Shown: positions 1 to 50,865, counted from the stretch's first letter. The stretch is 50,865 nucleotides of DNA from Actinomycetota bacterium (GCA_040905475.1 JBBDRM010000169.1:1-50865); one strand, 5' to 3'. Notes: generated by a model from the letters alone, not told the origin. Numbers and translations: made by a program.

Positions 1-165
1 GACCAGGATCTGGAACGCCTTGTCCTCGGTACGACTGTCTCCAACGATCTGGCCATAGTGCCGGTCGACCACCTCCCGGAGCGGGCCGATGCCCGGTCGA
101 CCGCGGCGAGCGAGGTCGACCAACCCCGCGACGAGCTCGCCCCACGTGAGCCCATGGGTGCGCAT
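1..165 (-). other. Alternative-frame fragment, DUF559-like; probable chimeric join
   Basis: In the frame shifted from the ligase, an ATG at 165 opens 55 codons with no stop before the window edge. The translation (MRTHGLTWGELVAGLVDLAR, then RRGRPGIGPLREVVD and GDSRTEDKAFQILV) resembles the middle of DUF559/AbiEi-type endonuclease-domain proteins, which typically carry a 'RRGRPG..LR..L' segment followed by 'E..F..LL'. The ligase loses its family resemblance at exactly this point. I infer a chimeric junction or a genuine rearrangement around 152-165; the DUF559 assignment is from memory of the family pattern. Confidence 0.4.
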
Positions 166-946
166 CGCCTTTCGCCGATCGGTACGGCTCGAGCTCCTCG
201 ACGAGCTTCTTGCGGAACGCCGCCGCGAACGACGCGGCAACGCCGACCGGCCACAGGTTGTCGCCGTCGTAGAGCCCGAGGAGGAGCGAGCCGATCCCAT
301 CGCCGCTCTTGTAGGGCCGGTAGCCTGCGACGACGCAGTCCGCGGTTCGCTCGTGTTTGATCTTGAACATCACCCGCTTGTCCGGCACGTATCTGATCGA
401 GGGCGGCTTGGCGATGATCCCGTCGACGCCGGCGCCCTCGAACCGGTCGAACCAATCCCGTCCCTCCTCGATGGACGACGTCGCAGGGATCACGTACACG
501 GGTGGCTTCGCGCCGGCAAGCGCCTCCTCGAGCGCGCGCCGGCGGTCGGAGAACGGCCGGTCGGTCATGGACTCCTCGCCCAAAGCGAGCAGGTCGAAAG
601 CGATGAACGATGCCGGTGTCTCGCGGGCGAGCATCGCGACCCGGGAAGCGGCCGGATGGATGCGCTGCTGCAGCGCCTCGAAGTCCAGACGCCCGTCTGC
701 CATGAGCACGATCTCGCCGTCGAGTACGCATCGCAGCGGCACCGCTCGTTTCAGCGCGCCGATCACGTCTGGGAAGTACCGGTTCAACGGCCGCTCGTTC
801 CGGCTGCCGAGCTCTATGTCGTCACCGTCCCGGAACACGACGCACCGGAAGCCGTCGAACTTGGGCTCGTAGAAGGCGCCTTCGGGGATCTCGGTCACGA
901 GCTTGGCCAGCATCGGCTTCACGGGCGGCATCACCGGCAGCTTCAT
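1..946 (-). CDS. ligC: ATP-dependent DNA ligase, LigC type (partial)
   Basis: Seals DNA nicks by way of a ligase-AMP intermediate. The ATG at 946 opens MKLPVMPPVKPMLAKL, very like the start of mycobacterial LigC. The adenylation motif EPKFDGFR lies at about residues 27-34 with the nucleophile Lys, followed by LGSRNER, a DGEI motif, AFDLLAL, GVDGIIAKP and FKIKHERTADCVVAGY, which together give the complete nucleotidyltransferase domain. The reading frame stays open to the window edge, but after the HPW at about 152-160 it stops resembling the family. LigC proteins are about 350 residues long and end in an OB-fold, and no OB-fold motif appears in any frame here. The last ~50 codons are therefore probably foreign sequence. 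It sits 47 bases downstream of the STAS gene on the same strand, so the two may be cotranscribed. The family call is secure; the C-terminus is not. Confidence 0.9.
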   Translation of the reverse strand, partial: MKLPVMPPVKPMLAKLVTEIPEGAFYEPKFDGFRCVVFRDGDDIELGSRNERPLNRYFPDVIGALKRAVPLRCVLDGEIVLMADGRLDFEALQQRIHPAASRVAMLARETPASFIAFDLLALGEESMTDRPFSDRRRALEEALAGAKPPVYVIPATSSIEEGRDWFDRFEGAGVDGIIAKPPSIRYVPDKRVMFKIKHERTADCVVAGYRPYKSGDGIGSLLLGLYDGDNLWPVGVAASFAAAFRKKLVEELEPYRSAKGDAHPWAHVGRARRGVGRPRSPRSTGHRPAPGGGRPALWPDRWRQSYRGQGVPDPG

Positions 947-993
947 CCGCCCGGCAGTATGCCGTGGATGACGGTTCGTCGCCGACGCGCCGC

Positions 994-1329
994 TCAGGCG
1001 GGGGTCGGAGCGGAGGGCCGCCCCAACAGGAGGCGCTCCGCGATCCCTGCCTCGTGCAGGATGGCCCTCACCTGCTCGCTGGGGTCCAGACTGAAGCCGA
1101 TCCCTTCCTCGTTGCACCGGTGAGCACAATGGATCAGCGAAGTGATCCCGGTGCTATCGATGAAGGTCACGTCGCGAGCGTCGATATGGATGGATCGGGG
1201 CAGCATCTGCTCGCAGAGGTCGAAGGCCTCCTCGAGACGCATCGCGGTTGCGACGTCGAGCTCACCTCCGCACACCACGGTCCAAGCAAGATCGTCGTGC
1301 TCGAGCTTCGTGTGGAACGCGGTGTCCAC
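994..1329 (-). CDS. STAS-domain anti-sigma factor antagonist
   Basis: A single-domain STAS protein of 111 residues, the size of SpoIIAA/RsbV proteins. These bind or release an anti-sigma kinase depending on their phosphorylation. The phosphoacceptor motif DSTG is at residues 58-61, with Ser59 the likely target, preceded by the usual strand IHIDARDVTFI. The start is GTG at 1329 with a strong GGGAGGA site a few bases upstream. No cognate anti-sigma kinase or sigma factor is in the window, so its partner is unknown. The ligase follows 47 bases downstream on the same strand. Confidence 0.85.
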   Translation of the reverse strand: MDTAFHTKLEHDDLAWTVVCGGELDVATAMRLEEAFDLCEQMLPRSIHIDARDVTFIDSTGITSLIHCAHRCNEEGIGFSLDPSEQVRAILHEAGIAERLLLGRPSAPTPA

Positions 1330-1465
1330 GAGTCCTCCCGGGCCGAAGGAGCGAACGATCCCGGATACCTACCACGATCCGGTCATGCTCACACGCACAG
1401 AGTGACGACGCTTCGAAAACGCCCCGGCTGGGAAAGGAAGCCGAGCCTCATCCGGAGACGAGACC
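1330..1465. promoter_or_regulatory. Divergent intergenic region, STAS / topoisomerase IB
   Basis: 136 bases between two outward-facing genes must hold both promoters. It contains the two ribosome binding sites (GGGAGGA for STAS, GGAG for the topoisomerase). I could not pick out convincing -35/-10 boxes. Confidence 0.4.
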
Positions 1466-2632
1466 ATGCCGAAGAAGACGAATCGGACTCAGCGGACGAC
1501 ACGTGCGCCGGTGGAGGATCCGGCCGTCGAAGCCGCGCGCGACGCCGGCCTGGTCTACGTCGTCGATGAAGCCCCGGGGATCCGTCGTAAACGTTCCGGC
1601 CGAGGCTTCTCCTACGCCGGCCCCGACGGCAAGACGATCAGCGATAAGGCGGACCTTCGCCGCATCAAGGCGCTCGCCGTGCCGCCCGCCTGGACGGATG
1701 TGTGGATCTGCTCGTCTCCTCGCGGACACATCCAGGCGACGGGCCGGGACGCGCGTGGTCGGAAGCAATACCGCTACCACCGAGCCTGGCGGCAGACCCG
1801 CGATCAGACGAAGTACGAGCGCATGGCGGCGTTCGGTGAAGCCCTGCCGGAGATCCGCAAGCACGTCCGGGAGGACATGAACCTGCCGGGCCTCCCGCGC
1901 GAAAAAGTTCTCGCGACCGTCGTTCGCCTGATCGACCTCACGTATATCCGTGTCGGCAACACGCGCTACGCCAAGGACAACGGGTCGTTCGGGTTGACGA
2001 CGATGCGAGACCGTCACGTCGACGTGTCGGGCTCGACGATCCGGTTCGAGTTCCGCGGCAAAAGCGGCAAGATGCATACGGTCGACCTTCGCGATCAACG
2101 GGTCGCGCGCATACTCAAGCGCTGTCAAGAGATCCCCGGCCAGCACCTCTTCCAGTACCTCGATGAGTCGGGCGAGCGCCGCCTCATCGACTCCGAGGAC
2201 GTGAATGCCTACCTCCGGGCGTCGACCGACGAGGACTTCACGGCGAAGGATTTCCGCACCTGGGCGGGAACGGTGCTGGCGTTGCGCGCACTGCGAGACG
2301 CTGCGCCGGCGACGTCTGAGCGCGAAGCGAAGACCAACATCCTCGGCGCGATCGAGACGGTCGCATCCACGCTGGGGAACACGGTCGCGGTGTGCCGCGC
2401 GTGCTACGTGCACCCCGCGATCGTCGACGCTTACCTCGACGGGTCGCTCGCGACGTTGCCCAGACTGCGGGCGAGGAAGAACGGTTCCGAACCGGACGAC
2501 CGGCTGCGCCCGGACGAGGCGACCCTGCTGGCGTTCCTGAAGCGCCTCCCGGGATCTCTGCCCCCGGTCGAGGATGCGCTCCGCAAGAGCTTGAAAGTAG
2601 CGAAACGGAAGCCTCGCCGCCGCGCGGCCTAG
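1466..2632 (+). CDS. DNA topoisomerase IB (poxvirus-like)
   Basis: Relaxes supercoiled DNA by transient 3'-phosphotyrosine cleavage. Residues ~30-100 form the N-terminal DNA-binding domain (RRIKALAVPPAWTDVWI, then GRKQYRYH at about 98-105). The C-terminal catalytic domain carries the expected residues: Arg152 in TYIRVGN, Lys202 in GKSGK, Arg254 in KDFRTWAGT, and the nucleophile Tyr294 in CRACYVHP. The C-terminus is basic (KRKPRRRAA). The length of 388 residues is usual for bacterial family members. The ATG at 1466 has a GGAG eight bases upstream. The stop codon overlaps the stop of the convergent oxidoreductase gene (2629-2632, sequence CTAG). Confidence 0.95.
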   Translation: MPKKTNRTQRTTRAPVEDPAVEAARDAGLVYVVDEAPGIRRKRSGRGFSYAGPDGKTISDKADLRRIKALAVPPAWTDVWICSSPRGHIQATGRDARGRKQYRYHRAWRQTRDQTKYERMAAFGEALPEIRKHVREDMNLPGLPREKVLATVVRLIDLTYIRVGNTRYAKDNGSFGLTTMRDRHVDVSGSTIRFEFRGKSGKMHTVDLRDQRVARILKRCQEIPGQHLFQYLDESGERRLIDSEDVNAYLRASTDEDFTAKDFRTWAGTVLALRALRDAAPATSEREAKTNILGAIETVASTLGNTVAVCRACYVHPAIVDAYLDGSLATLPRLRARKNGSEPDDRLRPDEATLLAFLKRLPGSLPPVEDALRKSLKVAKRKPRRRAA

Positions 2633-3585
2633 TTCCGGAAGCGCGGCAGGATCTCTCGCTCATAGAACGCGAAGAATCCGCGCTGATCCGGCCCGATCTG
2701 ATGGACGTACACGTGATCGTATCCCGCGTCCGTGTAGGTGCGGATCGCTTCGAGGTGCCGGTCGGGATCCGGCCCGCACGTGAGCTCTTTGCAGACATCT
2801 TCCTCGGATACGAGCTCCGAAGCCTGCTCGAAATGGCGTGGCAGGCGAAGCTCGACCGACAGCTCGCCGGGGAGCGCGCTGTTCGGCCACCACTTGCGCG
2901 CCGTCTTGCGCGCAGTCTTCTCGTCGGCGGCCCAGCACACATGGAGCATCCCGATCCGCGGCTTGTTCTCTCCGCCCGCCTTCGCGAACCGGCGGACGAC
3001 GTCGTCGTCGGGGACCGTCGATATGAGCCCGTCGTTCTCGCCGGCCAGCTCGGTCGCGCGCTCGCCCTTCGCGGCGACGTAGATCGGCGGCGGCTCCTCG
3101 GGAAGCGAATACACCCGAGCCTGCTCGACGGTGAAGTACCGTCCGCGATGGGTCGTCTGCTCGCCCGACCAAAGCTGGCGGATTACGTCGATCGCTTCGG
3201 CGAGCATCTCGACCCGCGCGTCGCCGGCCGGCCACGGTCCACCGATGATGTGCTCGTTGAGGTTCTCTCCCGTGCCGAGCCCAAGCCAGAAGCGGCCGGG
3301 GAGGAGCGCAGCGGCTGTGGCGGTCGCCTGTGCGACGATCGCGGGATGGATCCGGATGATCGGACAGGTGACTCCGGTGCCGATCGGGATCCGCTCCGTG
3401 ACCTGTGCGATGCCGCCGAGCACGCCCCACACGAAGGGGCTCTGTCCCTGACGATCGATCCAGGGATGATAGTGATCCGAGATCATCAAGAAGTCGAAGC
3501 CGGTCTGCTCGGCGGCGGCCGCGAACGCGACGAGGTCTTCCGCCGCGTGCTCTTCGCTCGAGAGCGCGTATCCGATCTTAGGCAT
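2629..3585 (-). CDS. LLM-class F420-dependent oxidoreductase (FGD-like)
   Basis: A luciferase-like monooxygenase-fold enzyme using coenzyme F420, closest in pattern to the F420-dependent glucose-6-phosphate dehydrogenase (TIGR03557-type) family. SDHYHPW at residues 36-42 corresponds to the FGD1 catalytic His/Trp segment and GTGENLNE at about 105-112 to the FGD1 segment with the catalytic Glu. VTCPIIRIHPAIVAQA is the usual cofactor-contact region. I chose the ATG at 3585 (MPKIGYAL, 318 residues) over an ATG 30 bases upstream because AAGGA sits five bases before it and homologues start there. The substrate cannot be read from sequence. It implies the host makes F420. Confidence 0.88.
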   Translation of the reverse strand: MPKIGYALSSEEHAAEDLVAFAAAAEQTGFDFLMISDHYHPWIDRQGQSPFVWGVLGGIAQVTERIPIGTGVTCPIIRIHPAIVAQATATAAALLPGRFWLGLGTGENLNEHIIGGPWPAGDARVEMLAEAIDVIRQLWSGEQTTHRGRYFTVEQARVYSLPEEPPPIYVAAKGERATELAGENDGLISTVPDDDVVRRFAKAGGENKPRIGMLHVCWAADEKTARKTARKWWPNSALPGELSVELRLPRHFEQASELVSEEDVCKELTCGPDPDRHLEAIRTYTDAGYDHVYVHQIGPDQRGFFAFYEREILPRFRN

Positions 3586-3605
3586 GTTCCTTCGGACCCG
3601 GTCAC

Positions 3606-3642
3606 GGACCGGCACCGGGCCTCTGGTCCCCGGTGCCGGTCC
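3606..3642. terminator. Strong stem-loop between DUF6458 and oxidoreductase genes
   Basis: A perfect 14-base inverted repeat (GGACCGGCACCGGG at 3606-3619, its complement at 3629-3642) around a 9-base loop. It lies directly after the DUF6458 stop and before the oxidoreductase start on the minus strand. There is no T-run, so it is either a GC-rich actinobacterial-type terminator or an mRNA-stabilising hairpin. Confidence 0.6.
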
Positions 3643-3649
3643 GATCGGG

Positions 3650-3886
3650 CTAGTGGTGGTGGTGAACGGGCTCGTGCACGTCTTCGGTGATGACGGTCTC
3701 GTCGCGACGCCGGTACCACGGCGACCAACTGCTCCAAATCATCATGGAGAGCAGAAGCCCGATCGCCCCGACGATCATGAGGATGACTCCGACGGCGTTG
3801 AGATCGATCCCGCGTGTGTCCGCCTCGACGGCGAACGCCAGGATCGCGCCGACGGCAAACAAGAAGATGCTGGCACCGATGCCCAC
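3650..3886 (-). CDS. DUF6458-family small membrane protein
   Basis: A 78-residue protein with two hydrophobic spans, about 4-20 (ASIFLFAVGAILAFAV) and 29-50 (LNAVGVILMIVGAIGLLLSM), then a charged tail ending in four histidines. The MGIGASIFL start and the VGVILMIVGAIGLLLS segment are typical of the actinobacterial DUF6458 family, whose function is unknown. Start is GTG at 3886 with AAAGGAGG seven bases upstream, which fixes it. The terminal HHHH is native sequence, not a tag, and could bind metal. It appears monocistronic, followed by the strong stem-loop at 3606-3642. Confidence 0.85.
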   Translation of the reverse strand: MGIGASIFLFAVGAILAFAVEADTRGIDLNAVGVILMIVGAIGLLLSMMIWSSWSPWYRRRDETVITEDVHEPVHHHH

Positions 3887-4061
3887 GGCTCGCCTCCTTT
3901 CGTCCGCCTTTCTTTACCCTCGGGATGTGATCCGCTAACCGCGCGCGAGCCGGGGCAAGGCTTGAAATGCGAAGCAGGCGCTGCACTCACCTGGGAGCCG
4001 AACGAATCCGCCGTGCGAGGAGATTAAGGAGGGCGGGCTCGAGCTTCAGGTGCCAGAGAGA

Positions 4062-4120
4062 GGACGGCCGAGAAAACCCGACCCCGTCGGATCCCGCGAG
4101 ACCTTGCCGTAAGGCCGTCC
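4062..4120. other. Inverted repeat downstream of the copper operon
   Basis: GGACGGCC at 4062-4069 pairs with GGCCGTCC at 4113-4120 across a 43-base spacer, just beyond the stop of the propeller-cupredoxin gene. It could act as a weak terminator for the minus-strand operon. The rest of 3887-4124 shows no coding signal. Confidence 0.25.
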
Positions 4121-4124
4121 GAGT

Positions 4125-6083
4125 CTAAACCGCGAACAGCTTCCCGAACATCCCAGGATGGAGGGAGCAGTAATAGTCGTAGACCGTGCCGGCCACGAGC
4201 GGGCCGAAGAAGTCCACCGGCGCCGTCCCCCCGAGACCGATCGGATCCTGACCGAACAGCGGAGGCTCGCCCGCCGCCGGCTTGTGATCCACGTCGTGAG
4301 GAGCGATATCGAGGTTCAAGAACGTGAGTTTGGGGTCGTCGGCCTGCACGACGGCGACCGGCGTCAGGTAGGTCGTCACGACGGCGCCCGGCGCGGCAAC
4401 CACGGCGGCCCCATTGCCGAGCCCGGGAAGCGCGGGTAGCTGCGGCAGCGACGGCAACCCACCGCCGCCGCCCGAGCTGGGCCGGAACGCGAGCACGTAC
4501 CCGCCTCCCCCAGCGACCGCCGTTCCGACCGTCGCGTAAACCGTATTGCGCGCGACGCTGACCCCGCCCCAGGTGACGGCCGGAGGCTGCACGCCCGGAC
4601 TGCCGATGAGGGGGATGACGGTGGCGGGGAGCCCGGTCGAAGCGTCGATGCCCCACAATAAGCCGCGGAAGTCGAGCGAGTAGACCACGCCGTTCGCGAC
4701 GGTGACCGGCGGACCCCAGTGCACGCCGTCGAGCATGGGGGCGATCCAGTTGAGTCCGCCGTCGTTCGCGCCGACCGACCACACGTAACCGGGGACGGTG
4801 ACCGGACCGTAGATCGACTCGCCGTCGTAGGCGGTCGAGCCGACGATTCCGCCGACGGAAGTCGGAGCCCCGACGAGGGACGTCCAGCCGTCCTGCTCCC
4901 CCATCGTCGCCGCGTCGAACGCGTGGTAGACGCCCGACTTCTGCCCGGCGCCGACGAACTGAACGCCGTCGCGCGTGAAGATGTTGGGCGAGGCGCCGAA
5001 ATCGAGGTCGATGTCTCCGCACGAGCCGATGCCTTGCGGATAGTACGGCGGGGGGTTACCGGGGATGTCGTAGCACGGGAGCGTCGAGAGCCCGCGCACG
5101 TACTCGTCGACGTTGCCCTTGTACGAGTCGACGACCTCGCCGAACGTCGCGCTCGTCTTGTCGAGGTCCACCTTGATCACGGCATTCGCGTTCTCGTGCT
5201 CCCCCTGCGGCTTGAAGGGGTTGGCCGTGCCGACGAACCCGACCTTCGCGTCCGGGTCGATCGCGGGCGTGGACCAGACGCCGGCGCCGGCGAACTCATC
5301 GTCCGGCTGCAACGGCGGGTGCACCGTGTAAGTCTTCTTGAGCACCACGCCGGTGACCGCATCGATCAGCACGAAGCCGCCCTGGAAGGCGTAGCGGTCG
5401 GCCTCGTCGCCGAGCTCTGCGGAGCCTCCAGAGACCCCCTCGAATACGACGCCGTCGAAGATCACGGGGCTGGAATACACGTCCGCGCCCGGCTGATCAT
5501 CGATGACGTCAACGGTCGTGGCGTCCGTACGCGTCCAGGACGACTGCCACAGGATCGCGCCGGTCGCTTGATCGAGCGCGATCACGTAGGGACCTTCGCA
5601 CTCCGTCCCGTTGCACGGATTGCGCGACGCGTGCGACACGGCGGCGAATAGCCGGCCGCCGTCGAGCCCGAGCGATGAGTTGATGCCCCCTCCATCCGGC
5701 ATCTGAGTCTTCCAGACGAGCTCGCCGGTGTCGGCGTTGATCGCGAACACCCAGCCGCCGTTCGAGCCGACGTACACGCATCCGTCCGCCACGATCGGCG
5801 TACCGGTGAAGTCGCCGTCCCCGCCGGCTTCGGTCGAGGAGAACGTCCATGCCGGTGCGAGCGAGCGCGCCTCCGCGGGTCCGATCGTCGTCTCGAGCGG
5901 CTGCGTGCGCGTGTTCGCGTAGTCGTGGCCGAAGGTCCGCCACTCACCGCCGGGCCATGGGTCACCGGTCGAGGTGGTCGTCGGCGCGCACGTCGCCGCG
6001 GCTACTCCGGCACCCGGAGCAACGACGACCGCCGCCAGAGCGACGGCCAGAAGGGCCACATGGAAGACCGCTCGTCTCGTCAT
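4125..6083 (-). CDS. Secreted PQQ-type beta-propeller protein with C-terminal cupredoxin domain
   Basis: A 652-residue exported protein. A Sec signal peptide spans about 1-30. Residues ~45-540 form a PQQ-binding-like beta-propeller with repeated W-motif blades (ADGCVYVGSNGGWVFAINAD, TGELVWKTQ, TGAILWQSSW), resembling polyvinyl-alcohol/alcohol dehydrogenase propellers. A Gly/Pro-rich linker at about 540-560 leads to a C-terminal cupredoxin (~575-652) with His in IAPHDV and the loop YYCSLHPGM, giving Cys639, His642 and Met645 as type 1 copper ligands with amicyanin spacing. The fusion suggests electrons pass directly from a quinone/propeller site to blue copper. It is the last gene of a four-gene operon, starting 4 bases after the amidohydrolase stop. 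Whether PQQ is really bound cannot be read from sequence. Confidence 0.85.
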   Translation of the reverse strand: MTRRAVFHVALLAVALAAVVVAPGAGVAAATCAPTTTSTGDPWPGGEWRTFGHDYANTRTQPLETTIGPAEARSLAPAWTFSSTEAGGDGDFTGTPIVADGCVYVGSNGGWVFAINADTGELVWKTQMPDGGGINSSLGLDGGRLFAAVSHASRNPCNGTECEGPYVIALDQATGAILWQSSWTRTDATTVDVIDDQPGADVYSSPVIFDGVVFEGVSGGSAELGDEADRYAFQGGFVLIDAVTGVVLKKTYTVHPPLQPDDEFAGAGVWSTPAIDPDAKVGFVGTANPFKPQGEHENANAVIKVDLDKTSATFGEVVDSYKGNVDEYVRGLSTLPCYDIPGNPPPYYPQGIGSCGDIDLDFGASPNIFTRDGVQFVGAGQKSGVYHAFDAATMGEQDGWTSLVGAPTSVGGIVGSTAYDGESIYGPVTVPGYVWSVGANDGGLNWIAPMLDGVHWGPPVTVANGVVYSLDFRGLLWGIDASTGLPATVIPLIGSPGVQPPAVTWGGVSVARNTVYATVGTAVAGGGGYVLAFRPSSGGGGGLPSLPQLPALPGLGNGAAVVAAPGAVVTTYLTPVAVVQADDPKLTFLNLDIAPHDVDHKPAAGEPPLFGQDPIGLGGTAPVDFFGPLVAGTVYDYYCSLHPGMFGKLFAV

Positions 6084-6087
6084 CGCT

Positions 6088-7854
6088 CTACGGTGCCCAA
6101 GGCTTCGAAGCCAGATCGCGGAACAGCTCGCGTCGGCTCCGATAGCCGTAGACGACGTTGGAGCGCATCGGCGCCGACTCGTTCAACGTGCCGAGATCGA
6201 CCACGTAGTCGTCCCGCGTCCGATGAAGGTCGTCGCAGTTGATCGCGTTGCGTTGGATATCCGGGTCGATCCCGTACGGAACGGCGGCGTTGCGCCCCAG
6301 GATCCCGTTACGGATCGTCCGTTCCGGCGTCGGTGCCTTGACCGTCGGGTCCTCGATGTCGCCTTCCAGCGCCCACGGCATCCCGTAGCTGTTGAAGATC
6401 TCGAGCGCCTCGGTCTCGTTGGCGCGCGGGAACTCGCGGAGCCGCGCGATCATGCCCTGAGGCGATCCGCCCCAGATGCTGTCGGTCCCCCACACGACGC
6501 GTTTCGGGCCGACGTACCTGATGAGCTTGCCGAGCACATGAGCCGCCTCGTACTGGTCCGACATCACGCCCGACCACACCGAGCCGAGCTCGGCGTAGAC
6601 GTTCGGGACGTTGCCGAAGGTCTTGCCGGCCGGAACGTAGTGAGACGCGTCGTGCCCCGCGTCGATGAGGCTCTTGATCAGCGAGTCGATGCCGCGTCCC
6701 TGCCGCGTGACGAAGTTCGGCGTCGGGTACGGCCCCTGCGAGTCTCCGATGTCGTAGCCCGAGTGGTACACGATGAACGCGATGTCGGGGTTCTGCTTCG
6801 CGGCCGGACCGACGTCGCGGGGAGACGCTGCCCGCTGGTCGAAGCCCGGGAGCGCGAACCCTTTGTGCGTCGCGATGACCTTCGGCGCGCCGAGCGTGTC
6901 GCCGACGTTACGGACCTGAGCGATGAACGCCTCCCCCACCCGGTCGTCGAACATCCAGCCGGAAGCGTTCGGTACGTCTCCCCAGGGGCAGTACGTTTTC
7001 CAGCCGCGCAGGATGTTCGAGCCGTCGGGTCCATACAAGCCGGCGATGTCCTCCATCGCATCGAACTCTTCCTGCATATACAGCGGGTCCGGCCCGACGG
7101 GAGCTTGGTTGGAGCCGTACGCGCCGCGGTTTGGCATCACGAACGCGTGCATGACGGCACGCTGCGTGCCGCCTGCCATCTCGTTGACCATGGCCACGGT
7201 CTCCGCGGCCTCCATGATCGGCAACGGCTGATTCTCGGGCGACGACGGCACGGCCGATAGCACGCACATGTTCGTCGCGCTGTCGAGGTACATCTCTTTG
7301 ACGTAGTGGTAGCGCGACAGGTTGGCCATCGGGTCGAGTTCCCCGGCGCCGAACCCGCGGATCGTCCCGTCCGGACGCATCCCCGGCGTGCCGCCGGTCG
7401 GCCCGGCCTGCGACCACGCCGCCGTGAAGAACACCTCGAAGGCCGGGTTCCTTACGCGCCAAAGGCCGTTGGCGTCGATGTGGTGGCTTTGGATGTCGAA
7501 GATGAATTCACCCGGCATGTTGCCGAGCGTCGCGACACCGGACGCGCCCTCCCACTCGAGGTCGCAGGGCTCGGTCGTCTCGGTGTTGTCGGCGCGTGCG
7601 TCGCCTCCGAACCGTAGCCCGACCTGATTGATCGCCCACAGACCGACGGTGTACGCCGCTGCCGTGCGCACGAACTGCCGGCGCGACATCCCCATCTTTC
7701 GGCGCAGGCGCTCGGACTCTTCGTTGGCCAGCCGCATGATGAGCTTCTGCTTCTCGGTCGGCGGCGGCGGGATGAACTCGCCGTTCGAATACGGCGTCAC
7801 GTCGAGCGGCAAATCTTCGGACAGATCCGGCCAGGAGCGTTTCCAGTTGAGCAT
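6088..7854 (-). CDS. Tat-exported amidohydrolase-family protein
   Basis: 588 residues. An unusually long ~55-residue N-region precedes a twin-arginine signal, SRRQFVRTAAAYTVGLW, at about 57-73, so the folded enzyme is probably exported. The mature part resembles Amidohydrolase_2 (PF04909) TIM-barrel hydrolases/decarboxylases: FDIQSHHID at the first strand in place of the classical HxH, VIATHKGFALPG, IAFIVYHSGY with a candidate metal His, and VVWGTDSIWGG with the conserved Asp near the C-terminus. The changed first metal motif leaves metal binding uncertain. The start at 7854 has a GAGGA six bases upstream. Gaps are 22 bases to the upstream cupredoxin gene and 4 bases to the downstream propeller gene. 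Confidence 0.8.
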   Translation of the reverse strand: MLNWKRSWPDLSEDLPLDVTPYSNGEFIPPPPTEKQKLIMRLANEESERLRRKMGMSRRQFVRTAAAYTVGLWAINQVGLRFGGDARADNTETTEPCDLEWEGASGVATLGNMPGEFIFDIQSHHIDANGLWRVRNPAFEVFFTAAWSQAGPTGGTPGMRPDGTIRGFGAGELDPMANLSRYHYVKEMYLDSATNMCVLSAVPSSPENQPLPIMEAAETVAMVNEMAGGTQRAVMHAFVMPNRGAYGSNQAPVGPDPLYMQEEFDAMEDIAGLYGPDGSNILRGWKTYCPWGDVPNASGWMFDDRVGEAFIAQVRNVGDTLGAPKVIATHKGFALPGFDQRAASPRDVGPAAKQNPDIAFIVYHSGYDIGDSQGPYPTPNFVTRQGRGIDSLIKSLIDAGHDASHYVPAGKTFGNVPNVYAELGSVWSGVMSDQYEAAHVLGKLIRYVGPKRVVWGTDSIWGGSPQGMIARLREFPRANETEALEIFNSYGMPWALEGDIEDPTVKAPTPERTIRNGILGRNAAVPYGIDPDIQRNAINCDDLHRTRDDYVVDLGTLNESAPMRSNVVYGYRSRRELFRDLASKPWAP

Positions 7855-7876
7855 GACTCGTCCTCGTGTCGAGACG

Positions 7877-8236
7877 TCAGATGACCCGGAGCGTGCCTTT
7901 CATGATCGGGTGGAGCGAGCAATAGAACTTGTACGAGCCTTTCTTCAGATTCTTCACGCCCACCACCGCGGTTTTCTTACCGATCGTGATCACGGCTGAG
8001 TAGAAGAGGCCGCTCGTCGAGCGGACGTCGTGCGGCGCGATGTCGAGGTTGACGAAGTTGAGCGCCTGGCCCTTCTGCAGGACAACGAACGGCGTGTAGT
8101 AAACCGGCGAAGCGGCGTTGCCGGGCCCGGCGACCACGAACGACGGCGCGGCGCTCGCCGGCGTGAACATCGCAAGCACGGCGACCACCGCAACGAGCGC
8201 TACCAACACGGACCCCCTGCGCTTGCTTGAATGCAT
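7877..8236 (-). CDS. Small secreted cupredoxin (plastocyanin/amicyanin-like)
   Basis: 119 residues with a signal peptide (about 1-29, ending ASAA) and one cupredoxin domain. Type 1 copper ligands are His69 (DIAPHDV), Cys106, His109 and Met112 in FYCSLHPIM, with amicyanin-like C-x2-H-x2-M spacing. It is very similar to the cupredoxin tail of the propeller protein encoded two genes downstream (shared FVNLDIAPHDV / FLNLDIAPHDV and YCSLHP), so the two domains share recent ancestry. It is probably a soluble electron carrier between the operon's larger enzymes. A GGGAGG-rich site precedes the ATG at 8236. It starts 12 bases after the upstream stop. Confidence 0.9.
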   Translation of the reverse strand: MHSSKRRGSVLVALVAVVAVLAMFTPASAAPSFVVAGPGNAASPVYYTPFVVLQKGQALNFVNLDIAPHDVRSTSGLFYSAVITIGKKTAVVGVKNLKKGSYKFYCSLHPIMKGTLRVI

Positions 8237-8248
8237 CCTCCTCCCTCC

Positions 8249-10150
8249 CTACTCCACGACTTGGAACACGCCGCGCATGAACGGATGGATGCGGCAGAAC
8301 AGCGAGAACGTGCCTGTCTGGGATGGCGTGAAGTCCCAGAAGAGCCCGTCCTGCAGCGCCTCGCCGGTCGACTTGTTCGGTCCGCCGAGCTGGCCGCTCG
8401 CCGGAGAGAAGAACAGGCCGTAGCCGATCTCGGTCGAGTCGAAGTCCATCGTGTCGTTCACACCCGTGCCGCCATTCGCGATCGGATACGAGATCCCGGT
8501 GCCACCGGTACACGGCTCCTTGCAGCGGGTCCAGGTGTGCCAGATGTCGAGCGGCGAATCGACGTTCCAGAAGCGCGCCGGCTTCCCGAGCTTCAGCTGC
8601 GGGACGCCCATAGTCCCCGCGAGACCGAGGTCCGCCTGCCCGTACGTGAACCCGACCGACACGAGCTGGTCGACCACCTGTCCGGACATCTCCGGAAGAG
8701 CCGCTCCCGCGGCGCCTCCGTGGTTACTGGCCTCGTCCATGTGTCCGTGAGTGACCTGACCACGGAGGCAGAGCCGCTTCGTCGCGCTCACTGCGTCGGG
8801 CGTGCACGAGGGCGTCGGCCAACCCGGAGCCGGCGTCGCGAGTTCGGGGAGGCCTTGATCCAAGATCACGTTGTCGTCGAAGACGTCGACGCCGGGCCCG
8901 TTGTGAAGCGCGTCTTCCCGCTCGGTCTCGGCCGGAGCGACCATCGCTACGACGATCCCCATGTTCTCGTACCAGGACGCGTTCTGGGAGTCGTAGATCG
9001 CGTTGAGCCGGAGGATGTCGCCCTCTTTGATCTTGACCTTCCAGCCGAGCGTCGAGCCGGTCACCGTCATCGAGAAGTCCCACGAGTCCAACTCGTCGTA
9101 GACGCCGGCCTCGATCTTCCCGTTGCCGTTGACGTCGTTGTGCTCCCACGGGACGGCCTCGGAGAAGAAGATCGGCTTCTCGACGCCGTCACGGACGAGC
9201 GACACCTCGTCGCGGATCCCGCCGGGGTGCAGGTGGCCGCCGATGCCGATCAGGGTCCCCTCGAAGTCCTTGGTCACCGTCCAATCGGCGCCCGGAACCG
9301 TGATCGGGACGCCCTGTTGCGGCGTCACATTGCCGTAGACGTCGTGGCGCGCGCAGTTCTGCTCGGGCCACGAGCACACGTGCAGTCCGGTGCCGGCGCC
9401 GATCGCCGGATCACCGAAGAGCGCCGAGTCCGTTGCGCCGAATCCGCGCTGCACGTTGAACACCGGGTTGCCGCCGGTGTCGGTGGCACCCGGGGCGATC
9501 GGCTTCTGCTGCACGTCGAGCCACACGGGCTTCACCGGCACGATGCCGAGCGCCTCGGCGTCTTCCTCCGCGACGAAATCGACGTCGTAGGTGATCCAGA
9601 CAGGCCGCGGCGTCTGGATCGCGTTGTGGACCATGTAGAGCAGCAGCCACGTATCGGTCGCGCCGACGTGCATGCCGTAGCCCGGCGGGAACGTGGCGAT
9701 CGTCTTCTCCTCACCGGCCGCGAAGAACGGGCCGCTGCCGTACTGCGGGTAGACGTTCAGCCAGGTCGCGTGGTGGAGGTGGATCTCCTCGATCGGCGGA
9801 GGCCGGTTGGTCACGTCCACGAGGTCGGGCCGGAACCGAACGATGTATCCGTCGTATGCCGGCTTCTGGATGGTGACCGGCTCGATGAGGACGTCGTTCT
9901 GGCCGGGCTTGGCCATGATCGGGCCGAAGACGAAGTGAAGACGCTTGCACTTGTCCCCGTAGCCGGACCAGAGCTTGGTCTCGTACTCGTTCGTGGAGGT
10001 GCACTCCCCCGCCGGGACGGGCTCGAGGAAGCCCGGCTCGGGAAGCGGGTGCGGCAGCGGATGGACCGGCGATGGAGCCGCCGCCGCGATACCGAGACCG
10101 GCGGCGACGATGCTACCGACCAGGAGCAAAACGCGGATACGCCCGTGCAT
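8249..10150 (-). CDS. Secreted SURNod19-like protein with C-terminal cupredoxin
   Basis: 633 residues from the ATG at 10150, chosen because a signal peptide (HGRIRVLLLVGSIVAAGLGI) begins there and GGGAGGG precedes it; an open upstream extension of 35 codons lacks both. The body resembles the plant/bacterial SURNod19 family (PF07712): EEIHLHHATWLN, then EEKTIATFPPGYG, VWITYDVDFV and GTLIGIGGHLHPGG. The paired HLHH and GHLHP motifs look like metal ligands, reminiscent of copper monooxygenase (PHM-type) folds. The tail is a cupredoxin (about 545-633): His in DIWHTW, then FCRIHPFM with Cys619, His622 and Met625. First gene of the four-gene operon; a candidate regulatory element lies ~100 bases upstream. 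Enzymatic activity is unknown. Confidence 0.75.
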   Translation of the reverse strand: MHGRIRVLLLVGSIVAAGLGIAAAAPSPVHPLPHPLPEPGFLEPVPAGECTSTNEYETKLWSGYGDKCKRLHFVFGPIMAKPGQNDVLIEPVTIQKPAYDGYIVRFRPDLVDVTNRPPPIEEIHLHHATWLNVYPQYGSGPFFAAGEEKTIATFPPGYGMHVGATDTWLLLYMVHNAIQTPRPVWITYDVDFVAEEDAEALGIVPVKPVWLDVQQKPIAPGATDTGGNPVFNVQRGFGATDSALFGDPAIGAGTGLHVCSWPEQNCARHDVYGNVTPQQGVPITVPGADWTVTKDFEGTLIGIGGHLHPGGIRDEVSLVRDGVEKPIFFSEAVPWEHNDVNGNGKIEAGVYDELDSWDFSMTVTGSTLGWKVKIKEGDILRLNAIYDSQNASWYENMGIVVAMVAPAETEREDALHNGPGVDVFDDNVILDQGLPELATPAPGWPTPSCTPDAVSATKRLCLRGQVTHGHMDEASNHGGAAGAALPEMSGQVVDQLVSVGFTYGQADLGLAGTMGVPQLKLGKPARFWNVDSPLDIWHTWTRCKEPCTGGTGISYPIANGGTGVNDTMDFDSTEIGYGLFFSPASGQLGGPNKSTGEALQDGLFWDFTPSQTGTFSLFCRIHPFMRGVFQVVE

Positions 10151-10248
10151 GAGTTGGCTCCCTCCCCAGGGTGGTGCCCGTCGCGCCCGACGTGGTCCGA
10201 TCTCAGGCTCGAAAGGATTTCCGACCGGACAGTAGCATTCCGGTTGGT

Positions 10249-10276
10249 TCGTCATGCCCCGGAAGGTTTCCTGCCC
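10249..10276 (-). promoter_or_regulatory. Repeated upstream element, copy 1 (GGGCAGGAA core)
   Basis: Read on the minus strand the site starts GGGCAGGAAACCTTCCG and ends ACGA. It lies ~100 bases before the SURNod19-like start. Two similar copies (12487-12513 and 27661-27687) precede two other exported-protein genes. It contains a GGAA/TTCC dyad. Confidence 0.45.
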
Positions 10277-10289
10277 ATTCGCCTGGTCG

Positions 10290-10315
10290 AAAAATCGGGC
10301 CCGTGACGAGCCCGA
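10290..10315 (-). terminator. Rho-independent terminator after the sugar dehydrogenase gene
   Basis: On the minus strand TCGGGC (10315-10310) pairs with GCCCGA (10300-10295) and is followed directly by five T (10294-10290). It lies between the stop of the PQQ sugar dehydrogenase and the start of the copper operon, so it separates the two transcription units. Confidence 0.7.
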
Positions 10316-10368
10316 CCAGGGCCTTTACCCTCCTGCGCCGCTGACCCCCGAAGCTTCCGAGGACGCCG

Positions 10369-12459
10369 CTACTGAAGGGCCAGCTTCACGAATCGAGCGG
10401 TGTACCAGGTGGGAGATGCGGGCGTGGTGATCGTGTGGACCCGGGTGCCCTTGTCCGACCACGAGACGAATTGATACTTGCCCTGCGGGCTCGGGGCCTC
10501 GATCTCGAACGCCCACCCGGACCAAGACGTGATCGTTACCAGCGCCTTGAACGTCTGACCTGCGACTTTCAGCGTCAGGCCGGTCGGATTGGTGTTGAAC
10601 GTCAGCGGCACCTTGATGGGCAGCACGGTCCGGCTTACCGTGCTGGAAAGCCCGGCCGAGTCGGTCGCCGTCAGGTACACGATCAGATGGCTGTTGGTCG
10701 CCGCCTGCAGATCCTCGGGCTCGGGAGTCGCGAAGGAGATGTTGTTGCCCGACACGGGGCCGACCCACGGATGCGTGTGATTATCGTGGAACCGGAGCAC
10801 GGTCCAGGTCAGCCGCGACGCCGGCACCGCGCCCTCTTGCTCGTCCGTCGCCGACCCGCTGAGCGTGAGCGTCTGGCCGACACGGAAGTAGGAACCCTGA
10901 GCGGGTGAGGCGATGGTGGGCACCGGCGGCGTGTTTCCCACCGCGACCAAGATCGTGTCGGGATCCGATGTGAGTCCCTCCGTATCGCGGACACGCAGCG
11001 ACGCGACGTAGCTGCCGTCGGCCGTGTAGGTGTGCGACAGGCCGGACCCTGCGGTCGTGGCGGTGTCGCCGTCACCGAAGTCCCACAGGTAGGTGAGCGC
11101 CTGCCCCTCCGGATCGGCGCTGTCCGACCCGTCGAAGGTCACCGTCAGAGGGGCCGGGCCGGAGGTCGGAGCCGCGGCGATCACCGCGACCGGGACGGGA
11201 GAGAAGGAGATACGGCGGATCTGGCCGCCTGCCTGGAAGGTGGCGTAGTAGAGCGACCGGGTCGGGTTCGGCGGACCGAACTCGAGGTGGGCAACCGTGC
11301 TGTTGCCCAGATCGGTCGCGAACGGCGTCATGGTGAACCCGCCGCCGGACGAGCCGAGCAGGAAGATCCCGCCGCAGACGAAGTCTCCGAACAGGTACTT
11401 TCCGAGGTACGTCGCCGGCCAGCCGCTGTCGGCCGGCACGAACGCTCCGCCGGTGATCGAGCTGCATCCCGTCGTGTGGGCGTAGGAGAAGATCGGATCC
11501 GTCATCCCGGCGGGAGGCGGCCCGCAATTGGTCACCGACCCCGTCTTACAGTGGCCCTCTCGGACGTTCCAGCCGTAGTCGGCTCCGGGCTTGGACTCGT
11601 CGATCTCTTCCCAGAGATTCTGTCCCACATCGTTGATGTAGAAGCGCGCACCGGCCGCGGCCGGGTCCATCGCGAAGCGGAACGGGTTCCGCAGGCCCCA
11701 GGCGTACGTCTCCTTGCACCACACGCCGGGCGCCGCGCTCCCGGTGATGCCGCATCGGGCCGAGGCCATGGCGTTGAACGGGTTGTCCGGCGGGATCGTG
11801 CCGTCGCGGTTCACGCGCAGGATCTTCCCGAGCATGACGTGCTTGTCGCGTGCCGCGTCGTTGAGCGTTGCGCATCCCGAGTTGCCGGCGTAGTCGCACC
11901 CACCATCGCCCACGCTCACGTAGAGCTTCCCGTCCTTGCCGAATCGGAGATCCCCCGCATTGTGATACCCGCCGTAGGACAAGATGTTGTCGATGAGCAC
12001 GACCTCGGACGATGGAGCGACGACGTTGGATGCGGGCAGAACGAAACGCGACACGCGGTTGACAGGAACGGTCGCCGAGTTCACGGGACACCCGGTGAAC
12101 TTCTTGAAGGTGTAGAAGAGGTAGATGAAGCGGTTGGTGGTGAAGCCCGGATCCACCGCGACCCCGAGCAGACCCCGCTCGCTGTTCGCGCACAGCTTCG
12201 ACGAAACGTCGAGCGCGGGCGTATCCAGCAACGTCCCGCTGGGGGTGAACACTCTGAGCTGGCCAAGCTTCTGCGCCACGAGCATCCGGCCGTCGGGCGT
12301 GAATGCGATCGCGGTCGGCTGGAACAGCGGCGCGACGAGCTCGTCGCCGAACCCGAACGGAACGGTGACGGCCGCCGACGCCATGGGTGCGAGGACCGAC
12401 ATCCCGAGCAAGATGACGGCCATGACGGAAACCGCTTGAATGGCCCGGCGTCCCCGCAT
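10369..12459 (-). CDS. Secreted PQQ-dependent sugar dehydrogenase with PKD domain
   Basis: 696 residues from the ATG at 12459, which has AGGGGGG upstream and opens directly into a signal peptide (about 1-29, ending MASA). Residues ~30-420 form a soluble glucose/sorbosone-dehydrogenase propeller: QPTAIAFTPDGRMLVAQKLG, SERGLLGVAVDPGF, GGYHNAGDLRFGKDGKLYVSVGDGG, GKILRVNRDG, WGLRNPFRFAMDP and WEEIDESKPGADYGWNVREG, all hallmark motifs. A PKD domain follows at about 422-510 (YLWDFGDGDTA ... HTYTADGSY), then one or two further Ig-like modules to the C-terminus. It would oxidise an extracellular sugar, possibly while bound to glycan through the PKD/Ig modules. No PQQ biosynthesis genes are in the window. 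It has its own terminator (10290-10315) and upstream element. Confidence 0.9.
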   Translation of the reverse strand: MRGRRAIQAVSVMAVILLGMSVLAPMASAAVTVPFGFGDELVAPLFQPTAIAFTPDGRMLVAQKLGQLRVFTPSGTLLDTPALDVSSKLCANSERGLLGVAVDPGFTTNRFIYLFYTFKKFTGCPVNSATVPVNRVSRFVLPASNVVAPSSEVVLIDNILSYGGYHNAGDLRFGKDGKLYVSVGDGGCDYAGNSGCATLNDAARDKHVMLGKILRVNRDGTIPPDNPFNAMASARCGITGSAAPGVWCKETYAWGLRNPFRFAMDPAAAGARFYINDVGQNLWEEIDESKPGADYGWNVREGHCKTGSVTNCGPPPAGMTDPIFSYAHTTGCSSITGGAFVPADSGWPATYLGKYLFGDFVCGGIFLLGSSGGGFTMTPFATDLGNSTVAHLEFGPPNPTRSLYYATFQAGGQIRRISFSPVPVAVIAAAPTSGPAPLTVTFDGSDSADPEGQALTYLWDFGDGDTATTAGSGLSHTYTADGSYVASLRVRDTEGLTSDPDTILVAVGNTPPVPTIASPAQGSYFRVGQTLTLSGSATDEQEGAVPASRLTWTVLRFHDNHTHPWVGPVSGNNISFATPEPEDLQAATNSHLIVYLTATDSAGLSSTVSRTVLPIKVPLTFNTNPTGLTLKVAGQTFKALVTITSWSGWAFEIEAPSPQGKYQFVSWSDKGTRVHTITTPASPTWYTARFVKLALQ

Positions 12460-12486
12460 CCCAACCCCCCTGGTGCCCATACCGTT

Positions 12487-12513
12487 TCGTCGCGCTCCGG
12501 GGGATTCCTGCCC
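12487..12513 (-). promoter_or_regulatory. Repeated upstream element, copy 2 (GGGCAGGAA core)
   Basis: On the minus strand the site starts GGGCAGGAATCCCCCGG and ends ACGA, 28 bases upstream of the sugar dehydrogenase ATG. It aligns with copies at 10249-10276 and 27661-27687, with the core-to-ACGA spacing conserved to within one base. Confidence 0.45.
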
Positions 12514-12571
12514 ATGACACGGCTCTCCGGCGCCCCGTATCCTTCCGCGGTCGCCTCGGGGAGGAGCTGAC

Positions 12572-13606
12572 GTGAGGATCGTCGTGAACGGCCGGTTCAT
12601 GCTCGGTCCCCCGACCGGCATCCATCGGGTCGGCAGAGGGCTCGTCGACGGGGCACGGGCGGCCGGGATCCCGTTCGAGGTCGTGGCCCCCAACGACGCC
12701 GACGACTCGAGAGCCGACCGGCGGACGTGGAGGCCGCCGGGTCGCGTCGGTGAGCACCTTTGGGAGCAGGTCGTCCTGCCCTGGGCGGCTCGGGGGCGGC
12801 CGATCATCTCTCTCGCCAACACCGCCCCGCTGGCGGCGAAGCGCAGCATCCTGATGACTCACGACCTGGGGTGGGACGTCGATCCACGGTGGTTCAGCCG
12901 CATCGGTCGGCTCTACGGCCGGCTCGCCTCCGCCTCCGCGCGGCGAGCCTCGGCTCTGCTTTCGCCGAGCGAGCAGATCCGGTCGGAGCTCATCCGCTCG
13001 GGTTTCTCCCCGGACCGGGTGTTCACGGTTCGAAACGCGCTCGAAGACGGCTTCGGCCCGGCGGCGCCGGAGGCCGTCGCGAGCGCGCGGAGCCGCCTTC
13101 GGCTCGACGCCCCGTACCTCCTCTGCGTCGGCTGGGCGGATCCTCGCAAGGACGTGGCGACCGCGGTCGCGGCGCATCTCCGGATCGTCGGACACGCTCC
13201 TCATCTCCTGGTGCTCGTCGGGGGACCGAACCCCAACTTCGCGCCGGTTCGCATGCCGGAAGCTCCCACCGTGCGTCGCACCGGATATCTCGACGGCCCC
13301 GAGCTGCGCGCCGTCCTAACGGGTGCGGCCGCGCTCGTCTTCCCCTCGCGATACGAGGGATTCGGCCTGCCGCCGGTCGAAGCACTGGCGTGCGGGGTGC
13401 CCGCCCTGGTCTCCGACATCCCCGTGCTGCACGAGAGCACCGGCGACGCGGCTCGGTTCGTGGCCGCCGGAGACGTCGACGCGTGGGCGAGCGCAATGAG
13501 CGACGCGCTCCGCGGCGAGGTCGTTCCCGGGCGGCCGCCGGACTGGCGGTGGGTAGACGCCGCCGAGCAACTACGGGCCGGACTGTCTTCGCTCGGGTTC
13601 CTGTAG
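12572..13606 (+). CDS. Glycosyltransferase family 4 protein
   Basis: 344 residues, GT-B fold. The N-terminal half has VVNGRFMLGPPTGIHRVGRGL, where the glycine-rich loop contacts the acceptor. The C-terminal GT1/GT4 domain has LCVGWADPRKDVATAV, then FPSRYEGFGLPPVEALACG at about 255-273 with the E-x7-E donor-nucleotide motif. Start is GTG at 12572 behind GGGAGGAG. It marks the left edge of the polysaccharide locus and faces away from the sugar dehydrogenase. The 3' end overlaps the convergent GT4 gene by 36 bases. Donor and acceptor sugars are unknown. Confidence 0.88.
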   Translation: MRIVVNGRFMLGPPTGIHRVGRGLVDGARAAGIPFEVVAPNDADDSRADRRTWRPPGRVGEHLWEQVVLPWAARGRPIISLANTAPLAAKRSILMTHDLGWDVDPRWFSRIGRLYGRLASASARRASALLSPSEQIRSELIRSGFSPDRVFTVRNALEDGFGPAAPEAVASARSRLRLDAPYLLCVGWADPRKDVATAVAAHLRIVGHAPHLLVLVGGPNPNFAPVRMPEAPTVRRTGYLDGPELRAVLTGAAALVFPSRYEGFGLPPVEALACGVPALVSDIPVLHESTGDAARFVAAGDVDAWASAMSDALRGEVVPGRPPDWRWVDAAEQLRAGLSSLGFL

Positions 13607-14740
13607 CGCGACCGCCTCCATCACGTCGTCGAGACGGTTCACGAATCTCGTCCATGTGAACTGCTCGGCGCGGGCACGTGCGGCCTCGCGAACGCCGGGG
13701 ATCGGGCCTTCGCCGGAGGTCGCCCGCGCGATCGCCTCGGCGAACGCTTCCGGCGTCGGAGGCACCAGCCAGCCGGTCTCGCCGGGAACGACGGTCTCGC
13801 GCGGGCCGCCGGAGTCCACGGCGACGACGGGAGCTCCGCACGCCATCGCCTCGAGCGGCACCATGCCGAAGTCCTCGTTCAATGTCGGAAGAACGAGCGC
13901 GGCGCAGCGACGATAGAGCTCCCGCAAGCGCTCCTGGGTCGGCTCCGTCTCGAACGTCACCGGCAACCCTCGCGCCTGCGCGCGGAGACCCTCGAGATAC
14001 GCCCCGTCGAGAGGGTCGACGCCGCCGGCTATCACCATCGACGCGGTCGAGCCGCGGCGATGCGCTTCGGCAAGTCCGGCGATCGCGAGTTCGATGTTCT
14101 TCCACCACTTCACCCGTCCGGCGACGAGCAGGAACCGCTCGCGAGGGTTCCCGTCGTCGGTGAACCATTCCAGGTCGACGCCGGGCGGAAGGACCTCGAC
14201 CAGACCCGACGGGCGCAGGCCGGCGCGCTCGGCGCGTCCGCGGATCTCCTCGCTGCTGACGAACACGTGCCGGAAGCGTCGCCACATCCGCCGGTCGGCG
14301 ATGTTGAACGCCGGGCCGAGAAGGGATAAGGCGAGCGCCTTACGAGGATCGCGGCGCTTGAGCGCCTGGTTCGTCGCCGGGTCGTGGAAGATCTTGAGCG
14401 GCGTGTGGCAGTAGCAGACCGAGGGCAGGCGGTTACGAGCGACGATGAAGTCGCCCAGCCCTTCCGAGGAGACCAGAAGTGCCCTGCTGCCGTCCTCGGG
14501 AAGGCGGGCTCTCCCCATCGTCCACGCAGCGTGGGCAAGCGGGCCGATAGACCGCTTCACCGACACTCTCGGTGACAGCTCGACGACGGGATTACGCGAT
14601 AGCTCCGGGAACGTTCCTTCCGCCTCGAATCGGTGGGTATAGAGGGTCCAGGAGTGTCTGCTACGACGGAAGAGCTCGACGAGGATCCGCTCGATCCCGC
14701 CTTGCAGGTAGGTCCAGGGATGGTAAACGGCCAGCCGCAT
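13571..14740 (-). CDS. Glycosyltransferase family 4 protein (WbaZ-like)
   Basis: 389 residues. Begins MRLAVYHPWTYLQGGIERIL with the GGIER acceptor loop. VCYCHTPLKIFHD at about 108-120 and the LLVAGRVKWWKNIELAI segment are typical of mannosyl/GlcNAc GT4 enzymes. The donor motif NEDFGMVPLEAMACGAPVVA lies at about 298-317 with E-x7-E. It overlaps the convergent plus-strand GT4 by 36 bases at its 3' end and shares a 211-base divergent region with the polyprenyl glycosylphosphotransferase. Confidence 0.88.
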   Translation of the reverse strand: MRLAVYHPWTYLQGGIERILVELFRRSRHSWTLYTHRFEAEGTFPELSRNPVVELSPRVSVKRSIGPLAHAAWTMGRARLPEDGSRALLVSSEGLGDFIVARNRLPSVCYCHTPLKIFHDPATNQALKRRDPRKALALSLLGPAFNIADRRMWRRFRHVFVSSEEIRGRAERAGLRPSGLVEVLPPGVDLEWFTDDGNPRERFLLVAGRVKWWKNIELAIAGLAEAHRRGSTASMVIAGGVDPLDGAYLEGLRAQARGLPVTFETEPTQERLRELYRRCAALVLPTLNEDFGMVPLEAMACGAPVVAVDSGGPRETVVPGETGWLVPPTPEAFAEAIARATSGEGPIPGVREAARARAEQFTWTRFVNRLDDVMEAVALQEPERRQSGP

Positions 14741-14951
14741 CGAAGGGCGAGTCTAGCCCGTCGACCATCTGAGGCTCCGGCAGCGGCCACAATTTCAACT
14801 TCACTCGCCGTCTCGACTGAATCACCCACAGTCGCCCGAACTTGCCGCTTAGAGAGGATTCCTTGGCTCTTCGGCGAATCCAGCGACAAGGGGATTCGTT
14901 ATCCGCGTGTAAGGCTCAGACGTAACCCGCGTACATGTACAGGGGACACGC
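14741..14951. promoter_or_regulatory. Divergent promoter region of the priming transferase
   Basis: 211 bases between a minus-strand GT4 and the plus-strand priming transferase. It holds a perfect palindrome GTACATGTAC (14931-14940) just before the AGGGGA ribosome site, and an inverted pair GGATTC (14856-14861) / GAATCC (14876-14881). No clear -35/-10 was identified. These dyads are candidate operators. Confidence 0.35.
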
Positions 14952-16427
14952 GTGACGACTGACATGGCCACAGGCACTGTAGAGGAACGCCTCGGGCGGC
15001 CTCACGCTGCAAAGCCGCAGGTCAAGACGCATGCCTCGGTCGCGGCCGGCGGGCGGTTCCCGCGCTGGCTCCGGGCCCTCGACACGGTTCACCGGGCGGA
15101 TGGGCCGCGGGTTCTTCCGATCGACGCTCTCGCCGTCGGCGGCGCCGCCGCGCTGGCCGGTGTGCCGGTGAAAGCGCTCGTTCCGCTCACGGCGGCCCTC
15201 ATAACGGTCCTTTACGTCTCTAACTGGTACCGCTTCCGGACGACCCTGGAAACGCAGGGCGTCCTCTGGGCGATCTCGCTGATCGGGATGCCGACGGCTC
15301 TCACGGTTCTCGTCGCGTTCGCCATCGCGCCGGACATAGGCTTGTGGCTGCGCAAGGACGTCGTTCGTTTCGGAGTTGTGGCGGCCTCGTCGCTCATCGG
15401 GATGCGACTCCTCACCTGGCTGACACTCGTCGAGGCTCGCCGCCGTGGCATCGGCCTTCGGCGCACGCTGATCGTCGGCGACAGCAAGCACGGCCGCCTG
15501 CTCTCACGCAAGCTCATGAGTTTCCCGGAGGTCGGGCTCCTTCCCGTCGCGATGTTGCCGACGGGCAACGGTCACGGCTACACGCGGTTCGTCCCTTCGT
15601 TCCCAGCCGCACAGGAGCTTTCGCGCGCGATCGCCGACGCCGACATCGAGCACGTCGTGCTCGCGCCCGACGGCAGCGACGAGGCGATCCTCGAGTGCGT
15701 GAAGGGATCCGAAGGGGACGTGTCCTTCTCGATGCTGCCGCCGATGTCCGAGTTCTTCCTGCATCCCGGGCTCGTCACGCAGGCCGGCGGGCTGCCGCTG
15801 ATCTCGCTCGGCAAGATCGCGCAACATCACCGAGCCCTCCCGGGCAAGCGTCTGTTCGACATCGTCGTCGGATCGCTGATCATGCTCGTGATCGGGCCGA
15901 TCCTCGGGCTCGTCGCGCTGGGCATCAAGGTGCTCGACCGGGGGCCGATCCTGTACCGGCAGCGCCGTGTCGGCCGCGACGGCGACGTTTTCCACATGCT
16001 CAAGTTCCGCTCTATGGTCGTCGGCGCCGAGCGGCTGATCATCGATCTCCGCGATCACAACGTCAGCAACGGACTGCTGTTCAAGGTGTACGACGACCCG
16101 CGCGTCACGAAGGTCGGGCGCCTGATCCGCCGGCTGTCGATCGATGAGCTGCCGCAGCTCTGGAACGTTATCCGCGGCGACATGTCGCTCGTCGGTCCCC
16201 GGCCGCTCGCCGTGGAGCCACAGGACTTCGGGCCGGTCGACAATCAGCGTCACGCCGTGCGCCCGGGGATCACCGGATACTGGCAGGTCTCGGGCTCGAA
16301 CGAGCTTACCTACGAAGAGATGATCAAGCTCGACTTCGCGTACATAGAGAACTGGTCGCTGTGGCTCGACATGCGGCTCCTCGTCCGCACGATCCCGGCG
16401 CTGCTCCACCGACGCGGCCCGTCGTAA
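14952..16427 (+). CDS. Polyprenyl-phosphate glycosyl-1-phosphate transferase (priming enzyme)
   Basis: Transfers a sugar-1-phosphate to undecaprenyl phosphate, the first step of repeat-unit assembly. 491 residues with several membrane spans at ~55-160, a central CoA-binding-like domain (RTLIVGDSKHGRLL at about 171-184), then the catalytic bacterial-sugar-transferase domain (~288-491): KRLFDIVVGSLIMLVIGPI, PILYRQRRVGRDGDVFHMLK, KFRSM, DELPQLWNVIRGDMSLVGPR and RPGITGYWQVSG. Start is GTG at 14952 with AGGGGA upstream; an ATG at 14964 is the alternative. All catalytic motifs are intact, so this is the likely initiator for the glycan assembled by the locus. Confidence 0.93.
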   Translation: MTTDMATGTVEERLGRPHAAKPQVKTHASVAAGGRFPRWLRALDTVHRADGPRVLPIDALAVGGAAALAGVPVKALVPLTAALITVLYVSNWYRFRTTLETQGVLWAISLIGMPTALTVLVAFAIAPDIGLWLRKDVVRFGVVAASSLIGMRLLTWLTLVEARRRGIGLRRTLIVGDSKHGRLLSRKLMSFPEVGLLPVAMLPTGNGHGYTRFVPSFPAAQELSRAIADADIEHVVLAPDGSDEAILECVKGSEGDVSFSMLPPMSEFFLHPGLVTQAGGLPLISLGKIAQHHRALPGKRLFDIVVGSLIMLVIGPILGLVALGIKVLDRGPILYRQRRVGRDGDVFHMLKFRSMVVGAERLIIDLRDHNVSNGLLFKVYDDPRVTKVGRLIRRLSIDELPQLWNVIRGDMSLVGPRPLAVEPQDFGPVDNQRHAVRPGITGYWQVSGSNELTYEEMIKLDFAYIENWSLWLDMRLLVRTIPALLHRRGPS

Positions 16428-16446
16428 GCACGGGGCCGTCCCCTTG

Positions 16447-16473
16447 AACGCTTAACGCTTAACGCTTAACGCT
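16447..16473. repeat. 7-base tandem repeat at a methyltransferase 3' end
   Basis: AACGCTT occurs three times in a row plus a partial fourth copy. It spans the last codons and the TAA stop of the minus-strand methyltransferase. The unit is not a multiple of three, so slippage would shift the frame. Confidence 0.85.
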
Positions 16474-17184
16474 GCGCGGTGCGACGCAGTACCTAACCCG
16501 CTCTGCGTGTCCGTCGTCATACGTGGTGGCCTCGTCGAAGACCGTAGCGCCGCGCCGCTCGAAGAACCTCCGAACCGCTTGCTCGGTCATCCAATAGGCC
16601 CTCATCGACGGCCGGTTCAGGAGCTGATGCCGAACGCGGCCTGCGATGGCTCGGACCCTCCGATACCGGCTCTTGGGAGGCCGAAGCAGCTCGAACACGA
16701 TCAACCCTTCGGGGCGTGTTACCCGCAGGAACTCCTCGAAGTAGCGCCGGCTGTATCGCGGAGGCATGTGCTGAAGAGTGATGTTCGAGTACACGAGGTC
16801 GAAGGAGTCAGACGGAAGCATGCGAAGCTCGTTCGAATCGTTGAGCACGTATGTGCACCGTCCATCGACGGAGCTCATCTGGTTGGCCAGCTCGATCATG
16901 GACGGAGCGATGTCGATCCCGACGACGCTCTCGAAGTGATCGGCGAGTGCCCGGGAGAGCCTGCCCACCCCGCAGCCGAAGTCGAGAGCACGCCCCTTCG
17001 CGACCGCCACTCCCAGCCCGTCGATCGTCTGCATTACTTGCGCGATCTCGGTCCGTCCGGTTTCGAAGAAGGCGTCCAGATCCCACTTGTTCCCGCGCCT
17101 ACCGTCGGCGGTGATCACGGCCCACAACGGATCGGTCTTGCCGAATTCGTTCCAGTCCTTCTGGATCCTGCGCAATGAAACCAT
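16459..17184 (-). CDS. Class I SAM-dependent methyltransferase
   Basis: 241 residues. SAM motif I is LDFGCGVGR at about 67-75, followed by GIDIAPSMIELA (motif post-I), a SFDLVYSNITLQHMPPRY segment (motif II region) and FLRVTRPEGLIVFEL. It is clearly paralogous to the methyltransferase at 33817-34569: both open with W.E.G/R.DPLWAV and share GCGVGRL and IDIAPSMIE. The likely acceptor is a sugar hydroxyl of the glycan or its lipid carrier (inference from context). The stop codon lies inside a 7-base tandem repeat. A 120-base divergent region separates it from the plus-strand GT4 at 17305. Confidence 0.85.
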   Translation of the reverse strand: MVSLRRIQKDWNEFGKTDPLWAVITADGRRGNKWDLDAFFETGRTEIAQVMQTIDGLGVAVAKGRALDFGCGVGRLSRALADHFESVVGIDIAPSMIELANQMSSVDGRCTYVLNDSNELRMLPSDSFDLVYSNITLQHMPPRYSRRYFEEFLRVTRPEGLIVFELLRPPKSRYRRVRAIAGRVRHQLLNRPSMRAYWMTEQAVRRFFERRGATVFDEATTYDDGHAERVRYCVAPRSVKR

Positions 17185-17304
17185 AGAGATCCAGCGTATT
17201 CGACACTGGGGCGGAGAGGCCTTCCGGACGAGCCGAGATCACCGGAGCAAGCTCGGCTCCGGTAAGAGCCCTGGTACATTGACCCGGCGGCCCTGCCGTG
17301 GACG

Positions 17305-18417
17305 ATGCGCATCCTCTTCGTGAACGACCTCCCGCTCGGCGCCGGCTGGGGCGCCGAGATCTATGCCGCCCGGCTGCTCGACGGCCTGCAGAAAGCGGGC
17401 GATGAAACCGCTCTGTTCGCGGGCGAGGTCAGGCATCGGGGTCTCGGACGCCTCCTCGACGCTTGGGATCCATTGGCCCGTCGCGCGCTTGCGCGTGTCG
17501 CCGCCCACTTCCGGCCCGACGTCGTCCACCACCACAACATCCTCCGCGAGCTCTCCGTATCAGTCCTGGGCGTCCCTCGGGGCGCGGCGACCGTCCTGAC
17601 CGTCCACGACGTTCGGTTGTTCGGTGTGCCCGACGACCAGGCCCGCGGCTTGCGGGCGGCGGCAGCACGCCTCAAAGGGGTCGTCGACACCCGCATAGCG
17701 AGTCGCAGCATCCACGTCGCGGTCGCGGTATCGGAACAGATCGCACGGCGCCTGCGCACGGCCGGGTTCCCGGACGTGGAGCATGTTCCCGTATTCGCTA
17801 CGGCACCCTCGAAAGAACCCGCGCCGATCCGGACATCGACCGACGTCGTCGTCGTCGGACGGCTGAGCCCCCACAAGGGAGCCCACGTCGCCGTAGAAGC
17901 ATTCGGACGAATAGCGGCGCGACATCCGACGGCACGCTTGCTGATCGCCGGCGACGGCTCCGAGGCCATCAAGCTGTCAAGACTCGCGGCTCCGTTCGGC
18001 GATCGCGTTCAGATGCTGGGGCGGCTCGCCGAAGACGAGGTCCGCACGCTCATGGGAGCCGCGCGCCTCCTCGTCGCCCCCGCCATCCCGCGACTGGTCC
18101 CCGAGGGGGCCGGCATCACGGTGATCGAGGCGGCGCTTCTCGGCCGTCCGGTCGTCGTGAGCGACGATCCTGCACTCCGGGAGTTCGTCGACAAGAGCGG
18201 AGGGGGGCTGATCGTCCCTCCGGAGTCCCCCGAGGCGCTCGCCGCCGCCATGGACCTGCTCCTTTCCGATGACGAGATCGCGGGCCGGCTCGGCGAGACG
18301 GGGCGACGGTACGCCCTCGCGCACCACACCACGGAGGCTGTGGTTCCAAGGATCCGTGCCATCTACGCCCGCGCGATGCAGCGTGCCGGTTCGCCGGCGC
18401 TCGGGCCAAGCCTATGA
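17305..18417 (+). CDS. Glycosyltransferase family 4 protein
   Basis: 370 residues. The N-domain opens MRILFVNDLPLGAGWGAEIY, with PDVVHHHN and VLTVHDVRLFG. The C-domain has VVVGRLSPHKGAHVAVEAF, LLIAGDGSE and, at about 272-291, PEGAGITVIEAALLGRPVVV carrying the E-x7-E donor motif. Its stop overlaps the next GT2 start as ATGA (18414-18417), so the pair is translationally coupled. Divergent from the methyltransferase at 16459. Confidence 0.88.
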   Translation: MRILFVNDLPLGAGWGAEIYAARLLDGLQKAGDETALFAGEVRHRGLGRLLDAWDPLARRALARVAAHFRPDVVHHHNILRELSVSVLGVPRGAATVLTVHDVRLFGVPDDQARGLRAAAARLKGVVDTRIASRSIHVAVAVSEQIARRLRTAGFPDVEHVPVFATAPSKEPAPIRTSTDVVVVGRLSPHKGAHVAVEAFGRIAARHPTARLLIAGDGSEAIKLSRLAAPFGDRVQMLGRLAEDEVRTLMGAARLLVAPAIPRLVPEGAGITVIEAALLGRPVVVSDDPALREFVDKSGGGLIVPPESPEALAAAMDLLLSDDEIAGRLGETGRRYALAHHTTEAVVPRIRAIYARAMQRAGSPALGPSL

Positions 18418-19349
18418 CTACCCCGCCGCTCGTGAGCATCATCCTCCCGACACACAACCGCGCCGATCGCCTGCCGGCGGCAATCCGAAGCGCGAGCGCG
18501 CAGACCCTCCGCAACATCGAGATCGTCGTGGTGGACGACGGTTCGGCGGACGCGACTCCGGCCGTCGTGGAAGCGCTCGCCGCCGATGATCGCCGGATCC
18601 GCTACCTACGGAAACCGCAGGCGTCCGGCGCGGCCAGGGCGCGGAACCACGGGATCACGCACGCCAACGGCGAATTCATCGCGTTCCTCGACGACGACGA
18701 CATGTGGCACCCGACCAAGATGGAGCGGCAGGTCGGGTATCTGACCGAGCACCCGGACGTGGGGGCCGTTTCCTGTCACTACCGGATCGTCTTCGAGGGC
18801 AAGCAGCGGATCACCGTGTGGAAGGGTCCGACACGACTATCGGCGCGCGGGCTGTTGTGGAACGACTTCGCCGGCGGCGCCTCCTTCATCGCGCTGCGCA
18901 GGAGCGCGTTCGACGAGAGCATCGTGAGATTCGACGAACGGCTGCCGCCGTGCGAGGACTGGGACCTCTGGTTCCGCCTGGCGGAGAAACGACGATTCGA
19001 TGTCGTGCCGGAGCCGCTGTGCACCTACGTCTACCACGGGTCTCAAGCGCTGACCGGCACGCGAGAGAAGCTCCGTGACGGACACGTGCGGTTCATAGAG
19101 AAACACCGCGCGGAGATGTCGGAGGCGTGTCTTGCCTACCATGAGGCGAAGCTGCAGCTGATCGGTGCGGAGAGTCAGCGCGAACGCCTCGCGCTCCATC
19201 GTCGATTTCTCTTCGAGCTGCCCCGCAAGGTCCGCTCCATCGTCGCCGCCGAGTCGCTGGCGGCCCGGATCGGATGGGTGATCGGAGATCCCGCGATCGG
19301 CGCGCGCCGTCTATGGCGCATGATCGAGAAGCAGGAGCGTCCGACCTAG
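18414..19349 (+). CDS. Glycosyltransferase family 2 protein
   Basis: 311 residues, GT-A fold. VSIILPTHNRADRLPAAI at about 7-24, VVVDDGSAD, the alanine-rich GAARARNHGI and AFLDDDDMWHP (the DxD metal/nucleotide motif) are all present. A C-terminal PCEDWDLWFRLAEK gives the catalytic-base ED region. Translationally coupled to the GT4 at 17305 by an ATGA overlap. No membrane spans, so it acts at the cytoplasmic face. It ends 3 bases before a convergent decayed methyltransferase. Confidence 0.88.
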   Translation: MTTPPLVSIILPTHNRADRLPAAIRSASAQTLRNIEIVVVDDGSADATPAVVEALAADDRRIRYLRKPQASGAARARNHGITHANGEFIAFLDDDDMWHPTKMERQVGYLTEHPDVGAVSCHYRIVFEGKQRITVWKGPTRLSARGLLWNDFAGGASFIALRRSAFDESIVRFDERLPPCEDWDLWFRLAEKRRFDVVPEPLCTYVYHGSQALTGTREKLRDGHVRFIEKHRAEMSEACLAYHEAKLQLIGAESQRERLALHRRFLFELPRKVRSIVAAESLAARIGWVIGDPAIGARRLWRMIEKQERPT

Positions 19350-19352
19350 CAA

Positions 19353-19795
19353 CTAAACGGTCTTGCGGGCGATCACGAGCGAACGCATCGCGCGTGACGG
19401 CAGGAGGCGGCCGAGCAAAGGCGAAGCGGCGCGCGTGGCCCAGAACCCGAGTCCCTTGGCGGAGTGAGGAACCCATCCGAGCGTGTCCTTCCGCGCGATC
19501 TCGAAGCCAGCGTCCTCGAAGGGGCGGGATACTCGTCCAGAGTCGGGATACCGCGGAAAGGTCGATCTGTTTCCGCGCCGCGCTCGCCTACCGTAGGGGA
19601 ACCGGAATGGCGACGCTAAGCCTCGCGGACCGCCCCGCACCCGAACTCGATCGTGCGCAAGGCTTCCGGTCTCGAAGTCTCCGAGCGCGGAAGAAGCGAA
19701 TCCAGGAAGAGCGGCACGTACGTCGTGCGGAGCGTGCAGTGCTTGCCGGGCCTCGCGGTCCCTCGCCGATAGCGCACGATGTTGCGTTGTAAGCC
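19353..19795 (-). pseudogene. Decayed SAM methyltransferase remnant
   Basis: Two pieces of one methyltransferase appear in different frames. The upstream piece (about 19795-19614) reads NIVRYRRGTARPGKH, TYVPLFLDSLLP and TIEFGCGAVREA, the last resembling SAM motif I, and then hits a stop. The downstream piece (to 19353) reads FEDAGFEIARKDTLGWVPHS and ends SLVIARKTV, typical of the C-terminus of class I methyltransferases. The roughly 100 residues normally between them are missing, and an in-frame stop at 19796-19798 cuts any longer N-terminus. I infer a deletion plus frameshift. The family call rests on short motifs. Confidence 0.45.
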
Positions 19796-20094
19796 CTACC
19801 CGTACGGCCTCGCGTCGTCACTCGGTACCGGTGCTTGGCCGGCGCTAACCTCGCGTCCCGCCAATGGTTCACCATTTCTCGCGGTCTCGTTCAACGTGCG
19901 CACCTTGGCTTTCAGTGTGACCCGCTGGTATCCTGCGAGACCCTCGACCGCAACCGGCCCAAGGAAAACAGATCTCATGGTATAGCGCCCAACAGAGGGT
20001 TCAAGATCGTTCAAGATTCCAATCGGTCGACGGGACGCGCCCGCAATCGGGTTCGAAGCGCCGTCTGACGGGCTGTCCGAAAGAGAGTCGGAAG
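19796..20094. other. Non-coding stretch before a sulfotransferase gene
   Basis: About 300 bases with no convincing gene. A 72-codon open stretch on the minus strand runs into the decayed methyltransferase frame and may be its eroded 5' part. A short direct repeat GTTCAAGAT occurs twice one base apart near 19999-20017. The promoter of the sulfotransferase at 20095 should be here, but I could not identify its boxes. Confidence 0.4.
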
Positions 20095-21108
20095 GTGCTC
20101 GATAGGAAGCGCACCCCAGCGCCAGTCATCTTCATCTGCGGGAAGGGCCGGAGCGGTAACACCCTCGTCGGCCGCATACTCAACGAGCGTGGCGACGTCG
20201 CGTTGCTTCAGGAATTGCACTTCTTCGGGGGGCTCTGGTCGCCTCGTTCAGGAGTCGTGCGGCTTCGTCGAGATGAGGCCACGACCCTCGCGACGGAGCT
20301 CTTTCGGCGCGCGCGGAGATTCCTGAAGGATAACGATATCGACACGAAAGCTCTCGAAACCGAAGCATCCATGCTCGTATCAAACCTTCCCGACGACGCG
20401 TTGACAGCTCCCGCGCTCTTTCGCGAGGTCCTATCGCACGAGACCTCTTCTCGCGGGAAGGCCATCTGTTGCGAGCAGACCCCGCGCAACGTCTTCTTCG
20501 TGGACAAGATCCTCGACCTCTTTCCCGACGCTCGGGTGGTCGTAGTCGTGCGCGATCCCCGCGGCGTCCTCGCGGCTCAGAAGGAAAGGTTGAAGGCGAT
20601 GGAGCGCTGGCGGCATGCGGTACCCGCCGAGCGACGGCGATGGCGGATAAATTCCCATCCCGTCCTCGTCGCCCAGCAGTGGCGGGTGGCCGTACGGGCG
20701 GGCGAACGCCACGCCGGCGACGAACGCGTGTTCGTTCTGCGCTTCGAGGATCTGGTCGAGCGTCCTCGAGCCGTCCTGCCGCGTCTCTGCGACTTCCTCG
20801 GATTCGGGTTCGACGAGAGCATGCTCGACGTGACCCACAGTCGCCCGTATGCCGAGCTCCGCGGCCGCCGAGGCCTCGACCCGCACGAGGCTTTTCGGTG
20901 GCGCAGGCGTCTCAGCCCGACAGAGGTCTTCCTCTGCGAGCTCGTGGCCCGGCGCGTGATGAAGCGTCTCAGCTATGAGCCGGTAGGTGCTCGTCCAAAC
21001 CCGGTTGAGCTCGCACGTGCAGCTGCCGTCTTGCCCTTCTATGCCTTCGCCGCGCTGACGCTCAACCGTTCTTACTACTACCAGCTCACCCGTTGGCTTC
21101 GCCGCTGA
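20095..21108 (+). CDS. Sulfotransferase (Sulfotransfer_3-like)
   Basis: 337 residues. Transfers sulfate from PAPS to an acceptor hydroxyl or amine. The 5'-phosphosulfate loop is FICGKGRSGNTLVGRIL at about 13-29, and the 3'-phosphate motif is VVVVRDPRGVLAAQKE at about 147-162. VFVLRFEDLVERPRAVLPRL is the typical C-terminal motif (YE/FEDL..P). Closest in pattern to the GxGRSGT 'sulfotransferase 3' group, unlike the KxGTTSL group later in the locus. Start is GTG at 20095 with only a weak ribosome site. It stands alone between non-coding DNA and a convergent GT2. Confidence 0.85.
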   Translation: MLDRKRTPAPVIFICGKGRSGNTLVGRILNERGDVALLQELHFFGGLWSPRSGVVRLRRDEATTLATELFRRARRFLKDNDIDTKALETEASMLVSNLPDDALTAPALFREVLSHETSSRGKAICCEQTPRNVFFVDKILDLFPDARVVVVVRDPRGVLAAQKERLKAMERWRHAVPAERRRWRINSHPVLVAQQWRVAVRAGERHAGDERVFVLRFEDLVERPRAVLPRLCDFLGFGFDESMLDVTHSRPYAELRGRRGLDPHEAFRWRRRLSPTEVFLCELVARRVMKRLSYEPVGARPNPVELARAAAVLPFYAFAALTLNRSYYYQLTRWLRR

Positions 21109-21302
21109 AGCCGGCGAGACGAACTTCCTGACACCTACTCGCGGATAACTGAGGTCCCGCAGGCGGCTCTCGACCCTCGCGCCTCGCGAACTGCGTCTCC
21201 GGCTGCTCGGCAGAAGCGGGCGGAACGCGTTTTGGGGTAAGCCGATCCAACCAGGGGTAGCCGCATCGAACACGCGTAGAGGTCGCAGCTCGCCCTAACT
21301 AA

Positions 21303-22211
21303 CTAGTGCTGCGGACGAGCGAACACTCCCGACTCGAGACGCAGCCTCGAAGCACGGATCGACCCGACGACCACCCCGAACGCCTTCACCGTAGCGCCGG
21401 CAGCGCCCGATTCGTACCCCCTGACGAGGTGACGTGCGGCGAGCGCGATCCCGTCGCCCCACAGCCGCCGTCGGAACAGCCGCCATGCCCCGGGGTCCTC
21501 GTTGCGGATCAGTTTCACGGCGAGCGCACCCGCTCCGACCCCGTACGCGTACTCGCGGGCCACGGCTCCCCTGCGGGTTCGCCAAAGCCGGTGCGTAACG
21601 ACGATCGTCGGGTCGTAAAGGCCCACCCTCGCTGCTCGCAAGGTTCTCCAGAAGGCATCTTGGTCTTCTGCCGCGCGAAGGGGGGTGCCGGGACCCATCC
21701 GTTCGTCGAAGCCCATGATCGCCTCCAGCGCATCCCTCCGGAACGCCATATTCGCTCCCGAGCCGAGCCCGGCCGGATCCGATGGCCCGTCGAACCGCTT
21801 GGGTGTCTCGTCGACTACGGCGGCCGATGCGATCGACGCCTCGCGATCGCCGAGAACCCTTCCCGTCACGAAGCCCACCCCCACGTCGGCGAACCCTGCT
21901 TCGATCCGGACGGTCCAATCCGACGGAACCTCGCAGTCGTCATCGGTGAATGCCACGATGGGCGCGCGAGCGGCCCTCCACCCGGCGTTGCGCGCGCGCG
22001 ACGTGCCGGGAACCTCGAGCCGGATCACCCGTGCGCCCGCTTCACGGCCGATCTGCGAAGTCGCCGAATCGCGGGATGCGGAATCGACGACGATGAGCTC
22101 ATCGAAGGAACGAAGGCTTTCGATGATGGAAGCGACGGCGCCATGGAGTAGCGACGGCCGGTCGCGCGTCGCGAGCACCACCGTAACGCCGGCCGCCGAC
22201 GCGCCCATCAC
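21303..22211 (-). CDS. Glycosyltransferase family 2 protein
   Basis: 302 residues. VTVVLATRDRPSLLHGAV at about 9-26, LIVVDSASRDSAT, GTSRARNAGWRAA and AFTDDDCEVP (DDD motif) define the GT-A domain; AAEDQDAFWRTLRA gives the catalytic ED region. The gene overlaps its upstream neighbour: with the GTG start (22211) the overlap is GTGA, with the adjacent ATG (22208) it is TGATG. Last gene of the minus-strand wzz-wzy-GT2-GT2 operon. The 194 bases downstream, before the convergent sulfotransferase, hold nothing I can identify. Confidence 0.87.
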   Translation of the reverse strand: MMGASAAGVTVVLATRDRPSLLHGAVASIIESLRSFDELIVVDSASRDSATSQIGREAGARVIRLEVPGTSRARNAGWRAARAPIVAFTDDDCEVPSDWTVRIEAGFADVGVGFVTGRVLGDREASIASAAVVDETPKRFDGPSDPAGLGSGANMAFRRDALEAIMGFDERMGPGTPLRAAEDQDAFWRTLRAARVGLYDPTIVVTHRLWRTRRGAVAREYAYGVGAGALAVKLIRNEDPGAWRLFRRRLWGDGIALAARHLVRGYESGAAGATVKAFGVVVGSIRASRLRLESGVFARPQH

Positions 22212-23494
22212 GACGGCTCGGTCAGTTGCGGCTCCGGGAGCGCCGACCGCGTCGCGGGAAGGTTTCGCGCTGATAGATGGAGCCGGATCCTAAGAGCGAG
22301 TGGACGCAGTGTTCGATAGCGGACGCAACCGGCCAATGTGCCGATGCCGACGGCGAGCGAGTCGAGCACGAACGCAGCGACGAACCGCAAGAGGTCGAGG
22401 TGAGGTCGCCGGCGGAACCACTCCACGATGGCCGGAAAGATGACACTCGCTCCGGCAACCCCGAGACCGAACACCCATCCCCGCCACGCGCCGGCCAGCG
22501 CGACGGATATCGCCGCGGCGGGGATCGCGTAATGTCGCCCGGCGAAAGAAAGCGCCCGGTAGGCGCTCGACGCGTAGCCGGCGAGGACGCGAATGGCCGC
22601 ATCTATAGGGCCCCCGGAACCGCGTTCGCTCACGACGGCTGCGGTCGCCTCGGCCAGCGCAGGTACCAACACGACGGCAACGAAGGCCGGATGGATCACG
22701 GCGAGGCCGATCGCCACCGCGGCGCCCAGCGCCATCCCTGCAGGAGCGTCGACACGACGCCGGTTGCCAGGGAATCGCGAGAGGAAGACGGCCTGCGCCG
22801 TCGTGTAATTGATCCGGTTCAACAGGAAAGGACCGAGACGGCCCCGATGCTCGTGCCACACGACGCCGGCCGGCCGGTATCGAACCTCGCCCCGCTCGAT
22901 CAATCGCCAGATGAGGTCGACGTCCTCGCCGAAGCGGAGCGAGGCATCGAAGCCGCCCACTTCGAGGAAGACCTGCTTGCGCACAGCGACGTTGCACGAA
23001 GGAAGGAACTCAACCTGGGACCCGGGCATGACGCGCGCAGAGGTCTCTCCCATGTGGAGCGGTGAGACGGACGACTCGTATCGTTTCAGCCACCCGTCTG
23101 GGCTCGCCTCCCGCACGCTGCCGCCCGACGCCACCACGTTCGAGTCCTCGAGATCGCGCACCAGGGTCCGCAGCCATGCCGAATCCGCGATGCAGTCGCT
23201 GTCGATGAAGGCAACAACGTCACCCGTCCCGGCACGCGCCCCGACGTTCCGACACTCCGACTGCCCGCGATGCTGCGTCTGCGCCAGCAGCCTCACCGAG
23301 CCGCGGTCATAGGAGGCGACAGCCGAGGGCGTCTCGTCCGTCGAGGCGTCGTCGACCACGATGATCTCAACCCGATCGCGTGGGTAGTCGAGCGCCAGGA
23401 GGCTGTCGATGCATGAGCGGATCCCGGCCGGACGGTTGCGGACGGGGATGACGACCGAAACCCTCGGGAACTCTTCACCGAGCGAATCCTCCAT
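22208..23494 (-). CDS. Membrane-associated glycosyltransferase family 2 (MftF-like architecture)
   Basis: 428 residues. The N-terminal GT2 domain (~10-240) has VSVVIPVRNRPAGIRSCI, IIVVDDASTDETP and AFIDSDC, then MPGSQVEFLPSCNVAVRKQV, GGFDASLRFGEDVDLIWRLI and VWHEHRGRLGPFLLNRINY. That second half closely follows the pattern of mycofactocin glycosyltransferase MftF. The C-terminal ~180 residues are hydrophobic with four or five spans. No other mycofactocin genes are here, so I read it as a relative recruited for glycan synthesis. ATG at 23494 chosen as the only good start near the GT2 domain; the ribosome site is weak, consistent with coupling to the wzy-like gene 17 bases upstream. Confidence 0.82.
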   Translation of the reverse strand: MEDSLGEEFPRVSVVIPVRNRPAGIRSCIDSLLALDYPRDRVEIIVVDDASTDETPSAVASYDRGSVRLLAQTQHRGQSECRNVGARAGTGDVVAFIDSDCIADSAWLRTLVRDLEDSNVVASGGSVREASPDGWLKRYESSVSPLHMGETSARVMPGSQVEFLPSCNVAVRKQVFLEVGGFDASLRFGEDVDLIWRLIERGEVRYRPAGVVWHEHRGRLGPFLLNRINYTTAQAVFLSRFPGNRRRVDAPAGMALGAAVAIGLAVIHPAFVAVVLVPALAEATAAVVSERGSGGPIDAAIRVLAGYASSAYRALSFAGRHYAIPAAAISVALAGAWRGWVFGLGVAGASVIFPAIVEWFRRRPHLDLLRFVAAFVLDSLAVGIGTLAGCVRYRTLRPLALRIRLHLSARNLPATRSALPEPQLTEPS

Positions 23495-23511
23495 GAGGGC
23501 TAGGATATGGG

Positions 23512-25335
23512 CTACACGGGGAGGGGTGTGACGGTTGGCTGCCGTTCGCGGGCCCGCCGGCGGCGGACGGGCGGCAGCGGAGGAACGAGAACGGCTAAGG
23601 CCGCACCGCCGATACCCATCCACACTGGTGCGGTCCGGACCCAAGTCGGGCGGACGTGGTAGTCCTCGTCCATCAGATAGAAGCGAGGCCTCTGGAGGCG
23701 GCTGTTCACGACGGTTACCACCGCCCGCGTGACGCGCGTGAGTGACGCGGGATCCGGTGTCTCGATGCGGACGTCGCCGATCCCGAGCTCGCTTTGGAGG
23801 TCGTAGCAGCTGGCCGTATGGCCGGCTGCGGCCACGCGGGTCTCGAAGATCTCGCACGCCGTGTTGATCAGCATGGTCCCGATGAATTCGGAGGATCCCT
23901 GGGCCACGGCTTCGACGTTCGCCGACCGGGTCGTGAACCTGATCACCGCCGCCGCCCTCGGCGCTGTGTTCGCGATCAGCAGGAACCCGCCGGCCACGGC
24001 CACAGCCGGGATCCACGCCCGCGACAACAGACGCCGCCCTTTCGCGACGGGCCAGCGGACACCCGCTCGTTCACCGACGACGACGCCGAGCGCAGCAACC
24101 GCCCAGAACGTCCGTGCGGATCCCGAGACGTTGAATACGTCGAGGAACGCCCCCGACGCACCCCCGAGGACAACTCCACAGAACGCGGCTGCCCCCAAGA
24201 GCCGATCGGGTGGTGGCGCGCGGATGGCGGGCGCGACGAAGCAGATCGTAGCCAGTATCAACAGCGTGATCCCGGTGAGTCCGACGACGCCCATCTCCGC
24301 GTACACCAGCAGGAACGAGGAGTCGGTCGTGCGGATGCCTTGCTCCACGGTCGACGACAAACCTCGGCCGAAATACGGATGCTCCGCCGCCGAGGAGAGC
24401 ACGAGGGGTAATCGCTCTGCCCGGATCTCCGCCGACCCCGAGCCCTCCGGCGAAGAGAACGTGCGATTCAATATCGGCGTCACCGAGACGGCGAGTCCGA
24501 CCACGGCGACCCCGGCCAGGACGAAGCCGCTGACGCGGCGATCGAAGCCGGAAGTCAAAAGGAGTAGCAGACCGGCGGCCGCGACACCGACGTACGCGCT
24601 GCGCGTGTACGTCCACGCCACCGAGAGCACGACGAGCGCTGGAGCGAATCGCACCATCCAATGACGGGTACGCGTCGCGACGACGATCACGAGGGGCACC
24701 AGGGCGGTCGCCGCCCAGGCGTACGCCAGCGCAAATTCAAATCCTGCCCTGGCTCGGATCTCTCCTCCGCGCGTGCGGAGCTGGTGCACCCCTAGATAGC
24801 CGGAGCCTCGGATCAACTCCGACAACCACCGGCCCACCGAGACGGCGGCGTAATGCTCGTAGACGACGATCCCGGCCGAAACGACCATCAGCCCGACTAT
24901 GGCTCTTGCGAACCACCACGGATCGTTTATCGCGCGGATCGCCGCGACCACGAAATAGAAGAACATGGCGTAGTCGACAACGAAGATCCACAAGTACATG
25001 GAAAAACCCACCGAGATGGCGGGGTCGGCCAGAGCCACACCCATCGTGAACGTGACGACGACCCAGGCAGCGAGTGCGACGGTGAGGCGGGTCGGCCTGA
25101 GGACCGAAGCGGGGATCTGCCTCAACGCGATCTTCCTCAGGATGTTGAGCACGAAGATCCCGAGCACGATGCGATGGAGGGTGGTGTGCCCGGAGAAGGA
25201 TCCCGGGGCGAGCACCGTCCCGGGGAGAAGGAGCGTTATCGAAAGGAGAGAAACAAGCGCAACTTTGATGGAAGTCCGCACGAGATAGCCGGCGACGACC
25301 AGCCCTATGGCGATGCCGAGCAGGATCGAGATCAA
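23512..25335 (-). CDS. Wzy-like O-antigen ligase/polymerase family membrane protein
   Basis: About 607 residues with 10 or more membrane spans, e.g. ISILLGIAIGLVVAGYLV, LVPLVIVVATRT and FVLAGVAVVGLAVSVTPIL. The segment ERLPLVLSSAAEHPYFGRGL, followed by DSSFLLVYAEMGVVGLTGI, matches the O-antigen ligase (Wzy_C/RfaL) signature of a large periplasmic loop. A C-terminal extracytoplasmic region at ~450-575 resembles Wzz-type chain-length domains (SLTRVTRAVVTVVNSRLQRP). I place the start at TTG 25335, which overlaps the upstream stop as TTGA; a GTG at 25404 is the alternative but overlaps by 73 bases. It probably polymerises the repeat unit delivered by the locus. Confidence 0.8.
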   Translation of the reverse strand: MISILLGIAIGLVVAGYLVRTSIKVALVSLLSITLLLPGTVLAPGSFSGHTTLHRIVLGIFVLNILRKIALRQIPASVLRPTRLTVALAAWVVVTFTMGVALADPAISVGFSMYLWIFVVDYAMFFYFVVAAIRAINDPWWFARAIVGLMVVSAGIVVYEHYAAVSVGRWLSELIRGSGYLGVHQLRTRGGEIRARAGFEFALAYAWAATALVPLVIVVATRTRHWMVRFAPALVVLSVAWTYTRSAYVGVAAAGLLLLLTSGFDRRVSGFVLAGVAVVGLAVSVTPILNRTFSSPEGSGSAEIRAERLPLVLSSAAEHPYFGRGLSSTVEQGIRTTDSSFLLVYAEMGVVGLTGITLLILATICFVAPAIRAPPPDRLLGAAAFCGVVLGGASGAFLDVFNVSGSARTFWAVAALGVVVGERAGVRWPVAKGRRLLSRAWIPAVAVAGGFLLIANTAPRAAAVIRFTTRSANVEAVAQGSSEFIGTMLINTACEIFETRVAAAGHTASCYDLQSELGIGDVRIETPDPASLTRVTRAVVTVVNSRLQRPRFYLMDEDYHVRPTWVRTAPVWMGIGGAALAVLVPPLPPVRRRRARERQPTVTPLPV

Positions 25336-25991
25336 CGTTTTCTGCGGATGGCTCCGAAGGTCTCGACCAACGCGATCGTCGCCGCAAGTGCGAAAACCCC
25401 CCACAGGGCGCCGACCGTCATCGCTCGATCACGGGTGGGCAGGACCTTGACGCCGGGCTGAGCCGGGGCTGCGATGGTGAGCAGTATTCGGGAGTCCGCC
25501 GCGATCTTGGCGGCGTCCTGCTCGGCCTTGAGAAGCGCGATCAGCGCCTCGGCGGTCGCGTCGGCGATGACGCGCGCGACCGGCGGCTGCCCGGCTCGGG
25601 CCTCGACGACGAGCACCAGCGACGGACCGGGCAGCGTCACGTTGACCGCTGCGCCGATGAGACCTTGGGGCAATCCGGTCTTGTCTGCGACGGGCTTCGT
25701 GATCTGCGCTGTCTTGGCCAGAAGCGCGTACTTGACCCGGAGCAGGTTGAGCTTCGTGAGCACGCCCTCGCTCCCACTCCTCGCGATGAGCCCCGGCTGA
25801 TCGATGATGAGCACCGCCCGGCTCGAATAGCGCGCCGGCTCTCGGAGGACGGAACTGGCCGCAAGGCCGCCAGCGAGCAGGCCGAGGATCGACGCCGCGA
25901 TGAACAGGCGCGGGGAAGGAGGTCGGAACCGCAGGCGCGGTGGGAGCGGAGGCGCAGAAGCTGGCTGGGGCGGCGGAGGCGCAGAAGCCAA
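25332..25991 (-). CDS. Wzz-like chain-length determinant / polysaccharide co-polymerase
   Basis: 219 residues, without the C-terminal BY-kinase of larger actinobacterial homologues. A Pro/Ala-rich cytoplasmic tail (1-27, ASAPPPPQP then ASAPPLPP) precedes span 1 (about 28-47, LFIAASILGLLAGGLAASSV). The extracytoplasmic part (48-185) has the Wzz-type YSSRAVLIID strand, and span 2 (about 189-209) ends close to the C-terminus. The neighbouring wzy-like gene supports the role. Start TTG at 25991 is the first conventional start in the frame, but the frame stays open 24 codons further upstream through a hairpin, so an unconventional earlier start is possible. Confidence 0.72.
   Translation of the reverse strand: MASAPPPPQPASAPPLPPRLRFRPPSPRLFIAASILGLLAGGLAASSVLREPARYSSRAVLIIDQPGLIARSGSEGVLTKLNLLRVKYALLAKTAQITKPVADKTGLPQGLIGAAVNVTLPGPSLVLVVEARAGQPPVARVIADATAEALIALLKAEQDAAKIAADSRILLTIAAPAQPGVKVLPTRDRAMTVGALWGVFALAATIALVETFGAIRRKR
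25946..25988. repeat. 16-base direct repeat coding the Pro-rich Wzz N-terminus
   Basis: GCGGAGGCGCAGAAGC occurs at 25946-25961 and 25973-25988, a 27-base period equal to nine codons. It encodes the duplicated ASAPP.PP segment of the chain-length protein and looks like a recent in-frame duplication. Confidence 0.85.
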
Positions 25992-25992
25992 C

Positions 25993-26021
25993 TCGGGCGG
26001 AGGAGTTTCTCCTCCGCCCGA
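25993..26021. terminator. Perfect 13-bp hairpin with 3-base loop upstream of wzz
   Basis: CGGGCGGAGGAG (25994-26005) pairs with its complement at 26009-26020 around the loop TTT, extended by one T-A pair. It lies between the GH99-like gene and the wzz-like gene, both on the minus strand, so it may terminate the first. No T-run follows on that strand. It also lies in an open frame continuous with the wzz N-terminus and masks a GGAGGAG sequence, so a translational role is possible. Confidence 0.55.
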
Positions 26022-26174
26022 TTCTTTGGGTTCGAGGGGCTGCTTACGCGTTCGGATCTTCTACCCGCCTGCTTCGAAGACCGGCCATTTGCAGGTTAGG
26101 GTATCGCATGGCGAACCGCGGTTCCTTCAGGTCCGCCGGCGGATGAACGTGCTCGTTCTAGCTCCCGGCGCGAC

Positions 26175-27617
26175 TCAGGGGAGTTTCAAAGGGATCTTGA
26201 TCGGCAACAGACTGCCCTGGTTCTGCGAATCGCCCCATGGCTGCGGGTTGTGGAAGGCCGAGGTCCATCCCGCGGTCTGGTTGAGCGCCTTCGCGCCGAA
26301 TTTCTCGCTCGGGCTGATGTGGGACGCCTCGAACCATTCGTTCCACGAGGTGATCAGCATCCACTCAGGCTGAGATGTGAACGCTGCGCTCCACGACTGA
26401 TCGTAGCGCGCCCCGTCCTTGCGGTCCTGGTGCTGCGGGAAGAGCGGGGTCGTGTAGGACATGTTCTGGCCGGGCGAGACCGGCGCTGCCCACAGCCGTT
26501 GCTTCACGACGGGGTTGATCTGGGCTTCGTAGCGGAGGTGCCGCTGGGCCGTCCCGAAGGTATTTACCATGCCGGTGTAGCTCAGGCCATTTGGGTTGTA
26601 GAGGTAAGTGCCGTCGAGACCCCACTCCCAGGCAACAGGCTCGCCCATGTAGAAGGGGTTGTATCCGGCGGCCGCGACCGCGGCGCGAACGGCGGCGAGG
26701 TTCGCGATGCCCAACTTCCAAGCGCCGTACAGCCACAACACAGGGCGCGTTCCCACTTTCAGGAAGGCGGGGTTCGAGGAGCGCTGAAGCGCGAGCTTCA
26801 TCGTGTCGACGATCTTCGTCAGATCGAAGGCGCCCGACGATGTATCGAACGCGAGCAGCTCGATCACTGGGGTGACGTACATGGAACGAGACGCCAGCTC
26901 CGACATGACCACGTCGAACCTCGCCGTGTGATCACCCACGTCGTCCCAGGACACAACGAACCCGTCGATCCCAGCGGTGTGCGCTTGGTCCACCATCTTG
27001 GAAACCTCGCTGGGGGTTTTGGTGTCGTATGGCCCGGTGGGGGTGTCGTACCATGGTCCCTTGTCGAACGAGGCTTCGCTGAACCAGGGATAGTAGAACG
27101 AGAGCACCAGGCGACGAGGATCCATGCGCGGGATCGTGTAACCGCCCGAGACCAACGTCGACTTGGAGACGTTGGCGGACACGATGTAATCGCCGCTCGT
27201 CTCGTAATTGTTGAGGCTCAGGATCTGCACGGGGTTGGCGTTGTTGATCCGGTAAAGCTTCATGTGGGCCTGACCGATCTTGCCCTTCGCCAGCGAGATC
27301 GTGAATGAGCTGGCGTAAGCCTCGACCATCATGGCGACCGTTGCCGAGACGGGTTGGTTGTCCCCGGGCCCGGCGACGACGATGGTGTCCGGGCCGCGGC
27401 TCACCGTGGCTCCCGAACCGAGGACCTCCGTGTAGTAGCTCTTGATCCAGCCGTCGACGATCCGCACGGACTGCCAGTCGCCGGTTCCCGATATCTCGAC
27501 CCGGAGCCTCGTCAGGTACGGACCACTCGCAGCCGCCGGCTGGATACCCACGCTGGTGAGAAGCAGAGCAACCACAGCAAAAACCGCCGCAAGCCTATAC
27601 CGCACCAGTACCCCCAT
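26175..27617 (-). CDS. Secreted glycoside hydrolase family 99-like protein
   Basis: 480 residues with a signal peptide (about 1-31, VFAVVALLLTSVGIQPAAAS). Residues ~32-160 are a beta-rich domain with no motif I recognise. The C-terminal ~320 residues resemble GH99/GH99-like (also GH71) enzymes: RRLVLSFYYPWFSE, a DGFVVSWDDVGD segment, RPVLWLYGAWK, YMGEPVAWEWG and MLITSWNEWFEASHISPS, where SWNEWFE is the family signature holding candidate catalytic acids. It may trim or release the extracellular glycan, or process host or environmental mannans (inference). A copy of the repeated upstream element lies 45-70 bases before the ATG. Confidence 0.78.
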   Translation of the reverse strand: MGVLVRYRLAAVFAVVALLLTSVGIQPAAASGPYLTRLRVEISGTGDWQSVRIVDGWIKSYYTEVLGSGATVSRGPDTIVVAGPGDNQPVSATVAMMVEAYASSFTISLAKGKIGQAHMKLYRINNANPVQILSLNNYETSGDYIVSANVSKSTLVSGGYTIPRMDPRRLVLSFYYPWFSEASFDKGPWYDTPTGPYDTKTPSEVSKMVDQAHTAGIDGFVVSWDDVGDHTARFDVVMSELASRSMYVTPVIELLAFDTSSGAFDLTKIVDTMKLALQRSSNPAFLKVGTRPVLWLYGAWKLGIANLAAVRAAVAAAGYNPFYMGEPVAWEWGLDGTYLYNPNGLSYTGMVNTFGTAQRHLRYEAQINPVVKQRLWAAPVSPGQNMSYTTPLFPQHQDRKDGARYDQSWSAAFTSQPEWMLITSWNEWFEASHISPSEKFGAKALNQTAGWTSAFHNPQPWGDSQNQGSLLPIKIPLKLP

Positions 27618-27660
27618 GGTCGTGAACGTAGACCCTATTCCGTCGAAGACAACACTTCAT

Positions 27661-27687
27661 TCGGCGCGTTTTCGGAAGTTCCTGCCC
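27661..27687 (-). promoter_or_regulatory. Repeated upstream element, copy 3 (GGGCAGGAA core)
   Basis: On the minus strand it starts GGGCAGGAACTTCCG and ends GCCGA, upstream of the GH99-like gene. A further partial match, GGAAGGTTTCC on the plus strand (27761-27771), is identical to 11 bases of copy 1. Confidence 0.45.
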
Positions 27688-27778
27688 TTCCGGATCAGGT
27701 TTCTGGTTTCGGATGGCTGGTACGGATAGCAGGTCAACGACCGAGCTGTCCATACGCGACGGAAGGTTTCCCCGCTCG

Positions 27779-29023
27779 CTACCTGGCGTCCGATTCGAGC
27801 TGTTCGGAGAGTGGTGGCTCGCCGTCCATCACGGCCGCCGTTCCTCCCTCGACCTTGAACGCCGCGTCCAGGTCGGCCAGGCCCTTCACGAGCGGACGGC
27901 CCGAAACGAAGAAGCTGAGGTAGCGGGCGGCGCGATCGATCTCCTCCCCGAGCTCCCATCGAACCGCACTGCGCGCTTTGTAGGAACCGGTCGGAAGCGT
28001 GACTCGGATCTTGGCCTCGAAGCGTGCCCGCTCCCCCGCCGCGTAGGAGCGCTGGAACTCTGCCTTATGCGCGTCGTCGGAGTAGACGATCTGGCCGCGC
28101 TCGTGCGCCAGCACGAACGAGAAGGCAGGGCGAACGACGTCGTCGAGGAACTCGGCGTCGAGAACGAAGGTCACCTCCTCGCCGAACCTGACGTGGTTCG
28201 TCGCCAGGCCGTTCTCGCCCAGCATCAGGAAAGATGCGATGCGCACCGGAGCGCCGCGGTTGCCCGCCTCGGATGGCTCCTCGAGCGGAACCGCCAGCAG
28301 CTCGTGGTAAAGGGAGATGGCCTGGTCCGTCTCGCCGAAGAACTTCGTCTCGCCGTTGTGCAGAACCAGCGTCTTTCGACACAGAAGCCGAACGGCGTTC
28401 AGGTTGTGGCTGACCACGAGAACGCTCGTCCCCTGGGAGCGGATCTCCTCCATGCGGTCGAAACACTTGGATTGGAAGGCAACGTCACCGACGGCGAGGA
28501 CCTCGTCGATCAGGAGGACGTCCGGCCGGGATGCGACGGCGACGGCGAAGCCGAGACGTACGAACATCCCCGACGAATAAAACTTCACGGGGGTGTCGAT
28601 GAAATCCTGGATCTCGGAGAATGCGAGGATCGAATCGAAGCGCTGATCGATCTCTTTACGTCGCATGCCGAGCACCGTCGCGTTCACGTAGACGTTCTCG
28701 CGCCCGGTCAGCTCCGGGTGAAAGCCGACTCCGACGGAGATGAGCGGCGCGACGCGTCCGTGGACGGTCACTACTCCTTCGGTCGGAGCCGTCACGCCGG
28801 CGAGCATGCGCAGCATCGTGGACTTGCCGGAGCCGTTGCGACCGATGACTCCGACGGTCTCTCCCGGCTCTACCGTGAGGTTCACGTGCCGGACCGCCCA
28901 GAGGTGTGTTTTCTTGTGTCCCGCGCGGAAACGCAACGCGCGAGTGAGCAACAGAGGAACGTCGTCGTATTTGACGTACCGCTTTCCGGCGTCGTCGAGG
29001 TGGACGCGGCCGAGCTGCGTCAT
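27779..29023 (-). CDS. ABC transporter ATPase for polysaccharide export (Wzt/TagH type)
   Basis: 414 residues. Energises export of a lipid-linked glycan through the permease encoded just upstream. Walker A GRNGSGKST at 61-69, signature YSSGMFVRL at about 149-157, Walker B PDVLLIDE at 167-174, and H-loop SHN at 205-207. A C-terminal beta domain (~250-400: EEVTFVLDAEFLDDVV, GSYKARSAVRWEL) matches the Wzt_C-type cargo-recognition domain, suggesting it reads a terminal modification on the chain. The ATG at 29023 follows the permease stop by 25 bases, so they form an operon. Confidence 0.92.
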   Translation of the reverse strand: MTQLGRVHLDDAGKRYVKYDDVPLLLTRALRFRAGHKKTHLWAVRHVNLTVEPGETVGVIGRNGSGKSTMLRMLAGVTAPTEGVVTVHGRVAPLISVGVGFHPELTGRENVYVNATVLGMRRKEIDQRFDSILAFSEIQDFIDTPVKFYSSGMFVRLGFAVAVASRPDVLLIDEVLAVGDVAFQSKCFDRMEEIRSQGTSVLVVSHNLNAVRLLCRKTLVLHNGETKFFGETDQAISLYHELLAVPLEEPSEAGNRGAPVRIASFLMLGENGLATNHVRFGEEVTFVLDAEFLDDVVRPAFSFVLAHERGQIVYSDDAHKAEFQRSYAAGERARFEAKIRVTLPTGSYKARSAVRWELGEEIDRAARYLSFFVSGRPLVKGLADLDAAFKVEGGTAAVMDGEPPLSEQLESDAR

Positions 29024-29048
29024 GCCCTTGCGCTCCCAGATGCCGTCG

Positions 29049-29882
29049 TCACAGGAGGTCCACGCACACTCGATCCCAGCGTCGATAAAGACTGGTGGCT
29101 ACGGCGAAAAGCAATACGACCCAGCCCAGGGACCACCACAGGCCCCGCTCCCAGTCGGGAGCGGCCGCGCCGATGGAGGCCCTGAAGAGCGAGATCATCC
29201 CAACGGCCGGATTGATCTCGATCACGCGGCGGAAGTCGTCGCTCAGCCGGGTCAGAGGGTAGAAGACTCCCGACGCCCAGAACCAGGGCAGCGTGATCGC
29301 CGCGATCACGTGTTTGATGTCGCGGAAGTAGACCTGCAGCGCTCCGAGGACCAGAGCGAACCCTGAGGCGAGCAGTATGAGTAGCACCGTCGCCGGTACG
29401 AGGAGAACAAGCGCCGGGCCGAGCGGGGCGCCCATCACAGCTGCCAGAGCGACCATGACCCCGGTGCCGATGAGCAACCCATAGAAGCCTGAGAAGACCG
29501 TAACCAGAGGCAGGACCGCCCTCGGGAAGTAGATCTTCGTCGCAAGAGCGGACCCGTCGATCACCGAGGTGGTACCGAGCGCCACCGCGGCGCTGAAGAA
29601 CGTCCACGGAAGGACGCCAGAGAAAACGAACGCCGGGAAGCTGATCGGGGTCTCGAACCGAACGAACTGGCTCAGAACGATCGCGAACACGGTCGCCTGG
29701 ACGAGCGGCAAACCGATCGCCCAGATGATCCCGAGCGAGGCCCGCCGGTATCGAACGAAGAAGTCCTTGCGCGCGAGCATGATCACCAGTTCGCGAGAGC
29801 GCCACATATCGCGGACGAGCGTGGACAGGCGCGCGCGCTCGCCGCGCAGCTCGAACCCTTGTTCGACTGGAGCTGATGCCAT
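29049..29882 (-). CDS. ABC-2 type polysaccharide export permease (Wzm/TagG type)
   Basis: 277 residues with six predicted spans. The amphipathic N-terminal segment RELVIMLARKDFFVRYRRAS then LGIIWAIGLPLVQATVFAIV is the classic ABC2_membrane/TagG start, followed by ALATKIYFPRAVLPLV and VYFRDIKHVIAAITLPWFWA (the conserved 'RD' segment) near the C-terminus. The ATG at 29882 is preferred because the open frame upstream lacks family resemblance. Pairs with the ATPase encoded 25 bases downstream. Confidence 0.9.
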   Translation of the reverse strand: MASAPVEQGFELRGERARLSTLVRDMWRSRELVIMLARKDFFVRYRRASLGIIWAIGLPLVQATVFAIVLSQFVRFETPISFPAFVFSGVLPWTFFSAAVALGTTSVIDGSALATKIYFPRAVLPLVTVFSGFYGLLIGTGVMVALAAVMGAPLGPALVLLVPATVLLILLASGFALVLGALQVYFRDIKHVIAAITLPWFWASGVFYPLTRLSDDFRRVIEINPAVGMISLFRASIGAAAPDWERGLWWSLGWVVLLFAVATSLYRRWDRVCVDLL

Positions 29883-30088
29883 CTCGTATCCCACGTGAAA
29901 GAACGGAAGCCGGCGCCCAGGGTATCGCCCCTCGGTCGCCGCCGATAGCGTTACGGCGCAGCAAGGGACTACAGACCCGGCTTCGAGGCTCGGCAGACGA
30001 CGTCGGGGCCGGTACCATGAGGGGCCCTCCCGGCCCGGTGCGACCGACCCCGGCCCGGGGCCGAAACCCGACCGACCGGAGGACACGC
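29883..30088. promoter_or_regulatory. Divergent region, ABC exporter / PAPS synthetase
   Basis: 206 bases between the outward-facing permease and sat-cysC genes. It is very GC-rich with GGCCC/GGGCC-type short dyads near 30014-30060. It ends in the ribosome site GGAGG before the GTG at 30089. No sigma boxes were identified. Confidence 0.35.
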
Positions 30089-31837
30089 GTGAGCGCCCAA
30101 GACCACCTCATCCCGCCCCACGGCGGCACCCTCATCGAACTGATCGGCGACGATGAGCGATCGGCCCAGCTCAAGGTCGCCTCCCGAGAATGGCCTTCCT
30201 GGGACCTGACTCCCCGCCAGATGTGCGACCTCGAGCTCCTGCTCACCGGCGGGTTCTCTCCCTTGGAGGGTTTCATGGGGGAAGCGGACCACCGCGAGGT
30301 ATGCGAGCGCATGCGCCTGGCCGACGGCACGCTTTGGCCGATCCCGGTCGTGCTCGACGTGACCGAAGAGGTGGCCAAAGGGATCGGGTCCGGGGCCGCG
30401 CTGGCCCTTCGCGATCCCGAGGGGGTCATGCTCGCGGTCTTGAACGTCAACGACGTATGGAAGACGGACAGGATGGCCGAGGCCGAGCAGGTGTACGGAA
30501 GCACCAACACCTCCCACCCAGGCGTGGCGCATCTGGCCGACCGAACGCACGGATGGTTCGTGGGCGGCAAGATCGATGGGATCCAGCTGCCCATCCACTA
30601 CGACTACACGGGCCTCCGCGTCGGCCCCCGGCAGCTTCGAGAAGAGTTCACACGGCTCGGCTGGCGGCAGATCGTCGCGTTCCAGACGCGGAACCCGATG
30701 CATCGCGCACACTTCGAGCTGACTCTGCGCGCATCGAAGGAGCTCGAGGCGAACCTGCTCGTGCATCCGGTGGTCGGGATGACCAAACCGGGCGACGTCG
30801 ACCATTACACCCGCGTCCGCTGCTACGAGGCGCTCATGCACCGCTACCCCTCGTACTCGGCGAAGCTGGCCTTGCTGCCGCTCGCCATGCGCATGGCAGG
30901 ACCGCGTGAGGCCGTGTGGCACGCGATTATCCGCAAGAACCACGGCTGCACGCATTTCATCGTCGGGCGCGATCATGCGGGGCCCGGCAAGGATCCCGCC
31001 GGCACCCCCTACTACGGTCCATACGACGCACAGGATCTGCTCCATAAGTACGAGGAGGAGCTCGGGGTCGGGATGGTGCCCTTCCGGCAGATGCTCTACG
31101 TCCCCGACCGAGACTCGTACTTCCCTGAGGATGAGGTGCCGGAAGGCGAACGCGTGCTCGACATCTCGGGAACCGAGCTCCGCGAACGGCTGGCCGACGG
31201 GCGAGACATCCCGGCCTGGTTCTCGTTCCCGGAGGTCGTCACGGAGCTCCGCAAGACCCATCCGCCTCGGCACAAGCAGGGTCTCACCGTCTTCTTCACG
31301 GGCCTGTCGGGATCGGGGAAGTCGACGATCGCCAACGCACTCTTCGTGAAGTTCCTCGAGCTCGGTGGGCGACCGGTCACGATGCTCGACGGTGATCTGG
31401 TTCGCAAGAACCTCTCGTCGGAGCTCGGATTCTCGCGGGAGCATCGCGACATCAACATCCGCCGGATCGGTTACGTGGCTTCGGAGATCACGAAGAACGG
31501 CGGCATCGCGATCTGCGCCCCGATCGCCCCGTACGACAGCATCCGCAAGGAGGTGCGCGGGATGGTCGAGCCGCTCGGCGGTTTCGTGCTGATCCACGTC
31601 GCGACGCCGCTGGAGATCTGCGAGGAGCGCGACCGCAAGGGCCTCTACGCGAAAGCCCGCGCCGGGATCCTCAAGGAGTTCACCGGCATCTCGGATCCCT
31701 ACGAGGAGCCGGTGGACGCAGACATGACGATCGACACGACCGAGCTCACGCCCGAGGAAGCCGCGCAGCAGATCATCTTGCACCTCGAGCGTGAGGGCTA
31801 CATCGGATCCGGGGAGCCCAGCGCCGTATCGGGATGA
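30089..31837 (+). CDS. sat/cysC: Bifunctional ATP sulfurylase / APS kinase (PAPS synthetase)
   Basis: 582 residues. Makes PAPS from sulfate and two ATP. The N-terminal ATP sulfurylase (~10-390) has QTRNPMHRAHF at about 199-209, HPVVGMTKPGDVDHY and GRDHAGPG at about 293-300, i.e. all active-site loops. The C-terminal APS kinase (~397-575) has Walker A GLSGSGKST at about 405-413, LDGDLVRKNLS, IRRIGYVASEITKNGGI, and GLYAKARAGILKEFTG. Start is GTG at 30089 with GGAGG six bases upstream; the longer open frame lacks a site. No cysteine-synthesis or sulfite-reduction genes are nearby, while seven sulfotransferases are, so it probably feeds sulfation rather than assimilation. Confidence 0.95.
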   Translation: MSAQDHLIPPHGGTLIELIGDDERSAQLKVASREWPSWDLTPRQMCDLELLLTGGFSPLEGFMGEADHREVCERMRLADGTLWPIPVVLDVTEEVAKGIGSGAALALRDPEGVMLAVLNVNDVWKTDRMAEAEQVYGSTNTSHPGVAHLADRTHGWFVGGKIDGIQLPIHYDYTGLRVGPRQLREEFTRLGWRQIVAFQTRNPMHRAHFELTLRASKELEANLLVHPVVGMTKPGDVDHYTRVRCYEALMHRYPSYSAKLALLPLAMRMAGPREAVWHAIIRKNHGCTHFIVGRDHAGPGKDPAGTPYYGPYDAQDLLHKYEEELGVGMVPFRQMLYVPDRDSYFPEDEVPEGERVLDISGTELRERLADGRDIPAWFSFPEVVTELRKTHPPRHKQGLTVFFTGLSGSGKSTIANALFVKFLELGGRPVTMLDGDLVRKNLSSELGFSREHRDINIRRIGYVASEITKNGGIAICAPIAPYDSIRKEVRGMVEPLGGFVLIHVATPLEICEERDRKGLYAKARAGILKEFTGISDPYEEPVDADMTIDTTELTPEEAAQQIILHLEREGYIGSGEPSAVSG

Positions 31838-31871
31838 TCGATCGGGCTCGGCGGAGTGGATCGGCCTTGCA

Positions 31872-32959
31872 ATGAATACGGTGCTCCACACGATGCAACG
31901 GTACCTGCCGCTGTCGGAGCAGTTCGTTCACACGCTCCTCACGCGCACGGCCCACCGGGCCGTCGTCGTCTCACGCGACCCGATCGAGAACCGCGAGACG
32001 TTCCCGATCAAGCCGCTCTACAGTCTCGCGCGGGTGGCGAAGCGGCATGACCCCCCGACGATCTCCGAGCGCCGGATCCTGACGGCAGCGATCACCGCGA
32101 TCGGGACCGCTCACCGCGTTAAGCTCGTCCACCATCATCACGCGTACCGTCTCTCGGACGTGCTCGGCGCGGTGCGGCGCCTGAAGCTCCCACTCGTCGT
32201 GTCGGTTCACGGGCAGGACGTAACGGCGTTCGCCCGGCAGTGGCCGGGCGCCGTCCCGTCCGGGATCCGCTGCAGCAAGCCGACGCGGTCGTGGTGCCGT
32301 CGCGGTTCATCATCAGGGCTTTGGTGGAGCTCGGGATCGAAACCGCCCGCATCCACGTGATCCCTTCGGGCGTGGACGCGTCCTTCTATTCCCCCTCATC
32401 TCTTCCGGCGTCTCGGGACGTCCTTTTCGTGGGACGTTTCGTCGAAAAGAAGGGGCTCGACGTTCTCCTCAATGCCTGGGCCGAATTGCGAAACCGAGTG
32501 CCGGAGGCCAGGCTCGTGCTGCTCGGCTACGGCCCGCTCGAGGAGCTCGCCCGCTCGGGAGGTGAGGACGTCGTTGTGGAACCGGCCGACCCGTCACGGC
32601 GAGGGACGCAGGTGCGTGACGCCATCCGGCGGGCGCGGGTAGTCGTCAGCCCGAGCCGCACGGCATCCGATGGCGACGTCGAGACTTTGTTGCTGGTCAA
32701 CCTCGAGGCGATGGCGAGCGGCCGGCCCGTCGTGACGACGAGGCACGGTGGCATCCCCGAGTTCGTCGATGAGGGCCGCACGGCACTGCTCGTGCCCGAG
32801 AACGATCCCGAAGCCTTGGCCGGCGCCCTCGAGCGCATCCTGGTCGACGATACGTTGGCCGCGAGCATGTCCATGGCCGGACCGGAGTGGGTGAAGCGCT
32901 TCGACTGGGATACCACGGCCCGGGCGATGGACGCGCTTTACGAAGAGCTGATGCGATGA
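31872..32959 (+). pseudogene. Frameshifted glycosyltransferase family 4 gene
   Basis: Two halves of one GT4 lie in different frames. The first, from ATG 31872, reads NTVLHTMQRYLPLSEQFVH and continues to VSVHGQDVTAFARQWPG near 32250. The second continues as PVRDPLQQADAVVVPSRFI through FVGRFVEKKGLDVLLNAW and GDVETLLLVNLEAMASGRPV to a stop at 32959. The join needs a single +1 or -2 shift between about 32238 and 32262. Everything else, including the donor motif, is intact. A sequencing or assembly error or a recent mutation are both possible. Its last codons overlap the next GT2 as ATGA. Confidence 0.8.
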
Positions 32960-33804
32960 CCGGCGGCCCGCGCGTGAGCGTGATCATGCCGGTGCTGAAC
33001 GAGGCTCGGCGCGTCACCGCGTGCCTCGACGCGCTTTCCGCACAACGGGAAGCGCCGCCTTTCGAGGTGATCGTGGTCGACAACGGTTCGCGCGACGCGA
33101 CGCCGGAGCTGGTGCGCAGCCACGTGATGGGAGCGCGGCTCGAAAACGAGACGTCGCGCGGCCCGTACGCCGCCCGGAACACTGGTATCGCGACGGCCCG
33201 AGGCGAGCTCGTCGCGTTCACGGACGCGGACTGCCTCCCCGATCCGCGCTGGCTCGCCGAGGGAGTCGCGGTGATCGACTCCGGCGCCGACCTGGCCGGC
33301 GGGCGGATCGTTCAGATGGCAAGCGAGAACCCATCGGTGTGGGAGCGATATGACCGCGCGACCTACCTCGATCAGGATCTGTACATCCGGGTCGAGCGCT
33401 TCGCGGCCACAGCCAACCTGTTCGTGCGGGCGAAAGTCTTCCAAGATCTGGGCGGCTTCGTGGCCCAGCTGACGGCCTCCGGCGACCAGGAGCTCTGTCA
33501 GCGAGCGGTCCGCGCCGGCTACCGGCTTACGTACGCTTCGGAGGCGCGCGTGCTGCACCATCCGCGGGCGACGCTGCGGGACACCTGGGCGCTTCACCGA
33601 AAGCTCGGGATGGGATTCTCGGAGCTCGCTCGGTACGGGGTCCGTCCGAAGCCCTGGCGAGACGGAGCCATGCTGCTTCGTCTCGGCACCGTTGTCGATC
33701 AGGTCGCCGCCGACGGCCCGGCGCTCCGGCGCAGGCAGCTCGGCCCCGTGCACGCGGTGGTGCTCATGGCCCGTTGGACGGGGCGGCTCACCCGGCGCGG
33801 CTGA
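32956..33804 (+). CDS. Glycosyltransferase family 2 protein
   Basis: 282 residues. VSVIMPVLNEARRVTACL at about 7-24, VIVVDNGSRDATPELV, GPYAARNTGIATARGE and AFTDADCLP (DxD) define the GT-A domain; GDQELCQRAVRAGYRLTY is the catalytic-base region. The ATG at 32956 lies in an ATGA overlap with the frameshifted GT4, so its translation was coupled to that gene; the upstream frameshift could reduce its expression. Ends 12 bases before a convergent methyltransferase. Confidence 0.87.
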   Translation: MTGGPRVSVIMPVLNEARRVTACLDALSAQREAPPFEVIVVDNGSRDATPELVRSHVMGARLENETSRGPYAARNTGIATARGELVAFTDADCLPDPRWLAEGVAVIDSGADLAGGRIVQMASENPSVWERYDRATYLDQDLYIRVERFAATANLFVRAKVFQDLGGFVAQLTASGDQELCQRAVRAGYRLTYASEARVLHHPRATLRDTWALHRKLGMGFSELARYGVRPKPWRDGAMLLRLGTVVDQVAADGPALRRRQLGPVHAVVLMARWTGRLTRRG

Positions 33805-33816
33805 CGCGCCGCCTCG

Positions 33817-34569
33817 CTACCGCGCCGCGGCCTCCCGCCTCCGGACCACGTAGCGCTTTCCCGACCAGCCGGAGCCGGCGGAGTAGTCGTCGTGCATAGC
33901 GACGATCCGTCCACCCGAGCGATGCACGATCCTTGCGACGCGCCGGGGCGTCATCCAGAACATCTGCATCCTCGCCTGAGGTCTGAGCTTGTTCCTGAAC
34001 CGGCGCAACTGATTGCGGGCGGACACGGGAACGAAACGCTTGACGCGATTCCGCAGGGTGCGCGGCGGGCTTGCCGGCAGTTGGAAGACGAGGACCCCCG
34101 CCGGCGCAAGCGTGCGAAGGAACTCCGCGACATAGTTCTTCATCAGTTTGGGAGGGATGTGCTGGAGCGTGATGCTCGAGTAGATGAAATCGAATTGACC
34201 GTCCGCGAACACCGAGAGGTCGCCGCGGGTGTTGAGCACGTAGCGACATCGATCGCCGAGCTTGTTCAGCCTCGTCGCCATCTCGATCATCGAGGGGGCT
34301 ATGTCGACCCCGGTCGCTTCTGCGAAGCGACCGGCGAGAGGCTGCGTAAGCCGGCCCACGCCGCACCCGAAGTCGAGCGCCTTACCCCACGAGAGGCCGA
34401 TCCCCAGGGCCTCGACAGAGCCGAGCACATCCGAGATCTCGCGAACGCCTGTCGCGAGGAACTCGTCGATCTCCCATCCGCCGCCGCGCTTGTCGGGCAG
34501 CGAAAGAACCGCCCACAGAGGGTCCGAGCGCCCGAGCTCGTCCCAGGTACGCTGTCCCCGCATGTCCAT
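33817..34569 (-). CDS. Class I SAM-dependent methyltransferase (paralogue of 16459-17184)
   Basis: 250 residues. SAM motif I LDFGCGVGR at about 65-73, GVDIAPSMIEMA, a QFDFIYSSITLQHIPPKL segment and FLRTLAPAGVLVFQLP. Strongly similar along its whole length to the methyltransferase at 16459-17184, including the distinctive DPLWAV N-terminal segment, so the two arose by duplication. The C-terminal region (~165-215) is Arg-rich and may touch membrane or carrier lipid. Start 34569 is the first ATG; MRGQRTW at 34563 is an alternative. Divergent from the phosphopantetheinyl transferase with only 54 bases between. Confidence 0.85.
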   Translation of the reverse strand: MDMRGQRTWDELGRSDPLWAVLSLPDKRGGGWEIDEFLATGVREISDVLGSVEALGIGLSWGKALDFGCGVGRLTQPLAGRFAEATGVDIAPSMIEMATRLNKLGDRCRYVLNTRGDLSVFADGQFDFIYSSITLQHIPPKLMKNYVAEFLRTLAPAGVLVFQLPASPPRTLRNRVKRFVPVSARNQLRRFRNKLRPQARMQMFWMTPRRVARIVHRSGGRIVAMHDDYSAGSGWSGKRYVVRRREAAAR

Positions 34570-34623
34570 CAGCCAACTATACGGTCCGAACAGTAAGGCC
34601 GACATGAGACGAACCGGGCCGGC

Positions 34624-35226
34624 GTGAAGCCCGTGTATTCCGACGGAGCCGTCCGAGCGATCCTTCGCGGCCGGATCGGCGTCGGGGTGACCCAGGGCGA
34701 TGAGGCGGGCCACTTCGTCATGGGCCGATCGGCGGCGGCACTCGCGATGGCGGATCTCGGCTCCGTGGCAGCAGAGATCCTTAAGGGATCCGACCGGGCC
34801 CCCATCTGGCCACTGGGGCTCGTCGGATCGATCGCTCACACGCGCGACCTCGCGATCGCGGTGGTGGGCTGGGCGGAGGAGTTCCTGAGCCTCGGTGTCG
34901 ACGTCGAATCGGAGAGGCGACGGATCGACCCGCGAACCGCGCGGCGTGTCTGCACGCCGGAAGAGCTGCTGCGCTTCTCCGTGCCGAACGCATTGCTGGC
35001 ACTGTTCTGTGCGAAAGAGGCGACCTACAAGGCGCTCGCGCCGCTCGGCGCCACCCGCCTCGGCTTCAAGGACGTCGCCTACTCCCCCGTCGGTCCCGGT
35101 CTGCTCGAAGGGCGGATCGTGAGTGAGGAAGTCGATGTCGGGATTCCGAAGACCTTCACGGCTCGCCACGCGACGACGGATGGGTTCGTCGTCGCCGTGG
35201 TGCAGATCGACCGCAGCCAGATGTAG
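34624..35226 (+). CDS. 4'-phosphopantetheinyl transferase (EntD/Sfp superfamily)
   Basis: 200 residues. Transfers phosphopantetheine from CoA to a carrier protein serine. The substrate-binding GSIAHT is at about 68-73, the Mg-binding GVDVES at 91-96 (Asp93, Glu95), and FCAKEATYKAL at about 128-138 (Lys131, Glu132). The WPLGLVGSIAHTRDLAIAVV context is the EntD type. Start is GTG at 34624; no strong ribosome site. No acyl or peptidyl carrier protein, PKS or NRPS is in the window, so its partner is elsewhere. Why it sits in a glycan locus is unexplained. Confidence 0.88.
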   Translation: MKPVYSDGAVRAILRGRIGVGVTQGDEAGHFVMGRSAAALAMADLGSVAAEILKGSDRAPIWPLGLVGSIAHTRDLAIAVVGWAEEFLSLGVDVESERRRIDPRTARRVCTPEELLRFSVPNALLALFCAKEATYKALAPLGATRLGFKDVAYSPVGPGLLEGRIVSEEVDVGIPKTFTARHATTDGFVVAVVQIDRSQM

Positions 35227-35275
35227 ATCAACCGCTTCCACCGCTTCCGTGCGAAGTCGCAACTTTCAGACCGGG

Positions 35276-36148
35276 TCAGGTCTCCCACGCTGAAAGATCG
35301 CGGCCCAGCCGGCGAGCCAGCGCAGCGTTTTCATCTGCGAAGACACTGAGGAGATGCCGGCGCAGCTCCTGCTCCATAGGTTCGTATCGTTCCTCCCGCA
35401 CCATCGCATGAGCGACGCGTACCCTGGCACGAAACGGCATGAGTCGCCACAGTCGCCCCCGCTCCATGAGCCGCCACAACCACTCAGGCCGATGGGTGCG
35501 ATACGGATTGTGCGTCCGATCCAGCTGGGGGGGTCTCACCGTTGGATCGATGTCGAGGAAGCGACAGACATCCGCGAACATCGCCCCTGGGTCTTTCTCG
35601 AGATCATCGAAGAGCTTCACGAGGAGCCGATCATCGGGGAAAAGCTCACCGATACGCTCCAGTTGGACAAGATAACGTCCGTGCTCGACATAGGCGAAGG
35701 GACAAACCCCTCCCTCGTAAGCCTTGATCCGCTCCGGCTCGGCTTTCAGCGCCTCCGCGAAGGAAAGAGTCTCTTTGCCTTCCCTCCGCTCGTGCCAGTA
35801 CTTGGAGTAGGCACGATCCACCGGATGACGCAGCATCGCGATGAGTCTGACGCCCGGCAGATCGCGAGCGATGCGCTCCAACGCAGCAGAGCGGTTCATG
35901 TAAGCGGGGCACTTCTCCCCGAGCGCCTTGGGATCGGCAGCCCCGGCGAAATGCTGTAGGTACCAATCCAGCCCCTTATCGTAATGCAGGCTGAAATAAT
36001 CGATCTCCCTCGCGCAGAAGGCCTCGGGATGGGCGTCGAGTGCGGCCCGTAGGGTTGAGGTACCCGATTTCGCGGCCCCGATTATCAGATAGTTGGGGCG
36101 TGGGGGCGATCGGCCGGCGAGCGCCTCGCGCATCGTCAAAGCGCTCAC
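35276..36148 (-). CDS. Sulfotransferase (KSGT type)
   Basis: 290 residues. The 5'-phosphosulfate loop is LIIGAAKSGTSTLRAAL at about 19-35, then DYFSLHYDKGLDWYLQHF, GEKCPAYM and the 3'-phosphate motif MLRHPVDRAYSKYWHE at about 111-126. Typical of the NDST/heparan-like Sulfotransfer_1 group found in bacterial glycan loci. Very similar to the sulfotransferase at 42657-43520 (shared HERR, ETLSF.EAL and CPFAYV segments, the RLWR.MP/LP tail and LGRDLS.W ending), so a recent duplicate. I chose GTG 36148 because it makes a GTGA overlap with the acyltransferase; the ATG at 36133 is possible. Confidence 0.9.
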   Translation of the reverse strand: MSALTMREALAGRSPPRPNYLIIGAAKSGTSTLRAALDAHPEAFCAREIDYFSLHYDKGLDWYLQHFAGAADPKALGEKCPAYMNRSAALERIARDLPGVRLIAMLRHPVDRAYSKYWHERREGKETLSFAEALKAEPERIKAYEGGVCPFAYVEHGRYLVQLERIGELFPDDRLLVKLFDDLEKDPGAMFADVCRFLDIDPTVRPPQLDRTHNPYRTHRPEWLWRLMERGRLWRLMPFRARVRVAHAMVREERYEPMEQELRRHLLSVFADENAALARRLGRDLSAWET

Positions 36149-36945
36149 GCGGAGGAGGACTTTCGTCGGCGGGACCGTGGGGCCGGCGCCACCCCCTCTG
36201 AGCCGGCTTGCTCGAGCGCGGGCTTCTTCCACGGCAGATCCAGCTCCCGGACTACCTGAGCGGGGACGCCCGATGCGAGATGGCCCGAGGGAACCTCGCC
36301 GCTCACGATCGAGTTGCCGGCGATGATGCAGTGGTCGCCGATCTTCGCGTTGCGGGCCAGCGTCGCCTTCGAGCAGATCCACGTGTTGACACCGACCTCG
36401 ATCGGACCAGTCTTGGCGTTGTTGTAGAAGAACTCGTCCGGCGTGGTGAAGTAGTGGCTGGAGTCGACGATGGTCACGAACTCGTTCGTGGACGTCATGC
36501 GGCCGAGCCGGATCGACGATGCGCAATGGATCACGTTCCCCCAAGACAAGATGTTCCCGCCCGCGAGCTCGAGCGAGCCGCCCCACATCATGAACGTGGT
36601 GTCTCTCCGCACCTCGACGTTGTCGCCCAGGTCGATGCGTCCGTCGTTAAGGATGAAGAGGACGCGGTTGCCGATGCGCGATCCCTGCCCGATGCGGACG
36701 ACGTTCCGCGACCCGGGCCACACCGTGATCGCGATGTCCTTGCCGAAACGGACGTCCGGAGCGACGTCGATGTCGACCTGAGCGTTGTTCCACGCAGCCT
36801 GGAGCTTCATCCGAGCGATGAAGGCCGCTCGGCGCGCTCGGTAGATCGCGCGTGCTCCTTCGGGTTCGTGGCGCTTCGCCCACATCAGGGCCTTCCATGC
36901 GAGCGCTTTGGCGCCTTCCACCCCGGAACCGCCGCCGTTCTGCAC
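36145..36945 (-). CDS. Hexapeptide-repeat acyltransferase (left-handed beta-helix)
   Basis: 266 residues. The N-terminal ~55 residues are helical and basic. From ~57 on, imperfect hexapeptide turns form a left-handed parallel beta-helix: VRIGQGSRIGNRVLF, RIDLGDNVEVRRD, IRLGRMTSTNEF, IEVGVNTWICSKATLARNAKIGDHCIIAGNSIV. DSSHYF gives a candidate catalytic His, and the GVPAQVV ending is typical of WbbJ/LacA-type O-acetyltransferases. It would acetylate a sugar of the glycan, and is coupled to a sulfotransferase by a GTGA overlap, so the two may modify the same unit. Start GTG 36945 has AGGAGG six bases upstream. Confidence 0.88.
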   Translation of the reverse strand: MQNGGGSGVEGAKALAWKALMWAKRHEPEGARAIYRARRAAFIARMKLQAAWNNAQVDIDVAPDVRFGKDIAITVWPGSRNVVRIGQGSRIGNRVLFILNDGRIDLGDNVEVRRDTTFMMWGGSLELAGGNILSWGNVIHCASSIRLGRMTSTNEFVTIVDSSHYFTTPDEFFYNNAKTGPIEVGVNTWICSKATLARNAKIGDHCIIAGNSIVSGEVPSGHLASGVPAQVVRELDLPWKKPALEQAGSEGVAPAPRSRRRKSSSA

Positions 36946-37077
36946 AGGATCCTCCTATCGAAGCGTCCAGCCCCCACAGCCTACCCCGGGCGGGCCGTGC
37001 ACCTTTCCCCCGGGCGACATCGCCCATGCGTTAGCGACTCGGCCCGCGGAGCCCGCGGTAGTCTCACTCCCACGCCT

Positions 37078-38031
37078 ATGACTACCTCGCCCCCGCCGGG
37101 AAGCCGCAAGGCTTGGCGGCAACCGACGCGCCGTTCGCTGCCTGCGCCCGTGGGCAGGCTGGTTCGGCACGTGCTCGGGCCGCCGATCCGCCAAATGAAA
37201 CCGAGTCACAAGGAGGAACTCGTCCATATCCTCACGAGGAGGGTTCGCCTGCTTCCCGACTTCCTCATCGTCGGGACCCAGAAGGGGGGAACGACGTCCC
37301 TGTTTACCTGGCTCACTCGCCACCCCAACGTGGGCCAGCCCGTCACGAAGGAGATCGAGTTCTTCGACCAGCAGCACACCAACGGCGTGGCGTGGTATCG
37401 GGCGCACTTTCCCACGAAGCTTGAGCGCGCCCGTCGCCGGCAACGCGGCGAGGGGCCCTTGCTCACCGGTGAGGCCACGCCTTCCTATCTCGTCCACCCG
37501 CGTGCCCCGCAACGAGTGGCGGCGCTGATCCCGGACGCCAAGCTCATCACGCTGCTCCGGAACCCGGTCGACCGTGCGTACTCGCTATACCAGCATCGGG
37601 TCGATCAAGGACTCGAGCCGCTCAGCTTCGAGCAGGCCATCGAAGCCGAGGAAGACCGGATCCGGGGCGAGATCGATCGCATCCGGAATGACGACCGCTA
37701 CGTCAGCGACACCTTCCACGTGTACTCCTACCTGTACGGCGGGATCTACGCCGATCTTCTCCAGGAATGGCTCCGGTTCTTCCCGCGTGAGCGCCTCTTG
37801 ATCCTTCGAAGCGAGGATCTTTTCTCGGCGCCGCACGACTGCTATCAGACCGTCTTGAGGTTCCTCGGGTTGCCCGAGGTCTGGGAGCCCCACTGGTACG
37901 ACGCGATCAATGCCGGCGGCTACGAGGAGTCGATGAATCCGGCGACACGCCGTCAACTCGAGACGTACTTCAGGCCCCACAACGAACGGCTCGCGTCCTT
38001 TCTTGGGAGGCCATTCGATTGGAGCGACTAG
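37078..38031 (+). CDS. Sulfotransferase (KGGT type)
   Basis: 317 residues. After a basic ~55-residue N-terminus come LIVGTQKGGTTSLFTWLTRH at about 63-82 (PAPS 5' loop), EIEFFDQQH, GEATPSYLVHP and the 3'-phosphate motif LLRNPVDRAYSLYQH at about 161-175. The NDDRYVSDTFHVYSYLYGG insert and the ERLLILRSEDLF strand fit the glycan Sulfotransfer_1 group. A divergent region of 132 bases separates it from the acyltransferase. Two bases separate its stop from the ATG of the next methyltransferase. Confidence 0.92.
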   Translation: MTTSPPPGSRKAWRQPTRRSLPAPVGRLVRHVLGPPIRQMKPSHKEELVHILTRRVRLLPDFLIVGTQKGGTTSLFTWLTRHPNVGQPVTKEIEFFDQQHTNGVAWYRAHFPTKLERARRRQRGEGPLLTGEATPSYLVHPRAPQRVAALIPDAKLITLLRNPVDRAYSLYQHRVDQGLEPLSFEQAIEAEEDRIRGEIDRIRNDDRYVSDTFHVYSYLYGGIYADLLQEWLRFFPRERLLILRSEDLFSAPHDCYQTVLRFLGLPEVWEPHWYDAINAGGYEESMNPATRRQLETYFRPHNERLASFLGRPFDWSD

Positions 38032-38033
38032 CG

Positions 38034-39029
38034 ATGTTGGCGCTCACCCGAGACGGCCCGCATGATAGCGTGACAACGGACCGACCTCGGACGATGAGGG
38101 TGGCCTTGCCGAAGGCGACTCGCCTCCAAAAATACCTACACGGGTCACTATTCCGGTACGCGCGCAGGAGCTTCGCGTTCTGGGAGCGCCACGGCATTCA
38201 CCTGACGCTGACTCATCACGGCTCTCCCATCCCCGACACGCAGGCTCTCCCACAGGATCTCTTCAAACGGAAGACTGCGTTGGTCGGGATCGAGATGCGC
38301 GAACGAGAGCAGCTCTCGCTGCTGGAGACGTTCCGCACATCGTACCGGGATGAATACGAGCGCTTCCCCTTCGCCCCGGACGGGCTTCCTCGACACGCCT
38401 ATTACATGCGAAACATCTGGTTCGGGGCGCTGGACGCGTCCGTGTACTGGTGCATGATCAGGCACGTCCGGCCGCGCAGGATCGTCGAGGTAGGCGCGGG
38501 GATGTCCACCTTCCTGTCGGCTGAGGCCGCGCGTTTGAACGCGCAACAGGGTTCGCCTGCCGACCTCGTCGCGATCGAGCCGTTCCCTCGCCCCGAATTG
38601 GTCGAGGGGTTCCCAGGCCTGACTCGCCTGATCGCGGAGCCGGTGCAGGACGTGCCCCTCGAGCTCTTCACCGATCTCGAGGAGAACGACATCCTGTTCA
38701 TCGACTCCAGCCACGTGCTCAGGATCGGAAGCGATGTTCAGTACGAGATCCTCGAGGTCCTTCCGCGGCTCAGGCCCGGCGTCCTCGTTCACTTCCACGA
38801 CATCCTATTGCCCGCCGAATATCACGAAGAATGGGTCCTGAATAACCACACCTTCTGGAACGAGCAGTACCTGCTTCAAGCGTTCCTCGCGTTCAACGAC
38901 AGCTTTGAGGTCGTGTGGGCGAGCAGCTATCTCCATCACCGCCACGGTTCGGCGCTCCAAGAGGCGTTCAGTAACTACCAAGGACCCAGCGCGCGTCCCA
39001 GCAGCTTCTGGATCCGCCGGATCCGGTGA
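38034..39029 (+). CDS. Class I SAM-dependent methyltransferase (Methyltransf_24-like)
   Basis: 331 residues from ATG 38034, chosen because GGAG lies nine bases upstream and the gene then follows the sulfotransferase stop directly; TTG 38019 and ATG 38094 are alternatives. RRIVEVGAGMSTFLSAEAA at about 148-166 is the SAM motif I, VAIEPFPRPELVEG the acidic loop, and ENDILFIDSSHVL at about 217-229 the strand 4/5 region of Methyltransf_24-type proteins. HDILLPAEYHEEWVLNN near the C-terminus is also typical of the family found in EPS clusters. The acceptor is unknown. Confidence 0.82.
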   Translation: MLALTRDGPHDSVTTDRPRTMRVALPKATRLQKYLHGSLFRYARRSFAFWERHGIHLTLTHHGSPIPDTQALPQDLFKRKTALVGIEMREREQLSLLETFRTSYRDEYERFPFAPDGLPRHAYYMRNIWFGALDASVYWCMIRHVRPRRIVEVGAGMSTFLSAEAARLNAQQGSPADLVAIEPFPRPELVEGFPGLTRLIAEPVQDVPLELFTDLEENDILFIDSSHVLRIGSDVQYEILEVLPRLRPGVLVHFHDILLPAEYHEEWVLNNHTFWNEQYLLQAFLAFNDSFEVVWASSYLHHRHGSALQEAFSNYQGPSARPSSFWIRRIR

Positions 39030-39111
39030 GGCTTTCGAGTTGGAATCCGCTTCAGGGCACGAGTGACACGCCCCACTCGGTTTCAGAGCTGTCGCTACAA
39101 ACTCCTTCAGG

Positions 39112-40005
39112 ATGCCCTCTACAATGCCTCCGATGAACACGAACGACGATGAACGGCCCCGCACGCCGCAAGGAGCACAGAACCTCGTGATCTTGGTCTT
39201 CGACTCATGCCGGTACGACTCCTGGACCGCGGCAGCGCCGAAGACACTCGGCCGGCTCGGCCCGGTGGAGCGGCGTTGGAGCTACGCGTCGTGGACGGCG
39301 CCGTCGCATTACAACTTGCTCATGGGGCTCCTGCCCCACACGAGCCCGCCACGCGTCTACGCGTCTGAGTACTACAAGCAGGACTTCATCCGCTACAGCG
39401 AGCGCCTGGGGATGCCGGGGATGGAGTTCAAGCGGCTCCTGCCCTCGATCTTCCTGCCCACGTTCCTTCGAAACGAGCTCGGTTATTCGACGCACGCGAT
39501 GGTGTCGATGCCGGTGCTGAACCGTCACACGCCGATCAACCGCGATTTCGACTCCTACGAGCTGATGCCGAAGCACAACGATCTCGGCGCGATGCTCGAC
39601 AAGATGACCTTCCGCGAAGACCAGCCGTCGTTCTACCTGCTGAACACCGGGGAGACCCACTACCCGTACGCGCTTCCCGACGAGGATCCGAGCACGTGGC
39701 CGCGCATCTCGGGCGTGCACGGGGTCTTCAAGCGGCTCGACGACCAGCCCGGCCCCGAGGGTGAGCCGTCACCGGAGTTCTTCGACGACGCTATGCTCGC
39801 CGAGCTGCGCGACCGGCAGATCAACGCGGTGCGCTACCTCGACGACGTGGTTGCGCGGCTCTTCGACCTCGTGCCTCCCAACACGTGGATCGTCGTCACC
39901 TCCGACCACGGCGAACTGTTCGGCGAGGACGGCTACTTCGGCCACGGACCGGTCGCGCACAACAAGGTCTTCGAGGTTCCCTTCGTCGAGGGCATCGTCC
40001 CTTAA
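39112..40005 (+). CDS. Alkaline phosphatase/sulfatase-superfamily protein, short form
   Basis: 297 residues. VILVFDSCRYDSW at about 26-38 gives the first metal Asp (D31), WTAPSHYNLLMGLLPH carries the nucleophile position as Thr62, and TSDHGELFGEDGYFGHG near 263-279 gives the second Asp-His metal pair. The canonical sulfatase C/S-x-P-S-R signature is replaced by T-A-P-S-H, so it should not carry formylglycine; a Thr nucleophile points to phosphodiester/phosphoryl-transfer chemistry or a different ester. No signal peptide, hence cytoplasmic. The protein ends soon after the DHGE motif, shorter than typical relatives. Confidence 0.75.
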   Translation: MPSTMPPMNTNDDERPRTPQGAQNLVILVFDSCRYDSWTAAAPKTLGRLGPVERRWSYASWTAPSHYNLLMGLLPHTSPPRVYASEYYKQDFIRYSERLGMPGMEFKRLLPSIFLPTFLRNELGYSTHAMVSMPVLNRHTPINRDFDSYELMPKHNDLGAMLDKMTFREDQPSFYLLNTGETHYPYALPDEDPSTWPRISGVHGVFKRLDDQPGPEGEPSPEFFDDAMLAELRDRQINAVRYLDDVVARLFDLVPPNTWIVVTSDHGELFGEDGYFGHGPVAHNKVFEVPFVEGIVP

Positions 40006-40013
40006 CGACGCAG

Positions 40014-40853
40014 ATGACTCCCCCGCTCCCGACTTTCCTCATCCTCGGCGCCATGAAGGCGGGGACGACGTCGCTCGCGTACTGGCTCGGCGAGCATCCC
40101 GACGTTTTCCTCGCGCCCGGGAAAGAGCTCCGCTTCTTCAACGTCCCCGAGCGTTGGGAGCGCGGGATCGACTGGTACCGCAGCCAGTTCGCCGGCGCGG
40201 AGGGGACACGCGCGGTCGGAGAAGCGACGCCCGGCTACCTCGGTCATCCGCAAGCGCCGGAACGTATCGCGAGCGTCGTGCCGGGAGCGCGACTGATCGT
40301 GCTGCTGCGCCACCCCGCCGATCGCGCCTATTCCCAGTACTGGCTCAACCGCGTGATCGGGAGGGAGACGCGCACGTTCCAACGCCTGATCGACGAAGAG
40401 ATCTCGGGGACGGCTCCGGCCTACGGGTTCTACCTCGAGCGCGGCCGCTACCTGAAGCACCTGAACGAGCTGAAGGAGCACTTCCCCGAAGAGGCGATCC
40501 TGCCGCTGCTCTTGGACGACCTCAGTGCCGATCCGGCGGCGACCTACGCGCGGGCCTGCGCGCATATCGGCGTCGACGACGCCGTTCGCCCGCCGAACGT
40601 GGGGAAGGCCTACAACGCTCGCACCGCGTTGCGTTCCGGCACGCTTCAGAGCGCCGTGCGCAAGCTCCGCGCGCGCCGGCTCCTGTCGGCGTCGATCGCG
40701 GGGCGCCTCAACGCGTGGAACGGGACCGCACGACGAATGCCGTACCCGCCGATGGATCCGGCTATCAGGGCGACCCTGCTGGAGATCTACGATGATCAGA
40801 TCTCGGGGCTCGAGCAGCTGCTGTCGCGGGATCTCTCGTCATGGCGTCGATGA
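40014..40853 (+). CDS. Sulfotransferase (KAGT type)
   Basis: 279 residues. LILGAMKAGTTSLAYWLGEH at about 8-27 (5' loop), RFFNVPERWERGIDWYRSQF, GEATPGYLGHPQ and the 3'-phosphate motif LLRHPADRAYSQYWL at about 98-112. It begins 8 bases after the sulfatase-like stop and overlaps the following GT2, so it is in one operon with them. It shares the KAGTTSL loop with the sulfotransferase at 41816 but the rest differs, suggesting distinct acceptors. Confidence 0.92.
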   Translation: MTPPLPTFLILGAMKAGTTSLAYWLGEHPDVFLAPGKELRFFNVPERWERGIDWYRSQFAGAEGTRAVGEATPGYLGHPQAPERIASVVPGARLIVLLRHPADRAYSQYWLNRVIGRETRTFQRLIDEEISGTAPAYGFYLERGRYLKHLNELKEHFPEEAILPLLLDDLSADPAATYARACAHIGVDDAVRPPNVGKAYNARTALRSGTLQSAVRKLRARRLLSASIAGRLNAWNGTARRMPYPPMDPAIRATLLEIYDDQISGLEQLLSRDLSSWRR

Positions 40854-41815
40854 AGCGCGCCGACGCCCCGCGCGTCTCGGTCGTGATCGCGACCTATAAC
40901 CGAGTCGCGATACTCCCGCGCCTGGTCGCCGCGCTCGAGGCGCAGACCCTTCCCGCCGACCGCTTCGAGGTGATCTTCGTCGACGACGGCTCGCGGGACG
41001 AGACCCTGGAGGTCCTCGGCGGCCTCGCCCGGCGAAGCCCGCTTTCGATCGAGATCCTCGGAGACGGCCGCAACCGGCGGCAGGCGGCCGCCCGCAACAT
41101 CGGTTGGGGGCGGGCTCGCGCACCGGTCGTCGCGTTCACCGACGACGACTGCGTCCCGACACCCGCCTGGCTCGAGCGGGGCCTGGAGGCGCTGGGATCG
41201 GAGCCGCGCATCGTCGTCGGCCGAACGATCCCCGACCCTGCCCAGCAGCATCTGGAGGGCCCATTCTCGCGGACGATCACGGTCCAGGACGCGACATACT
41301 TCGAGACCTGCAACATCTTCTATCGCCGCAGCGACCTCGAAGCCGCAGGCGGCTTCGACGAGGCCTTCAGCCGGCACGGGGGTGAAGACACCGACCTCGG
41401 CTGGCGCATCCGCCGCCGCGGCGTGGAACCCGTTTTCTCGCCCGAGGCGCTGGTGCACCACGACGTGAAGCCGAGCGACTTGCTCGCGGCGACCCGGGAC
41501 GCGCTCCGCTGGACCGGCATCCCTCGCGTGGTCAGCCTGCATCCGGAAGGGCGTAGCTACCTGTTCGGCGGACTCTTCTGGAAGCCGTCTCACGCCGGCG
41601 CGATCGCCGCGGTCGCCGGCCTGCTGTTGGCACCGAGGAAGCGGGCGGCGCTGGCGCTTGCCATCCCGTGGATCTGGTATCGCGTCCGAACCGCGCCGCT
41701 CGCCCAGGGGCGGCGACAGCGGTGGCTGGTGCTTCCCGGCGCGCTTCTCGTCGATCTCGCGGAGGTCACGGCGATGGTGCGCGGATCGATCAGCTCGAAG
41801 ACGATCGTCTTGTAG
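40841..41815 (+). CDS. Glycosyltransferase family 2 protein with C-terminal membrane segment
   Basis: 324 residues. VSVVIATYNRVAILPRLVAA at about 12-31, VIFVDDGSRDETLEVL, RQAAARNIGWGRA and AFTDDDCVPTP (DDD) form the GT-A domain; GGEDTDLGWRIRRRG is the catalytic-base region. Two hydrophobic stretches at ~250-310 suggest membrane association. ATG 40841 gives a 13-base overlap with the sulfotransferase; ATG 40850 would give an exact ATGA coupling and is equally plausible. Confidence 0.88.
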   Translation: MASMKRADAPRVSVVIATYNRVAILPRLVAALEAQTLPADRFEVIFVDDGSRDETLEVLGGLARRSPLSIEILGDGRNRRQAAARNIGWGRARAPVVAFTDDDCVPTPAWLERGLEALGSEPRIVVGRTIPDPAQQHLEGPFSRTITVQDATYFETCNIFYRRSDLEAAGGFDEAFSRHGGEDTDLGWRIRRRGVEPVFSPEALVHHDVKPSDLLAATRDALRWTGIPRVVSLHPEGRSYLFGGLFWKPSHAGAIAAVAGLLLAPRKRAALALAIPWIWYRVRTAPLAQGRRQRWLVLPGALLVDLAEVTAMVRGSISSKTIVL

Positions 41816-42646
41816 ATGCTTCCGACCTTCCTGGTCATCGGCGCGATGAAGGCGGGCACGACGAGCCTCCACGCGTACCTGAAGGCACATCCGGATGTGT
41901 TCATGGCCGAGCCGAAGGAGCTCGAGTTCTTCGTCGAAGGCAAGAACTGGGAACGAGGAGTCGACTGGTACGAGAGCTGCTTCGCGTCGAGCGGTGACGC
42001 TATCGCTCGCGGCGAGGCGTCGACCTCCTACACGAAGCATCCGTTCTTTCCGGGCGTTCCCGAGCGCATCAGGCAGGTGCTGCCCGAGGCGCGCTTGGTG
42101 TACGTCGTTCGCCATCCCATCCGGCGCATGGTTTCGCAGTACCTCCATCACGTGGCGGAATACGGCGAGCGCAGGCCTGCCTCGGAAGTCCTCTTGACGA
42201 ACCCGATGCTGTTCGCGTTGAGCGACTACGCGGCCCAGATCGATCGATACCTCGAGTCATTCCCGCGCGAGCAGATGTTGATCGTCACCAGCGAGGAGCT
42301 GGATGATCGCCGCGCCGCAACCCTCCGGACCATCTACGGCTTCATCGGAGTGGACGACCACTGGACCCCCCCGAACCTGGACGAGAAGCTTCACCGCACC
42401 GAGGACAAGCCCGCCCCGACGATCTTGGGCGACCGCATCCCCGCATTGCGGCGTCTCGCAGAGCGGCCGTCCACGCCTCCGCCGATCGCGCGTCGGCTGC
42501 GGCGGCTGACGACGCGGCACACTGCTCCCGAGTCGATTGCGGTTCCCCCAGCGGTCGAGTCGGAGCTCCGCAAGAGACTCGAGCCGAGCGTCGAGCGACT
42601 CCGCGCCTACATGCCCCCAAGCTTCGACGGCTGGGGGATCGGCTAG
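41816..42646 (+). CDS. Sulfotransferase (KAGT type)
   Basis: 276 residues. LVIGAMKAGTTSLHAYLKAH at about 6-25 (5' loop), ELEFFVEGKNWERGVDWYES, GEASTSYTKHPFFPGVPERI and the 3'-phosphate motif VVRHPIRRMVSQYLHHV at about 100-116. MLIVTSEELDD is the later strand. The start ATG follows the GT2 stop with no gap (TAGATG). Part of the sulfatase-like/ST/GT2/ST operon at 39112-42646; it could act on the product of the neighbouring GT2. Confidence 0.92.
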   Translation: MLPTFLVIGAMKAGTTSLHAYLKAHPDVFMAEPKELEFFVEGKNWERGVDWYESCFASSGDAIARGEASTSYTKHPFFPGVPERIRQVLPEARLVYVVRHPIRRMVSQYLHHVAEYGERRPASEVLLTNPMLFALSDYAAQIDRYLESFPREQMLIVTSEELDDRRAATLRTIYGFIGVDDHWTPPNLDEKLHRTEDKPAPTILGDRIPALRRLAERPSTPPPIARRLRRLTTRHTAPESIAVPPAVESELRKRLEPSVERLRAYMPPSFDGWGIG

Positions 42647-42656
42647 CTCCTCCCGT

Positions 42657-43520
42657 TCAGGCGCTCCACTCTGAGAGGTCGCGGCCGAGCCAATCGCCGA
42701 GCGCGCGGTTGGGTTCCGCGAATCGCTCCAACAGACGCGCGTACTGCGCTTCCTCGATCGGCGGATACGAGGCCTCGCGCTGCATCGCCCGCCACAGCCG
42801 GCCCGCGATCGGACGCGGAAGGCGGCGCCAAAGCCGATACCGGTGCATCAGCTTCCAGGCCCATTCCGGATGATAGGTGCGGTACGCATTCGACTCCTCC
42901 GTTCCCGGCGGGGCGGCCAAGGAGCCGTCGATGCCGAGGAAGCGACCGAGCTCGGCGTATGTCTCCTCGGGCGCCCGCAGGAGATCCTCGAAGAGTAGGA
43001 CGAGCAGCCGCTCCCGGGGCGCGAATCCGACAACGCGCTGTAGCTGCTCGAGATACAAACCGCGGTCCACGTACGCGAACGGGCACATGCCGTCCGCGTA
43101 TTCGCGGAGCCGGCTCGGTTCTGCGTCGAGGGCTTCGCCGAAGGAAAGGGTCTCGTGCTTGATCCGGCGCTCGTGCCAGTAGTGGGAGTATGCGCGGTGA
43201 ACCGGGTGCCGGAGGATCGCGACGAGCCGGGCATCGGGCAAGACCTCGGTGAGCCTCCGGATCGCATCCGGGTGATACATGTAGGAAGGCGACTTCTCAC
43301 CCACCACCGCCGCCGTTCCGGCGTCCCGGAACCGTCCGCGGTACCACGGCACCCCTCGCTCGAAGTTCTGGTCGAAGAAGTGCGGCTCTTGAGCGCAGAA
43401 CGCGTCGGGGTGGGCGTTGAGATAGGCGCCGAGCGTGGTCGTCCCCGATTTCATGGCGCCGATGATGACGAATGTCGGCAGCCTCGGCTGCGGCACTCCG
43501 GCAGGTTCCATGGGGGTCAT
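42657..43520 (-). CDS. Sulfotransferase (KSGT type, duplicate of 35276-36148)
   Basis: 287 residues. VIIGAMKSGTTTLGAYLNAH at about 18-37, HFFDQNFERGVPWYRGRF, GEKSPSYMYHPDAI and the 3'-phosphate motif ILRHPVHRAYSHYWHE at about 108-123. Collinear with the sulfotransferase at 35276-36148 over the whole length. Both lie on the minus strand flanking a plus-strand block. Starts at 43520 (ATG) or 43511 (ATG) are both reasonable. Convergent with the previous operon, 10 bases apart. Confidence 0.92.
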   Translation of the reverse strand: MTPMEPAGVPQPRLPTFVIIGAMKSGTTTLGAYLNAHPDAFCAQEPHFFDQNFERGVPWYRGRFRDAGTAAVVGEKSPSYMYHPDAIRRLTEVLPDARLVAILRHPVHRAYSHYWHERRIKHETLSFGEALDAEPSRLREYADGMCPFAYVDRGLYLEQLQRVVGFAPRERLLVLLFEDLLRAPEETYAELGRFLGIDGSLAAPPGTEESNAYRTYHPEWAWKLMHRYRLWRRLPRPIAGRLWRAMQREASYPPIEEAQYARLLERFAEPNRALGDWLGRDLSEWSA

Positions 43521-43599
43521 GCTACCGGCTGCATTCTGCCGGGCGGACCGCGTCCTCCCGCAGCCCGGTGTAAGATTCGGCTCCCTTCAGGGCCACACC

Positions 43600-44178
43600 A
43601 TGAACGCTTCCCATCATTCGGTCTCACGACGGCGCACCGGCTCGCTGCTCCGCGCGGCCGCTGTGTTCGCCTTCGCGATCGTTCTCACGGCGTGCGGGGG
43701 CGACGAGGAGCCCGGAGCGCTGCCGACGACGCCCGGGACGACACCGGGAACCTCCACGCCGACGACGTCCGGGACGACATCATCGCCCCCGGTCGCTTTC
43801 GGTACGCCGACCAAGATCCCGAAGACCACCAAGCCGTCGCCTTCCGCAACCGCGACCGGAGGATCGATCGGCCGGCTGGATCTCACCTGCGCGCGCGGTG
43901 GCGTGGACACCCAAGGGATCACGGTCCAGACCGCCCCGGGTGGTCCCGCCGGGTTCAACACCCTCTACTCCGACGGCAGCTCGAGCGTGGATGGGAAGTC
44001 GGATTACAAGACGGGCTACGACGCCAAATTGATGACCGATAGCAGCGGCGTCTTCCGCAGCGTCTGGATCCCCCCGGCCAACGCCCCAGCAGGCCCGGCC
44101 ATCGTGCGGGTCATCACCCAGGACGGAACGTTCGATCTGGTCTACACGCTCGAGGCGGGGAACGGGTCGTGCCCGTAA
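43600..44178 (+). CDS. Lipoprotein of unknown function
   Basis: 192 residues. A basic N-terminus (RRRTGSLL), hydrophobic core and lipobox LTAC place the lipidated Cys at residue 32. A Thr/Pro-rich linker at ~38-87 (TTPGTTPGTSTPTTSGTTSS and on) holds the folded domain away from the membrane. Residues ~88-192 form a beta-rich domain with two Cys (97 and 191) that could pair; VDTQGITVQTAPGGPAGFN and FRSVWIPPANAPAGPAIVRV suggest an Ig-like fold. I do not recognise the family. ATG 43600 has a weak AGGG upstream. Its position beside sulfotransferases suggests a surface-glycan role, but this is only context. Confidence 0.75.
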   Translation: MNASHHSVSRRRTGSLLRAAAVFAFAIVLTACGGDEEPGALPTTPGTTPGTSTPTTSGTTSSPPVAFGTPTKIPKTTKPSPSATATGGSIGRLDLTCARGGVDTQGITVQTAPGGPAGFNTLYSDGSSSVDGKSDYKTGYDAKLMTDSSGVFRSVWIPPANAPAGPAIVRVITQDGTFDLVYTLEAGNGSCP

Positions 44179-44212
44179 AGGGCTGAGCGCGACGGCATCG
44201 AACCCTTATCGG

Positions 44213-45484
44213 ATGGGCTCCGTAGAAGGACCGATGCGCGATCGGATGATCTTCCTGGTCGGCGCACGCCGGAGCGGCACCAACTGGGTACAACGCATCA
44301 TCGGCGCTCACCCCGAGGTCGCCCTGGTGCCCTCGGAGACCTATCTCTTCTCGCGAGGGATCAAGCCGCTCCGTGAACGCTTCCATCACGGGGTGTTGGG
44401 GTCGCCGGGAACGGCCTTCGTCTACATGGACCCCCAGGAGATGACCCGCGCGCTCCGCAACTTCTGCGACGGGGTTTTCCTGCCCTTCCTCAACGCCGTC
44501 CCCGGCGCGACCCGCTTGGCCGAACGAACCCCAGAGCACGTGACGTGCCTCGAACTGATCGGCGAGATCTATCCCGACGCGTGGATCTTGAACATCGTCC
44601 GCGATGGTCGCGACGTCGCGCGGTCTCTCATGAAGCAGCCGTGGAAGAACGCTCCGCACACGATCGAGGAGGCAGCGCTGGAGTGGCGTACCTCCGTGGA
44701 GGCGGCCGAGACCGCGAGCGCGGGCCTGGAACGCTTCCGGACCGTGCGCTACGAGGAGATGCTCGTGGAGCCGCAGGCTCACGTCGCGGAGCTGTTCGGA
44801 TGGTTCGGTCTCCCGGCGGCACCGCAGATGGTCGAGGAGGCCCTCCGAGAGGCCAAGGTCGCCTTCAACCAAGACCCGACGTCCGGACAAGTGGGTGCCG
44901 GCAAGTGGCGCGAAAAGATCTCGGAGGCGGACTTGAACGCGCTGATGAAAGTGGCCGGCGAGACGCTCGAGCGCTTGGGCTATCTCGCGCCGGAGTCCGC
45001 GAGGATGACGCCCCGAGCGGCCACCGCCCGGATCCCCGAGCCACCGCTCCGACGGTTTCGTGGACGCCTGCGTGGCCGGGGGCGCGCGTATCGTGCGCGG
45101 AGCGATGTCTCACAGATCACGGATATCCAGCGGACCTTGGACCGCATCGCCGCCGCGGTCGTCGGCAGGCGCGCCAACGAACTGAATGAATCGCTCCTTG
45201 GGTCGGTCTTGGTGCGGGTCGTCGCGCCGGGCGGCGATTGGAAGGGCCGCGGCGGCGCCGCATGGGACCGGCTGGCGGAGGAGACCCGGAAGGACCCCGC
45301 GCTCGACGGTCGTCAGGTCTCTGGAGACCTGCATCCCGGCGTCCCGACCTCGACGGCCTTGATGAAGTTCGCGGCCCCCGACGGCTCCGTGCACCTCCGG
45401 ATCCTGGCCGTGACCCTCGAGGACGGCCAGGTCGCCCGCTTGACCTACTACCGTTTCGCCGTCGAGAACGACGCGGGACGCTAA
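44213..45484 (+). CDS. Sulfotransferase with C-terminal NTF2/SnoaL-like domain
   Basis: 423 residues. FLVGARRSGTNWVQRIIGAH at about 14-33 is the PAPS 5' loop, ILNIVRDGRDVARSLMKQ at about 123-140 the 3'-phosphate motif, and FRTVRYEEMLVEP the following strand, as in the Sulfotransfer_3 group. An Arg-rich linker at ~272-297 joins a second domain (~298-423): ITDIQRTLDRIAAAVVGRRA, WKGRGGAAWDRLAEE and HLRILAVTLEDGQVARLTYY, in the order seen in SnoaL/NTF2-like proteins. That fusion is unusual. ATG 44213 used; ATG 44234 is possible. A strong bidirectional terminator follows. Confidence 0.85.
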   Translation: MGSVEGPMRDRMIFLVGARRSGTNWVQRIIGAHPEVALVPSETYLFSRGIKPLRERFHHGVLGSPGTAFVYMDPQEMTRALRNFCDGVFLPFLNAVPGATRLAERTPEHVTCLELIGEIYPDAWILNIVRDGRDVARSLMKQPWKNAPHTIEEAALEWRTSVEAAETASAGLERFRTVRYEEMLVEPQAHVAELFGWFGLPAAPQMVEEALREAKVAFNQDPTSGQVGAGKWREKISEADLNALMKVAGETLERLGYLAPESARMTPRAATARIPEPPLRRFRGRLRGRGRAYRARSDVSQITDIQRTLDRIAAAVVGRRANELNESLLGSVLVRVVAPGGDWKGRGGAAWDRLAEETRKDPALDGRQVSGDLHPGVPTSTALMKFAAPDGSVHLRILAVTLEDGQVARLTYYRFAVENDAGR

Positions 45485-45514
45485 TCGAACCCGTCCCAAA
45501 GTTCGGGCGCAAAG

Positions 45515-45550
45515 TTCGGGGGCCTGCCGCGAAGCGGCCAGGCCCCCGAA
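45515..45550. terminator. Long bidirectional terminator hairpin
   Basis: TTCGGGGGCCTG (45515-45526) pairs perfectly with CAGGCCCCCGAA (45539-45550), and CCGC/GCGG extends the stem inward with one bulge around a GAA loop. It sits between two convergent genes and can serve both. Confidence 0.85.
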
Positions 45551-45565
45551 GGTTCTATCTCTCGA

Positions 45566-46072
45566 TCAGGGCAGGAGCACGAGGGTGAACTGCGCCACCG
45601 TCGGACCGTTGCACTGCAGGAAGATGTGGTTGAAGAAGTTGCCGGCACCAACCAGGTCATCGGACCCGTTCTGCTCGATCAGGAACGGAGTCGCGAGTGG
45701 GTACGTGGTGAGCGGAGCAACCCAATCGTGGTTGAAGAACTTCGGGACGCCCGTCTGGGCGTTCGTCAGCGAGCCGAGCACGTTGATGTTGAGGTTCTGC
45801 ACGAGGAGCGTCTGGTCGCAGAGCCCAACCGTGTCGGAGGTGCCTGCGCCGACGAAGTCGAGGAAGTAGGTCCCCCCGAGGTCGCCCTGACACGAGCCGC
45901 GGCCTTGAACCGACCACGAGTCGATGTTCCCTTGGACGACAACAACCGTGCCCGCTGCCGTGCAGACGATGGGCAGGGGCGCGGCACTTGCCGACCCAGC
46001 TGCCGCCGGCACGAGCAGTCCTGTCAACGCGAGCGCCGCAAGAATCCGGCGCACATAAGCCTTCTTTTGCAT
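45566..46072 (-). CDS. Small secreted protein of unknown function
   Basis: 168 residues with a clear signal peptide (about 1-31, RRILAALALTGLLVPAAAGS then ASAA). The mature part has four Cys (37, 61, 85, 154), enough for two disulfides, and a beta-rich pattern (GTVVVVQGNIDSWSVQGRGS, GGTYFLDFVGAG, LLVQNLNINVLG). I do not recognise a family. ATG 46072 has GGAGG eight bases upstream. It uses the bidirectional terminator at 45515-45550 and has its own 280-base upstream region, so it is a separate transcription unit inside the glycan locus. Confidence 0.72.
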   Translation of the reverse strand: MQKKAYVRRILAALALTGLLVPAAAGSASAAPLPIVCTAAGTVVVVQGNIDSWSVQGRGSCQGDLGGTYFLDFVGAGTSDTVGLCDQTLLVQNLNINVLGSLTNAQTGVPKFFNHDWVAPLTTYPLATPFLIEQNGSDDLVGAGNFFNHIFLQCNGPTVAQFTLVLLP

Positions 46073-46352
46073 TGTCGCCCCCTCCCTGTGGGTGGCTAAA
46101 CCGAACGCAGAACGTACGAGAGGTCTTGCTGCGATCCCCCTGGAGCCGTGCCTCACCTCCCCCTAGCCGGAAGGCACCATCGATTGAGATTCGCCTCAAT
46201 CAAGCGAACCTCCTTCCCTCCTCGAAACTTTTCGTACGAGATGTGAGCTTTTCCACGACAGGGGCCGGAGGACGCCACTTCGGTTGTCCGTTTTGTGGGG
46301 GTTAAGAGGGCTCGCCGGGCGGTGAAGCGCCGTCGTTTAGACTCGTCCACCG
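46073..46352. promoter_or_regulatory. Divergent regulatory region with dyad GATTGAG-N6-CTCAATC
   Basis: 280 bases between the secreted protein (minus) and a GT2 (plus). A perfect 7-base inverted repeat (46182-46188 and 46195-46201) is a candidate operator. CGTACGAGA occurs twice, near 46113 and 46234. The stretch is less GC-rich than its surroundings around 46220-46300. No coding signal. Confidence 0.45.
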
Positions 46353-47276
46353 ATGGCCGCTGAGCGGGAACGGGTTGACGTCGGCGTGGTCACCTGGAAC
46401 ACGGCCGAGCTCACGGCCACGGCGCTCCGAAGCCTGCTCGATTCGGATCAGGGCTGCGACGTACGGGTCCTGGTTCGAGACAACGCCTCCTCGGATGGAA
46501 GCGCCGACGCGATCGCTCGGTCTGTCCCGGAGGCAGAGATCGAAGCCGGCACCGAGAATCTGGGGTTCGCTGCGGGGATGAACCGCTTGATCGCACGCTC
46601 CGATGCGCCGTGGTTCCTCGCGCTGAACCCGGACGCCTGGCCCGAGCCGGGGGCGATCGGCCGCCTCATCGAGGCCGCCCGCGCGCACCCCGAAGCCGCT
46701 GCGGTCGCTCCCCTGCTCCTTCGCCCCGACGGGGAGCTCGAGCACTCCACCCACCCGTTCCCGTCACTGCGGGTGGCGGCGGCGACCGCCCGCGGACCGA
46801 ACAACATCTCCGACGAGGATGCGGACCGGATGATGCTGGTCGGACGCTGGCGCCACGACCGGGCGCGCGATGTGGATTGGGCGGTGGGCGCCGCGCTGCT
46901 CATCCCGCGCGTCGCGCTCGAGGATGTTGGACCCTTCAGCGAGCGCTTCTTCATGTACGTCGAGGACCTCGAATGGTGCTGGCGGGCGAGCAAGCGAGGG
47001 TGGACGATCCGCTTCGAGCCGGCCGCGCGCGTGATCCATGTCGGCAACGTCTCCGGTGCGCAGGCCTACGGCGACCGGCGGACGAAGGCCTACATGAGGA
47101 ACACGTACCGCTTCTACCGGGCCGAGCACGACCTCACGGCGGAGGCCGTGTTCCGTGCGCTCAACATCCTCGGCTCGATCCGTGGATACCTGCGAGCGCG
47201 GCGGAGCGGCAATCCCGGCGCCGTTGCCTACTGGCGGCGTGAGCTTGGGGCGCATCTGCCCGCACGACGACGTTGA
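46353..47276 (+). CDS. Glycosyltransferase family 2 (rhamnosyltransferase WbbL-like)
   Basis: 307 residues. VGVVTWNTAELTATALRSLL at about 10-29, RVLVRDNASSDGSAD, the NLGFAAGMNRLIA segment and FLALNPDAW (NPD in place of DxD) are hallmarks of WbbL/GT2 rhamnosyltransferases, as are RDVDWAVGAALLIPR and FFMYVEDLEWCWRASKRGW. Its stop overlaps the next GT4 start as TTGA, so the pair is coupled. Likely adds a deoxysugar such as rhamnose, though no dTDP-rhamnose genes are in the window. Confidence 0.87.
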   Translation: MAAERERVDVGVVTWNTAELTATALRSLLDSDQGCDVRVLVRDNASSDGSADAIARSVPEAEIEAGTENLGFAAGMNRLIARSDAPWFLALNPDAWPEPGAIGRLIEAARAHPEAAAVAPLLLRPDGELEHSTHPFPSLRVAAATARGPNNISDEDADRMMLVGRWRHDRARDVDWAVGAALLIPRVALEDVGPFSERFFMYVEDLEWCWRASKRGWTIRFEPAARVIHVGNVSGAQAYGDRRTKAYMRNTYRFYRAEHDLTAEAVFRALNILGSIRGYLRARRSGNPGAVAYWRRELGAHLPARRR

Positions 47277-48403
47277 AGCCTCTGCACGTCGCGCTCGTCC
47301 ACCCCTTCTCCTGGCCGGAGGTGCGCCGCGGGGGCGAGCGGTATCTCGCCGACCTTACGTGGTACCTCGAGCGCGCGGGACATCGGGTCGAGATCATCAC
47401 CGGCACCGCCTGGCGGCCGGGCGCATCGACGGCCGGCCGCACGACGACCCGGAAGCTCAGACATCTGCCTCCCGGACCCCTCGCGCGACGCGGGTACGGC
47501 GAAGCCGAGACGTTCGGCGTGCGGGCGCTCCCCACCCTGCTTCGCGTCCGTGGCTTCGACCTCGTGCACGCCTTCGCTCCGACCGCGGCCATCGCGGCTC
47601 GGCTGGCGGGTCATCGCACGCTGTACACGGTGCTCGGGCACCCGTCGCGCGAACTCGTCGAAGCGCTCCCGCGTGAGAGCCGGCTCCTCCGCCGGGCCGT
47701 TCGCACGGCCTCGATGGTCGCCGCGCTGAGCTCCGCGTCGGCCCGCGCGACCGAAGCGGCGTTCGGGCGCAGGACGGAGGTGCTCCCGCCGGGCGTGATC
47801 ATCGATCGGTTCCCGCTGCGAGCGGGGCCTCGGACCGGTCCGCCGCGGATCCTGTTCCCCGCGTTCGCGACCAATCCCGAGAAGGGGCTCGGAGCGCTGG
47901 TCGAGGCGTTCGACATCCTGCTCGATCGGATACCCGATGCGCGCCTGGTCCTCGCCGGGCCCGGCGACAACGCGTGGGCCTTCGAGCGGCTCGGCCCCCG
48001 AGCCGATCGTGTGCGGGCGGCGACCGACGTACCCGGCGTCGGCAACATCGAGGACCTCCCGGCCCGGTACGCCGGATCGACCGTCACGGCGCTCCCATCC
48101 ACCAACGAGGCTTTCGGGCTCATCCTGGTGGAGTCGCTCGCCTGCGGGACGCCGGCCGTGTGCAGCGCGGAGGGCGGCATGCCGGAGATCGTCGATCGTC
48201 CCGAGGTCGGCCGGACGGCGCCGTTCGGCGACGCGCCCGCCCTCGCCCGCGCCCTCGAGGAGACGGTCGCACTGGCGGCCGAGCCGGGCACCCCGGCACG
48301 CTGCCGTGAGCACGCCATGCGGTGGGGTTGGGAAGAGCGGGTTGGCCCGCTCCACGAGGAGATCTACGCGACGCTCGTCCGCCGCGGACCCTCCGGACGC
48401 TGA
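47273..48403 (+). CDS. Glycosyltransferase family 4 protein
   Basis: 376 residues. HVALVHPFSWPEVRRGGERY at about 5-24 with the GGERY acceptor loop, FDLVHAFAPTAA, LPPGVIIDRFPL, LFPAFATNPEKGLGALVEAF, LVLAGPGDN and the donor motif NEAFGLILVESLACGTPAVC at about 280-299 with E-x7-E. The start is TTG at 47273, fixed by the TTGA overlap with the preceding GT2 and by the family's N-terminal strand starting at once. Confidence 0.87.
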   Translation: MKPLHVALVHPFSWPEVRRGGERYLADLTWYLERAGHRVEIITGTAWRPGASTAGRTTTRKLRHLPPGPLARRGYGEAETFGVRALPTLLRVRGFDLVHAFAPTAAIAARLAGHRTLYTVLGHPSRELVEALPRESRLLRRAVRTASMVAALSSASARATEAAFGRRTEVLPPGVIIDRFPLRAGPRTGPPRILFPAFATNPEKGLGALVEAFDILLDRIPDARLVLAGPGDNAWAFERLGPRADRVRAATDVPGVGNIEDLPARYAGSTVTALPSTNEAFGLILVESLACGTPAVCSAEGGMPEIVDRPEVGRTAPFGDAPALARALEETVALAAEPGTPARCREHAMRWGWEERVGPLHEEIYATLVRRGPSGR

Positions 48404-48476
48404 AACACCCGAAACGAGCGAAGGATCGGCCTGCAACCCCTGAGACTGCGGAGACGAGCGGCTATGCTTTCCGGCC

Positions 48477-49148
48477 GTGCGACCCACCGTGAGGATGTTC
48501 GTCGAAGATGCGGTCGAGGCCCTTCCGATCGCAGATCCGGTCGTTGAGATCGGATCCCGGCCGGCCGAGGGACAAGAGCGCGAAGCCAACCTCCGGTCCC
48601 TCTTCGCCGGCCACACCTACATCGGGTGTGACTTCCAGGAGGGGGCCAACGTCGATCGGGTCGAGGACATCCACGCGCTCTCCTTCGCGGATAACAGCGT
48701 CGGAACGATCGTGTGCGTCGAGACGCTCGAGCACGTCGCCGATCCGCACCGGGGTGTTCGGGAGATCCATCGCGTGCTCAAACCGGGCGGCGTGGCGATC
48801 TTGACCTCGGTGATGTTCATGCCGATCCATGCTCACCCGTGGGACTTCTGGCGTTTCACCCCGGAAGGATTCCAGCTGCTGCTCGAGCCGTTCGAGAGCT
48901 CGCTCGCGTTCGGGTACGGGTTCGACCTGCTGCCCGAAGGCGTTCACGGCGTGGGCGTGAAGGGTCCCTTCGAGGAACTCCGGCGGGAGCGGTTCTCACG
49001 CACCGACGCCGCGTGCAAGCGGTGGGGCCAGGGCCATCCCGTGGATCTCGGCCCGATCCGGATGACGATCCCGCAGGTGTGGCGGTTCGCCGCTCGGAAC
49101 ACCCTCGACGCGATGCGCCGCAAGGCGGGACGGGACGGCCGTCGATGA
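48477..49148 (+). CDS. Class I SAM-dependent methyltransferase
   Basis: 223 residues. PVVEIGSRPAEGQE at about 21-34 is an altered SAM motif I (EIGSRP instead of ExGxGxG), followed by YIGCDFQEGANVDRVEDIHA with the acidic ribose-binding Asp, VGTIVCVETLEHVADPHRGV and HRVLKPGGVAILTSVMFMPI. This is the Methyltransf_11-like pattern common in LPS/EPS clusters, where HPWDFWRFTPEGF is also typical. GTG 48477 is the first start; no strong ribosome site. A 73-base gap separates it from the GT4. Confidence 0.83.
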   Translation: MRPTVRMFVEDAVEALPIADPVVEIGSRPAEGQEREANLRSLFAGHTYIGCDFQEGANVDRVEDIHALSFADNSVGTIVCVETLEHVADPHRGVREIHRVLKPGGVAILTSVMFMPIHAHPWDFWRFTPEGFQLLLEPFESSLAFGYGFDLLPEGVHGVGVKGPFEELRRERFSRTDAACKRWGQGHPVDLGPIRMTIPQVWRFAARNTLDAMRRKAGRDGRR

Positions 49149-49167
49149 CTCCGGCCACCACTGGTTG

Positions 49168-50574
49168 ATGCGCAACCTGATCCTCGTGGTCTACGACACC
49201 GCGCGTGCGGATAGCTTCGAGCCGTGGGGGGCGCCGCGGGGAGCAACGCCGGTCGCGGCCCAGCTGGCGCGCGAAGGTTCGGCACCTCCGCACGTCGTGG
49301 CGCCCTCGAACTGGACGCTCCCCTCGCACGCTTCGATGTTCACCGGGATGCTTCCCGGCGCCCTCGGACTGACGAGCGGGATCAAGAAAGGATCCAAGGT
49401 CGGCGTGAACTCGCGCGCGTTGCTCGAGGAACGGAGCGACCGTGTGCTCGCGGAGTTCCTGCGACGGCGGGGCTATGCGACCGGCGGCATCAGCGCCAAC
49501 CCCTGGATCCACGAGGTCAACGGTTTCGCGACGGGCTTCGACCTCTTCCACAGCATCCGGGGTGTCGAGCGCAAGCCGCCGGGCCGGAGCCTGCGGACGC
49601 GGCTGGAGTGGGCGCTCGACGCGTGGCGAGCGCGCGCCGACGACGGCGCGACCACCGCCGGGCACGTCCTGCGCAAGTGGATGGACGATCGACGCACCGA
49701 CACGCCGTTCTTCTGGTTCGTGAACCTGATGGAATGCCACGGGCCGTACCTCCCTCCCCGCCCGTTCAACGACCTCTCCGGGCTGCAGCGGATCGGCGCG
49801 GCGCTCGACGCCGCGCGGTATCAGACGCCGGAAGGCTCGTACCGGGTCACCGTCGGCGAGCGGCGCATGCCGGAGGACACGGTCCGGCGCACCCGGCACC
49901 TGTACGCGCGGGCGATCTTCCAGATGGACGCGTGGCTGGGCGGGATCACGGAGGAGCTGGACCGCCGTGGGATGCTCGAGGAGACGCTCATCGTGCTCGC
50001 GTCCGATCACGGCGAGAACCTCGGCGAAGACGGCATGGTCGGGCATCTGCTCTCGATGTCCGAGCGCTTGCTGCGGGTGCCGCTGATCTTCTCGTCGCCC
50101 GTCGAGCCGGGGCACGCCGGCCCGGTGAGCCTGGCCGAGCTCCCCGCGATGATCGCGGGAGCGCTCGGGATCGAGGACCATCCGTGGAGGGACGAGGTCC
50201 GGCCGGGCGGCGCCGCCGTCTCACAGGTGGCGGGGCAGATCATGCTCCCCGAGAAGGAGGCGCTCGCACGCGCGTGGGGGATCCCCGACGAAGCCATCCG
50301 ACGCATGGCGAGCTCGATGACCTCGGCGACGGACGGCCGGTTCAAGCTGATCCGCGACGAGGGCGGCGAGCGCTTGTACGACCTCGGCTCCGACCCGGCG
50401 GAATCCCGTCCGCTGGACGCCGCGACCGAGCCTGCAGCCGCAGCCTTACGCGCCGCGATCGACGAGGTCGAGTCGTACGCGCCGGCGGAGCCGGCCACGG
50501 AGACACCGGCCGCTACGGGCGACGACGAGGCGGCCGAGCTCGAGGAGCGGCTCCGGCAGCTCGGGTACATCTGA
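49168..50574 (+). CDS. Alkaline phosphatase/sulfatase-superfamily hydrolase
   Basis: 468 residues. LILVVYDTARADSFEPWG at about 4-21 supplies the first metal Asp (D10), SNWTLPSHASMFTGMLPG at about 47-64 the nucleophile position (Thr50 in T-L-P-S-H), MECHGPYLPP a later active-site strand, and SDHGENLGEDG near residue 280 the Asp-His pair. A C-terminal DGRFKLIRDEGGERLYDLGS segment with SDPAESRPL is the sulfatase-type closing motif. Like the protein at 39112 it lacks C/S-x-P-x-R. No signal peptide, so cytoplasmic. It could phosphoryl-transfer or hydrolyse an ester on glycan intermediates. ATG 49168 chosen over the adjacent TTG. Confidence 0.82.
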   Translation: MRNLILVVYDTARADSFEPWGAPRGATPVAAQLAREGSAPPHVVAPSNWTLPSHASMFTGMLPGALGLTSGIKKGSKVGVNSRALLEERSDRVLAEFLRRRGYATGGISANPWIHEVNGFATGFDLFHSIRGVERKPPGRSLRTRLEWALDAWRARADDGATTAGHVLRKWMDDRRTDTPFFWFVNLMECHGPYLPPRPFNDLSGLQRIGAALDAARYQTPEGSYRVTVGERRMPEDTVRRTRHLYARAIFQMDAWLGGITEELDRRGMLEETLIVLASDHGENLGEDGMVGHLLSMSERLLRVPLIFSSPVEPGHAGPVSLAELPAMIAGALGIEDHPWRDEVRPGGAAVSQVAGQIMLPEKEALARAWGIPDEAIRRMASSMTSATDGRFKLIRDEGGERLYDLGSDPAESRPLDAATEPAAAALRAAIDEVESYAPAEPATETPAATGDDEAAELEERLRQLGYI

Positions 50575-50581
50575 CGTCGCC

Positions 50582-50865
50582 GTGACCCGGATCCTCGTAC
50601 TCTCGAACATGTACCCGCCCCACCATCTGGGCGGCTACGAGCTCGCCTGCCGGGATGTGATGGACCGGCTCCGCGGGCGCGGCCACGAGATCGGGATCCT
50701 CACGACGACGATGCGGCTGCCCGACGTCCGCGAACCCGCCGACGAGCGCTCGCGCGGCATCCACCGCGACCTCGAGTTCTATTGGGACGACCACCGGCTG
50801 GTCTCTCCTCCGTTCGCGCGCCGGCTCGCGACAGAGCGTGGGAACCAGCGCGGGGGGGGGGGGGG
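50582..50865 (+). CDS. Glycosyltransferase family 4 protein (partial, N-terminus only)
   Basis: GTG 50582 opens TRILVLSNMYPPHHLGGYEL, the classic GT4 N-terminal strand with its GGYE acceptor loop, then DVMDRLRGRGHEIGILTTT. About 90 codons are present before the window ends in a run of G. It starts 7 bases after the sulfatase-superfamily stop and is probably in that operon. The last five codons (poly-G) should not be trusted. Confidence 0.82.
   Translation, partial: MTRILVLSNMYPPHHLGGYELACRDVMDRLRGRGHEIGILTTTMRLPDVREPADERSRGIHRDLEFYWDDHRLVSPPFARRLATERGNQRGGGG
50852..50865. other. Terminal poly-G run (probable sequencing artefact)
   Basis: Fourteen consecutive G at the very end of the window, inside a glycosyltransferase reading frame. 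This is the pattern left by two-colour sequencing chemistry when signal is lost at a read or contig end. Confidence 0.75.

Follow-up and report, generated by a model that had tools for sequence, protein, structure and literature searches.

What might an actinobacterium accomplish outside its cytoplasm with an operon in which blue-copper domains are repeatedly attached to different enzymes? The question is raised by four genes on the minus strand of the window, the 50,865-nucleotide stretch of DNA from an Actinomycetota bacterium that was analyzed here. A sequence-only reading of this locus had proposed an exported pathway in which a substrate is oxidized and hydrolyzed, with its electrons being passed to blue copper. 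Our analysis supports an exported redox operon, and suggests that its first protein is in itself a copper protein of the PHM/DBM type.

Organization of the operon and its cupredoxin domains

The operon comprises, in order, a SURNod19/PHM-like protein with a C-terminal cupredoxin (8249..10255, minus strand; 668 aa), a free exported cupredoxin (7877..8236, minus; 119 aa), an amidohydrolase-like protein with the Tat export motif MSRRQF (6088..7854, minus; 588 aa), and a quinoprotein-type β-propeller with a cupredoxin tail of its own (4125..6083, minus; 652 aa). The ORF coordinates bear out the tight spacing claimed earlier, with gaps of exactly 12, 22 and 4 bp between the four minus-strand genes. 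The first protein may start at position 10150, which corresponds to an internal Met36 of the 668-aa ORF; this residue opens the signal peptide, and a start just before that peptide appears sensible. Residue numbers for this protein refer throughout to the 668-aa ORF. An upstream gene for a glucose/sorbosone dehydrogenase (10369-12849) was weighed as a possible fifth member of the operon and dropped: the recurring clusters described below contain no equivalent of it, and the single match, in L030, is weak and distant.

The C-x2-H-x2-M loop noticed from the sequence recurs in each of the three copper domains, as CRIHPFM, CSLHPIM and CSLHPGM, and each also has the upstream His that completes the type-1 ligand set. 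In the first protein this domain spans 8252..8665 (minus), with H573, C654, H657 and M660 as ligands; in the propeller it occupies 4128..4418 (minus). Both tails are conserved in homologues, and so is their upstream His: it is invariant in the first-protein family (50/50 homologues) and is found in all propeller tails, where it lies in the contexts PHDV, RHDV, RHNV, AHDV or QHDV. Further, every one of the 48 first-protein homologues that reach the C-terminus ends in a cupredoxin. Since the free protein exceeds the Pfam threshold for Cupredoxin_1 (36.8 bits against a cut-off of 27) and profiles of the two tails match amicyanin in the PDB (E = 7e-6 and ~3e-10), these domains are not chance resemblances. 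The description of the free cupredoxin and the propeller tail as near twins was, however, overstated: they are related, with 43% identity over 90 aligned positions. The likeness to the amicyanin/methylamine dehydrogenase system lies in the C-x2-H-x2-M loop and in the proposed role of a periplasmic electron carrier for a quinone-type dehydrogenase. In contrast to amicyanin, the free cupredoxin falls below the cut-off of the amicyanin equivalog (TIGR02657; 31.8 against 110.2 bits), the tails are fused to enzymes, and no methylamine dehydrogenase was identified here.

The first protein has a predicted PHM/DBM-like core

Homologues of the first protein were collected from its relatives and from 80 loci in genome contigs, nearly all of them of Actinomycetota, and 50 were aligned. 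A scan of the genome contigs with the single sequence returned nothing, and the loci were found by an alignment-based scan. A sequence search of the PDB with this protein yielded only weak amicyanin matches and chance lactamase matches, which were set aside. When its AlphaFold2 model (pLDDT 81.8, pTM 0.86) was compared with PDB structures by Foldseek, the 31 best-ranked matches were without exception dopamine β-hydroxylase (DBH, or DBM) or peptidylglycine α-hydroxylating monooxygenase (PHM). Their probability is 1.00 and their E values run from 2e-9 to 6e-7; the unrelated folds that follow score far lower. Over the whole chain the TM-scores against DBH/PHM stay modest, at 0.23-0.31 by query and no higher than 0.53 by target, and we therefore keep the claim of fold similarity at the level of the domain.

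The pattern of conserved residues points the same way. The copper ligands of PHM are H107, H108 and H172 at one site and H242, H244 and M314 at the other; animal copper hydroxylases of this type make noradrenaline and amidate peptide hormones. In our alignment an HH...H...HxH...M pattern is invariant in 50/50 homologues, in the order seen in PHM, and the invariant His residues are H161, H162, H210, H341 and H343 in the N-terminal part together with H573 of the cupredoxin. Within the PHM/DBM-like core (8918..9958, minus), the predicted CuH ligands are H161 and H162 (9775-9770) and H210 (9628-9626), and the predicted CuM ligands are H341 and H343 (9235-9227) and M432 (8962-8960), all encoded on the minus strand. 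The predicted structure and the alignment thus give good support to a PHM/DBM-like fold of the first protein, with both of the predicted PHM copper sites in place. Counted with the three blue-copper domains, these bring the predicted copper sites of the operon to five or more.

The first protein shares with the type II copper monooxygenases PHM/DBH the predicted two-domain fold of paired jelly rolls, the CuH (HH, H) and CuM (HxH, M) pattern and secretion. It differs from them in falling below the cut-offs of PF01082 and PF03712, in its low identity to the DBH/PHM PDB matches (~10%), in its longer loops, and in having a C-terminal cupredoxin in place of ascorbate dependence.

Kinship with SURNod19 and copper monooxygenase families

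The SURNod19-like label given earlier to the first protein holds as a statement of kinship, though not as a Pfam match of the 668-aa window protein, which alone matches no Pfam family, SURNod19 included. PF07712 (SURNod19) matches are found in 8 of its 50 relatives, the best with E = 1.5e-4, and a profile-profile comparison (hhalign) of the first-protein alignment with PF07712 members gives a probability of 100 and E = 2e-40 over 259 columns that cover all six ligand positions. The same six residues are present in the bacterial PF07712 members that exceed the cut-off (L101-L103). As against the first-protein family, the PF07712 members compared, a family that takes in plant MtN19/Nod19 and bacterial short forms, are of 307-346 aa and have no cupredoxin.

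On the side of the copper monooxygenases, none of the 50 members exceeds the Pfam cut-offs of PF01082/PF03712, one weak match being to PF03712 alone (E = 0.24). Profile-profile comparison with bacterial members of PF03712, the C-terminal domain of the copper monooxygenases, gives a probability of 86 and E = 4.8e-6, and the HxH motifs align, the HMH of the members' CuM motif falling on the HLH of the first-protein family. In light of the matches to both PF07712 and PF03712 and of the six common residues, SURNod19 itself appears to be a PHM/DBM-like copper family.

In plants, Nod19/SURNod19 is regulated by copper and stress, and its function has been termed unknown or elusive (PMC3882225, PMC10326430). 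The plant Nod19 gene is a validated target of miR398, and goes up with copper excess and down with copper deficiency (PMC3882225). In the literature searched, which missed most subscription journals, we found no paper tying SURNod19/Nod19 to PHM.

The propeller and the amidohydrolase-like protein

The propeller exceeds the Pfam cut-off for PF01011 (49.6 against 26.7 bits) and aligns with quinoprotein alcohol dehydrogenases, while lying far below the threshold of the PQQ alcohol dehydrogenase model TIGR03075 (55 against 480 bits). The roles of the cofactor-site residues can be taken from methanol dehydrogenase. When aligned with six canonical actinobacterial members, the propeller keeps the stacking Trp, the metal-ligand Asn, the Glu (a position that is approximate in two members) and the PQQ-contacting Lys, whereas neither the vicinal Cys pair nor the canonical catalytic Asp is present. 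Nor did PQQ synthesis genes co-occur with it: no pqqC in eight carrier genomes, and no pqqB in nine, exceeded the cut-off. The pqqC-like matches in G000 and G001 were rejected as evidence for PQQ synthesis, given their low scores (62 and 59 bits; cut-off 240) and their position next to sdh genes. Hence, the PQQ-type label that the sequence-only reading gave to the propeller is uncertain. A dehydrogenase function is plausible from the residues that are kept, and PQQ could be taken up from outside the cell.

The amidohydrolase-like protein scores 22.8 bits against the gathering score of 26.4 for Amidohydrolase 2 (PF04909). In 8/8 sequences Q122-x-H124, H330, H364 and D458 are invariant; that is, the usual HxH has Gln where its first metal His would be, and the other four positions of the HxH, H, H, D set are kept. 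Its AlphaFold2 model is poor (pLDDT 53), and the top Foldseek matches include decarboxylases of the amidohydrolase superfamily and the C-C hydrolase LigY. With low confidence, then, C-C cleavage or decarboxylation may be favored over amide hydrolysis, and the earlier suggestion that the substrate is hydrolyzed is uncertain to that extent. Distant relatives of this protein, at ~30% identity in seven genomes, do not lie near the other operon genes.

Recurrence of the gene set and natural fusions

Homologues of the operon genes co-occur elsewhere, the same gene set recurring in divergent Actinomycetota (L012, L013/L026, L015, L017, L018, L020 and L025). With this co-occurrence and the conserved upstream His of the tails, neither of the two observations that the sequence-only reading had named as telling against it was made. 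The order varies: SUR, propeller, cupredoxin, SUR, amidohydrolase in G010 (L012); amidohydrolase, SUR, SUR, cupredoxin and two propellers in G001 (L013/L026); and SUR, amidohydrolase, propeller in the other five. G003 has the amidohydrolase and a cupredoxin-tailed propeller at a contig end. The L020 cluster contains, in addition, a MauG/CCP-type diheme protein.

The association extends to fusion: in L023 (1405 aa) and in L024 (1263 aa) one uninterrupted frame encodes a SUR core, a cupredoxin, a propeller and a second cupredoxin. In G010 and G001 the propeller-plus-tail profile crosses one in-frame stop into the apparently free cupredoxin, and since a single stop breaks the one frame, the propeller and cupredoxin of these genomes are split versions of a fused gene.

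The first proteins of the operons and the fusions belong to a single clade of 12 with support of 98/97. Its remaining members are L022, followed downstream by a cupredoxin-NHL protein, and L016 and L027, whose contigs break off shortly after the gene. Across the wider family neither propeller nor amidohydrolase was detected in 67 of 80 loci within the available contig DNA, which is short for some loci. As most PHM-like/cupredoxin genes thus show neither of them in the DNA available, the two partners are specific to the clade. A survey of conserved neighbors revealed no strong common partner for the solo homologues, which lie beside branched-chain ABC genes in 11 loci, an SDR in six and a YceI-like gene in five.

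A proposed pathway and its alternatives

The secretion signals, the PHM-like fold and ligand pattern, the type-1 ligands, the gene association and the fusion, each observed or well supported, are the elements from which a function may be proposed. We consider the chances about evenly balanced that what the operon specifies is a secreted copper monooxygenase of the PHM/DBM type, fed by cupredoxin and coupled to a quinoprotein-like propeller and to an amidohydrolase-fold partner that cleaves a C-C bond or decarboxylates. Briefly, the first protein would draw on O2 for hydroxylation at a C-H bond of a substrate outside the cell, with its fused amicyanin-like cupredoxin, a tail universal in the family, supplying electrons where animals use ascorbate. 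These electrons might come from the propeller as it oxidizes an alcohol, possibly the very product of the monooxygenase, a coupling that the natural single-chain fusions support, and would leave it through the cupredoxin tail that it carries, through the free cupredoxin, or through both. The Tat-exported amidohydrolase-fold protein might then cleave or decarboxylate the oxidized product, this being the weakest step. The oxidative step thus probably includes O2 activation and not solely the passage of electrons to blue copper; the earlier proposal captured the redox part and missed this role of the first protein.

The logic of such a pathway has precedent with unrelated proteins, since a secreted fungal PQQ dehydrogenase drives a copper monooxygenase, the LPMO (PMC5960967). 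The fungal pair likewise has a quinoprotein feeding electrons to a secreted copper enzyme, but both partners differ in fold and the wire proposed here is made of cupredoxins rather than cytochrome b. Extracellular oxidation followed by cleavage, again with a propeller fold, is also known from the PQQ alcohol/polyvinyl-alcohol dehydrogenase pathways with a downstream hydrolase; in contrast to these, the propeller here is without the vicinal Cys pair and catalytic Asp, the cleaving enzyme is amidohydrolase-like, and a monooxygenase-like step is added.

The part of this scheme most exposed to an alternative is the electron source. Conceivably, though we think it unlikely, the first protein is a real copper monooxygenase, the propeller a scaffold that is empty or does not hold PQQ, and some other donor, such as a diheme cytochrome, feeds the cupredoxins, in which case there would be no quinoprotein-driven cycle. 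The missing catalytic Asp and vicinal Cys, the want of pqqB/pqqC matches over cut-off in the carrier genomes and the diheme protein within the L020 cluster favor it; however, the positions of the stacking Trp, of the Asn and Glu that bind metal and of the Lys that contacts PQQ are kept, PQQ can be scavenged, and the propeller is naturally fused to the monooxygenase-like protein. Two further readings concern the first protein itself. Given the five or more copper sites predicted for the operon, and a plant relative that is copper-responsive and targeted by the copper-regulating miR398 (PMC3882225), the PHM-like and cupredoxin domains might do no more than bind extracellular copper, for storage, sensing or detoxification. 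We regard this as improbable: enzyme-type partners, the amidohydrolase and the propeller, are conserved alongside, type-1 sites transfer electrons and are not stores, and an unsystematic look beside the genes revealed no copper exporter or regulator. We would give an equally slim chance to a copper oxidase, peroxygenase or lytic enzyme acting on a polymer, in place of a classical hydroxylase, with the quinoprotein providing electrons or H2O2. Secreted proteins from soil lineages would suit such a role, and the logic matches that of LPMOs driven by a fungal PQQ pyranose dehydrogenase (PMC5960967); yet the fold and ligands are those of PHM/DBM and not LPMO, and Pfam finds no carbohydrate-binding domains in the operon proteins.

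Implications for the SURNod19 family

Returning to the cupredoxin-fed monooxygenase, a broader evolutionary proposal, for which we would put the chances a little short of even, is that the SURNod19 proteins, including plant Nod19, represent an unrecognized branch of the PHM/DBM class. Its bacterial branch would have swapped ascorbate for a built-in blue-copper donor, and one clade would have become wired to a quinoprotein dehydrogenase, sometimes in a single chain, giving a secreted soluble monooxygenase-dehydrogenase cycle with a logic comparable to that of methane monooxygenase and methanol dehydrogenase. We found no paper making such a link in the searched literature, from which most subscription journals were missing.

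If this reading is true, the bacterial forms would be members of this copper monooxygenase class that carry their own protein donor of electrons, and the fusions would be expected to make up a complete electron circuit of secreted proteins. The PHM/DBM assignment, with its conserved copper ligands, makes the function of plant Nod19 directly testable. A secreted enzyme set of soil actinobacteria thus hints at the way in which a bacterial enzyme of this type could be powered, and at a possible role for the plant Nod19 family.

Genomic surroundings and variation among related operons

The operon is preceded, 113 bp upstream and likewise on the minus strand, by a gene (window 10369-12849) that has no part in the recurring clusters; its product carries a PKD domain and a propeller resembling glucose/sorbosone dehydrogenases. 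Beyond this gene, the stretch at ~13571-39029 encodes several glycosyltransferases, two sulfotransferases (20095-21108 and 36208-38031), a GH99-like protein (26175-27617) and methyltransferases, and its predicted products suggest a region of surface-polysaccharide type; sulfotransferases are unusual in such a setting.

In five related operons, the amidohydrolase gene is followed by one for a small protein with no Pfam match and no counterpart in the window's genome (L013:6867-7421, minus strand; L015 ~6752-7246; L017 ~13759-14214; L018 ~3551-4021; L020 ~14729-15283). It is ~185 aa long in L013 and L015, and the signal-like start of the L013 version points to probable export. In L020, a MauG/di-haem peroxidase-like cytochrome (11858-12868) is flanked by the SUR (SURNod19/PHM-like) and amidohydrolase genes, and in L022 a cupredoxin-NHL-repeat propeller fusion (3696-5105) lies directly downstream of the SUR-cupredoxin gene, a further case of a cupredoxin paired with a propeller. 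Separately, two related genomes carry a pqqC/TenA-like frame directly after an sdhA-like ORF, adjoining succinate dehydrogenase genes (L104 ~8072-8689; L105 ~7858-8499).

Additional SUR copies and the copper ligands

The window's own genome has a second SUR-cupredoxin gene (L011:9959-11818, on contig G000:C10), with the operon partner genes not nearby. The loci L087 and L088 each bear two SUR copies in opposite orientations. In these copies Met replaces the first His of the HxHH motif while the HH pair is kept, a pattern that fits the prediction of this pair as the copper ligands.
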